61,469 nt of DNA. Origin: Treponemataceae bacterium (GTDB lineage: Bacteria > Spirochaetota > Spirochaetia > Treponematales > Treponemataceae). Under the pieces are notes generated by a model. That model saw only the letters and a list, made by a program, of their open reading frames with translations, had not been told where the DNA came from and made no database searches. The stretch is from the NCBI GenBank assembly GCA_024685655.1, contig JAIKVO010000160.1, forward strand, positions 1-61,469, read 5' to 3'. Made by a program: the position numbers and the translations under genes. Shown piece after piece: positions 1-61,469 of this stretch; positions within the stretch are counted from its first letter, which is position 1; each line of letters begins with the position of its first letter.

Positions 1-1056
1 ATGGCTGGCATTGTTTCAATGAAAGATTTGAAAAAGCTCGGAACAATCGGTGGCACTACGCTGATATACTACTTTTGTACCACAGCAATTGCGGTTTCAA
101 TCGGTCTTGCAATAGCATCAATGTTCAAAGGAGCATTTCCTGTGCTTTCTACGAGCAGCCTTTCGTATACGCCGCCTGCGTCAAAGGCTCCGCTTGATGT
201 TCTTGTTAATATATTCCCGTCGAATTTCCTTGTCCCTATATCAGAGGCAAACATGCTTCAGGTTATAGTGATGGCTCTTCTTATCGGTTTTTCTGTCATT
301 CTTTTGGGAGAAAAAGCGGAGCCTGCAATCGGAACAATAACAAGATGGAACGATATTTTTATGAAATGTATGGAGATGATACTTAAGCTTTCTCCAATCG
401 GTGTATTCTGTCTTCTTGCTCCTGTAATTGCAGCAAACGGTGCTTCTGTCATCGGTTCACTGGCGATGGTTCTGCTCGCGGCATACATCTGCTATATCAT
501 ACATGCTGTAGTAGTGTATTCAATTTCTGTCTTTGCGCTTGGCGGAATGTCACCGCTTAAGTTCTTTAAAGGCATGATTCCTGCTATTACGTTCGCTTTC
601 TCAAGCGCGTCATCTGTTGGTACTTTGCCACTCAACATGGAATGTACAAGAAAACTTGGTGTTCCTAAAGAAGTTTCATCTTTCGTTCTTCCTCTTGGAG
701 CAACAATAAACATGGACGGAACGGCTATTTATCAAGGTGTTTGTGCAATCTTCATTGCTTCTTGCTATGGTATTGATCTTACTTTCGGCCAGATGATTTC
801 AATCGTTCTTACAGCAACGCTTGCTTCTATTGGAACGGCTGGTGTTCCTGGAGCTGGAATGGTCATGCTCGCTATGGTTCTTACTTCAGTAGGACTTCCT
901 GTTGATGGTATAGCTCTTGTCGCGGGTGTAGACCGCATCTTTGATATGGGACGCACAACGCTCAATATCACTGGTGATGCTTCTTGTACAATAATTGTGG
1001 CCAATCTGCTGAAAAAGCGCGAGGCTAAAAAAGCTGCAGCTGCGGCAAAAAAATAA
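1..1056 (+). CDS. Dicarboxylate/amino acid:cation symporter (DAACS/SDF family), probably 5'-truncated by the window edge
   Basis: Translated ORF has SDF hallmarks: SSASSVGTLPLNMEC, LPLGATINMDGTAIYQG, GTAGVPGAGMVML, GVDRIFDMGRTTLNITGD. The family is normally ~400 aa and the N-terminal TM helices appear missing. Confidence 0.9.
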   Translation: MAGIVSMKDLKKLGTIGGTTLIYYFCTTAIAVSIGLAIASMFKGAFPVLSTSSLSYTPPASKAPLDVLVNIFPSNFLVPISEANMLQVIVMALLIGFSVILLGEKAEPAIGTITRWNDIFMKCMEMILKLSPIGVFCLLAPVIAANGASVIGSLAMVLLAAYICYIIHAVVVYSISVFALGGMSPLKFFKGMIPAITFAFSSASSVGTLPLNMECTRKLGVPKEVSSFVLPLGATINMDGTAIYQGVCAIFIASCYGIDLTFGQMISIVLTATLASIGTAGVPGAGMVMLAMVLTSVGLPVDGIALVAGVDRIFDMGRTTLNITGDASCTIIVANLLKKREAKKAAAAAKK

Positions 1057-1818
1057 TTAATACCCAGTAATTATTTTAACGAGCAGCAACAAAAGGACTA
1101 TAATGACGATTGGCTTTACGATTTTAGAGCCTTTCGTCATTACAAGTCCGGCTCCAATATAGTTACCGAGCATATTGCTAGCAGCTGCTGCTATTCCTAT
1201 CGTGAATAAGACTTGTCCGTTCATTATAAACACAACAAGAGCCGCAATATTAGTCGAAAGATTGATAACCTTTGTATGAGCATTTGCGGAGGCTGTTGGC
1301 ATTTTGGCAAAAACTGTAAAAACAATGATTAAAAAAGTTCCGGTTCCCGGTCCGTATAATCCGTCGTAAATTCCGATAATAAAAGCAGCTATGATAACTA
1401 CAACAAGCGTTTTCCTGTTGAATTCGACACTCTTTCCAGCATTATCCTTGAAAAGCTTTTTGTTCAAAACGCAAAATGCAGCAAGCGGCAATATTCCAAG
1501 CAAAAGTTATTTAAGCACAGTTTCTGGAACAAGAAGTGAAAGCTGAGCCCCAATCGTGGATCCCACAATGCCGCATATTACAGATGGAATTGCAAGCCGT
1601 AAAATCACAAGCCGTTCTTTTATGAATCGAATAGTTGCAAGTGACGTTCCAAACGTGGAAGAAAATTTATTTGTCGCAATAGCCATGTGAATAGGAAGTC
1701 CGGCGAACAGATATGCTGGAAGCGAAACGAGCCCGCCCCCGCCAGCAATGGAATCAATGAATCCAGCCAAAAAGAGGAGAGGGCAAACTATCAAAAAAGT
1801 TTGGAACGTAACGACCAT
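1057..1818 (-). pseudogene. TauE/SafE-family (sulfite exporter-like) membrane protein interrupted by one in-frame TAA
   Basis: Two ORFs (103 aa and 148 aa) lie in the same frame, separated only by the TAA at 1507-1509. Joined length is ~252 aa. FIDSIAGGGGLVSLPAYL and GIYDGLYGPGTGTFLI are the duplicated TauE glycine-rich motifs. Confidence 0.8.
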
Positions 1819-1822
1819 ATTA

Positions 1823-4705
1823 CTAATTTAATTCAGGCTCCAAGAATAAACAGACATAATTATCCGTATTCAGATATTTTTTAGCCAAATCTCTCATAGA
1901 TTCGGGTGTAACCCAAAGGCGTATCGATGTCTCATCGTAAATAACTTCAGCCGGAAGATACTTTAATACCTCAATTGCATTTATCATGTTAATCCACCAT
2001 GAATTATCACGGTTATTGACTTGAAGATTAAGGCGGAAAGCTTCATGAAGTTTTTGTATGTACGAGTCTTCTACAAGTTCTGAACGAAGCTTGTTAAGCG
2101 CAGCAATAACTTCGTCAGTCAATTCCTTTTCGCGAGAAGGTTCGCATCCGAATGAAATCTGGAACTTGTAGAACCGCTCTGGATATCCGTCTATTCCTGA
2201 TGTCACAGAAACTCCGTATGTACCGCTTTTGTCTTCGCGGATAATCTCACGAAGTTTCATTTCTACAAGAGATTTGAGCTCATTCATCATGTCTATGTCT
2301 TTTCGAGTTTCATAAACATCCTTTGCAGCCGGAAGTTTCCCTCCGAACGCAATTAAAACTTGCCCCTTGTTTTCCTGTCCTTTTTTCACTGTCTCTTTTG
2401 TAATTCCGGCCGGGAAATAGAAATGTTCATAAACAGCAGATTCTTTTGCATCATCAGTTGTAGGGAGCGTACCAAGATAATAGCGACACAAGTCTATAAG
2501 AGATTCTTCATCAAAATTACCGACAAACGTGAATGTAAAATCGGAAGCATTGCTGAACATTTCGCGATAGCATTTCTCGCTTGTTTCTTTGTCGAGTTTT
2601 GCAACAAAATCAGGGCTGATTGCTGAGTGTCTGATAGAATCGCCGTACAAAATATTTCTTGCACGAGAAATCATAACATCTTCCGGTTGCAGATTATACA
2701 TTTTTGACTGCTGTTCCATCGTCTGATATATATAATTCCAGCCTTCGTCCGTAAACTGAGGTGCCACGAACAGCCTGTTTACAAGTTGCAGCATATCTTC
2801 TACATTCTGCGGATTTGATTGCGCATACATAGCCTCTGAATGCTCGTCTATTGTTACATTAAGTCCAAGATACTTGCTGCTAAGATACTTCTGAAGTTGC
2901 GAAAAATTCATACCGGAAATACCGGAATAAAGGGCATATGTCGGTGAAAGAATACATGAAGGATATTCATCGTCGCTTACTAAAGAAGCTCCTCCCTGGC
3001 TTAACGCAGACATATAGATTTTTGATTTGTCAAAATCTGTCTTTTTAACAAGAATCCTTACGCCGTTAGAAAGCATATATTCAGTTGTTCCGAGTGTTTC
3101 CAACTCCGCCGATGAAACGATTTCTGCTTTACCAACCGGTTTTTCCATAAGACCATTCTCAGATGTAACACCTTCGTAAGCTTCTAGTTCAATATCGCTC
3201 TCGTAGTTCTGCCAAAAACCTATAATTTCTTCTTTTGCAGGAAGTTCAGTTCCTTCTGATGTATATATCATGCAAAGCATTCCGCGGTCGCCAAATAGTT
3301 CTCTTGCAACTTCGTTTGCTTCATCAAGTGTAATTGAATCAAGAATTTTGCGGATAATTACAATCATATCATCATCTGATACAACAGTGTCGCCTGAAAT
3401 AACATAATTGCACAAAACTTGCGCGCGGACTTGTGATGAAATACTTTGGTCATACCACTGGTTTTCATACATGAGCAGTGAATCTCTTTCTCTTTCAAAC
3501 TCGGACTGTGTTATGCCGTGAACAAGAAGTCGTGCAATTTCGTCAAGAATAGTCTTAAAAGATTCGCCGAACATGCCATCTTTTGGGACGAATCTTAAAC
3601 CATGGAACGATGCTGAATTCGTTTCCACATAGTTTATTGTATCCGCTAAAAGCCACGGAGCATCTGCTGTCTGTGTAATTTCAGAAAGTCTCATTGTTAA
3701 AACAGAATTTACAAGACCCGTAACGTAATCTTTTCTTATATCTTCTTCTGTTGTAACAGGTTTTACATCTTTGTCCTGAGAGACAAGCTGTACCTGCGTA
3801 TATGGCATTTCTGCATCTTTGAAAATAAGAACGTCTTTTTCTTCACGTACAGGCACATAACCCTTAGGCGGCTCAATTTTGTCTGTAGATGCTGGAATTT
3901 CACCCATCGTCTGCTTTATAAGATATTCAGCAACCTGTGTATCCAAGTAACCGGTAACGATAACAGCCATGTTTTCCGGTCTGTACCATTTCTTGTAGAA
4001 AGAAACTATTTCATCACGAGTGACATTCTGAATCACGTCCATATCACCGATTGGAAACCTGTCTACGTAAAGAGAATCCTTCAGTTCGAAGGGGAGAACC
4101 GCGTCTGAAAGCCTTCCGCTAAGGCCAAGTCGACCACGCCATTCCTCAGTGATAACTCCGCGCTCTTTGTCAAGTTCCTCCTGATCGAAAGTAACTGCGC
4201 TTGCCCAGTCATGTAAAATTAAAAGAGCCTGCTCCAAATACTCGCCTTTGTCAGCTGGTATTTCAAACATGTAAACCGTTTCTTCAAAAGATGTGTATGC
4301 GTTTATTTCGGCGCCCAAATCCATTCCAATTGATTCTGCATAATCGAAAAGACTGTTTTTTTCAAAATGCTCAGTACCGTTGAAACACATGTGCTCTACA
4401 AAATGAGCCAAACCTTTTTCGTTATCTTCTTCTGCAAGAGAACCAACTTTAACTACAAGGCGAAGTGAAATCCTGTTATATGGAACTTTGTTCTGCTGAA
4501 TATAGTAGTTCATACCGTTATCCAGCAGGCCGGAAACGATTTGAGGATCCATTTTTAACGGATTTTCTTCTATATATATAGTAGTTTTTTCCGTAAGAGA
4601 ATTCCCTGTAATAGAATTCCCTGATGCTGTTGTGCAAGCTGTTTGGAAAAAACATGTGGTAAGTACCAAAACAGGCAACAAGAACTTGGAAAACTTTCTA
4701 ATCAT
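1823..4705 (-). CDS. M16 family (pitrilysin/insulinase-like) zinc metallopeptidase, lipoprotein-like signal
   Basis: 960 aa; HxxEH motif in GLAHFVEHMCFNGT; N-terminal hydrophobic signal ending FFQTAC; two-lobe M16 architecture. Confidence 0.9.
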   Translation of the reverse strand: MIRKFSKFLLPVLVLTTCFFQTACTTASGNSITGNSLTEKTTIYIEENPLKMDPQIVSGLLDNGMNYYIQQNKVPYNRISLRLVVKVGSLAEEDNEKGLAHFVEHMCFNGTEHFEKNSLFDYAESIGMDLGAEINAYTSFEETVYMFEIPADKGEYLEQALLILHDWASAVTFDQEELDKERGVITEEWRGRLGLSGRLSDAVLPFELKDSLYVDRFPIGDMDVIQNVTRDEIVSFYKKWYRPENMAVIVTGYLDTQVAEYLIKQTMGEIPASTDKIEPPKGYVPVREEKDVLIFKDAEMPYTQVQLVSQDKDVKPVTTEEDIRKDYVTGLVNSVLTMRLSEITQTADAPWLLADTINYVETNSASFHGLRFVPKDGMFGESFKTILDEIARLLVHGITQSEFERERDSLLMYENQWYDQSISSQVRAQVLCNYVISGDTVVSDDDMIVIIRKILDSITLDEANEVARELFGDRGMLCMIYTSEGTELPAKEEIIGFWQNYESDIELEAYEGVTSENGLMEKPVGKAEIVSSAELETLGTTEYMLSNGVRILVKKTDFDKSKIYMSALSQGGASLVSDDEYPSCILSPTYALYSGISGMNFSQLQKYLSSKYLGLNVTIDEHSEAMYAQSNPQNVEDMLQLVNRLFVAPQFTDEGWNYIYQTMEQQSKMYNLQPEDVMISRARNILYGDSIRHSAISPDFVAKLDKETSEKCYREMFSNASDFTFTFVGNFDEESLIDLCRYYLGTLPTTDDAKESAVYEHFYFPAGITKETVKKGQENKGQVLIAFGGKLPAAKDVYETRKDIDMMNELKSLVEMKLREIIREDKSGTYGVSVTSGIDGYPERFYKFQISFGCEPSREKELTDEVIAALNKLRSELVEDSYIQKLHEAFRLNLQVNNRDNSWWINMINAIEVLKYLPAEVIYDETSIRLWVTPESMRDLAKKYLNTDNYVCLFLEPELN

Positions 4706-4742
4706 GATTATCCTCCGAATCGATTGAATTATATTTAAGGAT

Positions 4743-4773
4743 AAAAAAAAGCTGCCCCTAACGAAGCAGCCTT
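4743..4773 (-). terminator. Rho-independent terminator downstream of tRNA-Leu
   Basis: On the minus strand: GGCTGC-ttcgttaggg-GCAGC followed by a T8 run. Confidence 0.6.
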
Positions 4774-4779
4774 CAAATA

Positions 4780-4863
4780 TGCCCGGAACAAGACTTGAAC
4801 TTGCACACCCTTGCGAGCTCTAGTACCTGAAACTAGCGTGTCTACCAATTCCACCATCCGGGC
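4780..4863 (-). tRNA. tRNA-Leu(CAG)
   Basis: Reverse complement GCCCGGATGGTGGAATTGGTAGACACGCTAGTTTCAGGTACTAGAGC...GTTCAAGTCTTGTTCCGGGCA: 7-bp acceptor GCCCGGA/TCCGGGC, TTCAAGTC T-loop, class-II long variable arm, CAG anticodon. Confidence 0.93.
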
Positions 4864-5028
4864 AGTTCTAAGAACAAAGAAAAATTACCAGAATAAACCG
4901 ATTATGTCAACCATCAATTGGTACCGCCACAAAGGCACGCTTATGAATCGAACAAACATGCTTACCTAAACAAACTAAACTGATAAAAAAAATTCCCTAT
5001 ATATTTTTCTTATGATATAATAGAAACT

Positions 5029-5922
5029 ATGAATATGTGCTTGCAATACGAAACTATGGAAAAAGGTACACCAGATTTTCCAATTGGATTATTTTCGCAA
5101 ACAATTTACTATTCTTTTCCTCATCATCACATAGAATATGAGCTGTTTTACGTTGATGACGGAGAATGCATTTTCGGCGTTGAAAACAAAGAATATATTC
5201 TTAAAACGGGTAGTGTGCTTTTTATCCAACCTGGTATTGAGCATTATGTAAAAACAGTCAATGAATCATCAGTATTCCATTATCATGCTTTCGTTTTTGA
5301 TGTTTCTGTTTTTGGTGGTGAAAATGATTCTTGTAGGAAGATTTTTGAGCACATGAAGATAAAAAGGTTTCTTACTCTTCCAAACGAGCTTCTTCAAAAA
5401 ATGAAATATATGACAGAGCTGCAAAAAGACAATACTTTTGGACGACAAATTCAAGTAAAAAGTGTTCTTTTTGAGATAATTGCATATATCATAGATTCAA
5501 AACAATATCTTGAAATTGATAACCATGTAAATCCTGTGAAGCAAAATATTCAAAAAAAGACTAATTCATCACATGCTGTCGATGCAGCAATTCTATTTAT
5601 TCAGCAGCATTACCGCGAAAATATTTGTCTTGAAGATTTGCTTGCGATAACGAATTATTGCAAAAGCCATTTTATAAGGGTTTTCAAAAGTGCGACGGGT
5701 TTAAAGTTTACGGACTATGTAAATCATTATCGTATAGAAAAATCGTGTTTGGATTTAATTTATACGGATAAAAATATAACAGAAATAGCTATAGAAAACG
5801 GATTCAACAATATTCAGTATTTCTCAAAGACATTCAAAGATTATATGAGATGCACTCCTATGCAATATAAAAAGATAGGCATGAGCGTAGTAGTGCCGTC
5901 AACAATCGCGAACGTCGTTTAG
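5029..5922 (+). CDS. AraC-family transcriptional regulator with cupin-like N-terminus
   Basis: C-terminal double HTH: LLAITNYCKSHFIRVFKSATGLKFTDYVNHYRIEKSCLDLIYTDKNITEIAIENGFNNIQYFSKTFKDYMRCTPMQYKK. Confidence 0.92.
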   Translation: MNMCLQYETMEKGTPDFPIGLFSQTIYYSFPHHHIEYELFYVDDGECIFGVENKEYILKTGSVLFIQPGIEHYVKTVNESSVFHYHAFVFDVSVFGGENDSCRKIFEHMKIKRFLTLPNELLQKMKYMTELQKDNTFGRQIQVKSVLFEIIAYIIDSKQYLEIDNHVNPVKQNIQKKTNSSHAVDAAILFIQQHYRENICLEDLLAITNYCKSHFIRVFKSATGLKFTDYVNHYRIEKSCLDLIYTDKNITEIAIENGFNNIQYFSKTFKDYMRCTPMQYKKIGMSVVVPSTIANVV

Positions 5923-5940
5923 TTAAAGTTTATAAGAACA

Positions 5941-7341
5941 TTAATCAAGCGAAAAACACTTCAAGTGGCCGTTGCCAGTTCCTCGGAATGTAAGATATAT
6001 CGCGTTCGTTCCGTCTGGAATATCGGCTTTTCCAGCGTTCTTTTCCCAAACATTGCTGAAATCGCAGCATGCTGTTCCCAAAACTGGACCATCCCATTTT
6101 GTACGAATCTCAAAAACACCCTTTATATAACCGCGTGTAGTTATTGAAAAACTGTGTATATCTTTGCAGTCAAAGTATTTAAAGCCTACAAAAGCTCCGT
6201 TCTGAACGTTCGCAACATAGCCTTCGTTTTCGTCCCCGTCTTTACCGTCCTGCATGATTTTTGGAAGACTTAAATCACCAATATATTTTTCAGGCTTTCC
6301 TTCTACAAACAGATTGCATGCGATATAACCTGGATATTCGCCTTTTCCCACGAGCGGCTTACCGTTTAGTCCGCACGAAGTTATTTCTACTTGCGGTATA
6401 GAACCGTCTGGCAAGATTTTAATTTTTTCGGCGCATCCTTGTCTGCTATACCACGTTCCGTTCGTGTGCCTGTGGTAGAAAATGTAATACTCGCCGTTTA
6501 TAAGCTCTATGCCGCCGTGGTTGTTAGCACCATAAGCTGCAGGCATTTCCGCGTCTTTATAAGAGTCGATGTGAAGATCACAGTTACTTACAATTACTCC
6601 GCCGTACGTAAAGTCGCCAAGTGGATTTTTGCTTGTTGCGTAGCAAAGCTCGTGCATAACTCGTCCGGAATAAACAAAGTAATATGTGTCACCGACTTTT
6701 CGGATAGAAGGAGCCTCAAAAAACTCATGTCCTTCGAACGAAGTTCCTTTGCCGTACATTACACCGGGAACAATGACGTTATATTCGGTTTCTATGGTCA
6801 TCATGTCCTCGCCAAGAGCCATTGCCATTGCACCTTTTCGATCAGTCATGCCCTCGCCACAAAAGCCTGTATAAAGATACGTAACCGAACCATCTGTAAG
6901 TACGGCGGGATCGAACTGCGGTATGTCACCGGGCATTTCGCCCAGTCTGGTGCCGTCTTTATAGTGAACATAGCCTAAAAACTTGTACCGCCCTGCTGGT
7001 GTGTCACAAACGGCAACAGAAAGGACAGGAACTTTATCAAGGGCGTAGTACAGGTAGTACTTTCCGTCAGGTCCTTGTGTAACATCTGGTGCATAAAGAC
7101 ACATCTTGCCATCTTTGTTTAGTGGATCATCTGTTCTGCCGTAGATTGTACCCTCAAGCCGCCAGTCAGAAAGATCTGTAATCGGAGCAGACCAACACAA
7201 ATAATCTCCTGGACAGAAAACATAACCGTTGAAGGCATCGTGTGAGCCAAAAATATAAATTCTGTCATTAAAAACATGCGGTTCACCGTCAGGAATATAC
7301 TCCCAGGAAGGCAGATATGGATTAAAGGCTTGTTTCATCAT
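5941..7341 (-). CDS. Glycoside hydrolase family 43-like protein (xylosidase/arabinofuranosidase type)
   Basis: 466 aa; NPYLPSWEYIPDGEPHVFNDRIYIFGSHD, CLYAPDVTQGPDGKYYLYYA, DPAVLTDGSVTYLYTG, FFEAPSIRKVGDTYYFVYSG beta-propeller signatures. Confidence 0.85.
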   Translation of the reverse strand: MMKQAFNPYLPSWEYIPDGEPHVFNDRIYIFGSHDAFNGYVFCPGDYLCWSAPITDLSDWRLEGTIYGRTDDPLNKDGKMCLYAPDVTQGPDGKYYLYYALDKVPVLSVAVCDTPAGRYKFLGYVHYKDGTRLGEMPGDIPQFDPAVLTDGSVTYLYTGFCGEGMTDRKGAMAMALGEDMMTIETEYNVIVPGVMYGKGTSFEGHEFFEAPSIRKVGDTYYFVYSGRVMHELCYATSKNPLGDFTYGGVIVSNCDLHIDSYKDAEMPAAYGANNHGGIELINGEYYIFYHRHTNGTWYSRQGCAEKIKILPDGSIPQVEITSCGLNGKPLVGKGEYPGYIACNLFVEGKPEKYIGDLSLPKIMQDGKDGDENEGYVANVQNGAFVGFKYFDCKDIHSFSITTRGYIKGVFEIRTKWDGPVLGTACCDFSNVWEKNAGKADIPDGTNAIYLTFRGTGNGHLKCFSLD

Positions 7342-7591
7342 AATGTAATTTTATCGTATCCCGAAATAGTGCGGTATCAGTATATATTCTTATGTTTAAT
7401 TAGTGCGCAAATAATGCGAATCGTGTGAAATTGGTTCCAATTATCACAATAAAGACAAAAAAGCATCTTAGATTCGCAGCATCCGTATCATTTCGGACTT
7501 TTATATAAAAAAATCCATACATTAGCTGTATTTTTCGTCAACAAATAAAATTATGATTTCTCTGTAAACAAAAAATCGTGAGGTTTTAAAT

Positions 7592-8977
7592 ATGCTAAGA
7601 AAAGTAACAATCGCGCAAGGAACCATTGAAGGTCTCCCGGCTGCTGATCCAAGAATAACTTCGTTTAAGGGAATCCCGTATGCAGAACCGCCAGTAGGAA
7701 AACTTCGCTTTCACGCACCAGTTCCTGCAGGAAAATGGGAAGGCACGCTCAAAGCATACAATTTTTCTAAAATTGCAGTGCAGCCACAACCGTACTATAA
7801 CCCGGAGGACATATATTGTCGTGAATGGTCTGTTGATAAAGACCAACCGATGGGTGAGGACTGCCTTACTGTGAACGTATGGACACCAGCAAAGGCAGCT
7901 GACGAAAAACTGCCCGTATACGTGTGGATTTATGGCGGTGGCTGGCAAACAGGTTTTTCTGCGGAAATGGAGTTTGATGGCGAGCGTATTGCACGCCGTG
8001 GAATTGTTGTTGTTACGCTTAACTATCGTCTTAATTGTTTTGGGTTTTTATGCCATCCGGAAATAACTGCAGAAAATCCGGACGCTCCTGCGAACTTCGG
8101 TTTACTCGATCAGCGGCTTGCAATTGAGTGGGTCAAAAAAAACATAGAAGCGTTCGGAGGTGACAGCGACAACATAACGATCGGCGGACAGTCAGCTGGT
8201 GGCGGAAGCGTTCTTCATCAGATAATGGCGGGTAGCAGTGACAATCTTTTTAAGCGCGCTATGGTAGACAGCGGAATGTTCATTAATCCTTATTTCCAGA
8301 CGTTTAAGCAGCATTCGCTAAAAGAAGCTGAGCAAATTGGAGTTGATTTTTTCAATTTCCTAGGTGTAAAAACGCTCGCAGAAGCCCGTGCGCTTGAAAC
8401 TGATTTTATCCAGCAAAAATGGGAAGAATACGGAGGATGGGCGAAATCAATTCAGTGTTGGCTTCCTGTTCGTGACGATAAGTTTGTTAAAGGTGATTTT
8501 TTCGCACTTCTCAAAGAAAAAGCATTTGAGCCAGTTCCAATGATTGTAGGGCAGACTACCGATGAATTCAAAGTACGAAAACCTGATACAGAAGAAATGA
8601 TCAGCATGGTAAAACATGGAATATGGCAGTACAGGAAAACGCTTGAAGAAAACGGATATGATACGGATACTTGGTTCTACGAATTTGACGTACCGATTCC
8701 AGGCTGGGATCATCCAGGAAAATTTCATTCCGTTGATCTTTGGTTTTGGTTCGAAACACTCGCAAAGTGCTGGAGACCTTTTACAGGCGTGCATTATGAC
8801 GTTTCCCGCCAGATGTGCAACTACCTTTGCAATTTTATAAAAACAGGAAATCCAAATGGAATTGACTACGAAACACGACAACTTCCGACGTGGAATAAAT
8901 TCACTGTAGCTGTTCCAAAAAAAATGGTTTTTGATACAGATTGTCATGAAAATATTGATAATGAGACTATTGTGTAA
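7592..8977 (+). CDS. Type-B carboxylesterase
   Basis: FKGIPYAEPPVGKLRF, EDCLTVNVWTP, VWIYGGGWQTG oxyanion loop, nucleophile elbow GGQSAGGGS. Confidence 0.9.
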   Translation: MLRKVTIAQGTIEGLPAADPRITSFKGIPYAEPPVGKLRFHAPVPAGKWEGTLKAYNFSKIAVQPQPYYNPEDIYCREWSVDKDQPMGEDCLTVNVWTPAKAADEKLPVYVWIYGGGWQTGFSAEMEFDGERIARRGIVVVTLNYRLNCFGFLCHPEITAENPDAPANFGLLDQRLAIEWVKKNIEAFGGDSDNITIGGQSAGGGSVLHQIMAGSSDNLFKRAMVDSGMFINPYFQTFKQHSLKEAEQIGVDFFNFLGVKTLAEARALETDFIQQKWEEYGGWAKSIQCWLPVRDDKFVKGDFFALLKEKAFEPVPMIVGQTTDEFKVRKPDTEEMISMVKHGIWQYRKTLEENGYDTDTWFYEFDVPIPGWDHPGKFHSVDLWFWFETLAKCWRPFTGVHYDVSRQMCNYLCNFIKTGNPNGIDYETRQLPTWNKFTVAVPKKMVFDTDCHENIDNETIV

Positions 8978-9151
8978 AAAAAAGTCTATTTTTGATGTTT
9001 TTTTGACAGTAAAGTTGAATTAGCCTATTTCGTATGTGAAAACAAAACGTCGTGATTTTTTATTTTCGACAATTTGTTAAACATAAACAACCAGTTTTTT
9101 GTAAAAAATTGGTTAAGGAACTGAAAAGTCTTAAAAGAGGAGGACTAAAAA

Positions 9152-10876
9152 ATGAGAAAAACATTACTCGTATTGGTAATGCTCATGCTCGCCTTCAGCC
9201 TTGTATTCGCAGGCGGAAGAACCGAGAAGAAAACAAGTGGATCAGATAAACTGAACATTTCTGTATTCACAATCCAGCAGAGACAGCAGCCACCGGCAGA
9301 CAACAAGACCTACAAATGGATCGAGGACAAGTTCGGTGTAACATTCAACTGGGATATCCTGGTTGGTGACAAAGACCAGAAGATTGGTGTTCTTATCGCT
9401 TCTGGCGACCTTCCTGATCTCGTTGAAGTAGACTCAGAGAAATTCCAGGGAGCAGGATGCCTTATCGACCTTAAGCCTCTCGTAGAGAAATATGCTCCGA
9501 ATATCATGAAGCACTATGCTTCTGTTTGGGATCAGATCGTATATCAGGATTCAGAGATTGCTGCTGACGGTTCAATCAAGACAGCTCACGTTTACTCACT
9601 TCCTAACTATGGTGTAATCGATGGCGCTCCTTCTTCAACATACTACAACCAGAATGGTTGGTGGGTACAGAAGGCTGTTCTTAAAGAGTTCGGTTATCCT
9701 GTAATCAAGACAATCGATCAGTATTTCGACCTTCTTGAGAAATACTACAAGAAATACCCGACAATCGACGGTATGCCTACAATCCCATTCTCAATCATCA
9801 CAGCTGACTGGGAAGCATTCAACCTTTGGAACCCACCGAACTTTTTGGCTGGTTATCCTAACGATGGTAACGGACACGTTGACCTCGTAAACGGAAAGTA
9901 TGTCTACACAGATAACTTCACAGACGAGAATGCTTACAGATGGTTCAAGCTTGCTAACGGCTACTACCAGAGAGGACTTATCGATCCTGCATGTTTCACA
10001 GATACACGTGACCAGTACTATGCAAAAATTGCACAGGGTCGTGTTCTTGGTATGTTCATTCAGGGATGGCAGTTCATGGGTGAGCCAGAGCAGACACTCT
10101 GGACAGCAGGAAAAGATGAAAGAACATATTGTCCGCTTCCTGTAGTTTTCGATGAGAAAGTTAAACCTCACTACCGCGACCAGGATCTTCCTAACCTCCA
10201 GAGAGGTTATGGTATCACAGTTAAGTGTGGTGAAGAGAAAGCTATCAAGATTCTTCAGTTCATGGACAAGATGCTTGAAGAAGAGAACCAGAAAATTCTT
10301 TACTGGGGATTTGAGGGCGAAGATTACCTTATCGACAAAGATGGTTCTATCACAGGTACAAAGGGTGCAGCATACAGAACAGAGAAGCAGCGTGCAGACC
10401 AGAAAGATCCTACATGGATTAATCAGAACCGTGCAACACTGTGGCTTGAAGAAGCCCCGAAACTGGAAGGAACTCTTGCAAGTGGTTACACAAGAACAAT
10501 GGATGAGCTTCCTTGGGAATATGAGGTTTCACAGAAAGCTGTTGATATCGAGCTTTGGAAAGCTTACGGCGTAGGTTCTTATGCAGAACTTATGGATGCT
10601 AATGCTCCAAAGAACGCAGGTTGGTACCCAATGTGGCAGTGTAACCCATCTGCTGAGAACGGCGGATTCGAGGAAGAAGCTGCTGTAGCTATGACTGGAT
10701 TCGAAACAGTTCAGAGAAAGTATCTCCCACAGATGATTATGGGAAGCCCTGCTGATTTCGATGCAACATGGGCAGAGTACTGCAAGCTCTTGAAACCTCT
10801 TACAGAAACTTATAACAAGTTCATGCAGGGACAGCTTGACAATCGTGTTAAACTGTTCGGCGGTTTCAAGGACTAA
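9152..10876 (+). CDS. Extracellular solute-binding protein of a carbohydrate ABC transporter (LplA-like)
   Basis: 574 aa, signal peptide MRKTLLVLVMLMLAFSLVFAGGRTEKK, RBS GGAGGA, adjacent to two LplB/LplC-type permeases. Confidence 0.85.
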   Translation: MRKTLLVLVMLMLAFSLVFAGGRTEKKTSGSDKLNISVFTIQQRQQPPADNKTYKWIEDKFGVTFNWDILVGDKDQKIGVLIASGDLPDLVEVDSEKFQGAGCLIDLKPLVEKYAPNIMKHYASVWDQIVYQDSEIAADGSIKTAHVYSLPNYGVIDGAPSSTYYNQNGWWVQKAVLKEFGYPVIKTIDQYFDLLEKYYKKYPTIDGMPTIPFSIITADWEAFNLWNPPNFLAGYPNDGNGHVDLVNGKYVYTDNFTDENAYRWFKLANGYYQRGLIDPACFTDTRDQYYAKIAQGRVLGMFIQGWQFMGEPEQTLWTAGKDERTYCPLPVVFDEKVKPHYRDQDLPNLQRGYGITVKCGEEKAIKILQFMDKMLEEENQKILYWGFEGEDYLIDKDGSITGTKGAAYRTEKQRADQKDPTWINQNRATLWLEEAPKLEGTLASGYTRTMDELPWEYEVSQKAVDIELWKAYGVGSYAELMDANAPKNAGWYPMWQCNPSAENGGFEEEAAVAMTGFETVQRKYLPQMIMGSPADFDATWAEYCKLLKPLTETYNKFMQGQLDNRVKLFGGFKD

Positions 10877-10887
10877 TTAAAGTCTAA

Positions 10888-10951
10888 GTCGTCAGGAATC
10901 ATAAGGTTCCTGACGCAAAAAAAGTCCACAGTTTCTGTGGACTTTTTTTAG
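10888..10951 (+). terminator. Double hairpin between the binding-protein gene and the permeases
   Basis: CGTCAGGAAtcataaggTTCCTGACG followed by AAAAAAAGTCCACAG-ttt-CTGTGGACTTTTTTT. Confidence 0.8.
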
Positions 10952-10965
10952 TACCGTATCATCAG

Positions 10966-11919
10966 GTGTCTTTTATGAAATCAGAAAACAGCGTAAGGCT
11001 AATAAATAAACAGACTTTCTGGCAGAGGCTCGGAAAACAAAAAGCTCTTATTGTTATGTCTGTACCATTTGTTCTGTACGTCATTTTGTTCCGTTATGTT
11101 CCTTTGTGGGGCTGGACAATGGCATTCCAGAGGTATCAGCCGGCAAAGTCATTTTCTCAGCAGGAATGGGTTGGTTTTAAGTGGTTTATAGAACTTTTTA
11201 AGAGCGAAGAATTTCTTCGTTCATTAAAAAATACTGTATGTATGAGCCTTCTCAGTACAGTCCTTGGTTATATAACTGCAATTACAATAGCAGTTCTTTT
11301 GAATGAAGTAAAACATGTAGGTTTAAAAAGATTCGTACAGACAGTATCGTATCTGCCTCACTTTTTGTCATGGATAATAGTTGTAGGATTAGTCGCTAAT
11401 ACTCTATCTGCAGAGGACGGAATCCTTAATGAAATATTATTGAAGCTCCATTTTGTAGATGAGCCTATATTATGGCTCTCTAAACCAAAATATTTCTACC
11501 ACATTGTAGGATGGTCATATGTTTGGAAGGAAGTAGGTTGGAACACAATCGTTTATCTTGGTGCTATGACGGCTATCGATCCTAATTTGTATGAAGCAGC
11601 AGAAATTGACGGTTGCGGACGTTTCAGAAAAATTATGCATATTACTTTGCCTGGAATTCGCTCAACAATCGTAATTATGATGATTATGAGTGCTGGTCAT
11701 ATCCTTGATTCAAACTTCGAGATACCTTACTTCTTACAAAACGGACTTGTACAGGATGTTGCCACAACAATCGATATTTATGTTCTTAAATATGGTTTCA
11801 AACTGTTCAACTTCTCGCTTGCAACGGCAGCCGGTATTTTCAAAAATGTTGTTAATATTCTTTTCCTTCTTGCTGCTAACTGGTTTGCAAGAATGTTTGG
11901 AGAGGAGCGTCTTGTATGA
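10966..11919 (+). CDS. ABC transporter permease, LplB-like
   Basis: FVLYVILFRYVPLWGWTMAFQRYQPAKSF and the EAA loop EAAEIDGCGRFRKIMHITLPGI. Confidence 0.9.
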   Translation: MSFMKSENSVRLINKQTFWQRLGKQKALIVMSVPFVLYVILFRYVPLWGWTMAFQRYQPAKSFSQQEWVGFKWFIELFKSEEFLRSLKNTVCMSLLSTVLGYITAITIAVLLNEVKHVGLKRFVQTVSYLPHFLSWIIVVGLVANTLSAEDGILNEILLKLHFVDEPILWLSKPKYFYHIVGWSYVWKEVGWNTIVYLGAMTAIDPNLYEAAEIDGCGRFRKIMHITLPGIRSTIVIMMIMSAGHILDSNFEIPYFLQNGLVQDVATTIDIYVLKYGFKLFNFSLATAAGIFKNVVNILFLLAANWFARMFGEERLV

Positions 11920-12854
11920 TAGATAGAAAATCAATTCTTGCCGCACAAAGGCGTACAAAGATATGGAACTGGGTGTTCTATATCTGTAATTTTATTATTT
12001 TGGCATTTCTTGTTGTCGTAACGATTTATCCGTTCTGGAATACAGTTGCTATATCTTTCAATGATGGTCTTGATTCCATAAAAGGTGGCATAAAACTTTG
12101 GCCTCGTAAATGGACGCTCCAGAATTATAAATCTTTGTTTACGACAGATTATATTTTTACAGGATTTATTATTTCAGTAACAAGAACAATTTTACAGACA
12201 GTACTTTGTGTTTTCTGCACATCTATGCTTGCATATGCTTTGAGCCGCAAAGAGTTTGTAATTAGAAAACCACTTACGAGCGTTATCGTTATTTCTATGT
12301 ATGTAAATGCTGGTGTTATTCCGGGTTACATGCTTATGAAATACCTTGGTCTTCTTAACTCCTATGCTGTATACATTGTTCCGTGTCTTGTTGATGTTTT
12401 CAATTTTATCCTTGTACGAACATATATTCATGGTTTACCTGACAGTTTCGTAGAATCTGCGCGTATAGATGGTGCTAATGAGTTCAAAATTTTCTTGCAG
12501 ATTATTTTCCCTCTGATTATTCCGTCAATCGCAATGATTTCACTTTTCGTTGCTGTAGGTGCATGGAACAGCTGGTTTGATACTTACTTGTTCGCGTCTT
12601 CAAAGAAAAACTTGCATTCATTGCAGTATGTTCTTATGACATACTTGAACTCAAGTATGAATCAGAGTAACTCTGCTGCAGATGCTAACGCTTTGGCCGC
12701 CGCAGCTGCTTCAGGTGCATCTCAGAGTATGGTAACACCTATCGCTATTCGCGGTGCAATCACAGTTATTGCGGCTGTGCCTATTCTTGTCGTTTACCCA
12801 TTCGTACAGCGTTACTTCGTTGTTGGTATGACAATCGGTGGTGTAAAAGAGTAG
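11916..12854 (+). CDS. ABC transporter permease, LplC-like
   Basis: ATGA overlap with the upstream gene; EAA loop ESARIDGANEFKIFLQIIFPLIIPSI. Confidence 0.9.
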   Translation: MIDRKSILAAQRRTKIWNWVFYICNFIILAFLVVVTIYPFWNTVAISFNDGLDSIKGGIKLWPRKWTLQNYKSLFTTDYIFTGFIISVTRTILQTVLCVFCTSMLAYALSRKEFVIRKPLTSVIVISMYVNAGVIPGYMLMKYLGLLNSYAVYIVPCLVDVFNFILVRTYIHGLPDSFVESARIDGANEFKIFLQIIFPLIIPSIAMISLFVAVGAWNSWFDTYLFASSKKNLHSLQYVLMTYLNSSMNQSNSAADANALAAAAASGASQSMVTPIAIRGAITVIAAVPILVVYPFVQRYFVVGMTIGGVKE

Positions 12855-12922
12855 TAAGATTGTGTTTTCGGATTTGTGCGTTTGTAATAATAATAACAAG
12901 CGTACAATCAGAAGATTCGCAA

Positions 12923-12961
12923 AAAAGCTGTCCGAATTAAAATCGGACAGCTTTTTTTTTG
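12923..12961 (+). terminator. Rho-independent terminator of the ABC operon
   Basis: AAAAAAGCTGTCCGA-attaaaa-TCGGACAGCTTTTTTTTT. Confidence 0.85.
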
Positions 12962-13009
12962 ACGTCTGAGACAACGCCTTGAGCATTGCGTACTTTGATT
13001 GCAAGTTTT

Positions 13010-13420
13010 TTATTTTTTCAGAAGCATTACTAGAATAAACAGAACGACTACGAAACCGGATAATGTGGCTATATATATCCAGGGTGGGAGAGCATCATCA
13101 CTTCTTTTTTTGCCAGAAAAAGTTGTGTCAGAATATTTACGAATAGCTCTTTTAGGAAAAAAGATTTTCCGAGAAGAAGAAGTTGATTTTTCTGAATCAG
13201 GAGTTTTTGTAACAGTTGATTTTACTGGTTCACCATTAAACGCATAGCCGCATTGTGGACACCCATTTGTGAATTCATCTTGATCGCCTGTTTTTCCACA
13301 TGCAGGACAGCGTACTGCTAAGAAAAAATGACCACATTTTGGACAAAACCTTGCGTTAAATGGAACTTCAGAATCGCAATATTCACAGAAAAACTTTGCT
13401 TGTTTTTTTTTCGCAGCCAT
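13010..13420 (-). CDS. Zinc-ribbon protein with one C-terminal TM segment
   Basis: Two CxxC pairs plus further CxxC (CEYCDSEVPFNARFCPKCGHFF, CPACGKTGDQDEFTNGCPQCG) and C-terminal hydrophobic IYIATLSGFVVVLFILVMLL. Confidence 0.7.
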   Translation of the reverse strand: MAAKKKQAKFFCEYCDSEVPFNARFCPKCGHFFLAVRCPACGKTGDQDEFTNGCPQCGYAFNGEPVKSTVTKTPDSEKSTSSSRKIFFPKRAIRKYSDTTFSGKKRSDDALPPWIYIATLSGFVVVLFILVMLLKK

Positions 13421-13433
13421 CGCTATATAAACC

Positions 13434-14183
13434 CTAGCAAATATGCATAGTAATTGTGTCTGATACGTCAGTCACACAAGTTTTTACAGAGCTAAGTCCG
13501 ATTTCTGTTTTAAGAGAGCAATCATCAAGAATTTGTCCGATATATATGGACTGAAAACCTTCTTTTCTATCTGGTATAAAACATATTTCGGGGTAAATAA
13601 AGGAAACGACTTTTCCTGTTATTATGCTCATTACTGAAGGATTCATATAAACAAAATTACATTTGCTTCCAGTAGAAATATATTCATTTGCTGAATGAGA
13701 GAGAAGTTCTTCTACAGTAGGAGCCGGAAAATCTTCTTCATCAAAGTACTCATCATAATTAATTTTCGTCGATGTTATAGTTTCTGATGAATCCAAAGTA
13801 TTTATTGTATCCTGAATTTCGGAACTGGATGTATTGGAGAACTTTAAAATCTCAAGGAAAAGCGATTTGTTGAAATTTTCTTCTGTATCATATGTAAATA
13901 AATATGCTGATAAGAAATTTGCATCTTTTTTATCAGTGAAATCCTGATTTACAAGAACTATCGTTTTTGTCGCCATATGATATTTAGCGACAAAAGAAAT
14001 TATTTTCCAATGGCGAGGATAATCCTGTGCGCTAATAATGATTAAATCTGGATTAATATCATCAAGATTATCAAACGCTTTCAAAAAATTTGTATAATGG
14101 ATTACACTATAATCTTTTTCTGAAAGTGCACTTTTAATTGAACCGTATTCATCCTGTGAACCTGATATTAATAATGCTATCAT
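13434..14183 (-). CDS. Uncharacterised protein with a receiver-like N-terminal half
   Basis: 249 aa; MIALLISGSQDEYGSIKSAL...DDINPDLIIISAQD resembles a CheY-like fold without a conventional phospho-Asp; ATGA overlap with the upstream gene. Confidence 0.5.
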   Translation of the reverse strand: MIALLISGSQDEYGSIKSALSEKDYSVIHYTNFLKAFDNLDDINPDLIIISAQDYPRHWKIISFVAKYHMATKTIVLVNQDFTDKKDANFLSAYLFTYDTEENFNKSLFLEILKFSNTSSSEIQDTINTLDSSETITSTKINYDEYFDEEDFPAPTVEELLSHSANEYISTGSKCNFVYMNPSVMSIITGKVVSFIYPEICFIPDRKEGFQSIYIGQILDDCSLKTEIGLSSVKTCVTDVSDTITMHIC

Positions 14184-15166
14184 TCTGACTCCAAATTAGT
14201 TACATCGTAATTGTAAATTTGCCATATTCCATCGCGTTGACGTACATAATACATATAACGTTTTCTGCGCGTAAACGTTTCTTCATTAAACCATTCAAGA
14301 ACTGTTACAGTTCCCTCCGTCTGGCTGTACTCTGTTTTTTCTATAAAGAATGATTCTGGAATAGCAACGATATCTGTATCAATTCTATCTTGCATCAGTG
14401 TTGCCTTATAATTCTCTATCATTCTTATTCTGTCTTCTTCAGAGGCGTTTCTGTAACGTGTTTCTCGAACATCATTGTTCATAAACATCTGTTCAACATC
14501 GAAATAAAGGAAGAAGTAATCCCACAGATCTCTCTGACGAGCTATAATGGTCTGTTCAACGACTTTATCAGGAGAGATTGGTTCTGGCTTAAGAATCTCT
14601 GCACTTGCTGTAGAAACGCTCATTTTCGAGGAGACAACTGAAGGGGCTGACCTTACATCAAGGCTAAGTCGGTTCGAAATGATATAATTTTGTTTTGTTT
14701 TATATAGTTCAGGATAAAAATAAACTTCAAAATAATATACAGCAGGAGTGTCAATCTGTATATAATCTTTAAGATTTTCTGTAAACGAATATTCTTCACC
14801 GCTTTCAAGAATTATTTCTCTAAAATAAACTGTGCGACTTGTCGTTCGTTTTCTGGAAAGCTCCATTTGCTGAGCCAACTTTGTGTTTCTTGCATTAAAT
14901 GCATTGAAATCAATGCTGAACATTCTGTCGTCAGAAAGCTTGAAACGAAAGGTTTCCGTACTTTTATTGGCTATAGTAATATGTACATTAATCGGATTAT
15001 CTTCAATTTCGTTCGGATAATATACTGTTTTGTTATAATACCGAATCGAAACTTCTATTCCGTCGTATTTGTTTTGAGATGCCGTCGTTATATTTGTATC
15101 AGCAGCAAAAAGAGTCTGTGCAAAGATTACAAAAACAGATATAATTGTTATAATTTTATGTTTCAC
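14180..15166 (-). CDS. Uncharacterised exported protein
   Basis: 328 aa, signal peptide MKHKIITIISVFVIFAQTLFAADTN; translationally coupled to the downstream 249-aa ORF. Confidence 0.6.
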   Translation of the reverse strand: MKHKIITIISVFVIFAQTLFAADTNITTASQNKYDGIEVSIRYYNKTVYYPNEIEDNPINVHITIANKSTETFRFKLSDDRMFSIDFNAFNARNTKLAQQMELSRKRTTSRTVYFREIILESGEEYSFTENLKDYIQIDTPAVYYFEVYFYPELYKTKQNYIISNRLSLDVRSAPSVVSSKMSVSTASAEILKPEPISPDKVVEQTIIARQRDLWDYFFLYFDVEQMFMNNDVRETRYRNASEEDRIRMIENYKATLMQDRIDTDIVAIPESFFIEKTEYSQTEGTVTVLEWFNEETFTRRKRYMYYVRQRDGIWQIYNYDVTNLESE

Positions 15167-15260
15167 AATACATCCTCTTGTATTTAAAGAACTTTTGAAA
15201 ACCTGTTTACGAGAATTATTATTCTTTTAAACACGTTCATATTATTTATCGGAAAAATAA

Positions 15261-18200
15261 ATGAATACCTTATCAACTTTATTACAGAATAAACTTTCAT
15301 CATGGAGTGCGGTTAAAGACGTAATTGAAATGCTGAAATATGGTGTTTCAACAGAAGAAAAGAATGTTAAAGAAGTTGAAGGAATACAAGGCAGCCTTGC
15401 GGGGTTTGTTGTCGCAGAATATGTCAGAACTGTAAAAAAGGATATTGCGATCGTTGTACCAACTCAGAAAGAACTTCAGGATGTATGTACTGATATACAG
15501 GCTTATGATGATACGATAGAGATTCTCGTTCTGCCATGGTGGGGTACGGTTCCATATAGGTCAGCAGCAAAAGGTTCTATTGTTTTCGGAGAGAGAGCAT
15601 CTGTACTTGCGAAGCTTTGTGCTGCGGCAGACCACCCAAGAGTGTTTATAATGCAACAAAGGGCATTTCAAACGCCGGTTCCGAATCCTGAATATGAGAA
15701 AAAACTTGTTTTTTCAATAAAAAAAGGTACTGATTTTGATCCTGTTAAATTGTCTGAAATGCTAACGGAACACGGTTATACAAGGGTTCCTCGCGTTACG
15801 GTCAGAGGTGAATTTACTTTACGGGGCGAAGTTCTTGATATTTTTATGCCTGGCGAAGAATACGCGCACCGTATTGTTTTTGATTTTGACACGATTTCGC
15901 ATATAAAAAGTTTTAATACAGAAACACAAACTACAGACAAAAGTTTCGATGAACTTATCATTTATCCTATGAAAGAAGTTATTTGGACTGATGATATGAT
16001 TCACGAAATGGAGCCTGCTTTGAAGCCGCTTTTTTCTCCGGTTGTAGGACAAAATGAAACGGGAAACGTTTTAGTTGCAGACGAAGAAAAGTATAAAGAA
16101 AAATGTGAACAGATACTTACTGAGCTGCTCGTAAATCATGAGACAGAAGGCGAGGAGCTTTTTTATCCGCTTGTTTTCGAGAGGCTTTACACAATTTTGG
16201 ATTATATATCTGAAGAAACCCCGCTTTTGTTTTTTGATTATGACAGGCTTGATAATGCCCAGGAAAGTTTTGATAGGGAATATTTAGGATTATACAGAAA
16301 AGAGCGACTCGAACGACCGGTTCCGTCACCGCAAAAGATTCTTATTCCGTTTGATTCACTAAAACATTCTAAAGAAAAATCAATTTATTTCAGAACAATA
16401 TCTGGAAATATTGCAACGGGTTCGGAGCGGCTTAAGGTCGAATGTGACCCGCCGCACAGTTTTTTTGGAAACATAAATTATCTTAAGGAAACGATAGAAA
16501 GCCTTTGGAAAGACAGCTGGGAACTGTTCATCTTTGCGGAAAGCGATAATCAGGCACTTAGAATAAGCGAATTGTTGCACGAATTTATACATCTTGAGAA
16601 AGGTGGGAAATCGCGTATTGGAGAATCTACGCGTTCTGGTGCGACGGTTTCATCGTCGCTGTCTTCGAAATTGAGCCCTAAAGCGGAATTCCTTCATATT
16701 GTCCCGTTACCAATTTCCGCTGGATTCGGAATACCAGAGCTTAAAATATGCGTAATCCAGGAAAACGAGATTTTTGGAAGGCGCAAACACGTTCCACACT
16801 CCGTAAAACACGCCAAAAGCTCCGTTATAGATACTTTTGTTGAGCTTAACCCGGGAGACTACGTTGTGCACGTAAATTACGGAATAGGGCGGTTTTTGGG
16901 AATAGAACGTGTTCGTGCGATGGGCAATGAGCGTGACTATATCAAGCTTGAATATGCCGAAGAAGAAACAGTTTTCATCCCGATAGAGCAGGTCAACCTT
17001 GTTCAGCGTTATATCGGTAACGAAGGCGATGCGCCGCGCCTTGATAGAATCGGCTCAAAAAGCTGGGAAAACCGTAAAAATAAAGTCAAGAAGTCTGTTG
17101 AGGATTTGGCAGAAAAACTTATACAGCTTTATTCAAAGCGGAAAGCGGCTCGTGGCTTCGCGTTCCCAAAAGATACAGAATGGCAGACTGCGTTCGAGGC
17201 AGCTTTTCCGTATACAGAAACGGATGACCAAATAACAGTTGCAAAAGAAATAAAAGAAGATATGGAAAAGCCAGTTCCGATGGACAGACTTGTTTGCGGT
17301 GATGTCGGATACGGAAAGACGGAAATGGCGATGCGAGCAGCTTTCAAGGCCGTTATGGGTGGCAAGCAAGTGGCTTTTCTCGCGCCAACAACGCTTCTTG
17401 CGGAGCAGCATTACGAGTCGTGTAAAAATCGGTTTGAAAATTTCCCGGTCCGTATTGCACAGCTTTCTCGTTTTGTCCCTCCTGCAGAACAGAAAAAGAC
17501 TCTGGAAAGGCTTTCTAAGGGTGAAATTGACATTCTTATCGGAACACATCGTATAATTCAAAAAGATGTTGTTTTTAAGGATTTGGGGCTTATGATTATC
17601 GATGAGGAACAGCGTTTCGGCGTAAAAGATAAAGAACGCCTCAAAGTGATGAAAACGAATGTCGATTCGCTTGCGATGAGCGCAACGCCAATTCCGCGCA
17701 CGCTACACATGAGCCTTTTGAAAATCCGTGATATGAGCCTTTTGACAACGCCGCCGCAGAACAGACAGGCTATTGAGACAGTCATTGACGGCTATAATGA
17801 TGATAGGGTAGCGGCAGCGATAAGACGCGAGGTGGAGCGGGGCGGTCAGGTTTTCTATTTACATAACCGTGTAGAAGATTTGAATGAAGTCCGTATAAAA
17901 CTAGAGAAGCTTGTTCCAGAAATGCTGATTGACGTTGCGCACGGTCAAATGACATCACAGGAGCTTGACGATATTTTCCGCAGATTCAAAATGGGCGGTT
18001 TCCATGTTCTTGTTGCTACCACAATCATTGAAAACGGCATCGATATTCCGAACGTCAACACTATAATTATTGATAGAGCCGATATGTACGGAGTTTCTCA
18101 GCTGTATCAGCTTCGTGGTCGTGTCGGACGTAGCGACAGAAAAGCATATGCGTATCTTTTTTATCCGGAAAACAAAGCGCTTTCGGAAATTGCGATGAAA

Positions 18201-18845
18201 CGACTTCAAGTTATAAGTGATTTTACGGAACTAGGAAGCGGTTTTAAAATCGCTATGAAAGATATGGAAATCCGCGGAGCTGGCAATTTGCTTGGTCGCG
18301 ATCAGTCGGGTGATGTTTATTCTGTTGGTTTCGATATGTATTTGCGGCTCCTTGAAACTGCAATTCAGAAGCTTTCAGATGAACATTACGAACCGGAAAA
18401 TGAAGTTCTATTGGAGCTCGAATATACGGGATTTATTCCAGATTCTTATATTAAAAACTCACAGACAAAAATGGAAATTTACAAGAAAATTGCATCAATT
18501 TCTACGAAAAATGAACTTGAACGTGTTTATAGTGAACTTGAAGACCGTTTTGGTCCGATTCCTGATGAAGTCTACAGTTTGCTCGCACTCGCCGAAATCC
18601 GTATCATCTGCAGAAAACTGGACATCTCTGTGTTGAAAGAACGAGCTGGAAAAGTTCAGATTGAGTTTGCGCAAGTTTCTAAGATTTCCGTTGATAAAGT
18701 TCTACGTCTTATAAAAGAAAGCGGCGGCGCGATAAAACTTGATCCGCTCAAACCGAACATGCTTATCATGATGACTGGAAAAATCGGACTAAAGGAAAAG
18801 TCTATTTTTATCCGCGAGAAGCTAGAAACACTGGCTGCTTCGTAA
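15261..18845 (+). CDS. mfd: Transcription-repair coupling factor Mfd
   Basis: 1194 aa; LNPGDYVVHVNYGIGRFLGIE (RNAP-interaction domain), DRLVCGDVGYGKTEMAMRAAFKAV Walker A, DEEQRFGVKDKERLK, MSATPIPRTLHMSL, QLRGRVGRSDRKAYAYLFY. Confidence 0.97.
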   Translation: MNTLSTLLQNKLSSWSAVKDVIEMLKYGVSTEEKNVKEVEGIQGSLAGFVVAEYVRTVKKDIAIVVPTQKELQDVCTDIQAYDDTIEILVLPWWGTVPYRSAAKGSIVFGERASVLAKLCAAADHPRVFIMQQRAFQTPVPNPEYEKKLVFSIKKGTDFDPVKLSEMLTEHGYTRVPRVTVRGEFTLRGEVLDIFMPGEEYAHRIVFDFDTISHIKSFNTETQTTDKSFDELIIYPMKEVIWTDDMIHEMEPALKPLFSPVVGQNETGNVLVADEEKYKEKCEQILTELLVNHETEGEELFYPLVFERLYTILDYISEETPLLFFDYDRLDNAQESFDREYLGLYRKERLERPVPSPQKILIPFDSLKHSKEKSIYFRTISGNIATGSERLKVECDPPHSFFGNINYLKETIESLWKDSWELFIFAESDNQALRISELLHEFIHLEKGGKSRIGESTRSGATVSSSLSSKLSPKAEFLHIVPLPISAGFGIPELKICVIQENEIFGRRKHVPHSVKHAKSSVIDTFVELNPGDYVVHVNYGIGRFLGIERVRAMGNERDYIKLEYAEEETVFIPIEQVNLVQRYIGNEGDAPRLDRIGSKSWENRKNKVKKSVEDLAEKLIQLYSKRKAARGFAFPKDTEWQTAFEAAFPYTETDDQITVAKEIKEDMEKPVPMDRLVCGDVGYGKTEMAMRAAFKAVMGGKQVAFLAPTTLLAEQHYESCKNRFENFPVRIAQLSRFVPPAEQKKTLERLSKGEIDILIGTHRIIQKDVVFKDLGLMIIDEEQRFGVKDKERLKVMKTNVDSLAMSATPIPRTLHMSLLKIRDMSLLTTPPQNRQAIETVIDGYNDDRVAAAIRREVERGGQVFYLHNRVEDLNEVRIKLEKLVPEMLIDVAHGQMTSQELDDIFRRFKMGGFHVLVATTIIENGIDIPNVNTIIIDRADMYGVSQLYQLRGRVGRSDRKAYAYLFYPENKALSEIAMKRLQVISDFTELGSGFKIAMKDMEIRGAGNLLGRDQSGDVYSVGFDMYLRLLETAIQKLSDEHYEPENEVLLELEYTGFIPDSYIKNSQTKMEIYKKIASISTKNELERVYSELEDRFGPIPDEVYSLLALAEIRIICRKLDISVLKERAGKVQIEFAQVSKISVDKVLRLIKESGGAIKLDPLKPNMLIMMTGKIGLKEKSIFIREKLETLAAS

Positions 18846-19021
18846 TCAGGATTATGGCAAGCTTCGTAGGGCAATTTTTAGTTCCAGGAAGAGTGGGAAG
18901 GGATTACGGTTTTGCATATTTATAGTAAGCTAAGGTAGACAGTATATATATTATCGGCAGTATAGCGAGTGCAACTATAAGAAAAACTTATACTAACTTA
19001 TTGTATAGTAAAGAGTTAAAT

Positions 19022-19051
19022 TTGACATGCAAGCATAAAAAGTTTTATAAT
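19022..19051 (+). promoter_or_regulatory. Near-consensus sigma70-type promoter for the parA leader
   Basis: TTGACA (19022-19027), 18-nt spacer, TATAAT (19046-19051). Confidence 0.75.
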
Positions 19052-19076
19052 CAAGGTAAATCAAAAGGAGTTTTTA

Positions 19077-19224
19077 GCGCAAAAAAAGCCGTAAACTTGC
19101 GCCGGCTATAAAAAATGAGATGACCGGGAGAAATTTGGTCCTTTCTTGTCCCGGTCACCTTAGTGACTGAAATTTTTGCCGTGGGAAAAGATAGAAAGGA
19201 CCTTTTTCTACGGCATTTTTTTTT
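19077..19224 (+). ncRNA. Structured leader or small RNA upstream of parA, ending in an intrinsic terminator
   Basis: Hairpins GCGCAA/TTGCGC (19077-19102), TGACCGGGA/TCCCGGTCA (19121-19157), TGCCGT/ACGGCA (19177-19215) followed by a T run; GGTCCTTTCT (19137-19146) is perfectly complementary to AGAAAGGACC (19193-19202). Confidence 0.55.
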
Positions 19225-19301
19225 ATCCGGGCGTACAAAATTTTCAAAAATGGGCAGACGGAGAAAATAAAACGTCCGGATAAAAATCGAAGGAGTTTTT
19301 T

Positions 19302-20093
19302 ATGGCAATAAAAATTACGATATCAACACTCAAAGGCGGCGACGGAAAAACAACGCTGACTATATTATTGAGCAACAATTTGGCAGCAAGAGGCTGCAAG
19401 ATTCTCGTCGTGGATTTGGATCCGAACAACTCCACGACAATGTATTATACTTCCGGTATAGATGATATAGAAAACATATGTATCGAGAAGAATATTTTCT
19501 TGGCCCTTACAAGGAAGGATGCTGCATCGAATGTCATAGGCTCTCGCAAAGAGAACATTGACATAATACCGTCTTCCTTAGATTTATCGTCAATCAGAAC
19601 AATAGATACAAAAACTTTGAGCAAAGTTTTGTCGCAAGTTGACGGCAGATATGATTACATCATCATCGACACAGCGCCGACGTATGACAACCATACGATA
19701 AGCGCGCTGTATGCGGCGGACCTTATTTTCACACCAGTCGCACCGATAAAATTCACTTTGAGCACAACAAGTTACTTGAGAACCAAGCTTTATGATGAGC
19801 TTGAGGAAAAAGTACCGAGCTGGTATCTCATTTACAACAAATGGGAATACGCGCACGAGAATTTCCCTACGGCTAGGCAAAGCCAGCTTGCACCTGTCTT
19901 TCAAAGCAACTTTGACAATTTCCTCCCGGTAAAAATCCCCAGGACACCTACGATGGACGCATACACGATATCAGATGACCCATTGTCTATAAATTCAAGG
20001 GCTATCGGCAACAAAAGGCTCGCAAATGTAATTAACGATCTTGTGGACATGATAGACACGGAGCATAAGACTAAGCCCGTAGAGAAGTTTTAA
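19302..20093 (+). CDS. ParA-like partition ATPase
   Basis: STLKGGDGKTTLTILLSNNLA deviant Walker A, KILVVDLDPNNSTT Walker A', YDYIIIDTAPTYDNHT Walker B. Confidence 0.9.
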   Translation: MAIKITISTLKGGDGKTTLTILLSNNLAARGCKILVVDLDPNNSTTMYYTSGIDDIENICIEKNIFLALTRKDAASNVIGSRKENIDIIPSSLDLSSIRTIDTKTLSKVLSQVDGRYDYIIIDTAPTYDNHTISALYAADLIFTPVAPIKFTLSTTSYLRTKLYDELEEKVPSWYLIYNKWEYAHENFPTARQSQLAPVFQSNFDNFLPVKIPRTPTMDAYTISDDPLSINSRAIGNKRLANVINDLVDMIDTEHKTKPVEKF

Positions 20094-20107
20094 CGGAGGC
20101 GTAAAAA

Positions 20108-21277
20108 ATGGCAAAGCAAATAAATTTAAACAACATGCCGCTCGCGACAAGCGGACTCAAACTGTCAAAAAACATCTGCATTACAGAAATTGAGGAACAT
20201 CCGTTCTTCAAGGAACTGTACAAAATAGACCCGGTGCTTCTCGAAAGAATCACGAGGAGCATGGAGAAGGACGGATTCGACGCGTCTCAGCCGGTTCACA
20301 TCTGGATTACAACAGGCGACGACGAAATCCCGCACAAATATCTTTTCGACGGATATACGCGCGTCGCCGCCGCAAGAGCCGCCGGAATCAAGATAGTCCC
20401 GTATTTCGAACATAAGTTCGAGACGCAGGACGAGGCATACATGTACGCGCTTCATCTGCAGGTGGACAGACGCAACCTCTCAGAGCAGGAGCTTATAGAC
20501 AACATCGAGAAGCTGATGGGAACAGAATACGTTCAGAACTGCATCGGGCGAAAGTCAGAGGTAATAGCCGACACGCTAGGTATTTCCGCACGAAAAGTAC
20601 AGCAAGCTCTCTCCATTATCAACGACGCGACTGACGAGCAGAAAGAGGACATAGCTTCAGGCGCGAAGTCAATCAACAAAGTCTACAACGAAAACCATCC
20701 GAAGAAAAAGGAAAAGAGCGAAGGCCGCGAAGAAAGCGCGAATGTCACCGGATGGACTGCCGAGCCTACGGAATATGCGGACGATTTTGACGATGACAGT
20801 GACGATACGGAGACAATCTCTGACGCGCTTGACGACACCAGCGGCGACCCGAAGGGACTCTCGATAAGCGACCATTCCGACCACATAGAGCGTCCGAGCT
20901 ACAAGATGTCGGCAAAAGAGGACTCGGAGCGCACAAAGGAACGCCATGAGGCGTATGAAAGCGGATTTGTGGAAGGTTTCACCAAAGCGGTCAACTACGT
21001 CCTCTGCCAGAAGCTCAAGAACGCGACTGCAAAAAGCATCTACAAGGCTGTTTTTTGTACGAGCGAGCTGACGAAGGATTTCCTTGACACATTCGAGCCT
21101 GACGAGAAAAGCATGAGCTACTACACTACCCTCCGAAACGAAATCATCAGGGACGAGAACCTCACGGATTACAACGAGCTTCCTGCGGAAGAAGTAGAAG
21201 ATGATAGTAATGATTCCGAACTGGATACGGATGACGGATTCGACATCGGCGACATCGATTTCGCGCAGGGGGAATAA
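20108..21277 (+). CDS. ParB-like protein
   Basis: Downstream of ParA; ParB/Srx-like LFDGYTRVAAARAAGIKIVPYFEHKFETQDEAYMYALHLQVDRRNLSEQE then HTH EVIADTLGISARKVQQALSI; acidic C-terminal linker. Confidence 0.8.
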   Translation: MAKQINLNNMPLATSGLKLSKNICITEIEEHPFFKELYKIDPVLLERITRSMEKDGFDASQPVHIWITTGDDEIPHKYLFDGYTRVAAARAAGIKIVPYFEHKFETQDEAYMYALHLQVDRRNLSEQELIDNIEKLMGTEYVQNCIGRKSEVIADTLGISARKVQQALSIINDATDEQKEDIASGAKSINKVYNENHPKKKEKSEGREESANVTGWTAEPTEYADDFDDDSDDTETISDALDDTSGDPKGLSISDHSDHIERPSYKMSAKEDSERTKERHEAYESGFVEGFTKAVNYVLCQKLKNATAKSIYKAVFCTSELTKDFLDTFEPDEKSMSYYTTLRNEIIRDENLTDYNELPAEEVEDDSNDSELDTDDGFDIGDIDFAQGE

Positions 21278-21278
21278 A

Positions 21279-21482
21279 ATGAAAATAAATAAAGGAAGGC
21301 TTATATTCGAAGCGTACGAGAAACTTACGGCTGACGGCGAAAACGGCTGTACCGAGATATACATGACGATTCCCGGACACAATTGCTCACAGTGCTGCTT
21401 CTCCGACATCTGCGGAGACTCCGACGGTATGCGCAACCATTGCGTTGACACGCATTTCATTCTGGTGAGCAAAGGGGCGTAA
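21279..21482 (+). CDS. Small Cys-rich protein
   Basis: MKINKGRLIFEAYEK...CSQCCFSDICGDSDGMRNHC. The ORF-track start at 21201 is upstream of the likely ATG. Confidence 0.5.
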   Translation: MKINKGRLIFEAYEKLTADGENGCTEIYMTIPGHNCSQCCFSDICGDSDGMRNHCVDTHFILVSKGA

Positions 21483-21484
21483 GC

Positions 21485-22021
21485 ATGTTTTTTCCGAGAC
21501 TTCGTAAAAGTAAAAAAGGAGTATGCAGAATCTGCGGATGCACTGCTAATAATCCCTGCTACAATCCGAGAGCCGGTTACTGCTGGTGGATGAATCCCAG
21601 AGAAACAATATGCAGCCATTGTAAAGTACCGGAGATAAAAACCGACGCGAAAACCAAGCACTGTATCTTAGATGCCGTGGAATGGGGCTGGAGGCCTCCT
21701 GTTTATCATGATTACGAAGGATTCCAACAAAACTGCCTCGATGACATAGAAACGGAAAAAGAAGAAGAGATTATCTGTCCCTGCTGTGGTTATAAACCAG
21801 AAAAAACGCATTATCAAAGAATAATACATAATGGCAACCATAAATGCAGGAAATGCGGATGTATCTATGAAGTTACAGAAGTTCTTTTGTATTCCACTAA
21901 ATGTATAAGCTACAGGACGAATAAGGAAGAATTTGACGAATCAAAAGCTTATTTAAACGAAGTCAAGGGAAAGTTACTTAAAGATTTTATGGAGAAAGAG
22001 CGTGGTTATGCAGAAGCTTAA
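21485..22021 (+). CDS. Multi-zinc-finger protein
   Basis: CRICGCTANNPCYNPRAGYCWWMNPRETICSHC plus a second ribbon CPCCGYKPEKT...CRKCGCIYEV. Confidence 0.6.
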   Translation: MFFPRLRKSKKGVCRICGCTANNPCYNPRAGYCWWMNPRETICSHCKVPEIKTDAKTKHCILDAVEWGWRPPVYHDYEGFQQNCLDDIETEKEEEIICPCCGYKPEKTHYQRIIHNGNHKCRKCGCIYEVTEVLLYSTKCISYRTNKEEFDESKAYLNEVKGKLLKDFMEKERGYAEA

Positions 22022-23363
22022 TATCGTTGACATGTTCTGCGGCGGCGGCGGAGAGTCCACAGGACTTATCGAAGCCGCGCAGGAATATGATTTCGAGGTG
22101 AACATGAGCGCGATCAACCATTGGGAGCGCGCGATAGAGACACATGCGAAGAACTATCCGTTTGCCGAACACAGATGCGAGAACGTACAGCACATAGAAC
22201 CGCATACCCTAGCCGCCTCACGCGACACTGACCTGATGTGGGCAAGCCCCGGCTGCCAGCATTTCTCATCGGCAAGGGGCGGAAAACCCCGCTCCGAGGA
22301 CATGAGAAGCCCTGCCTGGGAAGTTATACGGTTCGCCGAGGAACTGAGACCGAAAAGAATAATCATAGAGAACGTACCGGAATTCAGGACATGGGGACCC
22401 CTCGACCAGAACGGAAGGATGATAGCGGAGTGCAAGGGACGCACTTTCAGGGCGTTCATAGCCGGACTCCGCTCATTGAACTACATAGTTGACTGGCGCG
22501 TCCTATGTGCGGCTGACTACGGTGCGCCAACGTCGAGAAGAAGGCTTTTCATACAGGCAGTCCGCAAGGACTGCGGAAAACGGATAATCTGGCCTGAACC
22601 GACCAACGTCAAGGGCGGAGACATGCTGCTCCCCGACTGGCGGAGCGCGTCCGAGATAATAGACTGGTCGATACCGAGCCAGATTATAAGCAAGAGGAAA
22701 AAGCCTCTCGCCGTCGCAACGTTGCGCCGGATTGAGTACGGAATGAAAGAGTTCTGGGGCGATGCCGCCGTTCCGTTCATAGCAAAGCTGTACGGAAATT
22801 CTACGGCTGAGAGACTTGACAGACCGCTTTCGACAATATCATGCAGCGGAGCGCACCACATGCTGATAACTCCGTTCCTGTGCCGGTACAATCAGGGAAA
22901 CAACCACGTCCATACTATAGAAGAACCGCTACCGACACTTGACTGCTCGAACAGGTACGGAATCGTTGAGCCTTTTATATCCGCTATCTGCCAGACATCG
23001 GCGAGACAGCGGAACCGTAAGCTCACGGAGCCGCTGTCAACTATATGCACGAAGCAGGAGCACTGCCTCGTCTCCCCTATGCTGATACAGTACTACGGAA
23101 ACGGTCACGCCGTTCCGCTTGACGCTCCTGTTCCAACACTGACGACAAAAGACAGATATGCTCTTGTCGGGACGGACAGTAACAGCGTGGAGCTGGGATT
23201 CAGGATGCTTCAGCCGAAGGAGCTTGCGGCGGCTACCGGATTCCCGGAAGACTACGTTTTCACCGGAACGAAGGTAGATGTAGTGAAGCAGATAGGTAAC
23301 GCCGTGCCGCCTAATTTCGCGAGGGCTATGTTCAGCCAGATACTAAAGGAAATGACGGCGTAG
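22002..23363 (+). CDS. DNA (cytosine-5) methyltransferase, phage-like, apparently orphan
   Basis: NIVDMFCGGGGESTGL (motif I), ASPGCQHFSSARGGKPR (motif IV variant), IIENVPEF (motif VI), QIGNAVPPNFA (motif X). No restriction endonuclease recognised nearby. Confidence 0.92.
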   Translation: MVMQKLNIVDMFCGGGGESTGLIEAAQEYDFEVNMSAINHWERAIETHAKNYPFAEHRCENVQHIEPHTLAASRDTDLMWASPGCQHFSSARGGKPRSEDMRSPAWEVIRFAEELRPKRIIIENVPEFRTWGPLDQNGRMIAECKGRTFRAFIAGLRSLNYIVDWRVLCAADYGAPTSRRRLFIQAVRKDCGKRIIWPEPTNVKGGDMLLPDWRSASEIIDWSIPSQIISKRKKPLAVATLRRIEYGMKEFWGDAAVPFIAKLYGNSTAERLDRPLSTISCSGAHHMLITPFLCRYNQGNNHVHTIEEPLPTLDCSNRYGIVEPFISAICQTSARQRNRKLTEPLSTICTKQEHCLVSPMLIQYYGNGHAVPLDAPVPTLTTKDRYALVGTDSNSVELGFRMLQPKELAAATGFPEDYVFTGTKVDVVKQIGNAVPPNFARAMFSQILKEMTA

Positions 23364-23378
23364 GCAGGAGAAAAGAAA

Positions 23379-24173
23379 ATGAACAACGAACAGATTAAGC
23401 AGCTTCTGCTCAAAATAGAGAAAACGGACGTAGATTTCACCGTTACGATGACAGGCAAGGCAAGCAAGGCGGTAAATGGCTTGTACAGACCCACCACGCA
23501 TGAAATTTTACTCCACAACAAGAATTTCACAAATGAGAATTCCCTTGTCTACACGGCTATACATGAATACACTCACCATCTGCTCACTGCCGCAGATGAA
23601 AGAAAGGCTGTCAGCGAATCAAAAAGGACGAAACATGACTCCGCTTTCTGGTCAAAGATGGATGACCTTATTGAGGTTGCCGTGAAACAGGGCGTGTATG
23701 TCCGTAAGCGTTCTGAAAAGCTCACGCGGCTCATAGACGAAGCCAAGCAGATAGACAGGGAGATAGCAGGACTTAAAAAGAAGCTCGGCTCCGTCCTCAA
23801 AGAGATACACAGAATATCGGAAGAGGAAGGAACGAGGTTCGAGGACGTGCTCACTCACGACATAAGGATGCAGAAAACCACAGCTGAGAAATGCATACGC
23901 GCGAGCAACGTGGGAAAAGAAGACGTAGGTCAGGATATTCAGGAAGTGCTTTCGAAAACGGCGAACAAAACGGCAAACATAAAAGACGCGGCCGAAACTG
24001 CGGTCGATGACGGAAAAACTGTCGAGCAGCTGAAATATGCAATTCAAACCACTCAAAAAAAGCCTGAAGACAAGCGAGAAAAGCTTGAGAAGGAAAAGAC
24101 AAGGCTTGAGAAGACCATAACATCCCTCAACGAAAGGCTCTCCGTGGTCATGGAGGCTCTGGAAAGCCTGTAG
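23379..24173 (+). CDS. Putative HExxH zincin with long C-terminal coiled coil
   Basis: YTAIHEYTHHLLTAADE, followed by charged heptad-rich sequence. Confidence 0.6.
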   Translation: MNNEQIKQLLLKIEKTDVDFTVTMTGKASKAVNGLYRPTTHEILLHNKNFTNENSLVYTAIHEYTHHLLTAADERKAVSESKRTKHDSAFWSKMDDLIEVAVKQGVYVRKRSEKLTRLIDEAKQIDREIAGLKKKLGSVLKEIHRISEEEGTRFEDVLTHDIRMQKTTAEKCIRASNVGKEDVGQDIQEVLSKTANKTANIKDAAETAVDDGKTVEQLKYAIQTTQKKPEDKREKLEKEKTRLEKTITSLNERLSVVMEALESL

Positions 24174-24199
24174 GTATTTTAAAAGTAAAAAAGGAGCGC

Positions 24200-25513
24200 A
24201 TGATGGAAAACGATGCCGGTACATATATAACGATACAGTCTTGGATGGTCAAGGAACTCAAACTGAAAGGAAACGAGCTTATAGTTTACGCGCTGATACA
24301 CGGCTTCTGCCAGGACGGAAAATCATATTTCTACGGCTCGACCAAATACATCATGGAGAACACGAACCTTTCGAAGGAGACGGTTTTTTCCGTCCTGCAG
24401 AGTCTCACGAACAAGGAGCTAATAGTCAAGAAGGACGTGAAGAGCTACCGGACAACCGTAAAGGACAAAAACGCGCACGGATGCGTACATTACAGCCTGT
24501 ACTACACGGCGATGTCGCGTCTGCAGCTGTACAAGAACTGCTTCGAGATAATTCCGCCAGGAAATCCTACCGTAAACCAAAACGACGGGTCAGAAAACTT
24601 GACCCGTCAGACAACTTACGGGTCAGAAAACCTGACTCGTAAGAATGTAGGTATTGGAGATTCGGATTGCGGAAAAAAGGAGATTTTGCCGGAAAAAGCC
24701 GAAAAAACAGCTGAAAACGCTGAATTTAGGTCTGAAAACACGCTTTTCACGGAAAATGACGAGTCAAGAAACTTGACCCGTGAAAATGACGACGGGTCAG
24801 GAAATTTGACCCGTACGGGTCAAGAATTTAGACCCGCCACGGGTCAAGAATTTAGACCCAATAAACTAATAGATAATAAATTTGATACTACTACTTCTTC
24901 TGAAAAACAAAATCACGGACAGGAAACCGGAAAAACAGAAGAAGAAGAAATCAAAGATTATATAACTGAAAAATTCGGCGGAATGTACCCGCTTGATGAT
25001 AACTATGCGTCAAAGCTGCTTGATTTCATCAAGGACGTTCCTGACAAAGAGAAACAAAAGTACGTGGATTATGCGTTCGAGAGAGCTTCGGAAAAGGAAC
25101 CCGACTCACTCCCCAACCTATTCTTCAAAATGAGCCTTTCTCCCGCACTGCTGTTCGACTACAAGCGGAGAAGCCAGGCAGAGAGAAGGAAAATCATAAT
25201 ATGTCCTGTATGCGGTATGGAGAACGACGCGGGGGAAAATAAATGCTCCGCCTGTGACTTCGATTTCATGTACTACGGAGACGAGAAGCTTATAAATGTT
25301 GAGAGGCAGGTTTTCAGCCTGCCAGCCGGGAAAAAGGCGGAATTCAGGAAAGAAATGGCGGATTACGAAGAGAAATGCTCGGAAACATACAAAAAGGCTG
25401 GAGTTTTCGCGGACAAAGAGACGCTTGATGAACTCACAGACGAGCTTGTCCGGATATACCACAAATACGGCATAAAGGACGAAGAATACGGACTGAAGGA
25501 AGAAGCCGTATGA
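24200..25513 (+). CDS. Replication-initiator-like wHTH protein with internal palindromic repeats and C-terminal zinc ribbon
   Basis: IQSWMVKELKLKGNELIVYALIHGFCQDGKSYFYGSTKYIMENTNLSKETVFSVLQSLTNKELI wHTH; C-terminal CPVCGMENDAGENKCSAC; repeat-bearing linker. Confidence 0.65.
   Translation: MMENDAGTYITIQSWMVKELKLKGNELIVYALIHGFCQDGKSYFYGSTKYIMENTNLSKETVFSVLQSLTNKELIVKKDVKSYRTTVKDKNAHGCVHYSLYYTAMSRLQLYKNCFEIIPPGNPTVNQNDGSENLTRQTTYGSENLTRKNVGIGDSDCGKKEILPEKAEKTAENAEFRSENTLFTENDESRNLTRENDDGSGNLTRTGQEFRPATGQEFRPNKLIDNKFDTTTSSEKQNHGQETGKTEEEEIKDYITEKFGGMYPLDDNYASKLLDFIKDVPDKEKQKYVDYAFERASEKEPDSLPNLFFKMSLSPALLFDYKRRSQAERRKIIICPVCGMENDAGENKCSACDFDFMYYGDEKLINVERQVFSLPAGKKAEFRKEMADYEEKCSETYKKAGVFADKETLDELTDELVRIYHKYGIKDEEYGLKEEAV
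24585..24860. repeat. Six palindromic repeats ACGGGTCA-N7-TGACCCGT within the Rep-like ORF (iteron-like, possible embedded origin)
   Basis: Units at 24585-24607, 24618-24640, 24759-24781, 24792-24814, 24815-24837, 24839-24860, all with 7-nt centres; encode GSENLTR/SRNLTR/GSGNLTR/GQEFRP. Confidence 0.9.
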
Positions 25514-25749
25514 ACGACGAAAAAGGTCAGAAGGACTACAGGGAGCTTTTCGGATGGTACGAGGAAGAACGGACAAATCACACCGGACCGCTCGGACCAA
25601 TAAAGGAGTTCCTTGATGATATGAGGGAAAGCTACCGGCACAAAGACCCTGTTGGCAAATTGATATTCCTGTTCCGCGTAGCGGCATGGACTGTAATCGG
25701 TGCGCTCTGTTTCTACGGAGTGCTTATACAACTGGACATCATCAAATAA
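25510..25749 (+). CDS. Small membrane protein
   Basis: ATGA overlap with upstream ORF; C-terminal TM LIFLFRVAAWTVIGALCFYGVLI. Confidence 0.5.
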   Translation: MNDEKGQKDYRELFGWYEEERTNHTGPLGPIKEFLDDMRESYRHKDPVGKLIFLFRVAAWTVIGALCFYGVLIQLDIIK

Positions 25750-25757
25750 AGGAGGAC

Positions 25758-26183
25758 ATGATGGCAGACGTGAATTATTTAATTTTGGAAGGGCGGCTCG
25801 TTAAGGATGCCGAGATTAGCGACAAAAACGGGACGAAGGTGTCACGTTTCTCCCTGGCAGTGAACGGCTTCCGTAAAGGAGCTGACGGAGTATACGATTC
25901 GAAGGTCGATTTTTTTAATACCGCAATCTTCGGTTCCTACGCTGAGAAAATGACTCCGTACCTTACGAAAGGACGCAAGGTAACGATACTCGGTTATCTG
26001 TCGCAGGACAGATACGAAAAGGACGGAAAAACAAACAGCCAGACGGCGATACGCGTCAAGGAAATCAACCTGGGCGCGATGCCGGTCACGGGAAAGAACA
26101 GCGAACACGCTGAGGATGAAGTTGAACCGTATGTGGGTCCGGAAATTACTCCGGACATGTACGTTGAAGGCTACGGAGATTAA
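25758..26183 (+). CDS. ssb: Single-stranded DNA-binding protein
   Basis: RBS GGAGG; MADVNYLILEGRLVKDAEISDKNGTKVSRFSLAVNGF...VDFFNTAIFGSYAEKMTPYLTKGRKVTILGYLSQDRYEKDGKTNSQTAIRVKEI. Confidence 0.85.
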   Translation: MMADVNYLILEGRLVKDAEISDKNGTKVSRFSLAVNGFRKGADGVYDSKVDFFNTAIFGSYAEKMTPYLTKGRKVTILGYLSQDRYEKDGKTNSQTAIRVKEINLGAMPVTGKNSEHAEDEVEPYVGPEITPDMYVEGYGD

Positions 26184-26186
26184 CCA

Positions 26187-26453
26187 ATGGACGGAATCGC
26201 TGAGAAGGCCGAGGAAATGAAGGCGGCTGCTGAAAACGTGCTGTCAAGGTTCATTCACGGCATGAAGCCTTACCTGACTATACCTGTAGCCCTAATCACG
26301 GCGGTCATCGCGGGAATCGTAATATTCGTCGTTGAATATCTCCGGCGTTACGGTTTCTGGGACGGATTCTACTGGCAGAAGAAAGCCTTGACCAAGCTGA
26401 TTGTTTTTTGCTTTATAGAAACTGTAGCATTCCTGCTGCTGAAATTTTGCTAA
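26187..26453 (+). CDS. Small two-TM protein
   Basis: Hydrophobic segments TIPVALITAVIAGIVIFVVEYL and LIVFCFIETVAFLLLKF. Confidence 0.45.
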   Translation: MDGIAEKAEEMKAAAENVLSRFIHGMKPYLTIPVALITAVIAGIVIFVVEYLRRYGFWDGFYWQKKALTKLIVFCFIETVAFLLLKFC

Positions 26454-26467
26454 AGAAGGATTGTTTT

Positions 26468-26782
26468 ATGAACCATATAACGATTGACGGAATAATCAAG
26501 GAAGAAGCACGTATGGAGCTTTTTCGCGAGAAGGACGGTACGGAGACACCTATGCTGGTGTTCCTGCTTCTTGACACCGGTGCACCGTTCTCCAAAAAGA
26601 GACCGACATGCATAGAGGTTAATTTCAAGAAGGGGGATGCCGCTACAAGCATATATCCGTACATGAAAACTGGTAAACCTGTCATAGTATACGGGTCTCT
26701 TGAAACTAAGGGCTCAAGGGACCCGAGATATTACATCGCGGCTGAGATAGTTAAATTCATGCCAAAAGGAGACGCAGCATGA
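26468..26782 (+). CDS. OB-fold/SSB-like protein
   Basis: MNHITIDGIIKEEARMELFREKDGTETPMLVFLLL...CIEVNFKKGDAATSIYPYMKTGKPVIVYGSLETKGSRDPRYYIAAEIVKFMP resembles a PriB/SSB pattern; RBS AGAAGGA. Confidence 0.5.
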   Translation: MNHITIDGIIKEEARMELFREKDGTETPMLVFLLLDTGAPFSKKRPTCIEVNFKKGDAATSIYPYMKTGKPVIVYGSLETKGSRDPRYYIAAEIVKFMPKGDAA

Positions 26783-26991
26783 AATTCATGATTGATATGA
26801 GCAAAGAAGAATTCAGGGCTTTGTATGATGAGATAGACCGAAGTGAAAATCCCGCGCTCATGGAATTCTACATCAAGATATCGAAGGCGGCTATAAGACA
26901 GGCGGAAGAAAAAAGAAAAGACGCAGAGTCGATACTTTCCATAAATGAGATTGACAGTGATATGAAATTACTGAAGGAGAATAAGAAATGA
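26779..26991 (+). CDS. Small hypothetical protein
   Basis: ATGA-type overlap with both neighbours. Confidence 0.4.
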   Translation: MKFMIDMSKEEFRALYDEIDRSENPALMEFYIKISKAAIRQAEEKRKDAESILSINEIDSDMKLLKENKK

Positions 26992-27290
26992 AGACAATGA
27001 AAGAATACAACGGACGCATAACGATACTTGAGAACGGTGACCTCGCGGACGGCACTTACTTTGTCGAGGACTGGATACTGAGGTACAAGGACGGACTCCT
27101 TAACAATGAGCAGGGAGAGAACGGAGAAGTTCTTCCGGCGGTCGAGAAGAATGACGGAACGCATTACGAGTTCTTCGTGAACGGAAAGCTCCACCGCGAG
27201 GATGCGCCTGCAATAATAGACCTGCTTGACGACATAGAGGAATGGTGGTTGAACGGGAACCAGGTAAGGTCTCCGTCCGGGAGGAACTGA
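26988..27290 (+). CDS. Small phage-type protein with NGKLHREDAPA...EWWLNG repeat
   Basis: The NGxxHRxDxPA...EWWxNG pattern is common in phage and viral proteins. Confidence 0.5.
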   Translation: MKTMKEYNGRITILENGDLADGTYFVEDWILRYKDGLLNNEQGENGEVLPAVEKNDGTHYEFFVNGKLHREDAPAIIDLLDDIEEWWLNGNQVRSPSGRN

Positions 27291-28129
27291 TGAGCGACAG
27301 CGGGATAAGACTTCCTACTCTTCCCAAAGAAGACGTGACGACTTTCAAGACGGAGGAAATAAAAATACTTCAGGAGACGCTTGACCGTCTGGTTGAAGAG
27401 CTGACGACTCTTGAGGCAATTAGAGAAACATTCAACCAAGTCATCGCCAATAACACCAGTAAGGACGAAAAGTTCAAAAAGGATTTTATCCAATATTTCA
27501 ATGTGTTCAGCGAACGGACTGACCGGCTTCTGGAAAAGGTAACTGAGGAGTTTAATTATTCGGCTTATCTTCAGCAGAAAGTGGCGAACAATGAACTGTC
27601 CAGTCAGGTGACCCTGCTTGAGCAGCAGCTGCAGAACGAAAAGACGACCCTCAATATTGCGGTAAAAAATCTTGAGGAAACAACATCTCGTCTTGAAGAA
27701 CAGCAGGAAAAGGAGTATTCACATTTACAAGAAAAACTTGATGATTTGAGAATAACCCTTGATGAACGAATAAGGTCATACAATGACATTGACGGGAAAC
27801 TTGAGAAGAGCCTCAACGATTTCCGTAAAAGCAATGTCGCCGAGATAAACAGGACAGTACAGGATATCCGGGCTTTCACCGAGAAACAGCATACGGACAC
27901 GAACAAGAGTCTCGTGGATACGACAAAGAAGGCGTTCGAAGAGATTAAGGAATACTGCGTCAATTTTCTCAAAGAATGCAGCAAGGAAGCCGCGAAAGCT
28001 GCGAAACATGCCGTCAACAGCGGAAAACTGGAGAAGAAGGATAAAATAGTGATAATTACCTGCGGAATTGTAATAATCAACGAGCTGATGTTCCTGATTC
28101 CGTATTTGATTCAGTATTTCAATAAATAA
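27290..28129 (+). CDS. Coiled-coil protein with C-terminal TM anchor
   Basis: Long heptad region; C-terminal KIVIITCGIVIINELMFLIPYLIQYF; likely ATG at 27290 after RBS GAGG. Confidence 0.55.
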   Translation: MSDSGIRLPTLPKEDVTTFKTEEIKILQETLDRLVEELTTLEAIRETFNQVIANNTSKDEKFKKDFIQYFNVFSERTDRLLEKVTEEFNYSAYLQQKVANNELSSQVTLLEQQLQNEKTTLNIAVKNLEETTSRLEEQQEKEYSHLQEKLDDLRITLDERIRSYNDIDGKLEKSLNDFRKSNVAEINRTVQDIRAFTEKQHTDTNKSLVDTTKKAFEEIKEYCVNFLKECSKEAAKAAKHAVNSGKLEKKDKIVIITCGIVIINELMFLIPYLIQYFNK

Positions 28130-28143
28130 CGGATACCGGATTT

Positions 28144-28160
28144 GTCGCAACATTGCGGCA
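28144..28160. repeat. Palindrome GTCGCAACATTGCGGCA
   Basis: Member of the TGCCGCAA-N2-TTGCGGCA family; 14 nt after the 295-aa ORF stop. Confidence 0.8.
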
Positions 28161-28195
28161 GACTGATTTAGGAGAGATTATTGTTCTAAAGATTG

Positions 28196-28229
28196 AATCC
28201 GGCGTACGGGAACGTACACCGGATTTTTT
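28196..28229. terminator. Terminator between convergent genes
   Basis: AATCCGGCGTAC-gggaac-GTACACCGGATTTTTTT. Confidence 0.7.
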
Positions 28230-30088
28230 TATGCCCTAGTAAGGTCTATGTCATGGCGGCGGTTCCTGTTGCGCTCGATGTCCTGACGCTCGTTGCCGAT
28301 GTTATGGAGCTGGCTCCGGATGCGCTTCATTTCCTTCATAACTTGAGCCTTATACTGTTCAAGCAGCATGTCTCGGCTGACCTCAAGATAGGTATTCTTT
28401 GCCTCGTCCATCAGGGTGACTGAATTGTTCTCCTTCGAAGCCGAGATGACCTGCAGGTTGTCAAGGCTCAAGGATTCTTTCCCCTTCCCGAAAATTTTCT
28501 GCGTGTCGAATTTTATGCCGTGAAGGGTCTGCCCTACCTCAAGGTTCAGGTCTTTCGTTTCACCGTTTAAACTCATTATAAGCGATTTGTCCGTCTCAAT
28601 CTTTTTGCCGGGATGTGAAATAACGTCGTTGTATGGTTTGATTAGCTTGTCGCTGCGGTATTTCAAAACATAGTCCTTGTTGAGAGGCACTTTCTCGACA
28701 CCCTCATGATAGAAATCAACGATGAGCTGATTGAACGTCTGGTCTTTTCTTTTGTACAGGCTCAGCGTTTTTTTAGTCGCCGCCTGTTCTTCAGGAGTCA
28801 TCGAGCTGATGAGGTTCTGAGCGATTTTGATTGCAGTTATCGGTGAATTCGCCTCCTTACGGCTCAGCACCTCAAGATTATGCCGGAAATTAAGATGATT
28901 GTTCGGATTGCGGCATTTGAAGAAATCATCATACTGCGTAGTAATGAATACTTCTTCCTCCAATCCTCTCATAGGCGTAATCTCTGCTTTCTTAACCGCC
29001 TGCTGTATTTTATCGAATTGTTCTTTCTCAATAGTGACGAACCTGCCGGGTTTGGAGTTGTCGTTAAGGAAAGCATTCTCGTCACCGAACTTATAAGATG
29101 TAGAGTCCATTGAATAAAGCATGAGATGATTGTATTGCTCCAGCTTGCCGTTGACGATCATAGCAATCTTATCAAGCTTAAGGTCGGGAAGCGGCTCTGG
29201 AAGAGGATTGTATTTGTAGCCGTTCTCCTTGGCAAGACGCTCTACCCTGTCCTGATTCTTCACATCGGAGATATGATAATATTTAACCGGCGGATTAACG
29301 CCGTCGTCCGATACAAGAAAAACCGCATCCTCGTTTAGGTGTAAATCAAGCTTCTCCGCGTCCTTCTCCGAGAGAAGATAAATCTGGTCGTTATTATCGA
29401 CGAAACTGCGTCTGGTTAGGTTCCTGACGAATTTCTCATACTCCGAGCCGTCAAAATTACCAATTGATGCGCCTGAAAGAAAAGACCTTGATTTCATCGA
29501 TACTGAATTATCCTGATTCTGTTTCTGTTCTGTCTGCCTAGCAGGTACAGGATTGTACTTGTATCCTTTCTCAAGACAAAGCTCAAAAACCCTGTCCTGG
29601 TTCTCTATGTCGGAGATATGGTAATAATTCTCTTCCCAGCTGTACTCATGGTTCTCGTCCGGATCATGCACCATAACGACGTTCTGGGCGTTCCTGCGAA
29701 GTTTTAGTCCGAGAGACTCAGCCTCGCTCCTCGTCACTAGAAGAACCTCATCCTCACCGTCAATAACTCCGTCGTCGAGAAGGTTGTCGTAGAACTGCTC
29801 GTAATTGCTGAGGGAAAAAAGAGATTCACCGGAAGCGAACGATTTAAAGTTTTCTTCCAAGTTCTGTTCCTTGTTCTCGAGAAGATTGCCTAGGTCGCGG
29901 CGTTCGGAGATGTCGGAATTATCGACTTTGCCCTCGGCGATATCCTCAATCATCTTGAGAGCCTCGTTGACTGCTTTCCAGTTGTCGGCGTTCAGGTTTA
30001 TTTTTTCAGCTGCAGCGGTAAGCTTGGAAGCCAAAAGTTTTTTGATATCCTCGTCATCCCTTAATTGAGTCTCGTTTGAATCGTTCAT
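28229..30088 (-). CDS. Uncharacterised 619-aa protein with a tandem ~85-aa repeat
   Basis: Last cistron of the leftward operon; internal repeats ...YYHISDIENQDRVFELCLEKGYKYNPVP and ...YYHISDVKNQDRVERLAKENGYKYNPLP. Confidence 0.6.
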   Translation of the reverse strand: MNDSNETQLRDDEDIKKLLASKLTAAAEKINLNADNWKAVNEALKMIEDIAEGKVDNSDISERRDLGNLLENKEQNLEENFKSFASGESLFSLSNYEQFYDNLLDDGVIDGEDEVLLVTRSEAESLGLKLRRNAQNVVMVHDPDENHEYSWEENYYHISDIENQDRVFELCLEKGYKYNPVPARQTEQKQNQDNSVSMKSRSFLSGASIGNFDGSEYEKFVRNLTRRSFVDNNDQIYLLSEKDAEKLDLHLNEDAVFLVSDDGVNPPVKYYHISDVKNQDRVERLAKENGYKYNPLPEPLPDLKLDKIAMIVNGKLEQYNHLMLYSMDSTSYKFGDENAFLNDNSKPGRFVTIEKEQFDKIQQAVKKAEITPMRGLEEEVFITTQYDDFFKCRNPNNHLNFRHNLEVLSRKEANSPITAIKIAQNLISSMTPEEQAATKKTLSLYKRKDQTFNQLIVDFYHEGVEKVPLNKDYVLKYRSDKLIKPYNDVISHPGKKIETDKSLIMSLNGETKDLNLEVGQTLHGIKFDTQKIFGKGKESLSLDNLQVISASKENNSVTLMDEAKNTYLEVSRDMLLEQYKAQVMKEMKRIRSQLHNIGNERQDIERNRNRRHDIDLTRA

Positions 30089-30101
30089 GTTTTACCCCTT
30101 C

Positions 30102-30118
30102 GTCGCAATGTTGCGGCA
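30102..30118. repeat. Palindrome GTCGCAATGTTGCGGCA, 14 nt upstream of the 619-aa start codon
   Basis: Member of the family, followed on the minus strand by an SD-like GAAGGGG. Confidence 0.85.
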
Positions 30119-30127
30119 TTTAATCAA

Positions 30128-33100
30128 TCAGAACAGACTGAGCTGTTCTCCGCCCGACAGGACTTTCTTTTGTTCTGGCCGTGGTGGCGGAATAAGTTTC
30201 GGTGAAGTCGGAACCGCAGCCGCAGCATTTTTTTCTGATTTATTCAAGGAATAATCATTTTCCGGTTCCCCCGGAATGCCCGTGCTTGCGTTACCGAAGG
30301 AAGTCTCCTTCTCGGCTTTCTTATTACAATATTTCTCCCAAGCGGATTTAGCCTTTTCGTATTTACCAGGATCACGCTCCTTGTTCTCACAGGCGATACG
30401 CCAGCGTTCCTTCTGTACGCGCTCCTCGGTGACCTCGAAAGGAACAAGGTCGCCGGATATGCTCTCGGCAAGGTTGCCGGTATCAGCCCTGCGCGATTTA
30501 AGAAGGTTGTCCTCAAGAAGCTTCATTTTCCATTTCTCAGTGATCTCCTGCTTATGCTCTTGACTTTTGAGTCTCTCAATCTTTTCTTTAAGTGAATCAA
30601 TTTTGCGGTTGGTCGAGACGGAGAACTGAGAAGCGTCCGCGTCGTTCTCAATGCCCATTGCGACAAGCTTCTTTCCGATGTTGACGAGATTGGTCTTGCA
30701 GTCACCTAAGGACTTGTCGAGCCTCTCGATACCGCGCTGCTGCTCGTCCGGAGTACGGCCGGACTTAAGGAAGTTCGCTTCGTAGGCTGCCTTGTCCTCC
30801 GTCCTCTTGTTAAGGCGTTCGGTGAAGGTTATGCGAGCCGTTACGAGGCTGTCATAGTCCTGAAGCTGTGACTCGTAGACAAGTTTCTGCTTCTCAAGCT
30901 CGTTGACCTTGTTCTGTATCTCGAAATCAGCGAGTGTCGCCGGGTTCTTGATGAGAGCGAATTTCGCCTCCTGCGGGTCAATACCGCTTACGCTCATCTT
31001 AGAGCCTGACTTATAGCTGAAAAGGTCGTCTATGCGGCTTGATTTCTCGTCATGCTTCTGGTAAAGGAACGGGTCGCATGAGTCCTCAAGCAGAGGATAA
31101 ACGATATGGACCCTGCCCTGAGCGTTACCCTGACGGTGTATGCGCCCCTCGACCTGTACGCTCTCGGTAGGGTTCCATCCGAGGGTAAGGTTGTATAGTG
31201 CGATGCTGTTGCCGTTGAGGTTCATTCCCTCGCTTATGGCTGCGCTTCCTATCAGTATCTTGCAAGGATTGTGGATATCGTTGAAAGCGTCCTTGACAGT
31301 ATCGCGGGCTTCGTCGGAGCCGCCGGGTACTTTTTTGCCTCCCATGATAACGTCGCTTCCGTTGATGATGGCAATGGCGCTAACCGGTACTCCCTGCTTA
31401 TTAAGATATTTAGCCATTGTGGAGAATTCATCGGTTCCTATGTTCGAGTAGACAATCTGGCCGCAGTCCTTGTGGCTGCGCCAGTTCTTGACAACGGTGT
31501 CGAACACGGTCTTGAGCTTCGGGGATGACTCGACGAGTTCATCTGCAGAAGGAAGCGCGATGCCAGAAGGAAGGTGCGTATAAGGGTCTGTAAGCTGGTC
31601 CTCACTGATGAGAGCTGGCGACAGGCTCGCCTTGTTGATAAGGTTAAGCCCCTCAAGGACAGGAGCGCGTTTCTCATCTTCCCCTGGATTATAGTTCATA
31701 AGATTGTGCGCGAACTCGAATATCTCCTGCTGGAGCTTGGTAGGTTGGAGATAAACGGGGTGAACTACCCTGTCAGGACGGATTACGAGAGCTTCCTCAG
31801 CGTCAACCTTGTCGATGTATTTCTTAAGGGTATTCTGGAGTCCCTGAACGTCGTTGAATTCCTTCATTACGGAAGCGTACACGATTTCGTTCTTATGGGT
31901 TACGTTCTGCTCAAGTCTTGTGCTCGCATACTGCTCGCAGAAAGAGTATAAATCCTTGATGCCCTGCTTCTCAAGTTCCTTGCGAGCAATATAGGACAAC
32001 ATACTGTAGACTTCGAGCGGGCTGTTCGTGAACGGAGTCGCGGTAAGCATGAAGACGTTCCTGTCGTTATTCTCGCGCTGTACGTACTGCGTGACGGCGA
32101 ACATCTTGGCAGCCCTCTTTGACGGAGTGCCACTTCCCATTCCCTGGAACTCGTTCTTCTCGCCTTTCTTCGGGCGGGGAACCTTGTAAAGATTCTTGAA
32201 ACGGTGTGCCTCATCTACTGTGACATGGTCACAGCCTGTGTTCTCAAAGAACACGTAGTTATCGTTATTCGCGGCGGAAGAACAACCGGCGTAATCCAAT
32301 ATTTTCTTCTCAGCTTCGGCTCTCTCATGGGGGTTTGTGCTGTCCAGGGCGTCGTTAAGCGCAAGAAGGTCGGCAAAATCCCCGAAAAGGTACTCCTCGA
32401 CGGTCTCGCGCTTGAAGCTGATGTTGTTCAACGCCTCATGAGTACAAAGCGTGATGCTTCCAGGCTGAAGGTTGAGTCCGTGATTGCCGTCGTAATAAGG
32501 AGCTATGTTCTTGTACGACATATTGCCGAGTACGTTCAGCGTTATGTCAGGGAAAAGTTCCCTTATGTCATTCTCCCATGCCTTGATGACGGACTTAGGA
32601 ACGAAAATGAAAGGACGCTCGCTGCGACCTGTCTGAATCTGGTTGACGGTGGAGACGACACCTGCCGCCGTTTTCCCCACTCCGACCTCATAGGCAAGAA
32701 GTCCGTTACCTTTGTTTGAGAGCGCCGCCACTCCTTTTATCTGCTGCTCATAGAGCGTGAAAGGCTCACCGTTCTTGTAACGGTTCATTCCGTACACGAA
32801 AAGAGGAAGGCGTGAATAGTCAGGCTCCTTGTTGTAGTTGAAATTCCTGTTGTAGGAAGTAACGAAAATATCCTGCCCTACCTTTGACAATCCCTCACGA
32901 AGGAAGCGCGAAAAAAGAGTCTCTGCGGCAACCTTCCGGCTGTTGGCTTTCTCGTTGGCAATCTTCTTCCTTTTGTCCTCGTCTTTTATCGCGCTGTCAA
33001 CCTTGACAGGATTGCCGTCTATGTAGTCGGTGATGTCGGACCAGTAGATGTCCGGCGGAATGTCCTCGCGGCTTATGCCAGCCTGGGTGAAGTCGTTAAT

Positions 33101-36100
33101 CTCAAAGCGGGAGTTGCGAGAGTCCTCAAGGTTGCATCCGGTAGCCCACTGAAGGAAAAGCTCAGGAAGAGGAAGACCGTCGATATTAAGGTTACGGACG
33201 AACGGAGATTTGACGGACACAGAGATTTCTTCGAACCGGTAAGGAACAGGGACGTTCTTCTCAAGAAAATCTCGGTTCCTGTGGTACGATTCCTCGGAAA
33301 GCTGTCCTTTATTGAAGTATTCATCGTTGGCGGCGATTTTCTGATATATATCCCCGGATGCGAAAAGCTCGCGGTGTATGTACCTGCCGTCCTTTTCCTC
33401 GTAGTAGTTGGAACTTTTACGGAGCTTCTCAGACTGTTCAGAAGTAAGTTTCGTTATGTCCACGTAGTTCTCGTAGTCGGTGAATTCCCAGAAAATACGC
33501 TCGTCCTCGTTCCAGGATGTGCCGTAGAGCTTCGTGAATTCGTCGCTGGACATGATATCCGTTTTCTCAGGATGATACGTCTGAGAGGCTTTCTCAGGCA
33601 TTATGACGGTGAAACCGTCGTTGTCGCAATAATGCACGTTGTCTATGGTAACGTATTTCGTGACATGAAGCTTGTCATAAACGTTACGGAATGCGTTTTC
33701 AAGGCTCTCTATCGCGCCGGAGTCAAACGCACTCTGGTAAAGCGTAAGAAGATTGCTCTTGCGGTTGAAACGAATGACAGGCTCCTTTCCTCCGTCAAGA
33801 TAGACGCTTGAGATTATTCCGCTCTGCGTGAGCGTCGCCGTATGACCACCGAAATCAGCTTTAGGCGGTTTCCCGCCGATGTGAATACGGGTTGAGTCCA
33901 AGGCGAACTGTGTTATTCCGTTGACAAGATACTCGTCCGGAGCCGCCGGAAGATTCTCTTTAATGAGCTTACTGAGGACAGGTCGAGCAGGTTCGTTGAA
34001 TTTAACGTTTGAGACGGAAAGCTCGCCGCCGAATCTGTCGTAAAGTGCTTTGACAAATTGCTCAGTGACATAGTAATTATTGTATGTAACGAGCGATTTG
34101 TTGTTGGAATCGATATTAAGTGCTTTCTTTCCGTTTATAAGAACGTCCGTGCCTTTCTCTGTTCCGAGGCAGAGAACATAGGACGAGCCTGCCTCGAATG
34201 ATTCCCTGTCAGTGAGCTTGTGCGAGAGTATACAGTCAAGGACGACATTGGCGTCCTCTGTTTTCCTTATCTCCGCGTTACGGACGGATAATTTCTCAGC
34301 ATGTTTTTTTACTTTGTCGTCATAATAAGCGATAGCCTTGTCAAACCATTCTTCGCCGGAAATGCCGGATAAAGCAAGCGCGGCTTTCTTTTTCGATGCT
34401 AATTGCTTCTTGTAGTTATCCTCAAGCTTTGAATATGGCAAGGAATCGGTGAGCGGATAGGAAGCCCTTTCTTTCTGGGTGCTGTCCTCTATCTGCTTGT
34501 TCTCCTCGATTATCCTGCCGATGTCATATTTTCCGTCGGCAGGATAAAGAGAATCATAGGAAGCATAGTATATGCCGCATGTATAGTTATAGTTCTTTTT
34601 GATGTCGTCATAACCGCCGGTAACAACGTCGCCGATATCCTTCTTACTGCCCCAAATCTTGTAGTCCTTGTAGTCGAAGCCGAGTCCGGCAACGAGCGTG
34701 TTCTCAGTATTGAGCATTGCTATCTCGTTCGTCTCCGGAACGAAGAAAGGACGTTCGCTGTATTTGGAGATTCGATCGTTCCTGTCCTTGAGGTAGAATT
34801 TTCCGTCCTCGTAACCTACGAATACGTCGCGGATGCGGTTAATTTCTTTTTCATACCATTCTACGGACTTTCTGAGCTTGTCCTTCTGGTTTGAGGTCAG
34901 CTTCTTGAAGTCCGGGGAGTTCTCATCGAAGAAAGGAGTTATGAAACCGTCCCTGTCTGAAGCCGCAATGATGAACCTGTTGTGATTATAATGCGAATGA
35001 TACAGCACGGATTCGAGCGTCCTGACGTTGACGATGACCTTGAGGTCGCTGTCATAGCGGTAGAATCCGCTTCTCCAGTCGTCTATGGAGGATATTCTAA
35101 GCAGCTTCAGGGCATTCTCGTTCTTATAGTCGTTGTCCGCGACCTGACCGGTAAGAAGCGCGTCAAGGACTGAATTCTTCGCTCCGCCGTTCTTGACAGA
35201 CTCAAGCGCAATCTGGGCGTATGATTTCTGAACGGTTTTCTCCGGTAGTTCCTGCGGCTCATCCGGTGATTTCTCCTGTTCCGCTTCCGGCGCGATATCC
35301 ATGAACTCATGGTGCGACTCGCTTAAATCCCACTGGTTTCCGGCGTGGTTCCAGGTGAGCAGACGGGCGACATCCTTTTTTTCCATGCCGTGCTGGACGG
35401 CAAAAGCCCTGTCCCATACGGTATGATAATCAAGCGTATCGTCGAGAATTCCGATTACGTCGATAAGCTCCTGCTTTCCGACCTTGAATTTCCTGCTGTA
35501 ATCGAATGAGCCGGTGAAAAGGTTGTTGTCTTCAGGGATAACCTGTTTCTGCCCGTCGCCGAAAGCTAAAGGAATGACTTTTGCCCTCTCGAAAGCTTCA
35601 CTATGCTCGAATTTGTGGTAAAGAAGATGAAGCATGTCTGCCGTATCTTCCCTGCTGCATTGGCGTTCATTTACGAGCCATTCGAGGTTATCCTTAATAT
35701 AGCCGTCAATAATGGCTTCTTTTCTGGCGCGGACTGATTCAGCGCAAAGGACAGAGATTTTATCAAGCTCGTCCTGTACGGATAGACCGTCATGAGGAGT
35801 TACATAGCTCTCTTCCTTGCCGAACCTGTTAGTCCTTGTTTTGACCTGTCCGAGGATTTTCTCCGGATGATCTTCGAACCATGCGTCGTTTCCGAGAAGA
35901 CGGAGAGACTGTGAGGTATCTTTGTCTTTGTTTCTCATGAATACAACGATGTCAGTTCCTACCTCGGTCGTAGGGAAAGTTCCTTCAGGAAGACGGTATG
36001 CGTCGATGAGGATTCCTTCCGACGCAATCTTTATTTTGGCGGAGTCAACCTGTGACTTGAGGAAGCCGCTCGGAACAACGTAAACAAGAACGTCATTCAA

Positions 36101-39100
36101 ACCGTAAATATTCAATGATTCTATTCCACGGCTAAGGAAATATTCCTCATAGCGGTTGAACTCCTTGCCCTCGCCTTTTCCGTGCCAGGAATCCTTGTAC
36201 GTGCCGTACGGAGGATTACCGATAACAATGTCATATTGAGGCATAGTATAGTCCTTGATTTTTGCGATTCCGTTCTTGTCGAAGAACTGCGACTGGAAAG
36301 CACCGTGAATGACGTTCGCGTCCGGATGGAGAATACGATTTATGCGCGCAGATGTCTCGTCAATCTCGTACATCGTGAACTCGTTGTCCGGGCGGTTGTT
36401 CGCGAATTTACCTGTACCTGCGGAAGGCTCAAGGACTCTCTTCGCGCCGGGTCTGTATGCGTCGGCTATCTCCCAGACTTTTTCGATTAATTTGTCAGGA
36501 GTGTAGAATTCATTGAGGACTGCATCAGCGGACCTGTCGGATTCTCCGGTTCCGCCACCGCCCTCGTACTGAGCGAGGATAGCTTTGTCCTCGTCGGTGA
36601 TTTCGGAGTCCTTCTTTTTGAGAATTTCGCGGCACTGCTCACGGATAGCCTTAATGTCCTTTTTGGAATTTGTTTTTTTCTCAGGAGCAGCGGTTTCCGA
36701 GGTTAAATATTGCTCAAGATTTCTTTCCAAGAAATCTTCTTTAGACATTCCCCACCGAGGAGTTTTTGTATAATCCACCACTGCTTCGGATTCTTTCCAG
36801 CCGTTAGAACCGTCGCTTACTTTTATCGGGACGGTATGTACGCCGGGTTCATAATCCAATGCCGTGAGAATGACAAAACCATTTTTGTTTTCTTGATATA
36901 ACCATTTGTTTATGCCGGGGAACTGAAGGAAGGAGTGATTCAGATAAACATCCGGTTTTTTATTCTCACGGGTCAAGTTTTCTGACCCGTCATGTTCTTT
37001 TGTTTCCGGCTTTGAAAGTCCTGTGAAATGGATATGAGAGGAAACGAAATCAGGAGCAGCTTCTTTCTGGACGGTGTTAGACGGAGAGACAAGAGTATAA
37101 GTGAAAACGCCGTCGGCAAGAAGCTGTTTAAGACCTTCGCCGAAAGATGACCTGCCGGTGTTTCCGGTAACGTCAAGCTTGTTTCCGTCCTTGTCACAGC
37201 GGTACATCGAAGCCATGAAATCATCGACTTTGGCTATTCTCCAATAGGAATCCTCATTGTCCTTGACTATAGTTCCGACTTTGATACCGAGCTTTTCGAT
37301 GTTGTCGGCTGTGATAATGACAGGTCGGGATTCTTCCGAAAGTTCTGCAGTAGGCTCTATTGGGAAAAGCTCTTTCTCCTTGTCGAAAAGAAATCTTGGG
37401 TATTTTACTTTTGCGCCTGCGTTAATTAACTCCTGATAAAGCTCCTTGTAGGCGGCTATGTAAGTTTTAGCCCTTTCGTCCGGTTTCTTCAGACCGTTGA
37501 TGAATGTGTCGCCGAAAATCTGGAAATTTATGTCTCCGTCATTGTCAATGACTGCAATGGATATACCGTCAGCGGCCCATTCGTCGCTGAAAATAAAGTC
37601 TCCCGGAATAATTAGAGCGATGCCTGTGTCGGGGTCGTTGAGTTCAAGGTATTTCTTTGCAGCTTCTTCCGCCGTGAGGTTAATTACAGGCTTGAATCCG
37701 CCCGTGCCGAATTCTGTGTCGTCCTTGATTGCGAAAGAGTATTCGAGGGGTTCTGTTTCTTCGGTATGAGCCGGATTCTCGATACCGTGAAGGCTGTTGT
37801 AGGTGGTTGTGATGAAATCAATGATTTCCTGCTCGTCGGGATCGACAAAAACCCTTTGTCCGTCCCGGTGTTCAAAGTCACCGAGATGACAGCGAAGATA
37901 AAGGTTGTCGGAAAATCGTTCGGTAAAAAATAAATCCGGAGACGTACCGTAAGAATAAAGGCATTCTTTTGCAGCGTATGTGGCAATTTCAGGCGAGGAA
38001 GCGTTTTTGATTATGTCGGTGAGTCTATGCATCTGGATATCGACATAATCGCGATATTGCAAGCGCATGGACTCAAAATCACGTATTTCTCCGCTTTCGT
38101 TATATTTGTCTTCAACGTAATTGAGAACATAAGACGCTTCCCTTATCTGCGGCTCGTAGACGTTCTGGAACCTCATATAAAGCTCCACGGACTTAACATA
38201 AGTGTCATACATTTTGAAATTCGCAAACTCACCATAATAACCGTTCGTTCTTATATTCTCATAATCAACGCAAGGAAGACCTCCGTCCGTCGGCAGGTAG
38301 AATTTTCCTGTATCTACGCAGTAGAAAATGTCAGCCCTGCATTTATCCCTTCCGCCAGCGGCAGCATAAAAATCATCGACCTTAAAACCTTTGTCCGAAG
38401 GATTGTCCTTGTTTACGGCGGCTTCTTTCCAGTCAAGGTTTTGTGCTATTATCGTCCAATCAGACACGCTGTTGTATTTCGCTAAAGGGGAAGATTCCCT
38501 GAACGAGCGGAATGGAACGTATGTTTTACCTTTATATTTGAAGGAATTATTTTCAAGTCCTGATTCCCCATAAATAATTTCATCGGTGACGGCATCAGAT
38601 AACTGGAAATCTTTTTCTCCAGAGACAGAAGAATTTGTCGCAACGTTGCGGCTGCTGACGCTTTCCCCAAAATCAAGCTCGTTAAGATGTGAAAGAATAT
38701 CTTTGCCGCTGAACAAATCCTTCATAGGCAGTGAGATAAAATCTACGAAATCCTTTCCTGTTTTTTCTGAAAGCCAGAAACGTTCTTTGCAATAATCAAA
38801 TACTTCCTTGTCCCAATCGATAATTGAGTTTTTGGTAAGCTCGCCGTCGCGCTCAAGAATCCTGTTGAGGATTTCATCCGCCATTTTGCCGCAGATTTTG
38901 GCGTGGACTTCGCTCAGGAGAAGGTCGTCATTGTAGGCGATGTCCGCATAATTAGGGTCATACTTCACTTCATTCCAAAGCGAGGTATTCCTGAAAATTT
39001 CTTTTCCTTTCTGCCAAAGCTCAGGGTTCATTCGCTGTATGTAGTTGTCCCAGAGATGCGTGTATTCATGCAACGCGACCTCGGAATTCATGATTTCCGG

Positions 39101-42100
39101 ATTGAGATAGATTTTGTTGTTATGTGCAAAGCCGTAAACTTGATTATCCTGTTTGTAAAAAAGGACATTCAAATTATTGACAAAATCAGATTTGCGGATT
39201 ATTTTATCATTAAAAGCATTCGTGTTGTGTATAACTCGCATATATAGCGTACCCACTTCTGCGGATGCTTCTTTTATTTCTGTATCGTTTATATATAATA
39301 AATATCCTTTATCAATCCAATTTTTCATAATGTCGATTTTATTTCTGCCATAAACGGCAGTAACCCAATTAGCTTCAACTTCTTTGGTGTTCTTGTCGAA
39401 ATGAAAACTGACCATCATTGGATTGTTATTCTTGTCAAATTGGTCATAAACACCAAGTAAATAAAAATCATTCGGAATGCTATTATTTTTCGTTGAATTA
39501 AAAATGTATCTTGGATTTCCAAGATTATTAAAAACTTCTTTTACTTCTTTGTCTGTAAACTCTCCTTTATGACCATGAGTACGTCTCTCACCAAAATTTT
39601 CTTTTTCAAGAAATAAAGCTCTAGCTAACTTCTGTTTATACATATAAACCGGATGATTATCCAAACCGCATTGCCTGAGTATAAAAGGCGTTTCTTTTGA
39701 GATTTCAATAAAATCATCTTTTACATTGATGTCCTTTATTGTAAGTTTATCAATTTCAGAATCAAGATTCTCATCGTTTTCCGAGATAAACAAATCTTCT
39801 ACTTTGTTTTCTTTTGTCATCTTCTGAAGGATAGTCTCGTTCTCAAGAATCCTGTCGAATTCAGCCTTGTCGGTGACGACCTCGATTCCGGCGTCGGCAA
39901 GCTTGTCAAGGATGAAATTCTGCTTTATGACATATTTTTCGAAAATTTTATTTATAGGGAAATAACCTTCCGTAAACTCGATTTTTAAAGAATCGGCATT
40001 GTAAACTCCGACACCTTCATAATAAGGTTTGCCGTCCTCATCCTTGTAATAGTCATTCGTAAGGTAATTTTTCGCTTCCTTGACGGCTTCTTCAAGCGAA
40101 GTATAATCACCTTTGGAATCGGAGCCGCTGTCCCTGTCGTAAGTAACGACCTGATATTTACGGTTCTCAGTCTTGTCAGGAGATTCTTTCAGTGCCTCGG
40201 CAATCGCCTCCACGTCGTTGCCTGTCTCTTTGGCTATATCAAGCGGCGATTTATTGTTGAGGTAATCATAGACTTCATCGATGTAGTTGCCAAGGATTTC
40301 TTTCTTGTAATCATCATTGCCGTCCAAAAGCTTTCTTGCTAAATCAGATTTATTGCCTTTATCCCATTCGGCAATCAGGATTTCACTGACTTTATCAAAA
40401 TATGCGGCTTCAAAAAGGTCACGACTGTTTACAGATGCACTCTGCCGGAGTTCTTCGTCTTTCTTACAAGCATCATTTATTAAGTTCACGAGAATTTCTT
40501 GTTCAGAAACATCGTTGTTTTGTTCATGCTTCTGTTCCGCGAACTTCGCGTACTGCGGGAAAAAGTCAGGACGTTCCTGGTAAAGATAACGCTCGACGGT
40601 CATTCCCTCCGGGATATGGTAATCAACCTGCATCATAGGGATTCTCTTGATTTCGTTGATGTCGAGATAACCCCACTCCGCCATTGCATAATCGCCGTTG
40701 AGGCACTGGAAGCCGAAAGCCTCTCCGTCATTTCCGATCTCGGTTACGAAAGACTCAGTTCCGGTCGGGTGGAAATACCGGAGTACTATAGGATGCTGTT
40801 CCATTCCATCCGTAGCCCTGATTTTCGGAGCGTTCTCGACTGCGGACGCGATGTTTTTGAGCGTACGCACGAAGAAATCACGTTCCTCTCTCTCGGCGAG
40901 CTGTAGTGTGGTAATATACTGGCTGTTAGGAATGAATGATTTCGCCGTCTCAAGTTCCTTGTCAGTCAGGACTAATTCCTCTTGTTCCGATGAATCATTA
41001 ATTTCATCACGCTCCTTGTCGAGTTCATCTTCTGTTTTCCTTATCCAGCGACCGTTATCGTCCTGTTTGAAAAGGATGTTTCCGTTCTCTCCTACTGAGC
41101 AGAAAGTAAGGTCAAGATAATCCTTGCCGTCAGCCTGCATGATGAGCGCATCTGAAAGACTGAAATCAAGCAGAAGCTCGTCATTATGTTCCTCAAGGTG
41201 CTTTCCGATTTCGTCAAGGTTATCCTTGACCCACTGGACATCTTTACCAGCGAGTTCGGCGATATCATCGAAGGAGATGTTGTAATTATATCCGAGATCG
41301 CTGTTGCTGTATGCGGTCTGGCATATTTCGTCGGCAAGAGCCACGAAATCGAACTGGACGGTATTATCGGATGTTTCAGGAGTTTTCTCCTGTTCAACCT
41401 TTTCGGCGGGTTCCTCATGTGATGACGATGGTGACGCGGCTCCGGTATGTTCGGAAAATATTTCGTCAAAATGTTCTGTAATGTGGTCGGCAACGTGCGT
41501 TCCGAGGTATTCCCGAAGGACTTCCATATCTTCTTCGGATATAACGTAGTCAGGAAGCATCTGTGTAGCGTCGTTGGAAGCGAAGTGAAGGTTCGTGTCG
41601 TCGTCGATATCTCTGTCGGCGGTAATATGATACGCGCTGCGCTCGATTCCGGTGGCGAAATCCGTGGGGCTTATGAGTGACCTAGCCTCTCTGACGGAGA
41701 CCTCGCGCTGTCCTTTCCGTTCGAAATTACCGGTAGCAGGGTTCTTTTTCTGGACATAGAATTTCGACGACCTCATGACGGACTCAATGGCGGCTATGCT
41801 TTCCCTGACTTCTTTGGAATCAGCAGGTTTGTCAAAAACTATGCTTTCTTCGGCGGCTATAATTTTTCTCTCAGAATCCGTAAGCGTGTTGTCGCGGTAT
41901 TTCTGGAGTATGTCAATGCAATTGTCCTTGTAAAGAAAGCTGCTGCTCTTGAAATTACTGAATCTCTTATAATCCAGGGGTTCCCAATTGGCATAAGAAA
42001 GGTTTTCCTCATATCCGGCGCGCTCGTCAAGCTCAGACTGAGTTTTGCCGTCGGGGTCGAAGCTTCCGAGCTGGTAATGCTCGGCAATAATATTTTCTGC

Positions 42101-44515
42101 GGCTTTGTCGAAATCAGTGAGATTCCTTGCTTCATTTGACGTATAAGTGCCGCCGTCGGCTTCGTTGAAGTCCCTGTCATAGAACACATAGCTCCATGAG
42201 CTATCCTCATAGCGGAGCGCAAGGAATTCGTTGAGATATTTGTTGTGGTAGTATTTCTCGAATCCGCTTTCAACGATAAGCTCGTGGAAATATTCCTCGG
42301 CATATTCTCCCCTGCCGCAAAGTTCCGCAATCTGCATGAATACGTCAATGCCGATATCGGAGATTTCCTGCCAGCTTTCCTTGTCGTTAGTGACCGATGA
42401 TTTGGCGGTTTCATAAACTTCGTCAGCCCATTCCTCGTCGGAGAAATACTCCTTGAGCTTGTCCTCCGGGATATGGTCGATGAGCCAGCGGAGATTGTCA
42501 CCGAGGTTTGCGTCCGCAGCGGCTACCTTGATTGCCTTGCGCGGGTCAGCTCCCTTGTTGAGAAGCTCAAGCCATACGTCAGGACGTGAATCAAGAGTCG
42601 CGAAATCTCTCGCAAGCTCGTCGTCAAGATTTTGTTTCTGACGGATTTCGGACAGTTCGGGAGAAACGAGGGCAAACTGGTTCGCGTAATTGCGTATCAT
42701 GTACGGAACCTCGCTCTCGGAGTAGCCGTAGGAACTGATGACGAAACCGTATCCTGGCTTGTAGTTGACCCTGCCTACGGTACGCTCGTCTTCATTAGTT
42801 TTTATGATATCAAGCTGCTCTTTTTCCTTGTCAAAACGGAATTCGAATCCACCTTTGTGTACTATATCAAGTATTGCTTCGTCGTCAAGGTATTCCATTT
42901 CGCCTTTATGGAATAGATATGCTTGGTTGATGAAGGAAGAAATGTCGTCGGCAGCCGGGGAAACGAAATGGCTGCCGTTCGGACTGTGATTGATATGTCC
43001 GAGACCGCACCTTAAGAAAACGCAGTCCCGCTGGTCCTCGACAAACTCGTCGGTTCCGAACTGGTAGAGGTAATGAACGGCGGCAAGTTTAGCTATTTCA
43101 GGCGTACGAGCCTGCTTGATAATGCTTTCCAGCTCCTGCATACGGAGCGTGACTATGGCGGAATGCCCTCCCTCAAAAAGCCTGCGGAGCCTTGCGTCGC
43201 CGATATATCTGGAATTGTTCTCGATATATGCTTCCTTAAGCTTCTCATAGTCATCCAAGGTCTTCTTGTTCTTTTCGTGGAATTCAGTCGTTACACTTGT
43301 GAAAAGCTCGTCTGCTTCTGCTATGTTTTTTTCTTCATTGGTTTTAGTATCGTCAGTTACGGTCGAAGTTTCCGGTTCCGTCTCTACATTACCGCCGGAT
43401 TTTTCCTGCTCTACATGCTCTGGGATTACGGCAGTTTCTTCCGCGACCTCGGAGTTTTCTTTAAGTTGTGTTTTTCCGGCGGGGGCGGATACAGCCTGTT
43501 CTTCGTGTTGAGAACCAAGCCTTTCAAGGCGTCCGAGATATTCCTTGATTGTGCCGGATTTCTCAGGTGTTATCGGATTGACGTCAACCGGAATTCCGTT
43601 TATCTGCAGGTGTTCATCGGCTATTACGTTGAAAAGGTCGTCTTCTCTCCACTCTCCTTCATAATTCTCTGTTCCGTACTGAACGAGTATTTTGATATGT
43701 TCGTCTTTATCCGGATTGCCGTAAACAGATATGCCGCCTATATATGGTTCCGGAACGAGGTCATGGAATATATTCTGGATGTCTTCCTCGATGAGAGATT
43801 CAATTTCATGCTTCTTGTAGCTTTCTCCGTTTATAAGATATGTGGGTTCATCATCGATGCTGCTTGTAGATATGTCTTGGGGTACCGCCGGAGAAAATTG
43901 TTTATTTTCCTGTGATTGAAGATTCTGCCTGAGTCGTTCGTTCTCCTCCCGGAGCGAGCGGTTATCTTCTTGTAGCTGAGAAATGACATCAGTGAATCTT
44001 GCGAACTCGACGGACTCATTTATTATTTTATCTTTGAGCATATTCGCGATTCTCTCGTATGCCGCAGGTGTAAGCTCATAGTCCATGCTCTTCTCGATGA
44101 TTTTAAGAAGAAGGTCGTCGGCGGAATCACCGGTAAGTATCTCCTGATGAAATGTTTTATCAGATGAGACAGGTTGCGAGATTTGTTCTCCACCGTTTGT
44201 TCCGGATGTCGAGTCCTGGGAAGAGGAACTTCCGGATTCAGGATTGGCTGAATCTTCTGCGAGCAATGACGAGGACTGCTCCGGAAAGAACTTTTCCGTA
44301 AAGTCCTTGATGAAATCGTCGCAACCGCGCTTAGCCTCGGCTGTGAAAGGATACCATCTTCCGGTCGTCCCCTCGCCTTTTTTGCTGTAATATCTCCAGC
44401 CGTTCTGCTTGAGGTAGTCCAGAATTTCTTTGTCCGGTCTGTTGCTGAAAGATATGTTCGTGAAAGGAATGCCGTCATTCCGGATGAAGTTCATTGTAAG
44501 TTTTTCATTGCTCAT
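30128..44515 (-). CDS. Giant polyvalent protein (4795 aa): coiled coils, repeated modules, zincin, N6-adenine DNA methylase, SNF2-family helicase
   Basis: VLEPSAGTGKFANN and IVIGNPPYGTY (N6-MTase); AYEVGVGKTAAG, VDEAHRFKN, MLTATPFTNSPLEVYSML, EGRIHRQGNAQG (SNF2); EVALHEYTHLWDNY (HExxH zincin). Confidence 0.9.
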   Translation of the reverse strand: MSNEKLTMNFIRNDGIPFTNISFSNRPDKEILDYLKQNGWRYYSKKGEGTTGRWYPFTAEAKRGCDDFIKDFTEKFFPEQSSSLLAEDSANPESGSSSSQDSTSGTNGGEQISQPVSSDKTFHQEILTGDSADDLLLKIIEKSMDYELTPAAYERIANMLKDKIINESVEFARFTDVISQLQEDNRSLREENERLRQNLQSQENKQFSPAVPQDISTSSIDDEPTYLINGESYKKHEIESLIEEDIQNIFHDLVPEPYIGGISVYGNPDKDEHIKILVQYGTENYEGEWREDDLFNVIADEHLQINGIPVDVNPITPEKSGTIKEYLGRLERLGSQHEEQAVSAPAGKTQLKENSEVAEETAVIPEHVEQEKSGGNVETEPETSTVTDDTKTNEEKNIAEADELFTSVTTEFHEKNKKTLDDYEKLKEAYIENNSRYIGDARLRRLFEGGHSAIVTLRMQELESIIKQARTPEIAKLAAVHYLYQFGTDEFVEDQRDCVFLRCGLGHINHSPNGSHFVSPAADDISSFINQAYLFHKGEMEYLDDEAILDIVHKGGFEFRFDKEKEQLDIIKTNEDERTVGRVNYKPGYGFVISSYGYSESEVPYMIRNYANQFALVSPELSEIRQKQNLDDELARDFATLDSRPDVWLELLNKGADPRKAIKVAAADANLGDNLRWLIDHIPEDKLKEYFSDEEWADEVYETAKSSVTNDKESWQEISDIGIDVFMQIAELCGRGEYAEEYFHELIVESGFEKYYHNKYLNEFLALRYEDSSWSYVFYDRDFNEADGGTYTSNEARNLTDFDKAAENIIAEHYQLGSFDPDGKTQSELDERAGYEENLSYANWEPLDYKRFSNFKSSSFLYKDNCIDILQKYRDNTLTDSERKIIAAEESIVFDKPADSKEVRESIAAIESVMRSSKFYVQKKNPATGNFERKGQREVSVREARSLISPTDFATGIERSAYHITADRDIDDDTNLHFASNDATQMLPDYVISEEDMEVLREYLGTHVADHITEHFDEIFSEHTGAASPSSSHEEPAEKVEQEKTPETSDNTVQFDFVALADEICQTAYSNSDLGYNYNISFDDIAELAGKDVQWVKDNLDEIGKHLEEHNDELLLDFSLSDALIMQADGKDYLDLTFCSVGENGNILFKQDDNGRWIRKTEDELDKERDEINDSSEQEELVLTDKELETAKSFIPNSQYITTLQLAEREERDFFVRTLKNIASAVENAPKIRATDGMEQHPIVLRYFHPTGTESFVTEIGNDGEAFGFQCLNGDYAMAEWGYLDINEIKRIPMMQVDYHIPEGMTVERYLYQERPDFFPQYAKFAEQKHEQNNDVSEQEILVNLINDACKKDEELRQSASVNSRDLFEAAYFDKVSEILIAEWDKGNKSDLARKLLDGNDDYKKEILGNYIDEVYDYLNNKSPLDIAKETGNDVEAIAEALKESPDKTENRKYQVVTYDRDSGSDSKGDYTSLEEAVKEAKNYLTNDYYKDEDGKPYYEGVGVYNADSLKIEFTEGYFPINKIFEKYVIKQNFILDKLADAGIEVVTDKAEFDRILENETILQKMTKENKVEDLFISENDENLDSEIDKLTIKDINVKDDFIEISKETPFILRQCGLDNHPVYMYKQKLARALFLEKENFGERRTHGHKGEFTDKEVKEVFNNLGNPRYIFNSTKNNSIPNDFYLLGVYDQFDKNNNPMMVSFHFDKNTKEVEANWVTAVYGRNKIDIMKNWIDKGYLLYINDTEIKEASAEVGTLYMRVIHNTNAFNDKIIRKSDFVNNLNVLFYKQDNQVYGFAHNNKIYLNPEIMNSEVALHEYTHLWDNYIQRMNPELWQKGKEIFRNTSLWNEVKYDPNYADIAYNDDLLLSEVHAKICGKMADEILNRILERDGELTKNSIIDWDKEVFDYCKERFWLSEKTGKDFVDFISLPMKDLFSGKDILSHLNELDFGESVSSRNVATNSSVSGEKDFQLSDAVTDEIIYGESGLENNSFKYKGKTYVPFRSFRESSPLAKYNSVSDWTIIAQNLDWKEAAVNKDNPSDKGFKVDDFYAAAGGRDKCRADIFYCVDTGKFYLPTDGGLPCVDYENIRTNGYYGEFANFKMYDTYVKSVELYMRFQNVYEPQIREASYVLNYVEDKYNESGEIRDFESMRLQYRDYVDIQMHRLTDIIKNASSPEIATYAAKECLYSYGTSPDLFFTERFSDNLYLRCHLGDFEHRDGQRVFVDPDEQEIIDFITTTYNSLHGIENPAHTEETEPLEYSFAIKDDTEFGTGGFKPVINLTAEEAAKKYLELNDPDTGIALIIPGDFIFSDEWAADGISIAVIDNDGDINFQIFGDTFINGLKKPDERAKTYIAAYKELYQELINAGAKVKYPRFLFDKEKELFPIEPTAELSEESRPVIITADNIEKLGIKVGTIVKDNEDSYWRIAKVDDFMASMYRCDKDGNKLDVTGNTGRSSFGEGLKQLLADGVFTYTLVSPSNTVQKEAAPDFVSSHIHFTGLSKPETKEHDGSENLTRENKKPDVYLNHSFLQFPGINKWLYQENKNGFVILTALDYEPGVHTVPIKVSDGSNGWKESEAVVDYTKTPRWGMSKEDFLERNLEQYLTSETAAPEKKTNSKKDIKAIREQCREILKKKDSEITDEDKAILAQYEGGGGTGESDRSADAVLNEFYTPDKLIEKVWEIADAYRPGAKRVLEPSAGTGKFANNRPDNEFTMYEIDETSARINRILHPDANVIHGAFQSQFFDKNGIAKIKDYTMPQYDIVIGNPPYGTYKDSWHGKGEGKEFNRYEEYFLSRGIESLNIYGLNDVLVYVVPSGFLKSQVDSAKIKIASEGILIDAYRLPEGTFPTTEVGTDIVVFMRNKDKDTSQSLRLLGNDAWFEDHPEKILGQVKTRTNRFGKEESYVTPHDGLSVQDELDKISVLCAESVRARKEAIIDGYIKDNLEWLVNERQCSREDTADMLHLLYHKFEHSEAFERAKVIPLAFGDGQKQVIPEDNNLFTGSFDYSRKFKVGKQELIDVIGILDDTLDYHTVWDRAFAVQHGMEKKDVARLLTWNHAGNQWDLSESHHEFMDIAPEAEQEKSPDEPQELPEKTVQKSYAQIALESVKNGGAKNSVLDALLTGQVADNDYKNENALKLLRISSIDDWRSGFYRYDSDLKVIVNVRTLESVLYHSHYNHNRFIIAASDRDGFITPFFDENSPDFKKLTSNQKDKLRKSVEWYEKEINRIRDVFVGYEDGKFYLKDRNDRISKYSERPFFVPETNEIAMLNTENTLVAGLGFDYKDYKIWGSKKDIGDVVTGGYDDIKKNYNYTCGIYYASYDSLYPADGKYDIGRIIEENKQIEDSTQKERASYPLTDSLPYSKLEDNYKKQLASKKKAALALSGISGEEWFDKAIAYYDDKVKKHAEKLSVRNAEIRKTEDANVVLDCILSHKLTDRESFEAGSSYVLCLGTEKGTDVLINGKKALNIDSNNKSLVTYNNYYVTEQFVKALYDRFGGELSVSNVKFNEPARPVLSKLIKENLPAAPDEYLVNGITQFALDSTRIHIGGKPPKADFGGHTATLTQSGIISSVYLDGGKEPVIRFNRKSNLLTLYQSAFDSGAIESLENAFRNVYDKLHVTKYVTIDNVHYCDNDGFTVIMPEKASQTYHPEKTDIMSSDEFTKLYGTSWNEDERIFWEFTDYENYVDITKLTSEQSEKLRKSSNYYEEKDGRYIHRELFASGDIYQKIAANDEYFNKGQLSEESYHRNRDFLEKNVPVPYRFEEISVSVKSPFVRNLNIDGLPLPELFLQWATGCNLEDSRNSRFEINDFTQAGISREDIPPDIYWSDITDYIDGNPVKVDSAIKDEDKRKKIANEKANSRKVAAETLFSRFLREGLSKVGQDIFVTSYNRNFNYNKEPDYSRLPLFVYGMNRYKNGEPFTLYEQQIKGVAALSNKGNGLLAYEVGVGKTAAGVVSTVNQIQTGRSERPFIFVPKSVIKAWENDIRELFPDITLNVLGNMSYKNIAPYYDGNHGLNLQPGSITLCTHEALNNISFKRETVEEYLFGDFADLLALNDALDSTNPHERAEAEKKILDYAGCSSAANNDNYVFFENTGCDHVTVDEAHRFKNLYKVPRPKKGEKNEFQGMGSGTPSKRAAKMFAVTQYVQRENNDRNVFMLTATPFTNSPLEVYSMLSYIARKELEKQGIKDLYSFCEQYASTRLEQNVTHKNEIVYASVMKEFNDVQGLQNTLKKYIDKVDAEEALVIRPDRVVHPVYLQPTKLQQEIFEFAHNLMNYNPGEDEKRAPVLEGLNLINKASLSPALISEDQLTDPYTHLPSGIALPSADELVESSPKLKTVFDTVVKNWRSHKDCGQIVYSNIGTDEFSTMAKYLNKQGVPVSAIAIINGSDVIMGGKKVPGGSDEARDTVKDAFNDIHNPCKILIGSAAISEGMNLNGNSIALYNLTLGWNPTESVQVEGRIHRQGNAQGRVHIVYPLLEDSCDPFLYQKHDEKSSRIDDLFSYKSGSKMSVSGIDPQEAKFALIKNPATLADFEIQNKVNELEKQKLVYESQLQDYDSLVTARITFTERLNKRTEDKAAYEANFLKSGRTPDEQQRGIERLDKSLGDCKTNLVNIGKKLVAMGIENDADASQFSVSTNRKIDSLKEKIERLKSQEHKQEITEKWKMKLLEDNLLKSRRADTGNLAESISGDLVPFEVTEERVQKERWRIACENKERDPGKYEKAKSAWEKYCNKKAEKETSFGNASTGIPGEPENDYSLNKSEKNAAAAVPTSPKLIPPPRPEQKKVLSGGEQLSLF
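36968..36990. repeat. ACGGGTCA-N7-TGACCCGT palindrome inside the giant ORF
   Basis: Reverse complement GACGGGTCAGAAAACTTGACCCGT is identical over 24 nt to the first copy in the Rep-like gene; encodes DGSENLTR. Confidence 0.92.
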
Positions 44516-44539
44516 TTTGTTGCCTCTTTATAGTTTTTC

Positions 44540-44557
44540 TGCCGCAAGGTTGCGGCA
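44540..44557. repeat. Palindrome TGCCGCAAGGTTGCGGCA, ~25 nt upstream of the giant ORF start
   Basis: Perfect 8-bp arms with a 2-nt centre. Confidence 0.88.
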
Positions 44558-44570
44558 ACAAGGAAATGAT

Positions 44571-47009
44571 TCAGTTTCCCTTGAAACCTACGCCGCCAAG
44601 CTCCCTGCGGAGTTTCTGGTTCTCATTCTGGAGAGCCTTGTTTTCTTTTGTAAGCTTCTCGTTCTCATCGCAAAGCTCATTGTTCGTGTCTATGATTTTG
44701 TCCAGCCGTCGGACAGCGTTGCGGAATCCCTCGGCAAGTCCTTCCTTGCACTCACGGAGAGTGCCGTCAACGTCGATAGTGACAGGCTCGGTGTTTGAAG
44801 CAGGAACATGTTCTTCATGCTGAGGGGGAAAAGGTGTTGACTTTTCATATGAATTTGATATAGTTTTCAACGGAGGGACGTTTAGTACGTCCTCTCTGGT
44901 CGGATTGACCGTCACCAGCTGCTTGCCAGTTGTACGCTCAATCATCTGCCCGATTTCATCTGACACATATATCAGCTGGTCGGGCTTTTTTATTTTATTC
45001 ACAACGTTGTTGATGTCTCTTTCATGGGTTGAGATCGAAACGTTCTCATTCTCGATGGAAACTACGACAGATTGTACGGCCTTGTTTTTTCCGTTCATGA
45101 CGAATGATTTGGCATAAATATGAGCCGCATTCATATCACCGAATACGCTTTGCCTTTCCTCGTTGATTACGAGGTCAGGAATCTTTAGGGTGTCATAGAC
45201 AGCCTGCAAAATTGATTGTCGCTCATTTGCATTTAGCTTCTCAAACTGATGTTCTCCAAGTTTTACTTTCTCAACAGGCGTATCTATCATTGAATAAGGG
45301 AAAAGCTTATTGTAGTTTTCCCTCGTAAAAGGAATATCAGACAAAGGACGTGCAGTTTCGTTCAAAGCATCTTTCAGGCAGTTTTTCAATGAATCTAAAT
45401 ATGTTTTTTCGTTTGTAAAATTAGATTTTTTGGTTTGTGCGGCGGTCTCCACGGCAGGTTCCCTGCGGAAATTTTTAGGCTTCCCGAAAATAGGCGCGAC
45501 AAGCTCCGCTGACTCGCGGATGTCATCCAGTGATATCTCGCGCCTGTTGTCCATGTTCGCAATCGTAAGCGCGACTTTAAGCATGTTCTGTCCGTCGCGG
45601 ACGCTGTAATTGTCCTTGATGCCGTCGAAGAATTCCTGGCACTTTTGGTCGAGCTTGCACATCTTGGCGAACTCTACACCGTTGAGGGCGGAGTTTTTTA
45701 CGCCGTTCTCGCGTTGTATCTTATATGCGTTCGCGACATGCTCCTTCATCTCCTGAACTGTTATTTTACGGGTGTCTTTCTCGTCCTTCTCGAAATGCTG
45801 CTTGATTTCGATGCGGGAAAGAACGCCGCTGTCGATTTTCTTCCAGTACTGGTCAACGGATTTATCTGAGCAGAGACAGATTTTTCCGGCGGAACCGTAG
45901 TTTCCGCACGGACAAGGGTTGTTTGCCATGACAATCTGAGCGTCCGCAGGATACATGGTATGCCTACCCGCGCGGCTGAGAGTTATTGATTTGTTCTCCA
46001 TAGGAACGCGGAGACTTTGAAGCACAGAGAATCTGAACTCAGAAGCATCGTCAAGGAAAAGCGTTCCGTTATGGGCAAGGGTAATTTCGCCCGGACGAAT
46101 GTCGGAGCCGCCGCCGACCATCCCCTCAAGGCTCGAACTACGATACGGCATCCTGAAAGGGGGTCTCCTTGAGTCTATGTCATTAGGATTAAGAAGACCG
46201 GCGATGCTTTTTATTCTTTTTACGGTATTTGCTTCTTCCTTCGTCAGGTCAGGAGTAAGCGCGGGAATAAGGCAATAGGATAAAAGTGTCTTTCCGCTTC
46301 CGGGGGCGCCCTCAAGAAGAATGTTGTGCCTTCCGGCGACCGCGATCTCTATCGCGCGGCATACGTCGTAATAGCCGTCAAGACTCATCGAAGAGGCTTC
46401 ATCAAGAAGCTTCTCGTCGAATGTAATGCCGGACGGTTCGTTCTTCTTAAGGTTGGTGTCCTCGATTGAAATAAACTTCTCGTTGGCAAATAGTTTCTCA
46501 TGCGCCTCGGAGAGAGTGCTGACGCTCAATACCTTCGCGCCGGGAACCAATAGAGCCTCATTAGCGTTTATATCAGGGACGACGAAATTGGTTATGCCCT
46601 CGGAAACAGCTTTTTCCAAAGCTGCTGTGACTCCCCTGACCGGAAGTATGTTGCCGTTTGAGTCGATGTCTCCGACAGCAAGGATTTTCTCGCCGTCATG
46701 ACCATAGCCACCGTGTTCCTCGTTGAGGACAGAGAGAGCCATAGCAAGAGGAAGCATGTCTCCGTCCTTCCTAATGTCTGCCGGACTTAGGGACATAAGG
46801 ACCCGTTCCGGCGGGAAAGGAAGATTCTGCTTGGTGAAAGCTGACCTTATGCGGTTACGAACGTCCGATACCACTCCGTCTGCCAATCCAACGATATCGA
46901 CCGCAGGTATACCGCGTCTTAGATCAGTCTCAACATATATGATATTTCCCTCGTAACCGAAGGAAGAATATCCGTAAATAGTGCTTTTTTCGTTCTCTGT
47001 GTCTGCCAT
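44571..47009 (-). CDS. ComM/YifB-like (Mg-chelatase-type) AAA+ ATPase with extra C-terminal coiled-coil module
   Basis: YGYSSFGYEGNIIYVETDLRRGIPAVDIVGLADGVVSDVRNRIRSAF, LLEGAPGSGKTLLSYCLIPAL Walker A, PCPCGNYGS. Likely start MADTENEK at 47009; the track's MSADKP extension covers intergenic palindrome. Confidence 0.88.
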   Translation of the reverse strand: MADTENEKSTIYGYSSFGYEGNIIYVETDLRRGIPAVDIVGLADGVVSDVRNRIRSAFTKQNLPFPPERVLMSLSPADIRKDGDMLPLAMALSVLNEEHGGYGHDGEKILAVGDIDSNGNILPVRGVTAALEKAVSEGITNFVVPDINANEALLVPGAKVLSVSTLSEAHEKLFANEKFISIEDTNLKKNEPSGITFDEKLLDEASSMSLDGYYDVCRAIEIAVAGRHNILLEGAPGSGKTLLSYCLIPALTPDLTKEEANTVKRIKSIAGLLNPNDIDSRRPPFRMPYRSSSLEGMVGGGSDIRPGEITLAHNGTLFLDDASEFRFSVLQSLRVPMENKSITLSRAGRHTMYPADAQIVMANNPCPCGNYGSAGKICLCSDKSVDQYWKKIDSGVLSRIEIKQHFEKDEKDTRKITVQEMKEHVANAYKIQRENGVKNSALNGVEFAKMCKLDQKCQEFFDGIKDNYSVRDGQNMLKVALTIANMDNRREISLDDIRESAELVAPIFGKPKNFRREPAVETAAQTKKSNFTNEKTYLDSLKNCLKDALNETARPLSDIPFTRENYNKLFPYSMIDTPVEKVKLGEHQFEKLNANERQSILQAVYDTLKIPDLVINEERQSVFGDMNAAHIYAKSFVMNGKNKAVQSVVVSIENENVSISTHERDINNVVNKIKKPDQLIYVSDEIGQMIERTTGKQLVTVNPTREDVLNVPPLKTISNSYEKSTPFPPQHEEHVPASNTEPVTIDVDGTLRECKEGLAEGFRNAVRRLDKIIDTNNELCDENEKLTKENKALQNENQKLRRELGGVGFKGN

Positions 47010-47024
47010 ATAATTTTCTCCTTC

Positions 47025-47042
47025 TGTCGCAACGTTTAGGCA
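47025..47042. repeat. Degenerate palindrome TGTCGCAACGTTTAGGCA upstream of the ComM-like start
   Basis: Same family, imperfect arm; followed on the minus strand by AGAAGGAG. Confidence 0.7.
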
Positions 47043-47061
47043 ATTTATGTATTCCAGCGGT

Positions 47062-49314
47062 TTATCCGCGCTCATGTTCCTTGTTATGGTTCTTCTTGTT
47101 TAGCTGTTCCTTGAGTCTCATGTTCTCCATTACGAGACGGTTGTTCTCGTCGCAAAGCTCATGGTTAGTGTCAATGATGCCGTCAAGCCTTCTGACAGCG
47201 TTCTTGAAGCCTTCGAGGACTCCGTTCCTGCACTCACGCTCTTTTCCGTTTACGTCGATTGTGAAAGGCTCCGTAAGAGGATTGCCGACAGAGTTCGAGT
47301 TTTTCTGAATCTGTGGACTGAACTGGCTTTCATAGATTTTTTTTGCGACATCAGAAATCTCATGCAGTTCCTCGTGCTCCGTATATTCGCGGATTTTCTC
47401 TACATCGCCTGATTTGAGGGCATGATAGAATTCTTGTGCCTCAAACTGCGCAAGCTCACGAGCGTCAAGATTGCTTTTTTCTGTATAATAGCCAAAAAAT
47501 TTCTGTTCGATTGCAGATTGCTTCCTGATTTCATCGTAAAAAGCGTGTCCGTCAGTGAAGATGTCCTTGACATCACCGAATTTCTCCAATATGCTGTTAG
47601 CAGATTCCAAGCAGCGTTCGTGCAGGGGACTCTGTACGACCTGACTGCTCACGTCAGCGACATTGATTCGCTGTTGGGCAATCAGGGCTTGGAGTTTTTC
47701 TTTGTTACCGTAAATCATCTTTCCCTGATTTATCCAGTTCAGCCAGTCAACGTTATCTTTTGGGAAAATAGTACGAATGGAAGAAACTTCAAGACCGTTT
47801 TTCTTCTGATTAAAATGAACACCTGCAAGAAAGTTTTTCCCGTCTTTCTCTAGATTCACGATTACATTCTGAGATTTGTTTCTGTCACCATAAGAAAAAA
47901 CGGCTATAGGAGTCTGTAATGCCTCGTCCAAACCGAAAATATCATTTACTTCAAAAGGATGAGATTTTAAATTTGACTTGAATTTAAGGCGAGAGCCTGA
48001 AAGCTCTATCCGCTGGTCTTTAGGGAAACCGCATTTCTGCAATATCTCGCCCGGAATGCCAAGATTGAAAACATGGCCTTCAGGAAGCTTTCCGTCTGTA
48101 TAGTCTGAGAGTTCTTTGTCAAACTGTGATTTTACTGTTTCAGTATCCTTGATTTGTCTATTATCTATCATGTTGTAAATTTGACCATCTTTTTGGACAT
48201 ATAATTGATTAGTCCGTACAAGTTCTATCGCTTCTTCTGTAGGACGCCAGAAATTGGTCAGAGGATTCCTTTCAAGGTAAGGGAGCTGCGGAACTTGACA
48301 GATTCGGAAAAGACGCTTATCATAATAAGGGTTGTGGCTATTCTGCCCTTTTTTGTGCGGATGAACTGCTTCAGCTGAACGCCCGATGCTATCCGGACGA
48401 TTTATTCGGTTAACTGCATCGGGTTCTTTTTTAATCAAATCAATGAATTTGCCTTTCTCTATGTCAGAAAGGCTCTGGTCATAATAAATATCACCGTTAT
48501 TTTTTTCTGTAAAAACGATTTTTGCTGTGTAATCAACATTATTTAACTTGATTCCTAAAGCATAGTAATAGAATTTCTTCAACTCTGGTTTTCTATGGTC
48601 ATCATTGTTCTCTGTTCCAATATAAATAGAAGAGCGGATAATTTCTGGTATATTATAAATACCTTCGATATGGCCAGGCTGGTAAAGATTATGTCTGCTC
48701 ACTTCCTTTATACCGGCAAAACTGAAATTATATGTTTTTCCGTCATCATTTATATGAAACTTGGGATTCTCGTATGGTGAAAGGTTGTTTTCGAGTCGAA
48801 TGTCATGAATCATTTCTTTGCCGAGAGCAACAACATAATTATTAAGTAACTTTATGTTCTTTTTGGAAGGGTTCTCCCGAAGTTCATTGATTTTGTCAGT
48901 AACATCCTCTCCATTAATTATAATGGAGCCGTCGATTGATAAGGGTTTGGATTTTTTGAGTTTTTCTATTCTGTTTATCTTTTCCCAATCACCGAATTGT
49001 CTTATAAACTCATCAGAATGTATATACTCATCATGGACGTTCTTTTGTTGTTCCATCTCAAGAAGCAACGTTACTATGGTGTCGTTATGAGACCTCATGT
49101 ATTCATGGCAGCATTCCTGTATCTGGTCGGTGTCTCCAAGAAAAGTCTCCATGAAGACATCTTTTCCGTCCGACCAGAAATATGCGCTTCTGCCGTAATC
49201 AGGATTAGAATTATGATAATAGATATAATCATCGAAATCTTTAGCTGATAAATGCGGGAACATCTGATTGAAGTCCGAGCCGCTTTTTGCGTTTGGATTT
49301 ATGATAAGTGCCAT
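47062..49314 (-). CDS. Polyvalent-type protein with possible LPD/BECR-like and MuF-C-like domains plus the shared C-terminal coiled-coil module
   Basis: HIEGIYNIPEIIRSSIYIG...YYYALGIKLNNVDYTAKIVFTEKNNGDIYYDQSL; PIAVFSYGDRNKSQNVIVNLEKDGKNFLAGVHF; tail IDVNGKERECRNGVLEGFKNAVRRLDGIIDTNHELCDENNRL. Likely start MALIINPNA at 49314. Confidence 0.6.
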   Translation of the reverse strand: MALIINPNAKSGSDFNQMFPHLSAKDFDDYIYYHNSNPDYGRSAYFWSDGKDVFMETFLGDTDQIQECCHEYMRSHNDTIVTLLLEMEQQKNVHDEYIHSDEFIRQFGDWEKINRIEKLKKSKPLSIDGSIIINGEDVTDKINELRENPSKKNIKLLNNYVVALGKEMIHDIRLENNLSPYENPKFHINDDGKTYNFSFAGIKEVSRHNLYQPGHIEGIYNIPEIIRSSIYIGTENNDDHRKPELKKFYYYALGIKLNNVDYTAKIVFTEKNNGDIYYDQSLSDIEKGKFIDLIKKEPDAVNRINRPDSIGRSAEAVHPHKKGQNSHNPYYDKRLFRICQVPQLPYLERNPLTNFWRPTEEAIELVRTNQLYVQKDGQIYNMIDNRQIKDTETVKSQFDKELSDYTDGKLPEGHVFNLGIPGEILQKCGFPKDQRIELSGSRLKFKSNLKSHPFEVNDIFGLDEALQTPIAVFSYGDRNKSQNVIVNLEKDGKNFLAGVHFNQKKNGLEVSSIRTIFPKDNVDWLNWINQGKMIYGNKEKLQALIAQQRINVADVSSQVVQSPLHERCLESANSILEKFGDVKDIFTDGHAFYDEIRKQSAIEQKFFGYYTEKSNLDARELAQFEAQEFYHALKSGDVEKIREYTEHEELHEISDVAKKIYESQFSPQIQKNSNSVGNPLTEPFTIDVNGKERECRNGVLEGFKNAVRRLDGIIDTNHELCDENNRLVMENMRLKEQLNKKNHNKEHERG

Positions 49315-49343
49315 GATGTTTTCCTTTTCCGTTACATTCCTTC

Positions 49344-49361
49344 TGCCGCAACATTGCGGCA
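49344..49361. repeat. Palindrome TGCCGCAACATTGCGGCA, 30 nt upstream of the 776-aa start
   Basis: Perfect 8-bp arms with a 2-nt centre. Confidence 0.9.
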
Positions 49362-49378
49362 ATTTATATATCCGCGGT

Positions 49379-50743
49379 TTATCCGCGCTCATGTTCCGTG
49401 TTATGGTTCTTCTTGTTCAGCTGTTCCTTGAGACGCATGTTCTCCATCACGAGGCGGTTGTTCTCATCGCAAAGCTCGTGGTTCGTGTCTATTAAACTGT
49501 CAAGTTGCCTGACCGCGTTTTTGAATCCTTCGAGAACGCCGTTCTTACATTCCCGCTCTTTACCGTTAACTTCAATCTTCATATAATATTTAAGAGGATT
49601 GTTTGACTTTTCTTGTGATTGTGGTAATATATTGTAAGAAGCAATGACAGCTCCCACCTGAGCGTATATGCCGAGAAACTCAGGCGTGTCTCCGTACTGC
49701 GCGATTACCGCGTTTACGGATTCTGTCGCTTCTTTTTTTGTCTGGTTATTGTCATAGCCGGTGATAACATATCTGCCATTCTTGTCTTTTCCTATTACGG
49801 TTTTTATTCCTTTGTTATAAACTGCGAAATGTCCGCTATCCTCTTTAACGGCAGGGGCTTTGTCGATGTTGTCAACGGCGAGGAACAACACTGCGGAAGT
49901 TTCTTTCTTTGCCAGTTCCTCGTCCATTTGGATTTTCTTGTTTGTTACACGTTCCCGAATTCGATGGTCAATGAGATGGACAAGCCCTTCGTTCAATCCT
50001 CCGCGCTTAACACGTACATCTCCGTCCAATGTCGGATTCTTCCGGGTTATGACTTCACCGTTCTCAAGGATATCAGCAAGGTCAGACATAAGTTCTTTGT
50101 CTTTTTGAAGGTTGTGTTTAAATTTCTGATGATTAAGAAGAGATGATTTAGTGAGTAGAGTTTGATTCTCTGTATGAAGAATATCAAGTGGGAAATTAAC
50201 GCCTGTACGATTGCACCAGGCTTCTATTTTTCTGTCGTCAACATAACCGCAAAGACCGTCATTTGCCCATTTTTTAATTAAATCTGTACCGGAATTTACG
50301 ATAAAATTTATGCCATGACCTGAACGAATGTCTTGAATTTCTGAATTTATGTCTAAAACAATGCCAATCGGATTATTGTCTTTGAATATGTCGGTAAGTA
50401 CAAGCTTCGAATCAGATTTATTTTTTGAGGCTGCTTTCTCAAAATCAAAAACAAGGACAGGATTATACAGATTGAAAAGTGAATCCGATATTTCATCATA
50501 ATTGAGACCGTGGGTTTCTATGATTTTCTGAACGATAGAGACTGGCATTGTAACTTCAGTTAATTTGTTTCCAGTCTCTTGAAGGACTATAGGAGTCTTG
50601 CCTATTACGAAAAGGTCATTCGATGGATGAATACCTTTATTAATATATTTCTTAAGCGCAATGTTGAATTCCTGCGTATAATTATACCATTCCTCGGTCA
50701 AAGGCTCTACAAAGAAATCTCCTATGTTTTCTGTATTTTTCAT
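49379..50743 (-). CDS. MuF-C-like domain protein with the shared C-terminal coiled-coil module
   Basis: IGKTPIVLQETGNKLTEVTMPVSIVQKIIETHGLNYDEISDSLFNLYNPVLVFDF...SKLVLTDIFKDNNPIGIVLDI; tail IEVNGKERECKNGVLEGFKNAVRQLDSLIDTNHELCDENNRL. Confidence 0.6.
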   Translation of the reverse strand: MKNTENIGDFFVEPLTEEWYNYTQEFNIALKKYINKGIHPSNDLFVIGKTPIVLQETGNKLTEVTMPVSIVQKIIETHGLNYDEISDSLFNLYNPVLVFDFEKAASKNKSDSKLVLTDIFKDNNPIGIVLDINSEIQDIRSGHGINFIVNSGTDLIKKWANDGLCGYVDDRKIEAWCNRTGVNFPLDILHTENQTLLTKSSLLNHQKFKHNLQKDKELMSDLADILENGEVITRKNPTLDGDVRVKRGGLNEGLVHLIDHRIRERVTNKKIQMDEELAKKETSAVLFLAVDNIDKAPAVKEDSGHFAVYNKGIKTVIGKDKNGRYVITGYDNNQTKKEATESVNAVIAQYGDTPEFLGIYAQVGAVIASYNILPQSQEKSNNPLKYYMKIEVNGKERECKNGVLEGFKNAVRQLDSLIDTNHELCDENNRLVMENMRLKEQLNKKNHNTEHERG

Positions 50744-50783
50744 AAATATAATTCTCTAAAAAGCTGTGAATAGATTGAAAAAA

Positions 50784-50841
50784 AGCTGCCCGGATGCATT
50801 TTCCCGGAGGAGTCGGAAAATCCCCGGACAGCCGACCTGAA
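50784..50841 (-). terminator. Terminator downstream of the 298-aa gene
   Basis: Minus strand GGCTGTCCGG...CCGGGCAGCTTTTTTTC with nested GGAAAAT-type hairpin. Confidence 0.6.
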
Positions 50842-50859
50842 TCAATATCAATAAATAAG

Positions 50860-51705
50860 CTAGAATATTTCTGCCATACTTCTGTCTACGCGCCTGTCCT
50901 TCTTCTCAGGCTTCTTCTGCTCGACCTTGTTCTCCTGCTCCTTCTGCTTCGGAGAAAGGTCGATGTTGTTAGCCTTGGCGACTTCCTTGACCATATCGAC
51001 GCTCTTTTTGTCGCACTCGAAAAGGTAATCATGGAGAGGGCTTCCCTTCTCCTTGAAACGGTCGTGCTTGAACTGTTTGTCGCAGATCTCAGTCATTTTC
51101 TGCTTGAAAGCGTCCGTGACTTCCTGGGAGACTTTGACAGTAAGACCGCTCTTGGCGGCGGCGAGGTATGCTGGGAGATAATCGTCAGCTTTTGTAACCT
51201 CGATGATGATGCCCTCAAGCTTCTTCTTATCCTTGAGATGATTTTTCTCGGCGTATGCTGCTACTTTGTCTGGATGCTCGGACTGGTCGGCGAAGTACAG
51301 GGTTGATGTTGATATCTGCGTCTTGCCCTGCTCGTCCTTCTCGGCTTTCGCGAAATTGTACATGATTCCTTTCTCGCCCTGCTTCCTCTGCGTTCCAGCA
51401 GCCTTCATGTTCCATGCGTCGGAGACGACGTTGCTCTCGAATCCTCTCTCTGCTTTCATAATCTGGGCTGGAATAAGCGTCTGGGCAGGAAGAATGTAGC
51501 CTGTACGTGCGTTATAGATTGACTCCGGCGCGAGTACGCCGTCTTTCGGAAGAAGCGGGGAGGAAACGTTCTCTAAAGTTTCCTTGATGATTTTAGCGTT
51601 GTGATAAGGTATCACATTGCCGCTAAAATTTTTTGATGATGGTCTTACGTCGGCGGTTGTTGACTGGATTTCAGTGGTTTCTGATGACTTGATTTCTTCT
51701 GGCAT
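50860..51705 (-). CDS. Uncharacterised element protein, Lys/Glu-rich C-terminus
   Basis: Likely start MPEEIKSSETTE after RBS AAGGAG. Confidence 0.55.
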   Translation of the reverse strand: MPEEIKSSETTEIQSTTADVRPSSKNFSGNVIPYHNAKIIKETLENVSSPLLPKDGVLAPESIYNARTGYILPAQTLIPAQIMKAERGFESNVVSDAWNMKAAGTQRKQGEKGIMYNFAKAEKDEQGKTQISTSTLYFADQSEHPDKVAAYAEKNHLKDKKKLEGIIIEVTKADDYLPAYLAAAKSGLTVKVSQEVTDAFKQKMTEICDKQFKHDRFKEKGSPLHDYLFECDKKSVDMVKEVAKANNIDLSPKQKEQENKVEQKKPEKKDRRVDRSMAEIF

Positions 51706-51839
51706 TGTATTGCTCCTTGAATTACCTGGACACAAGCTCAAGAAAACACAGCTCAAAGAACGTAGGAGTGCTGTCCTTCGCTGGTGCTTTCCAGTAATAA
51801 TTTCCGCTCCGTACGGAGAGGATTAAAAGGCAACGGATA

Positions 51840-51935
51840 TATTATTTTATTATTAATATTCGTTGTCTTAATATTAATAATAAGGTATTATTATAATAAT
51901 TGCAACATAAATATTAATAAATAAAAACAAAATCT
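51840..51935. other. Very AT-rich divergent intergenic segment with repeated ATTAATATT-type motifs
   Basis: attattttattattaatattcgttgtcttaatattaataataaggtattattataataattgcaacataaatattaataaataaa, between divergent ORFs. Confidence 0.7.
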
Positions 51936-51944
51936 TTTTTTTTC

Positions 51945-52463
51945 ATGGGAGAGTACAGGATGCCGGAGCAGCAGTCGGTGAGCGTGGTTCAGCCGTATAA
52001 CGCGGAGTCTTCATACAAGATTTATTCGATGGGTTATCATCCTGAGCGGCCTGTATGGATCGGAGATGACAGGGAATATATCTGTTTCTCTTACCCTTGT
52101 GAGAGTGTCTTCTGCCTTTTCTACGAATATCACAGCGTATCAAGGCCGGTAAGACGCGCGTATATAGTCACGGCCAGGAATTGCGGTGGTAACGAACATA
52201 TAGAATTATGGAACATAACGCTTCCGGGAGTAAGAACTCCTGTACGGTGTCTGGCTGCTTTAATCGGTCATGGGTTTGACAATCTGCGCCGTGGGGTGAA
52301 ATACCTCAGTGAGAAAGACGGAAGGTGTTTCCTTCTCCCGGATTTGTTCTGGTACAGGTTCGCGGCTTTGGCTGAGTATGAAGGCAAAGAAAAAAGGAGA
52401 AGGACTCTCTGCCGGAGGGATGTTGACGAGTTCTGCATACGTTATACAGGGGGGACGGAGTGA
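51945..52463 (+). CDS. Hypothetical protein
   Basis: 172-aa ORF abutting the PilZ gene; opposite strand to the polyvalent operon. Confidence 0.45.
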   Translation: MGEYRMPEQQSVSVVQPYNAESSYKIYSMGYHPERPVWIGDDREYICFSYPCESVFCLFYEYHSVSRPVRRAYIVTARNCGGNEHIELWNITLPGVRTPVRCLAALIGHGFDNLRRGVKYLSEKDGRCFLLPDLFWYRFAALAEYEGKEKRRRTLCRRDVDEFCIRYTGGTE

Positions 52464-53140
52464 AAGTGACAAAAGAAATGACTGACAGGCTCGGCATAAG
52501 GTCTATGACATTGCGTACGGAAGAGGGCGATGCCGCCTGCTGCCTCGTAAGGATAAAGGAAGGGCTGTGGTACATCAGGCACACGCCTTCGCTGATTGCG
52601 GACATGAGCGGTAGTAAATGTCCGTTTGTCATAGGAACGTCCGTGGATTCCTTGGACGGAACGGTAGTCGTCAGGGGTCAGGACGGAGACACTCTCATAA
52701 CGGAGCCGCCGGCCGGCGGAGAGGAAATGGGGGTGATAGTAAGCCGTCTTTCACAATACGAGAGGAACGAGGAGTTCGAGAGACGGCATGAGCTGCGTGT
52801 AAAGATCGGAATTGAGGGTGCATCTGATTTCGGTCTTGCGGGACCTGAGCAGTATGTGCTTACGGAGCCCGGGGAGCTTCCTTGCGTAATAGTGGACGCT
52901 TCGGTGCACGGAGTCCAGCTTCTCATGGAGAGCTGCCGTGCCCTAGCCTCTTCCCCGATACTAAAGCTAAAGGTGTCGTTCTCGTGCCCGTCGGACGAGA
53001 TAATCATGAGCCTTAACAAAGTGTACGCGCACGGAAAGGAAGCGGGCGGAAAGGTCTGGTCTTATGTATCATGCCAGATACTTGAGCCGGTGCACTTCGT
53101 GTGGCGTGAGCGCGTGCTCGCAATGTTGCGGACTGGTTGA
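52460..53140 (+). CDS. PilZ-domain-like protein (putative c-di-GMP receptor)
   Basis: RxxxR in ERRHELRVKIGIEG and DxSxxG in CVIVDASVHGVQLLME, in the correct PilZ order; likely GTG/ATG start at or near 52460. Confidence 0.65.
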   Translation: MKVTKEMTDRLGIRSMTLRTEEGDAACCLVRIKEGLWYIRHTPSLIADMSGSKCPFVIGTSVDSLDGTVVVRGQDGDTLITEPPAGGEEMGVIVSRLSQYERNEEFERRHELRVKIGIEGASDFGLAGPEQYVLTEPGELPCVIVDASVHGVQLLMESCRALASSPILKLKVSFSCPSDEIIMSLNKVYAHGKEAGGKVWSYVSCQILEPVHFVWRERVLAMLRTG

Positions 53141-53154
53141 ATTTACGTTATAAT
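53119..53154 (+). promoter_or_regulatory. Promoter-like TTGCGG-N16-TATAAT overlapping a CGCAATGTTGCG palindrome
   Basis: Palindrome 53119-53130, TATAAT 53149-53154, ATG at 53162. Confidence 0.4.
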
Positions 53155-53161
53155 ATACCGT

Positions 53162-53938
53162 ATGGAAAAGAAAGAGCAGCCGGATCCGAATGGGGATAAT
53201 GGCGAGAGAATGACATACGCGAGAAAAAGGCTTCTTGAAATCATAAGGAAGAGGAACCTGCGAGATTTCTGCGAGAGGAACGGGCTTTCAAACATAACGT
53301 ATTACAACCTTGCGTACGGTAAAATCCGTCCTACGTACAGGGTCATGTCAGAGTCATGCAACGTAATCCCGGTAATCGAGTGGCTTTTCTATACCGACGA
53401 GGAGCTTCCGTACGAGCCTGTGATTGTTCCTGTATGGAAAGGAACAGCTGATGGGAGCCTTTTATTCCAGAAACATTACGATGAATACATTCAGATACTG
53501 GAAAAATTCGGTATTGGCGAAAGCTCCGCGTTGAAGATTTTCGACAGCAGGAAAAACAATCCTGCTCCTGAGATTCTGCGGAGCGTATGCGAGATAGCGA
53601 ATCCGGTGGATTTTTTCCGGGATACGGAGGGAAAGTCGGAACCGGTTCAGAATTGCCAGGCGAAACGCGGCGATATCGTGATACTGGACGGAGAGCTTTA
53701 TTTCATAATCAGCATAAGAAAAAAAGAAGGATTATGTGCTTACATCGCTCCTGTGAGGAAAAAGGATTACGAAGACGGTATAAAGCTTGAGCGGACAAAG
53801 ACGAACGGAGTCGTCATACCGGAGATTGCCATGCATAAACTGTCGAAAAACCAGCAGGACGGCTACATTTATGTAGAGAGCTGTCCTGAAGATGTAACGG
53901 AAAAAGTGCTGAACATGTTCCGGCGGATAGTTCGGTAA
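53162..53938 (+). CDS. HTH regulator-like protein with a possible PemK/MazF- or S24-like beta C-terminal half
   Basis: LLEIIRKRNLRDFCERNGLSNITYYNLAYGKIRPTYRVM HTH-like; AKRGDIVILDGELYFIISIRKKEGLCAYIAPVRKKD...VVIPEIAMHKLSKNQQDGYIYVESCPEDVTEKVLNMFRRIV. Confidence 0.45.
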   Translation: MEKKEQPDPNGDNGERMTYARKRLLEIIRKRNLRDFCERNGLSNITYYNLAYGKIRPTYRVMSESCNVIPVIEWLFYTDEELPYEPVIVPVWKGTADGSLLFQKHYDEYIQILEKFGIGESSALKIFDSRKNNPAPEILRSVCEIANPVDFFRDTEGKSEPVQNCQAKRGDIVILDGELYFIISIRKKEGLCAYIAPVRKKDYEDGIKLERTKTNGVVIPEIAMHKLSKNQQDGYIYVESCPEDVTEKVLNMFRRIVR

Positions 53939-53983
53939 GTTATCCGGGCGGAAAAAGCCCGGACAAAATATAATGTAAAGGAG

Positions 53984-54538
53984 ATGAATATGAGAATGTT
54001 GAGGAAAGCGGTATTGACCGCAGTTGTCATGCTGCTGGTGGCAGCCGGAGTGTATGCAGAGAGCTACGCAGGATTCGAGGTGAAGGAAGGTTTAGGCGGT
54101 ACTAAAGTAATAGTTTTGAGGCTTTCTGAAGACTATTCGGATCCAACAGCAGGAAAGTACGAGGTAGAGTTTCCTGTTGAATATTACAAAGATTTGGAAA
54201 ATGAGTTAAAAATTATTGATAATTACATGAGTATGAATGAAGAAATTGTTCGTACATCCTTTGGTGATTCCGAGATGATTGAATTAATGACAAAATGTGA
54301 TGAAATATTAAAAGCGAAGAAAAACTATCTAACCGAAAATAATAATATAGCAATTTCATTTATGAAAAATGTTGAAAATGCTATGAATGGTTCAATTAAT
54401 TGTCTAATGATGATAAAAAGAGGTGCTACTTTTTTAATGATTGGAAATGCACTTACAAAAAATGAGAAAAATGTATTCTGTTCTATAATGGAAGCATTCC
54501 CTGCTATAGAATTCAAGAATCTCGGCTTAAAACTGTAA
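53984..54538 (+). CDS. Small exported protein
   Basis: Signal peptide MRMLRKAVLTAVVMLLVAAGVYAES; RBS AAGGAG. Confidence 0.6.
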   Translation: MNMRMLRKAVLTAVVMLLVAAGVYAESYAGFEVKEGLGGTKVIVLRLSEDYSDPTAGKYEVEFPVEYYKDLENELKIIDNYMSMNEEIVRTSFGDSEMIELMTKCDEILKAKKNYLTENNNIAISFMKNVENAMNGSINCLMMIKRGATFLMIGNALTKNEKNVFCSIMEAFPAIEFKNLGLKL

Positions 54539-54547
54539 TGCTAAACT

Positions 54548-54572
54548 CACGGGTCAAAATTCCTGACCCGTG
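54548..54572. repeat. Intergenic CACGGGTCA-AAATTCC-TGACCCGTG palindrome
   Basis: Perfect 9-bp arms, 7-nt centre, between the 184-aa ORF and the first kinase module. Confidence 0.9.
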
Positions 54573-54618
54573 TAGTAGCGTATATAATAATAAAATTTAA
54601 TGAAAGGAGTCGGAAAAG

Positions 54619-54906
54619 ATGAAACATACGGAAAGCTACATCGATAACACAATAGAGACTCCTGAAAACATTCCAAAGAATATAAAGGCACTCCTGCAAG
54701 AGCTTCATAAGTGGGACGAATCTGGGCAGGAAGGAGCCGATGTTTTTTATTATGACCGCCTTGATGACCTGTGGGTCAATGCAAAAAACGCTGTTGCCGC
54801 CGGAGTGATGTCAAAGAAAGACTGGAAGACTATCGAGCAGAAATACTGGATTCATGCCGACATCGTTATGCAAAAGGAAGATAACAATGAAAATATACGA
54901 ACTTGA
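54619..54906 (+). CDS. Small partner protein of a HipA/CtkA-like kinase
   Basis: Overlaps the kinase start (ATG 54887); similar to the 76-aa ORF before the other CtkA-like kinase. Confidence 0.55.
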   Translation: MKHTESYIDNTIETPENIPKNIKALLQELHKWDESGQEGADVFYYDRLDDLWVNAKNAVAAGVMSKKDWKTIEQKYWIHADIVMQKEDNNENIRT

Positions 54907-55900
54907 TGAATATCCCTTAAGCGACAGAAACGGTACTTACGGAGGAAATTCCGGAGATAAGGAAAGTATACTGATTAACGGTGAGTACTGGCTTGTAAAG
55001 TATCCAAAAAAAGCTTCAAAGCTGCATGATGTCAAAGAAATGTCGTACACTTCTACACCGGAATCAGAATATCTTGGTAGCCATGTATATGAAATCCTGG
55101 GATTTCCTGTACATAAAACAATTCTTGGCATAAGGAATGATAGTACAGTCGTAGCCTGTAAAGATCTCTGCGACGAGAACCACAGGCTTATTGAGTTCCG
55201 GCAGCTTAAAAATACGTACAACAAGATATTGAACGAGAAACTTGACACGAGCTTGTCGTCAACCGGCAGCGACCATTTCGTATGCCTTGATGAGATTCTC
55301 GTTCATCTTGATTACAATCCGTCATTAAAGGACATTCCAGGTATAAAGGAAAGATTCTGGGATTGCGTGATTATAGACGGTTTGATAAACAACAATGACA
55401 GGAACAACGGAAATTGGGGAATTCTGAGAGGTCCCGACGGAGACAGTCTGGCTCCGATATTTGATAACGGAGCGTCTTTCTCTCCGAACGTTGCTGAATC
55501 AAAAATAACAAATAAGCTTTACAATCATGAAGTACTCCGGCAGTCCGCTCTTAACGGAATAACAGCATACAGTCTTAACGGGGAGAATAACGCTCTTTTC
55601 AGGGATTTGATAAAAATTAATAATCCTGAATTAAAAAAAGCAATTATCAGAAACGTTCCGTTGATAAAGAATAATATGCAAAAGATATCGGACATGATAG
55701 ATGAAATCCCCGGAAAATACCGGGAAAAGAGTTTAATGTCCGAAGACAGGAAAGCAGAATATAAAAAGGAAATAAGTATAAGAATAGATGAAATACTGCT
55801 TCCGGCTTATGAAAAAATCTTAGAAAAAGAACAAGAAAAAACAAGACGTAATTTATCAAGGAATCAACGTCTGAATGAAAGTATTTCATTAGGTGATTAA
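54887..55900 (+). CDS. HipA/CtkA-like Ser/Thr kinase
   Basis: SEYLGSHVYEILGFPVHKT, VVACKDL, catalytic-type NNDRNNGNWG, metal-site-type APIFDNGASF. Confidence 0.8.
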   Translation: MKIYELDEYPLSDRNGTYGGNSGDKESILINGEYWLVKYPKKASKLHDVKEMSYTSTPESEYLGSHVYEILGFPVHKTILGIRNDSTVVACKDLCDENHRLIEFRQLKNTYNKILNEKLDTSLSSTGSDHFVCLDEILVHLDYNPSLKDIPGIKERFWDCVIIDGLINNNDRNNGNWGILRGPDGDSLAPIFDNGASFSPNVAESKITNKLYNHEVLRQSALNGITAYSLNGENNALFRDLIKINNPELKKAIIRNVPLIKNNMQKISDMIDEIPGKYREKSLMSEDRKAEYKKEISIRIDEILLPAYEKILEKEQEKTRRNLSRNQRLNESISLGD

Positions 55901-55902
55901 AC

Positions 55903-55966
55903 TTGACTTTTTGCATGGATATGATACAAGAATAATTAAGATTTTTCCTGTATAGCATTTCCTGCA
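55903..55966 (+). repeat. Leader repeat copy 1 (TTGACTTTTTGCATGGATATGATAC...AGAATAATTAAG..TTTTCCTG.ATA.CATTT)
   Basis: Near-identical blocks also at 58637-58659 and 58702-58744. Confidence 0.75.
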
Positions 55967-56017
55967 ATGTCATTGCCGGACGATTCAATATACATGCAAT
56001 AATCAAGAAGGAATTAT

Positions 56018-57331
56018 ATGACATACCTAAAGCTGGAAAACAAGACGGTATTAAAATTCGAAATATCAAATCGTCATTATGAAATAACGGCTCCGGAATT
56101 GCTGCCCTTTCCATTGCGTGATACCATTACGGACACGACTAAAGAGAAAAAAGAAGACATGTCAGAAATTTGGTTCAGGAATCAGGAAGCCCTTTCGAAT
56201 TTCTTCTATAACCGAAGCCTGAGCGTAAAGCGGGAAAACGCAAAATATATAATGAACCAGCTCGGAATAAAACAGAACAATGACTTTGAGAGCCGCTACA
56301 AAGCGATGATGCTCTGCAAGGCATTGTCGGTAGCAGATAACTACTGGATAACGGATGATGAGTCTGAGAGCTGGGAGGACGTAAACCTTGCGAGCAACCC
56401 GCTACATGAAACCCTGCAGCAGATAGCACTGTTCGGTCGTTCTCTTACGATAGAAGGAAAGCTGCATACGCCCGAAATCACAGGACAGGGAGCCTATGCA
56501 AAAGCGTGGTACAGGGAGGACGGAAAACTGTTTCTGTACAAAGCGAATTCCCTTGGGGGAAATGAATCGGAGAGAGAAGTCCTTGCAAGCAGGGTCCTGG
56601 ACTGCTTCAACGTTCCGCACGTCAAATATGACCTGACGGAAAAGGAAGGCAGAACAGTATGCAGGTGTGAGAATATGAATTTCCTGAACACCAGCATAGT
56701 GGATTCGATAGAATATGATATATGGTGCTCAAGGAAAGGACTGGATTATTTTGAGGAAGCGAAAAAAATAGACTCTGAAATGTTTTATAAAACAATCGTG
56801 GTTGATTACCTTATAGCAAACAGCGACCGGCACGGCGGTAACTGGGGTTTCTACATGAATAACCAGACAGGAAAACTGGTTTGTATGCACCCTCTTTTCG
56901 ACCACAACAACGCATTCGACGAGGCTTTCATGAAAGACCCGGAAGGCGGAATATGCCAGCTTATACCGGGAAAGACACAAAGACAGGCAGCTTTATATGC
57001 AGTTAAACAATGCGATTTCCGCTGTACGAAGATGATAAAGAAAGATATATTCATTGACGAGCTGACATACAGCACGTTCATGAAACGTGCCTGCGAACTG
57101 GGATTGTACCAGAAGCAAGAGCTGAGCATATTCGATAAGCTGTGCCGTCCGGAAAAACAGCCTTATATGCCGAATGAGATTAAAACGGACAATACATACG
57201 AGTATTGGGAGAAAGCAAGAAAAGGTCTCGCGCCAGAATCACCAGACGGAGATGTCGCCGTAACTGTCGTAGATAAGGCTGTCAAAACTGCACGGCACCG
57301 AAAATCAAGGGATATGGATTGGGAAAGATAA
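56018..57331 (+). CDS. HipA-like kinase
   Basis: LSVADNYWITDDESESWEDVNL, GQGAYAKAWYREDGKLFLYKANSLGGNESEREVLASRVLDCFNVPHV, NSDRHGGNWG, HPLFDHNNAF; ends DWER. Confidence 0.8.
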   Translation: MTYLKLENKTVLKFEISNRHYEITAPELLPFPLRDTITDTTKEKKEDMSEIWFRNQEALSNFFYNRSLSVKRENAKYIMNQLGIKQNNDFESRYKAMMLCKALSVADNYWITDDESESWEDVNLASNPLHETLQQIALFGRSLTIEGKLHTPEITGQGAYAKAWYREDGKLFLYKANSLGGNESEREVLASRVLDCFNVPHVKYDLTEKEGRTVCRCENMNFLNTSIVDSIEYDIWCSRKGLDYFEEAKKIDSEMFYKTIVVDYLIANSDRHGGNWGFYMNNQTGKLVCMHPLFDHNNAFDEAFMKDPEGGICQLIPGKTQRQAALYAVKQCDFRCTKMIKKDIFIDELTYSTFMKRACELGLYQKQELSIFDKLCRPEKQPYMPNEIKTDNTYEYWEKARKGLAPESPDGDVAVTVVDKAVKTARHRKSRDMDWER

Positions 57332-57333
57332 GT

Positions 57334-58566
57334 TTATCTTTCGAAGTCAAAGCTTCTTTTATAGCGTTTTTGTACAGGTTCTGGTTTCCTGATAAGCCTT
57401 TCTGTCTCCCGAGCACGTTCTGCCAGAATCGTACAAAGACTGTTTTTCTTTTCGGAAATATGCCGGTTATGGCTGAAAAGTTCCTGTACAAAGACCTCAA
57501 TGCCGGATAGTTTCTCAAAAGGTAAATCCCTACAATGCGCCGAGCATGGAAGCTTCTTTAACTGTTCCTGATGCGTTTTTGCGAACGGTTTTGAAGCGGC
57601 TGTTCTGTTAATGTGCTCAGAATTATGTTGTAAATCATAAGCAGAGAAATCATGGAACAAAGAAGTTCCTGTGTCAAATACCGGCGCAAGTCCGATCCAG
57701 TCAAGGGTATCTGCGTTTCTGACGAATCCAAAGTTGTTAAAATGCCTGTCGGTATTCGCGATAATGCTGTCCACGACGAACATCTGACAGAGCTGTTTTT
57801 CTATATCAGGAATGGCTGACATACCCACGGCTTGGCAACATCTCAAAAAGTGCTGGTATTCTGACTCATTTTTTTCTTTTTTCAGCACATTTTTTATATG
57901 CCATGCACTGATTAGCTCCGTGTTGCCGTTAATAAAATCTTTACATGCAGAATAATACCTACCATCATGTTCCGCTATCAAATAATCCACATGAGGTATT
58001 CCAAGCCGCTTGCATATTTCTGCTGCCAGCACTTCATTGAACGGCTCCTGCTGACTTTCTCCGCTTCCACCCTTAAGGAGAACCCGGTCTCCGTTATCTA
58101 TAATCCATTTTTTCTTAAGCCAGCCGTCAGATGTATTGTCCGGTGACAACAGACTGAGCGAAGATATATCCTGCACGTCCAGATTACCGAAAAGTGCCTT
58201 GCCTACATCGTCTGAAAAATCATTCTCGAAGAAATTTACATCATGCCACGAAAGACCGCTTGAATCGGGATTAGCCCAATACTGGTCTGAGAGGCTTAAT
58301 CCAAAAGATTTTGTAACAAGCTGTTCTGTAGTGATATTTCCAAGAAGTTCGAGGGCATCGCTCAGGTTCTGACGGCTCGCCGGAATTGCCCGGCTTCTCC
58401 ACCATGTTCTGAACTGCTGTGTCAGAGAAATGTTTTTATCGTATTCTTTGAATATACCAACAGGAAGATGATGGGGATTCAGTACTGAAATGATTTCAGA
58501 GACTTCATCATAATCTGTTTTGAACGTGAGGACTGGAATATCTTTGTGGCAAAGAGTATAAATCAT
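57334..58566 (-). CDS. HipA-like kinase, convergent with the preceding one
   Basis: LSLSDQYWANPDSSGLSWHDVNFF, DGWLKKKWIIDNGDRVLLKGGSGESQQEPFNEVLAAEICKRLGIPHV, NTDRHFNNFG, APVFDTGTSLF; ends DFER. Confidence 0.85.
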   Translation of the reverse strand: MIYTLCHKDIPVLTFKTDYDEVSEIISVLNPHHLPVGIFKEYDKNISLTQQFRTWWRSRAIPASRQNLSDALELLGNITTEQLVTKSFGLSLSDQYWANPDSSGLSWHDVNFFENDFSDDVGKALFGNLDVQDISSLSLLSPDNTSDGWLKKKWIIDNGDRVLLKGGSGESQQEPFNEVLAAEICKRLGIPHVDYLIAEHDGRYYSACKDFINGNTELISAWHIKNVLKKEKNESEYQHFLRCCQAVGMSAIPDIEKQLCQMFVVDSIIANTDRHFNNFGFVRNADTLDWIGLAPVFDTGTSLFHDFSAYDLQHNSEHINRTAASKPFAKTHQEQLKKLPCSAHCRDLPFEKLSGIEVFVQELFSHNRHISEKKNSLCTILAERARETERLIRKPEPVQKRYKRSFDFER

Positions 58567-58636
58567 AATATTTCCACTGTTGGTTAATTATAGCATGATA
58601 CGGTCGTTTTTCAAACCCTAAGATGACCGTCCGGCT

Positions 58637-58802
58637 TGACTTTTTGCCTGGATATGATATTTTAGTTGTGTAAGTATGTCCGATGTCATCGGGCTTGCTT
58701 AACGAGAATAATTAAGTCTTTTCCTGAATACCATTTATTGCACAGTGCGGTAAGTAAGGAAAAGAAAGGACATGGCTGCTCAACCGGGCAGCTTTTTTTT
58801 TG
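58637..58802 (+). ncRNA. Candidate structured small RNA ending in an intrinsic terminator
   Basis: CCGAT-GTC-ATCGG hairpin, TCTTTTCCT (58717-58725) pairing with AGGAAAAGA (58757-58765), terminator GCTGC-tcaaccgg-GCAGC + T9 (58775-58801). Confidence 0.45.
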
Positions 58803-58863
58803 CCTGTCCGTGCAACTTGACGGTAATATATGTTAAGACATATAATCAAACAAAGGGGTTTGT

Positions 58864-59094
58864 ATGGAAAATGGGAAGAAAATAAATAAAGAATACCTTG
58901 AGGGCGGTCTTCCGAAATACCTCAAAGAATCTCTTGAGGAATACAAAATATCCCTTAAAAAAATCGAATCCGGACAAAAAGACCTGCGGTTTGACTTATA
59001 TTATGACGGTCTGCGCAGCAACATAAACGTCGCCGAGAACGGATACCAGATATCAAAAGAACAGGCGAACTATCTTAGAAACAAATATCTTTAG
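58864..59094 (+). CDS. Small partner protein of a HipA/CtkA-like kinase
   Basis: GLPKYLKESLEEYKISLKKIESGQKDLRFDLYYDGLRSNINVAENGYQISKEQANYLRNKYL; 8 nt upstream of the kinase. Confidence 0.6.
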   Translation: MENGKKINKEYLEGGLPKYLKESLEEYKISLKKIESGQKDLRFDLYYDGLRSNINVAENGYQISKEQANYLRNKYL

Positions 59095-59102
59095 GAGCAA
59101 AA

Positions 59103-60038
59103 ATGGCGTTCGAAATCGATTTTACGAGTTGTGAGAAAAGACATAAGAAATACGAAGGCGCGAACGGAAACAAAATCTCGATAATATATAACGATGATCT
59201 TTATATGCTGAAATTTCCTCCTGTGTCCAAAAGGAACAAGGCGATAAGCTATAAAAACGACTGTATATCAGAATACCTGGGATGCCATATCCTGGAAAGC
59301 CTCGGACTACCGGTACAGGAAACTCTGCTCGGTACTTATGATACAGGAAAAGAAAAGAAAATCGTTGTCGCCTGCAAAGACATTACCAGTCCTGACTGGC
59401 AGCTGATTCCTTTTGCCGGGTTGAAGAACGAAACGATAAACACACCTACGGAAGGATACAACACAGAATTGTCAGAGATACTTTCTACTTTCAACGAGCA
59501 GGAAGATTTCGAACCGGAAGAGTTAAAATCATTCTTCTGGCAAGCTTTTATAGGCGATTCTCTTATAGGCAATTGGGACAGGCATAACGGCAACTGGGGT
59601 TTCTTGTACAATCAGAAAACCGACAAAATAAGGCTTGCTCCGTTGTATGACTGCGGAAGCTCGTTGTATCCGGCGGCAGACGAAGAGACGATGAAGGCTA
59701 TTTTAACAGATGAGAACGAGTTCAAAGTCCGGATATATGAGAGACCTTATTCTGCAATCAAAGAGAATTGCGATAATATTAAATACTATGATTTTGTATC
59801 ATCTCTGAAAAACAAAGACTGCAACAAAGCCCTGAAAGAAATTTATCCCAGAATAGACATGGATAGAATTAACGGGATAATTGACGACACTCCGTATATA
59901 TCCGGGACTCAAAAGCTGTTCTACAAAAGGATGGTAGAAGGACGGAAAAGCCTTATTCTACAACCCTCTTACGAGAAACTTATAAAAATTGAGAAGAAAA
60001 AGAAACTTGCAAGAAAAGGTCATGAAATTGAGCGGTAA
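59103..60038 (+). CDS. HipA/CtkA-like Ser/Thr kinase
   Basis: SEYLGCHILESLGLPVQETLLG, VVACKDI, NWDRHNGNWG, APLYDCGSSLYP; ends EIER. Confidence 0.85.
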   Translation: MAFEIDFTSCEKRHKKYEGANGNKISIIYNDDLYMLKFPPVSKRNKAISYKNDCISEYLGCHILESLGLPVQETLLGTYDTGKEKKIVVACKDITSPDWQLIPFAGLKNETINTPTEGYNTELSEILSTFNEQEDFEPEELKSFFWQAFIGDSLIGNWDRHNGNWGFLYNQKTDKIRLAPLYDCGSSLYPAADEETMKAILTDENEFKVRIYERPYSAIKENCDNIKYYDFVSSLKNKDCNKALKEIYPRIDMDRINGIIDDTPYISGTQKLFYKRMVEGRKSLILQPSYEKLIKIEKKKKLARKGHEIER

Positions 60039-60234
60039 AAGAATCTATGCTTCCATTGCGGAAGCAAGGAAAGCAAGGAACATCTCACAGACGGAACTTT
60101 CAAGGATGACCGGGATAATACAGGCTGACATAAGCCGTATAGAGAACGGCAAGGCAAATCCGACTATAAACGTTCTAAAGCGTCTTGCGGACGCATTGGA
60201 AATGAAACTTTATCTTTTTTACGAGGCGAAATAA
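60022..60234 (+). CDS. Xre-family HTH protein (HipB/HigA-like)
   Basis: MKLSGKRIYASIAEARKARNISQTELSRMTGIIQADISRIENGKANPTINVLKRLADALEMKLYLFYEAK; overlaps the kinase 3' end by 17 nt. Confidence 0.88.
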   Translation: MKLSGKRIYASIAEARKARNISQTELSRMTGIIQADISRIENGKANPTINVLKRLADALEMKLYLFYEAK

Positions 60235-60321
60235 AAAAAAGATTTATAACTCCTAAATCACATAAAAGTTGAAGATTTGACAATTTTTTATAGGAGTTTT
60301 AATATTTGCGTATAATCTGCA

Positions 60322-60714
60322 ATGGAAGCCACAATTATGTGTAATAATAAGAATAGCATTCTCGGAAAAATCAAATGGGACTACAATTATTCCGATAGCG
60401 AACTTCTCGCTATAATAAATAATAAATCCTCTGATTCCAACGTAAGACGTTGTTTTTTTATTAAAAGTTTGCAAAGTTTGACATGGCAGGAACTTGTTGC
60501 ATTGTGGGGCATTAGTGAGTGCGACAGGCTGTATGATGACAAAACCAGGAAAGGGCTGTTTCCAAGACAACTGAGGGAAGTATATGACGGAGTATTCGAG
60601 CTATTACGAAACAAAACTTTATCCCATACAGAACGAAGTCCTGAAGAGCTTGAGCGATTTAAAGCTACCGTTCTATTTAACAGGCGGAACCGCATTAAGC
60701 AGAGGGTACTATAA
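60322..60714 (+). CDS. Putative partner/antitoxin of the AbiEii-like gene
   Basis: 130-aa ORF directly upstream of and overlapping the nucleotidyltransferase gene by 131 nt. Confidence 0.5.
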   Translation: MEATIMCNNKNSILGKIKWDYNYSDSELLAIINNKSSDSNVRRCFFIKSLQSLTWQELVALWGISECDRLYDDKTRKGLFPRQLREVYDGVFELLRNKTLSHTERSPEELERFKATVLFNRRNRIKQRVL

Positions 60715-61336
60715 TCACCGCTATTCTGATGACCTTGATTTTTTTGCAAACGATGACAAGGATTTTCTGTCCCATGCGGAGCTATGTATTGAACAACTTA
60801 GAAACAGCGGTTTCAAAGTAGATGTGGAGCCGTCAAATTCAGACAGTTTTTCGCGGATGTATGTAAACAGGAATACAAACGGATTAAACAAAGAAGGATT
60901 GAAAATAGACTTCGTGAACGATGTTAGCGTTCATTTCGGTAGCATAGAGAATACCCCGTTTTTTTACCGTACTGATTCTGTAAGGAATATCTTATCAAAT
61001 AAATATACTGCAATATACAGGCTGTCAATAAAGGACGTGGTGGATATTTGTGAGATAGCGAAGCATAATAGTTTCAACTGGAACGAGATAATAAATGAGG
61101 CAGAACAAAAGGAAGCCGGAATAGACCTGAAAGAAGTCGTTCAGATATTCAAAAGTTACGATGATAATTCCTATAAGAGTATAAAATGGACTGAATCGCC
61201 GGATTTCAAGGTGATAAGAAGCACGGTAGAGACCGTGGCTTATGATATGCTTACTTTGTCTGACAATTCATTATGCAAGGTCAGGAAAACCTTAAAAAAA
61301 TCACGTAATAAAACAGATTTTGAGATAGAGAGATAG
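60584..61336 (+). CDS. AbiEii-type nucleotidyltransferase toxin-like protein
   Basis: FYLTGGTALSRGYYNHRYSDDLDFFAND and KIDFVNDV are AbiEii/MNT signatures; ends FEIER. Confidence 0.8.
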   Translation: MTEYSSYYETKLYPIQNEVLKSLSDLKLPFYLTGGTALSRGYYNHRYSDDLDFFANDDKDFLSHAELCIEQLRNSGFKVDVEPSNSDSFSRMYVNRNTNGLNKEGLKIDFVNDVSVHFGSIENTPFFYRTDSVRNILSNKYTAIYRLSIKDVVDICEIAKHNSFNWNEIINEAEQKEAGIDLKEVVQIFKSYDDNSYKSIKWTESPDFKVIRSTVETVAYDMLTLSDNSLCKVRKTLKKSRNKTDFEIER

Positions 61337-61404
61337 TTGTACAAGGTAAAATTTTGTACCTGTTTAGGAAACTATTACAGAGAATTATTTTTTTCTTGCT
61401 AAAA

Positions 61405-61422
61405 TGTACAAAAAAATGTACA
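61405..61422. promoter_or_regulatory. TGTACA-N6-TGTACA paired palindromes upstream of the next gene
   Basis: atgtacaaaaaaatgtacaat, with further TGTAC sites at 61338-61343 and ~61355; RBS CAGGAG and ATG at ~61453. Confidence 0.45.
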
Positions 61423-61469
61423 ATAATTTTAACAGGAGAAATGCTATGGTATCAGAAATGACTATTACT

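What the first reader, a model, noticed from the sequence alone, without database searches (positions are those of the whole stretch)
44571..49585. Shared ~70-aa C-terminal module on three consecutive, otherwise different proteins
The ComM/YifB-like ATPase (834-aa ORF), the 776-aa ORF and the 454-aa ORF all end with the same module: (F/V)xI(D/E)V(N/D)GxxREC(K/R)xGxxEGF(K/R)NAVR(R/Q)LDxxIDTN(H/N)ELCDEN followed by a Leu/Asn heptad coiled coil. Two copies (~47065-47270 and ~49382-49585) are also very similar at the DNA level, which points to recent duplication or recombination. The bodies of the proteins differ, so this looks like a transferable tag, perhaps for co-assembly or for targeting or delivery of element proteins. 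I do not recognise the module from a named family.
Basis: partly seen in the sequence, partly recalled or inferred. Interest (0 to 1): 0.82.

Follow-up and report, generated by a model that had tools for sequence, protein, structure and literature searches.

The report
Shared C-terminal tag on conjugation-element toxins
A family of mobile DNA elements in rumen spirochaetes puts the same small hairpin-plus-coiled-coil tag on the end of several unrelated, toxin-like proteins, probably so that the element's conjugation machine, or proteins travelling through it, can pick them up.

Summary
Three consecutive ORFs end in the same ~70-aa module: a beta-hairpin and a long coiled-coil helix (AlphaFold2 pLDDT 86). 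The bodies differ: MuF_C plus a PBECR1-like region; LPD3 plus MuF_C; ComM plus PBECR2. The window is part of an integrative conjugative element (ICE) with a VirB/VirD4 T4SS, relaxase and Tyr recombinase, seen whole in a same-genus rumen MAG. Profiles found about 20 tails in 11 Treponemataceae-type genomes, all but a frameshifted remnant at a C-terminus, all in ICE-like contexts. Five lie inside T4SS operons. None was found in viral contigs, phages or plasmids. Stand-alone PBECR1 proteins carry the tail in ICEs (4/4) but not elsewhere (0/5); BECR domains inside giant polyvalent proteins mostly lack it. Tails are under strong purifying selection (dN/dS mostly 0.06-0.24), and the hairpin half has been exchanged between genes. 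'Recent duplication' of the two similar copies is not supported (dS about 1.2). No named family covers the hairpin core. Best explanation: a docking or translocation tag for stand-alone effectors of a conjugative T4SS, working like XVIPCD or BID but a member of neither (confidence 0.42). Transport itself is untested.

The parts
44574..44792 (-). C-terminal tail of the ComM-PBECR2 protein (hairpin, then a longer coiled coil ending GGVGFKGN)
47065..47280 (-). C-terminal tail of the LPD3-MuF_C protein
49382..49597 (-). C-terminal tail of the MuF_C-PBECR1-like protein
44571..47075 (-). ORF 834 aa: ChlI (48-170), Mg_chelatase/ComM ATPase (234-432), Mg_chelatase_C (441-523), PBECR2 (598-694, below the curated cut-off), tail; likely start at 47012
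47062..49392 (-). ORF 776 aa: LPD3 (211-304), MuF_C (474-568), tail; likely start at 49314
49379..50743 (-). ORF 454 aa: MuF_C (73-174), PBECR1-like region (about 221-375, by homology to the 252-aa PBECR1 protein, not by a Pfam hit of its own), tail; gene absent at the same site in the G002 element
30128..44515 (-). Giant 4795-aa polyvalent protein (MuF_C, Eco57I-type methylase, SNF2 helicase, weak LPD16; C-terminus ...QLSLF); no tail
50860..51756 (-). 298-aa ORF (very weak ArdC-N similarity) heading the gene group; conserved in related ICEs
49343..49360 (.). 18-bp palindrome 5' of the likely true start of the LPD3-MuF_C gene
47026..47043 (.). Degenerate copy of the palindrome 5' of the likely true start of the ComM gene
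44539..44556 (.). Palindrome 5' of the giant polyvalent gene
30100..30117 (.). Palindrome 5' of the 619-aa gene; G002 has an extra ~545-aa module at this point
19302..21277 (+). ParA-like and ParB-like genes at the start of the element (names from reading the sequence, no profile search run on them); conserved in G002, distant homologues in G305

Best explanation
The module is a transferable C-terminal recruitment tag. It marks stand-alone, toxin-like or polyvalent effector proteins encoded by a family of spirochaete ICEs and most likely brings them to the element's own VirB/VirD4 T4SS, through the coupling protein VirD4 or through a coiled-coil adaptor or the giant polyvalent protein. The effectors (BECR-fold RNase-like domains, LPD3, ComM-like ATPase) would then enter the recipient with the DNA. 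Shown: shared tail, C-terminal position, different bodies, protein-level selection, exchange between genes, restriction to these ICEs in the collections searched, presence inside T4SS operons. Predicted: hairpin-plus-helix fold. Inferred: binding to VirD4 or a partner, and translocation.
For: Element: a complete syntenic ICE in G002 has VirB4, VirB6, VirB10, VirD4 and a relaxase and a Tyr recombinase (Xer-like profile hits on its C224 homologue). Distribution: 9 of 11 tail-bearing genomes have this VirB4 against 37 of 264 others (Fisher p about 2e-6; genomes are related, so indicative only); the other two are fragmented assemblies. No match in viral contigs, plasmids or phages. Operon slots: in G305, G184, G186 and G160 five tail genes sit inside T4SS operons, between VirD4 and VirB11 or between VirB4 and VirB5, most with overlapping or abutting neighbours. 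Bodies: PBECR1, PBECR2, PBECR3 (weak), MuF_C, LPD3, CdiA_C-like (weak); PBECR domains are predicted RNases of proteins thought to be injected with DNA (PMC5512222). Stand-alone PBECR1 proteins from a search that did not use the tail: 4 of 4 in ICEs have the tail, 0 of 5 elsewhere. BECR or MuF_C domains in giants of G157, G019, G305, the window and G002 lack it. Selection: dN/dS 0.06-0.24 between the six colinear tails, 0.30 for w776 versus w834. Remnants: 132-aa and 127-aa ORFs are little more than the end of a BECR domain plus the tail, like the near-XVIPCD-only ORFs of Xanthomonas (PMC6536674). Precedent: VbhT, a toxin with a C-terminal BID signal, is delivered by a conjugative T4SS (PMC5675462).
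Against: The relaxase, VirD4 and the window's giant do not carry the tail, whereas BID signals are shared with relaxases. The tail lacks the XVIPCD-like and VirE2/VirF-like patterns tried, and its net charge is near neutral. Many ICEs with a 60-70% identical VirB4 have no detectable tail, so it is not required for conjugation. Some multidomain ICE BECR proteins below 1000 aa also lack it, and one 1396-aa protein has it. No transport or binding data exist.
Confidence: 0.42

Rival explanations
1. Oligomerisation module: the coiled coil makes effectors dimerise with one another or co-assemble, for example on the giant polyvalent protein, and has no role in export.
For: Predicted ~50-residue helix with 55-100% hydrophobic or Asn residues at a/d positions; the main length difference between tails is exactly one heptad; weak hits to the YabA and ZapB coiled coils; the giant protein's N-terminal coil is a weak tail-profile hit. 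PBECR1 of 261 aa in G184 keeps a coil without the hairpin.
Against: The hairpin and turn are the best conserved part, and a dimerisation helix alone would not need them; restriction to ICEs and absence from stand-alone PBECR1 proteins elsewhere is not predicted.
Confidence: 0.25
2. The tail anchors effectors to the relaxosome or the transferred DNA, so that they ride with the T-strand without contacting VirD4.
For: Association with polyvalent proteins of the DNA-establishment type and with a conserved neighbourhood of giant genes.
Against: No DNA-binding motif was recognised in the tail; no tail on the relaxase.
Confidence: 0.13
3. The tail is a neutralisation or control handle: it binds an immunity protein, or holds the nuclease inactive in the donor, and is released on transfer.
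For: No dedicated immunity gene is obvious beside each toxin-like gene; the tail directly follows the BECR domain in several proteins.
Against: One tail type serves unrelated bodies, including LPD3 proteins, where a toxin-specific inhibitor makes little sense; the model of PBECR1 plus tail is too poor (pLDDT 41) to show packing.
Confidence: 0.13
4. The tail is only a recombination-maintained 3' constant segment (tail-leader-palindrome, ~265 bp) of an integron-like cassette system, with no protein function.
For: A tail-bearing 354-aa gene is present in G002 between two palindromes, with a single palindrome at the empty site in C224; a whole tail gene is present or absent at the window's 454 site; a module difference at the palindrome 30100.
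Against: dN/dS mostly 0.06-0.24; protein conservation at 30-56% identity in genus-g4 ICEs, which mostly lack this palindrome; palindromes recur at equivalent genes across ICEs with diverging sequence, which suits operators better.
Confidence: 0.07

Closest known systems
XVIPCD of Xanthomonadales bacteria-killing T4SS effectors
   Same: Common C-terminal domain on many unrelated effector bodies; required for VirD4 interaction and secretion; near-domain-only remnants occur; one effector gene lies in the vir locus (PMC6536674).
   Different: XVIPCD is ~120 aa with its own N-terminal motifs and a Gln-rich C-terminal region; our tail is ~70 aa, hairpin plus coiled coil, Gln-poor, and belongs to a conjugative element.
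BID domain / VbhT conjugative toxin (Bartonella)
   Same: A toxin with a C-terminal module delivered by a conjugative T4SS alongside DNA (PMC5675462).
   Different: BID is shared with the relaxase; ours is not on the relaxase, and the bodies are not FIC domains.
Polyvalent proteins of conjugative elements and phages
   Same: Bodies are built from MuF_C, PBECR1/2/3, LPD3, LPD16, SNF2/methylase modules (PMC5512222).
   Different: The passages read there describe no common C-terminal tag; that paper found PBECR2 in phage-type polyvalent proteins only, whereas here it is on an ICE protein.
MuF polymorphic toxins of temperate phages
   Same: MuF-linked toxin-like domains on variable proteins (PMC5576092, abstract only).
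   Different: There the constant delivery part is N-terminal and phage-borne; here the constant part is C-terminal and ICE-borne.
YabA / ZapB coiled-coil proteins
   Same: Weak profile match to the coiled-coil half.
   Different: Hairpin core unmatched; scores below the curated cut-offs.

Membership tests
XVIPCD | Common C-terminal domain on unrelated effector bodies | tested here: met
XVIPCD | About 120 aa with conserved N-terminal motifs and a Gln-rich C-terminal region | tested here: not met
   Length ~60-80 aa; Gln 0-13% in the last 30 residues; GLxRIDHV-like pattern (recalled from memory) absent
XVIPCD | Binds VirD4 and is needed for secretion | not testable with these tools
   No binding or transport data
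BID domain | Domain also present on the cognate relaxase | tested here: not met
   Tail profile finds no relaxase in the ICEs read
BID domain | Helical-bundle fold (recalled) | tested here: not met
   Predicted hairpin plus single long helix
Polyvalent proteins of conjugative elements | Several disparate domains in one protein, encoded beside a T4SS | tested here: met
Integron-type gene cassettes | Cassettes each ending in a recombination site used by a cognate integron integrase | tested here: inconclusive
   Insertions bounded by a palindrome exist; the recombinase scores far below the integron-integrase cut-off (94 vs 265 bits)
YabA / ZapB | Score above the curated family cut-off | tested here: not met
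   21.4 vs 30 bits and 13.4 vs 31.5 bits for member 1

The most novel reading that the evidence does not exclude
A previously undescribed T4SS recruitment domain in spirochaete ICEs: a hairpin-coiled-coil tag by which nuclease modules freed from giant polyvalent proteins are still delivered, non-covalently, by the conjugation machine.
Probability: 0.35. Interest if true: 0.8.

Novelty: new variant of a known kind. Interest (0 to 1): 0.56.

Why it matters
If the tag is a T4SS signal, any protein ending in it can be predicted to be injected during conjugation. That would turn the proposal that polyvalent proteins enter with the DNA into a testable, portable-signal question, in spirochaete elements for which the one combined literature search made here found no dedicated paper.

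Tried and rejected
Named-family explanation: Pfam, PHROGs and PDB sequence searches gave only coiled-coil or weak, non-specific matches. Fold search of the tail model against PDB: nothing significant. Structure of PBECR1 plus tail: too shallow an alignment, pLDDT 41, not used. Phage origin: no viral, phage or plasmid hits. Phylum-wide hits outside the family are coiled-coil matches, mostly to one ~283-aa protein of one family, rejected; two weak longer ones (G391, G464) were not read. Weak family hits in G290, G287 and G205 rejected as internal or plain coiled coil; those in G042, G312, G258 and G221 cover the coil only; a weak second hit in G230 (C52:131449) was not read. Simple rule 'every small BECR protein of an ICE has the tail': rejected, several multidomain ICE proteins of 550-970 aa lack it. 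Integron idea: kept only as a rival, because palindrome positions recur at equivalent genes across ICEs.
Full report
WHAT IS THERE. The three tails exist as described. They lie at 44574-44792, 47065-47280 and 49382-49597 on the minus strand, each the last 72-73 residues of its ORF. The consensus is xIxV(N/D)GxxRECxxGxxEGF(K/R)NAVRxLDxxIDTNxELCDEN, followed by Leu/Asn heptads. The bodies differ: 834 aa = ChlI + Mg_chelatase + Mg_chelatase_C (a ComM-like ATPase) + a PBECR2 match below the curated cut-off; 776 aa = LPD3 + MuF_C; 454 aa = MuF_C plus a region homologous to a 252-aa PBECR1 protein. The next gene is a 4795-aa giant with MuF_C, a methylase and a SNF2 helicase. These are domains of 'polyvalent proteins' (PMC5512222).

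SURROUNDINGS. The window is a whole contig (C108) of an 88%-complete genome. A same-genus genome, G002 (record title: Spirochaetaceae bacterium, water-buffalo rumen), holds the syntenic element uninterrupted over about 76 kb, from a ParA-like gene to a Tyr recombinase and then chromosomal genes. It encodes VirB4, VirB6/TrbL, VirB10/TrbI, VirD4 and a MobA/VirD2-type relaxase by Pfam; VirB11 and other Vir labels are mine, from position and sequence. So the element is an ICE. The window contains its left part; a 5.3-kb contig of the same genome (C224, L006) holds a fourth tail gene, an out-of-frame tail remnant and the recombinase.

HOW WIDE IS THE TAIL. Profiles found the tail in 11 genomes of the family searched (275 genomes), at about 20 C-termini; the only out-of-frame copy is the C224 remnant. 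Named records among these are ruminant-gut Treponema or Spirochaetaceae MAGs. Over 395 genomes of the phylum hits outside the family are much weaker and, apart from two unread ones, cover only the coil. Nothing was found in viral contigs, 72,556 plasmid records or 50,697 phage records. In genus g4 the tails are about 29-56% identical to the window's, yet keep the hairpin, the G..(E)GF..AV turn and a coil whose main length difference is one heptad. Bodies there: PBECR1, PBECR3 (weak), LPD3, a CdiA_C-like fragment (weak) and unknown.

STRUCTURE. AlphaFold2 on ten tails gives strands 6-10 and 13-17 and one helix 20-71, mean pLDDT 86. No solved structure resembles it significantly. Pfam, PHROGs and PDB sequence matches cover only or mainly the coil. 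The hairpin core is therefore unnamed in the libraries searched.

EVOLUTION. Pairwise dN/dS between the six colinear tails is 0.06-0.24; the two similar window copies have dS about 1.2, so they are not a recent duplication. Between the orthologues w776 and the G002 956-aa protein, dS is 0.13-0.48 along the body, jumps to 1.13 in the first half of the tail and falls to 0.34 in the second half: the hairpin half was most likely exchanged with another tail (36 codons, so the estimate is rough). The 454 gene is absent from G002 at the same site.

LINK TO THE T4SS. Nine of 11 tail genomes have a VirB4 of this kind against 37 of 264 others, Fisher p about 2e-6; the two exceptions (the window's genome and G253) are fragmented, and G253 has VirB6 and relaxase on the same contig. 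Genomes are related, so the p-value is indicative only. In G305, G184, G186 and G160 tail genes occupy two slots inside the T4SS operon, between VirD4 and VirB11 or between VirB4 and VirB5. Two of these (132 and 127 aa) are little more than a BECR C-terminus plus tail, as reported for near-XVIPCD-only ORFs in Xanthomonas (PMC6536674).

SOLO VERSUS EMBEDDED EFFECTORS. To avoid choosing proteins by their tails, PBECR1 and MuF_C were searched directly. Of nine PBECR1 proteins with open frames under 500 aa, the four in ICEs all have the tail and the five elsewhere do not (exact probability 1/126 by hand). One of the five is in a prophage with portal, terminase and head genes; the others showed no ICE-type neighbours apart from one PBECR2-like ORF, and were not proven to be phage. 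In giants (G157, G019, G305, window, G002) BECR or MuF_C domains have no tail. Exceptions: a 1396-aa protein has the tail; several ICE proteins of 550-970 aa in which MuF_C or PBECR1 is fused to another ICE domain do not; a 261-aa PBECR1 in G184 has a coil without the hairpin.

MECHANISM. The pattern is what a recruitment tag would give: effector domains in giants need no tag of their own, stand-alone ones do. I propose recruitment to VirD4, directly or via an adaptor. VbhT with its BID domain (PMC5675462) and XVIPCD effectors show that this arrangement exists; some F-plasmid substrates also use C-terminal signals (PMC11288057). The tail is not a member of either family (see membership test). 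Against: it is not on the relaxase, it has no strong basic cluster, and many related ICEs lack it. Confidence 0.42; oligomerisation is the main rival.

SIDE FINDING. The DNA similarity of the tail genes continues into an 18-bp palindrome TTGYCGCAAYRTTGCGRC lying about 12-28 nt before many starts. All 17 zero-mismatch hits in G002 fall in C74:106510-158919, and 59 other genomes have none. Related ICEs carry diverged versions around ACGT, often at equivalent genes, which favours an operator or partition site. Some insertions between the two ICEs have this palindrome at their edge, which leaves a cassette-junction role possible.

Noticed in passing
window 28142-28159, 30100-30117, 38635-38652, 44539-44556, 47026-47043, 49343-49360; G002 C74:94392-158919: ICE-specific 18-bp palindrome (TTGYCGCAAYRTTGCGRC) before many starts and inside the topoisomerase and giant genes; related ICEs have diverged palindromes with central ACGT (G019 GCGACGTCGC, G186 GCGAAACGTTTCGC, G157 CGCAACGTTGCG). 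Candidate operator/stoperator, ParB site or cassette junction.
   Followed up: partly
window 30128-44515, C-terminus: The giant polyvalent protein ends in GGEQLSLF (GGDQLSLF in G002), which looks like a sliding-clamp binding motif (recalled, not tested).
   Followed up: no
window 38583-38804: The giant genes of window and G002 lose DNA similarity around an internal palindrome (38635-38652), suggesting module exchange inside the gene.
   Followed up: partly
window 30088 / G002 C74:96341-97976: G002 carries an extra ~545-aa N-terminal module (LPD23 and weak metallopeptidase-like hits) on the 619-aa protein's orthologue.
   Followed up: no
window 54854-60038: Several HipA-like kinase ORFs; those at 56018-58566 and 59103-60038 lie in insertions absent from G002, so this is a variable cargo spot.
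   Followed up: no
L006 1458-1848: A 124-aa gene whose end reads out of frame through a truncated tail; it looks like a recombination scar containing a piece of the 354-aa gene's body.
   Followed up: partly
L050 1049-8734 (G230): A 2561-aa giant (ComM, RNase_T, RadC, LPD16, LPD25) ends with a hairpin-like stretch plus coil that may be a remote tail; not confirmed by the profile.
   Followed up: no
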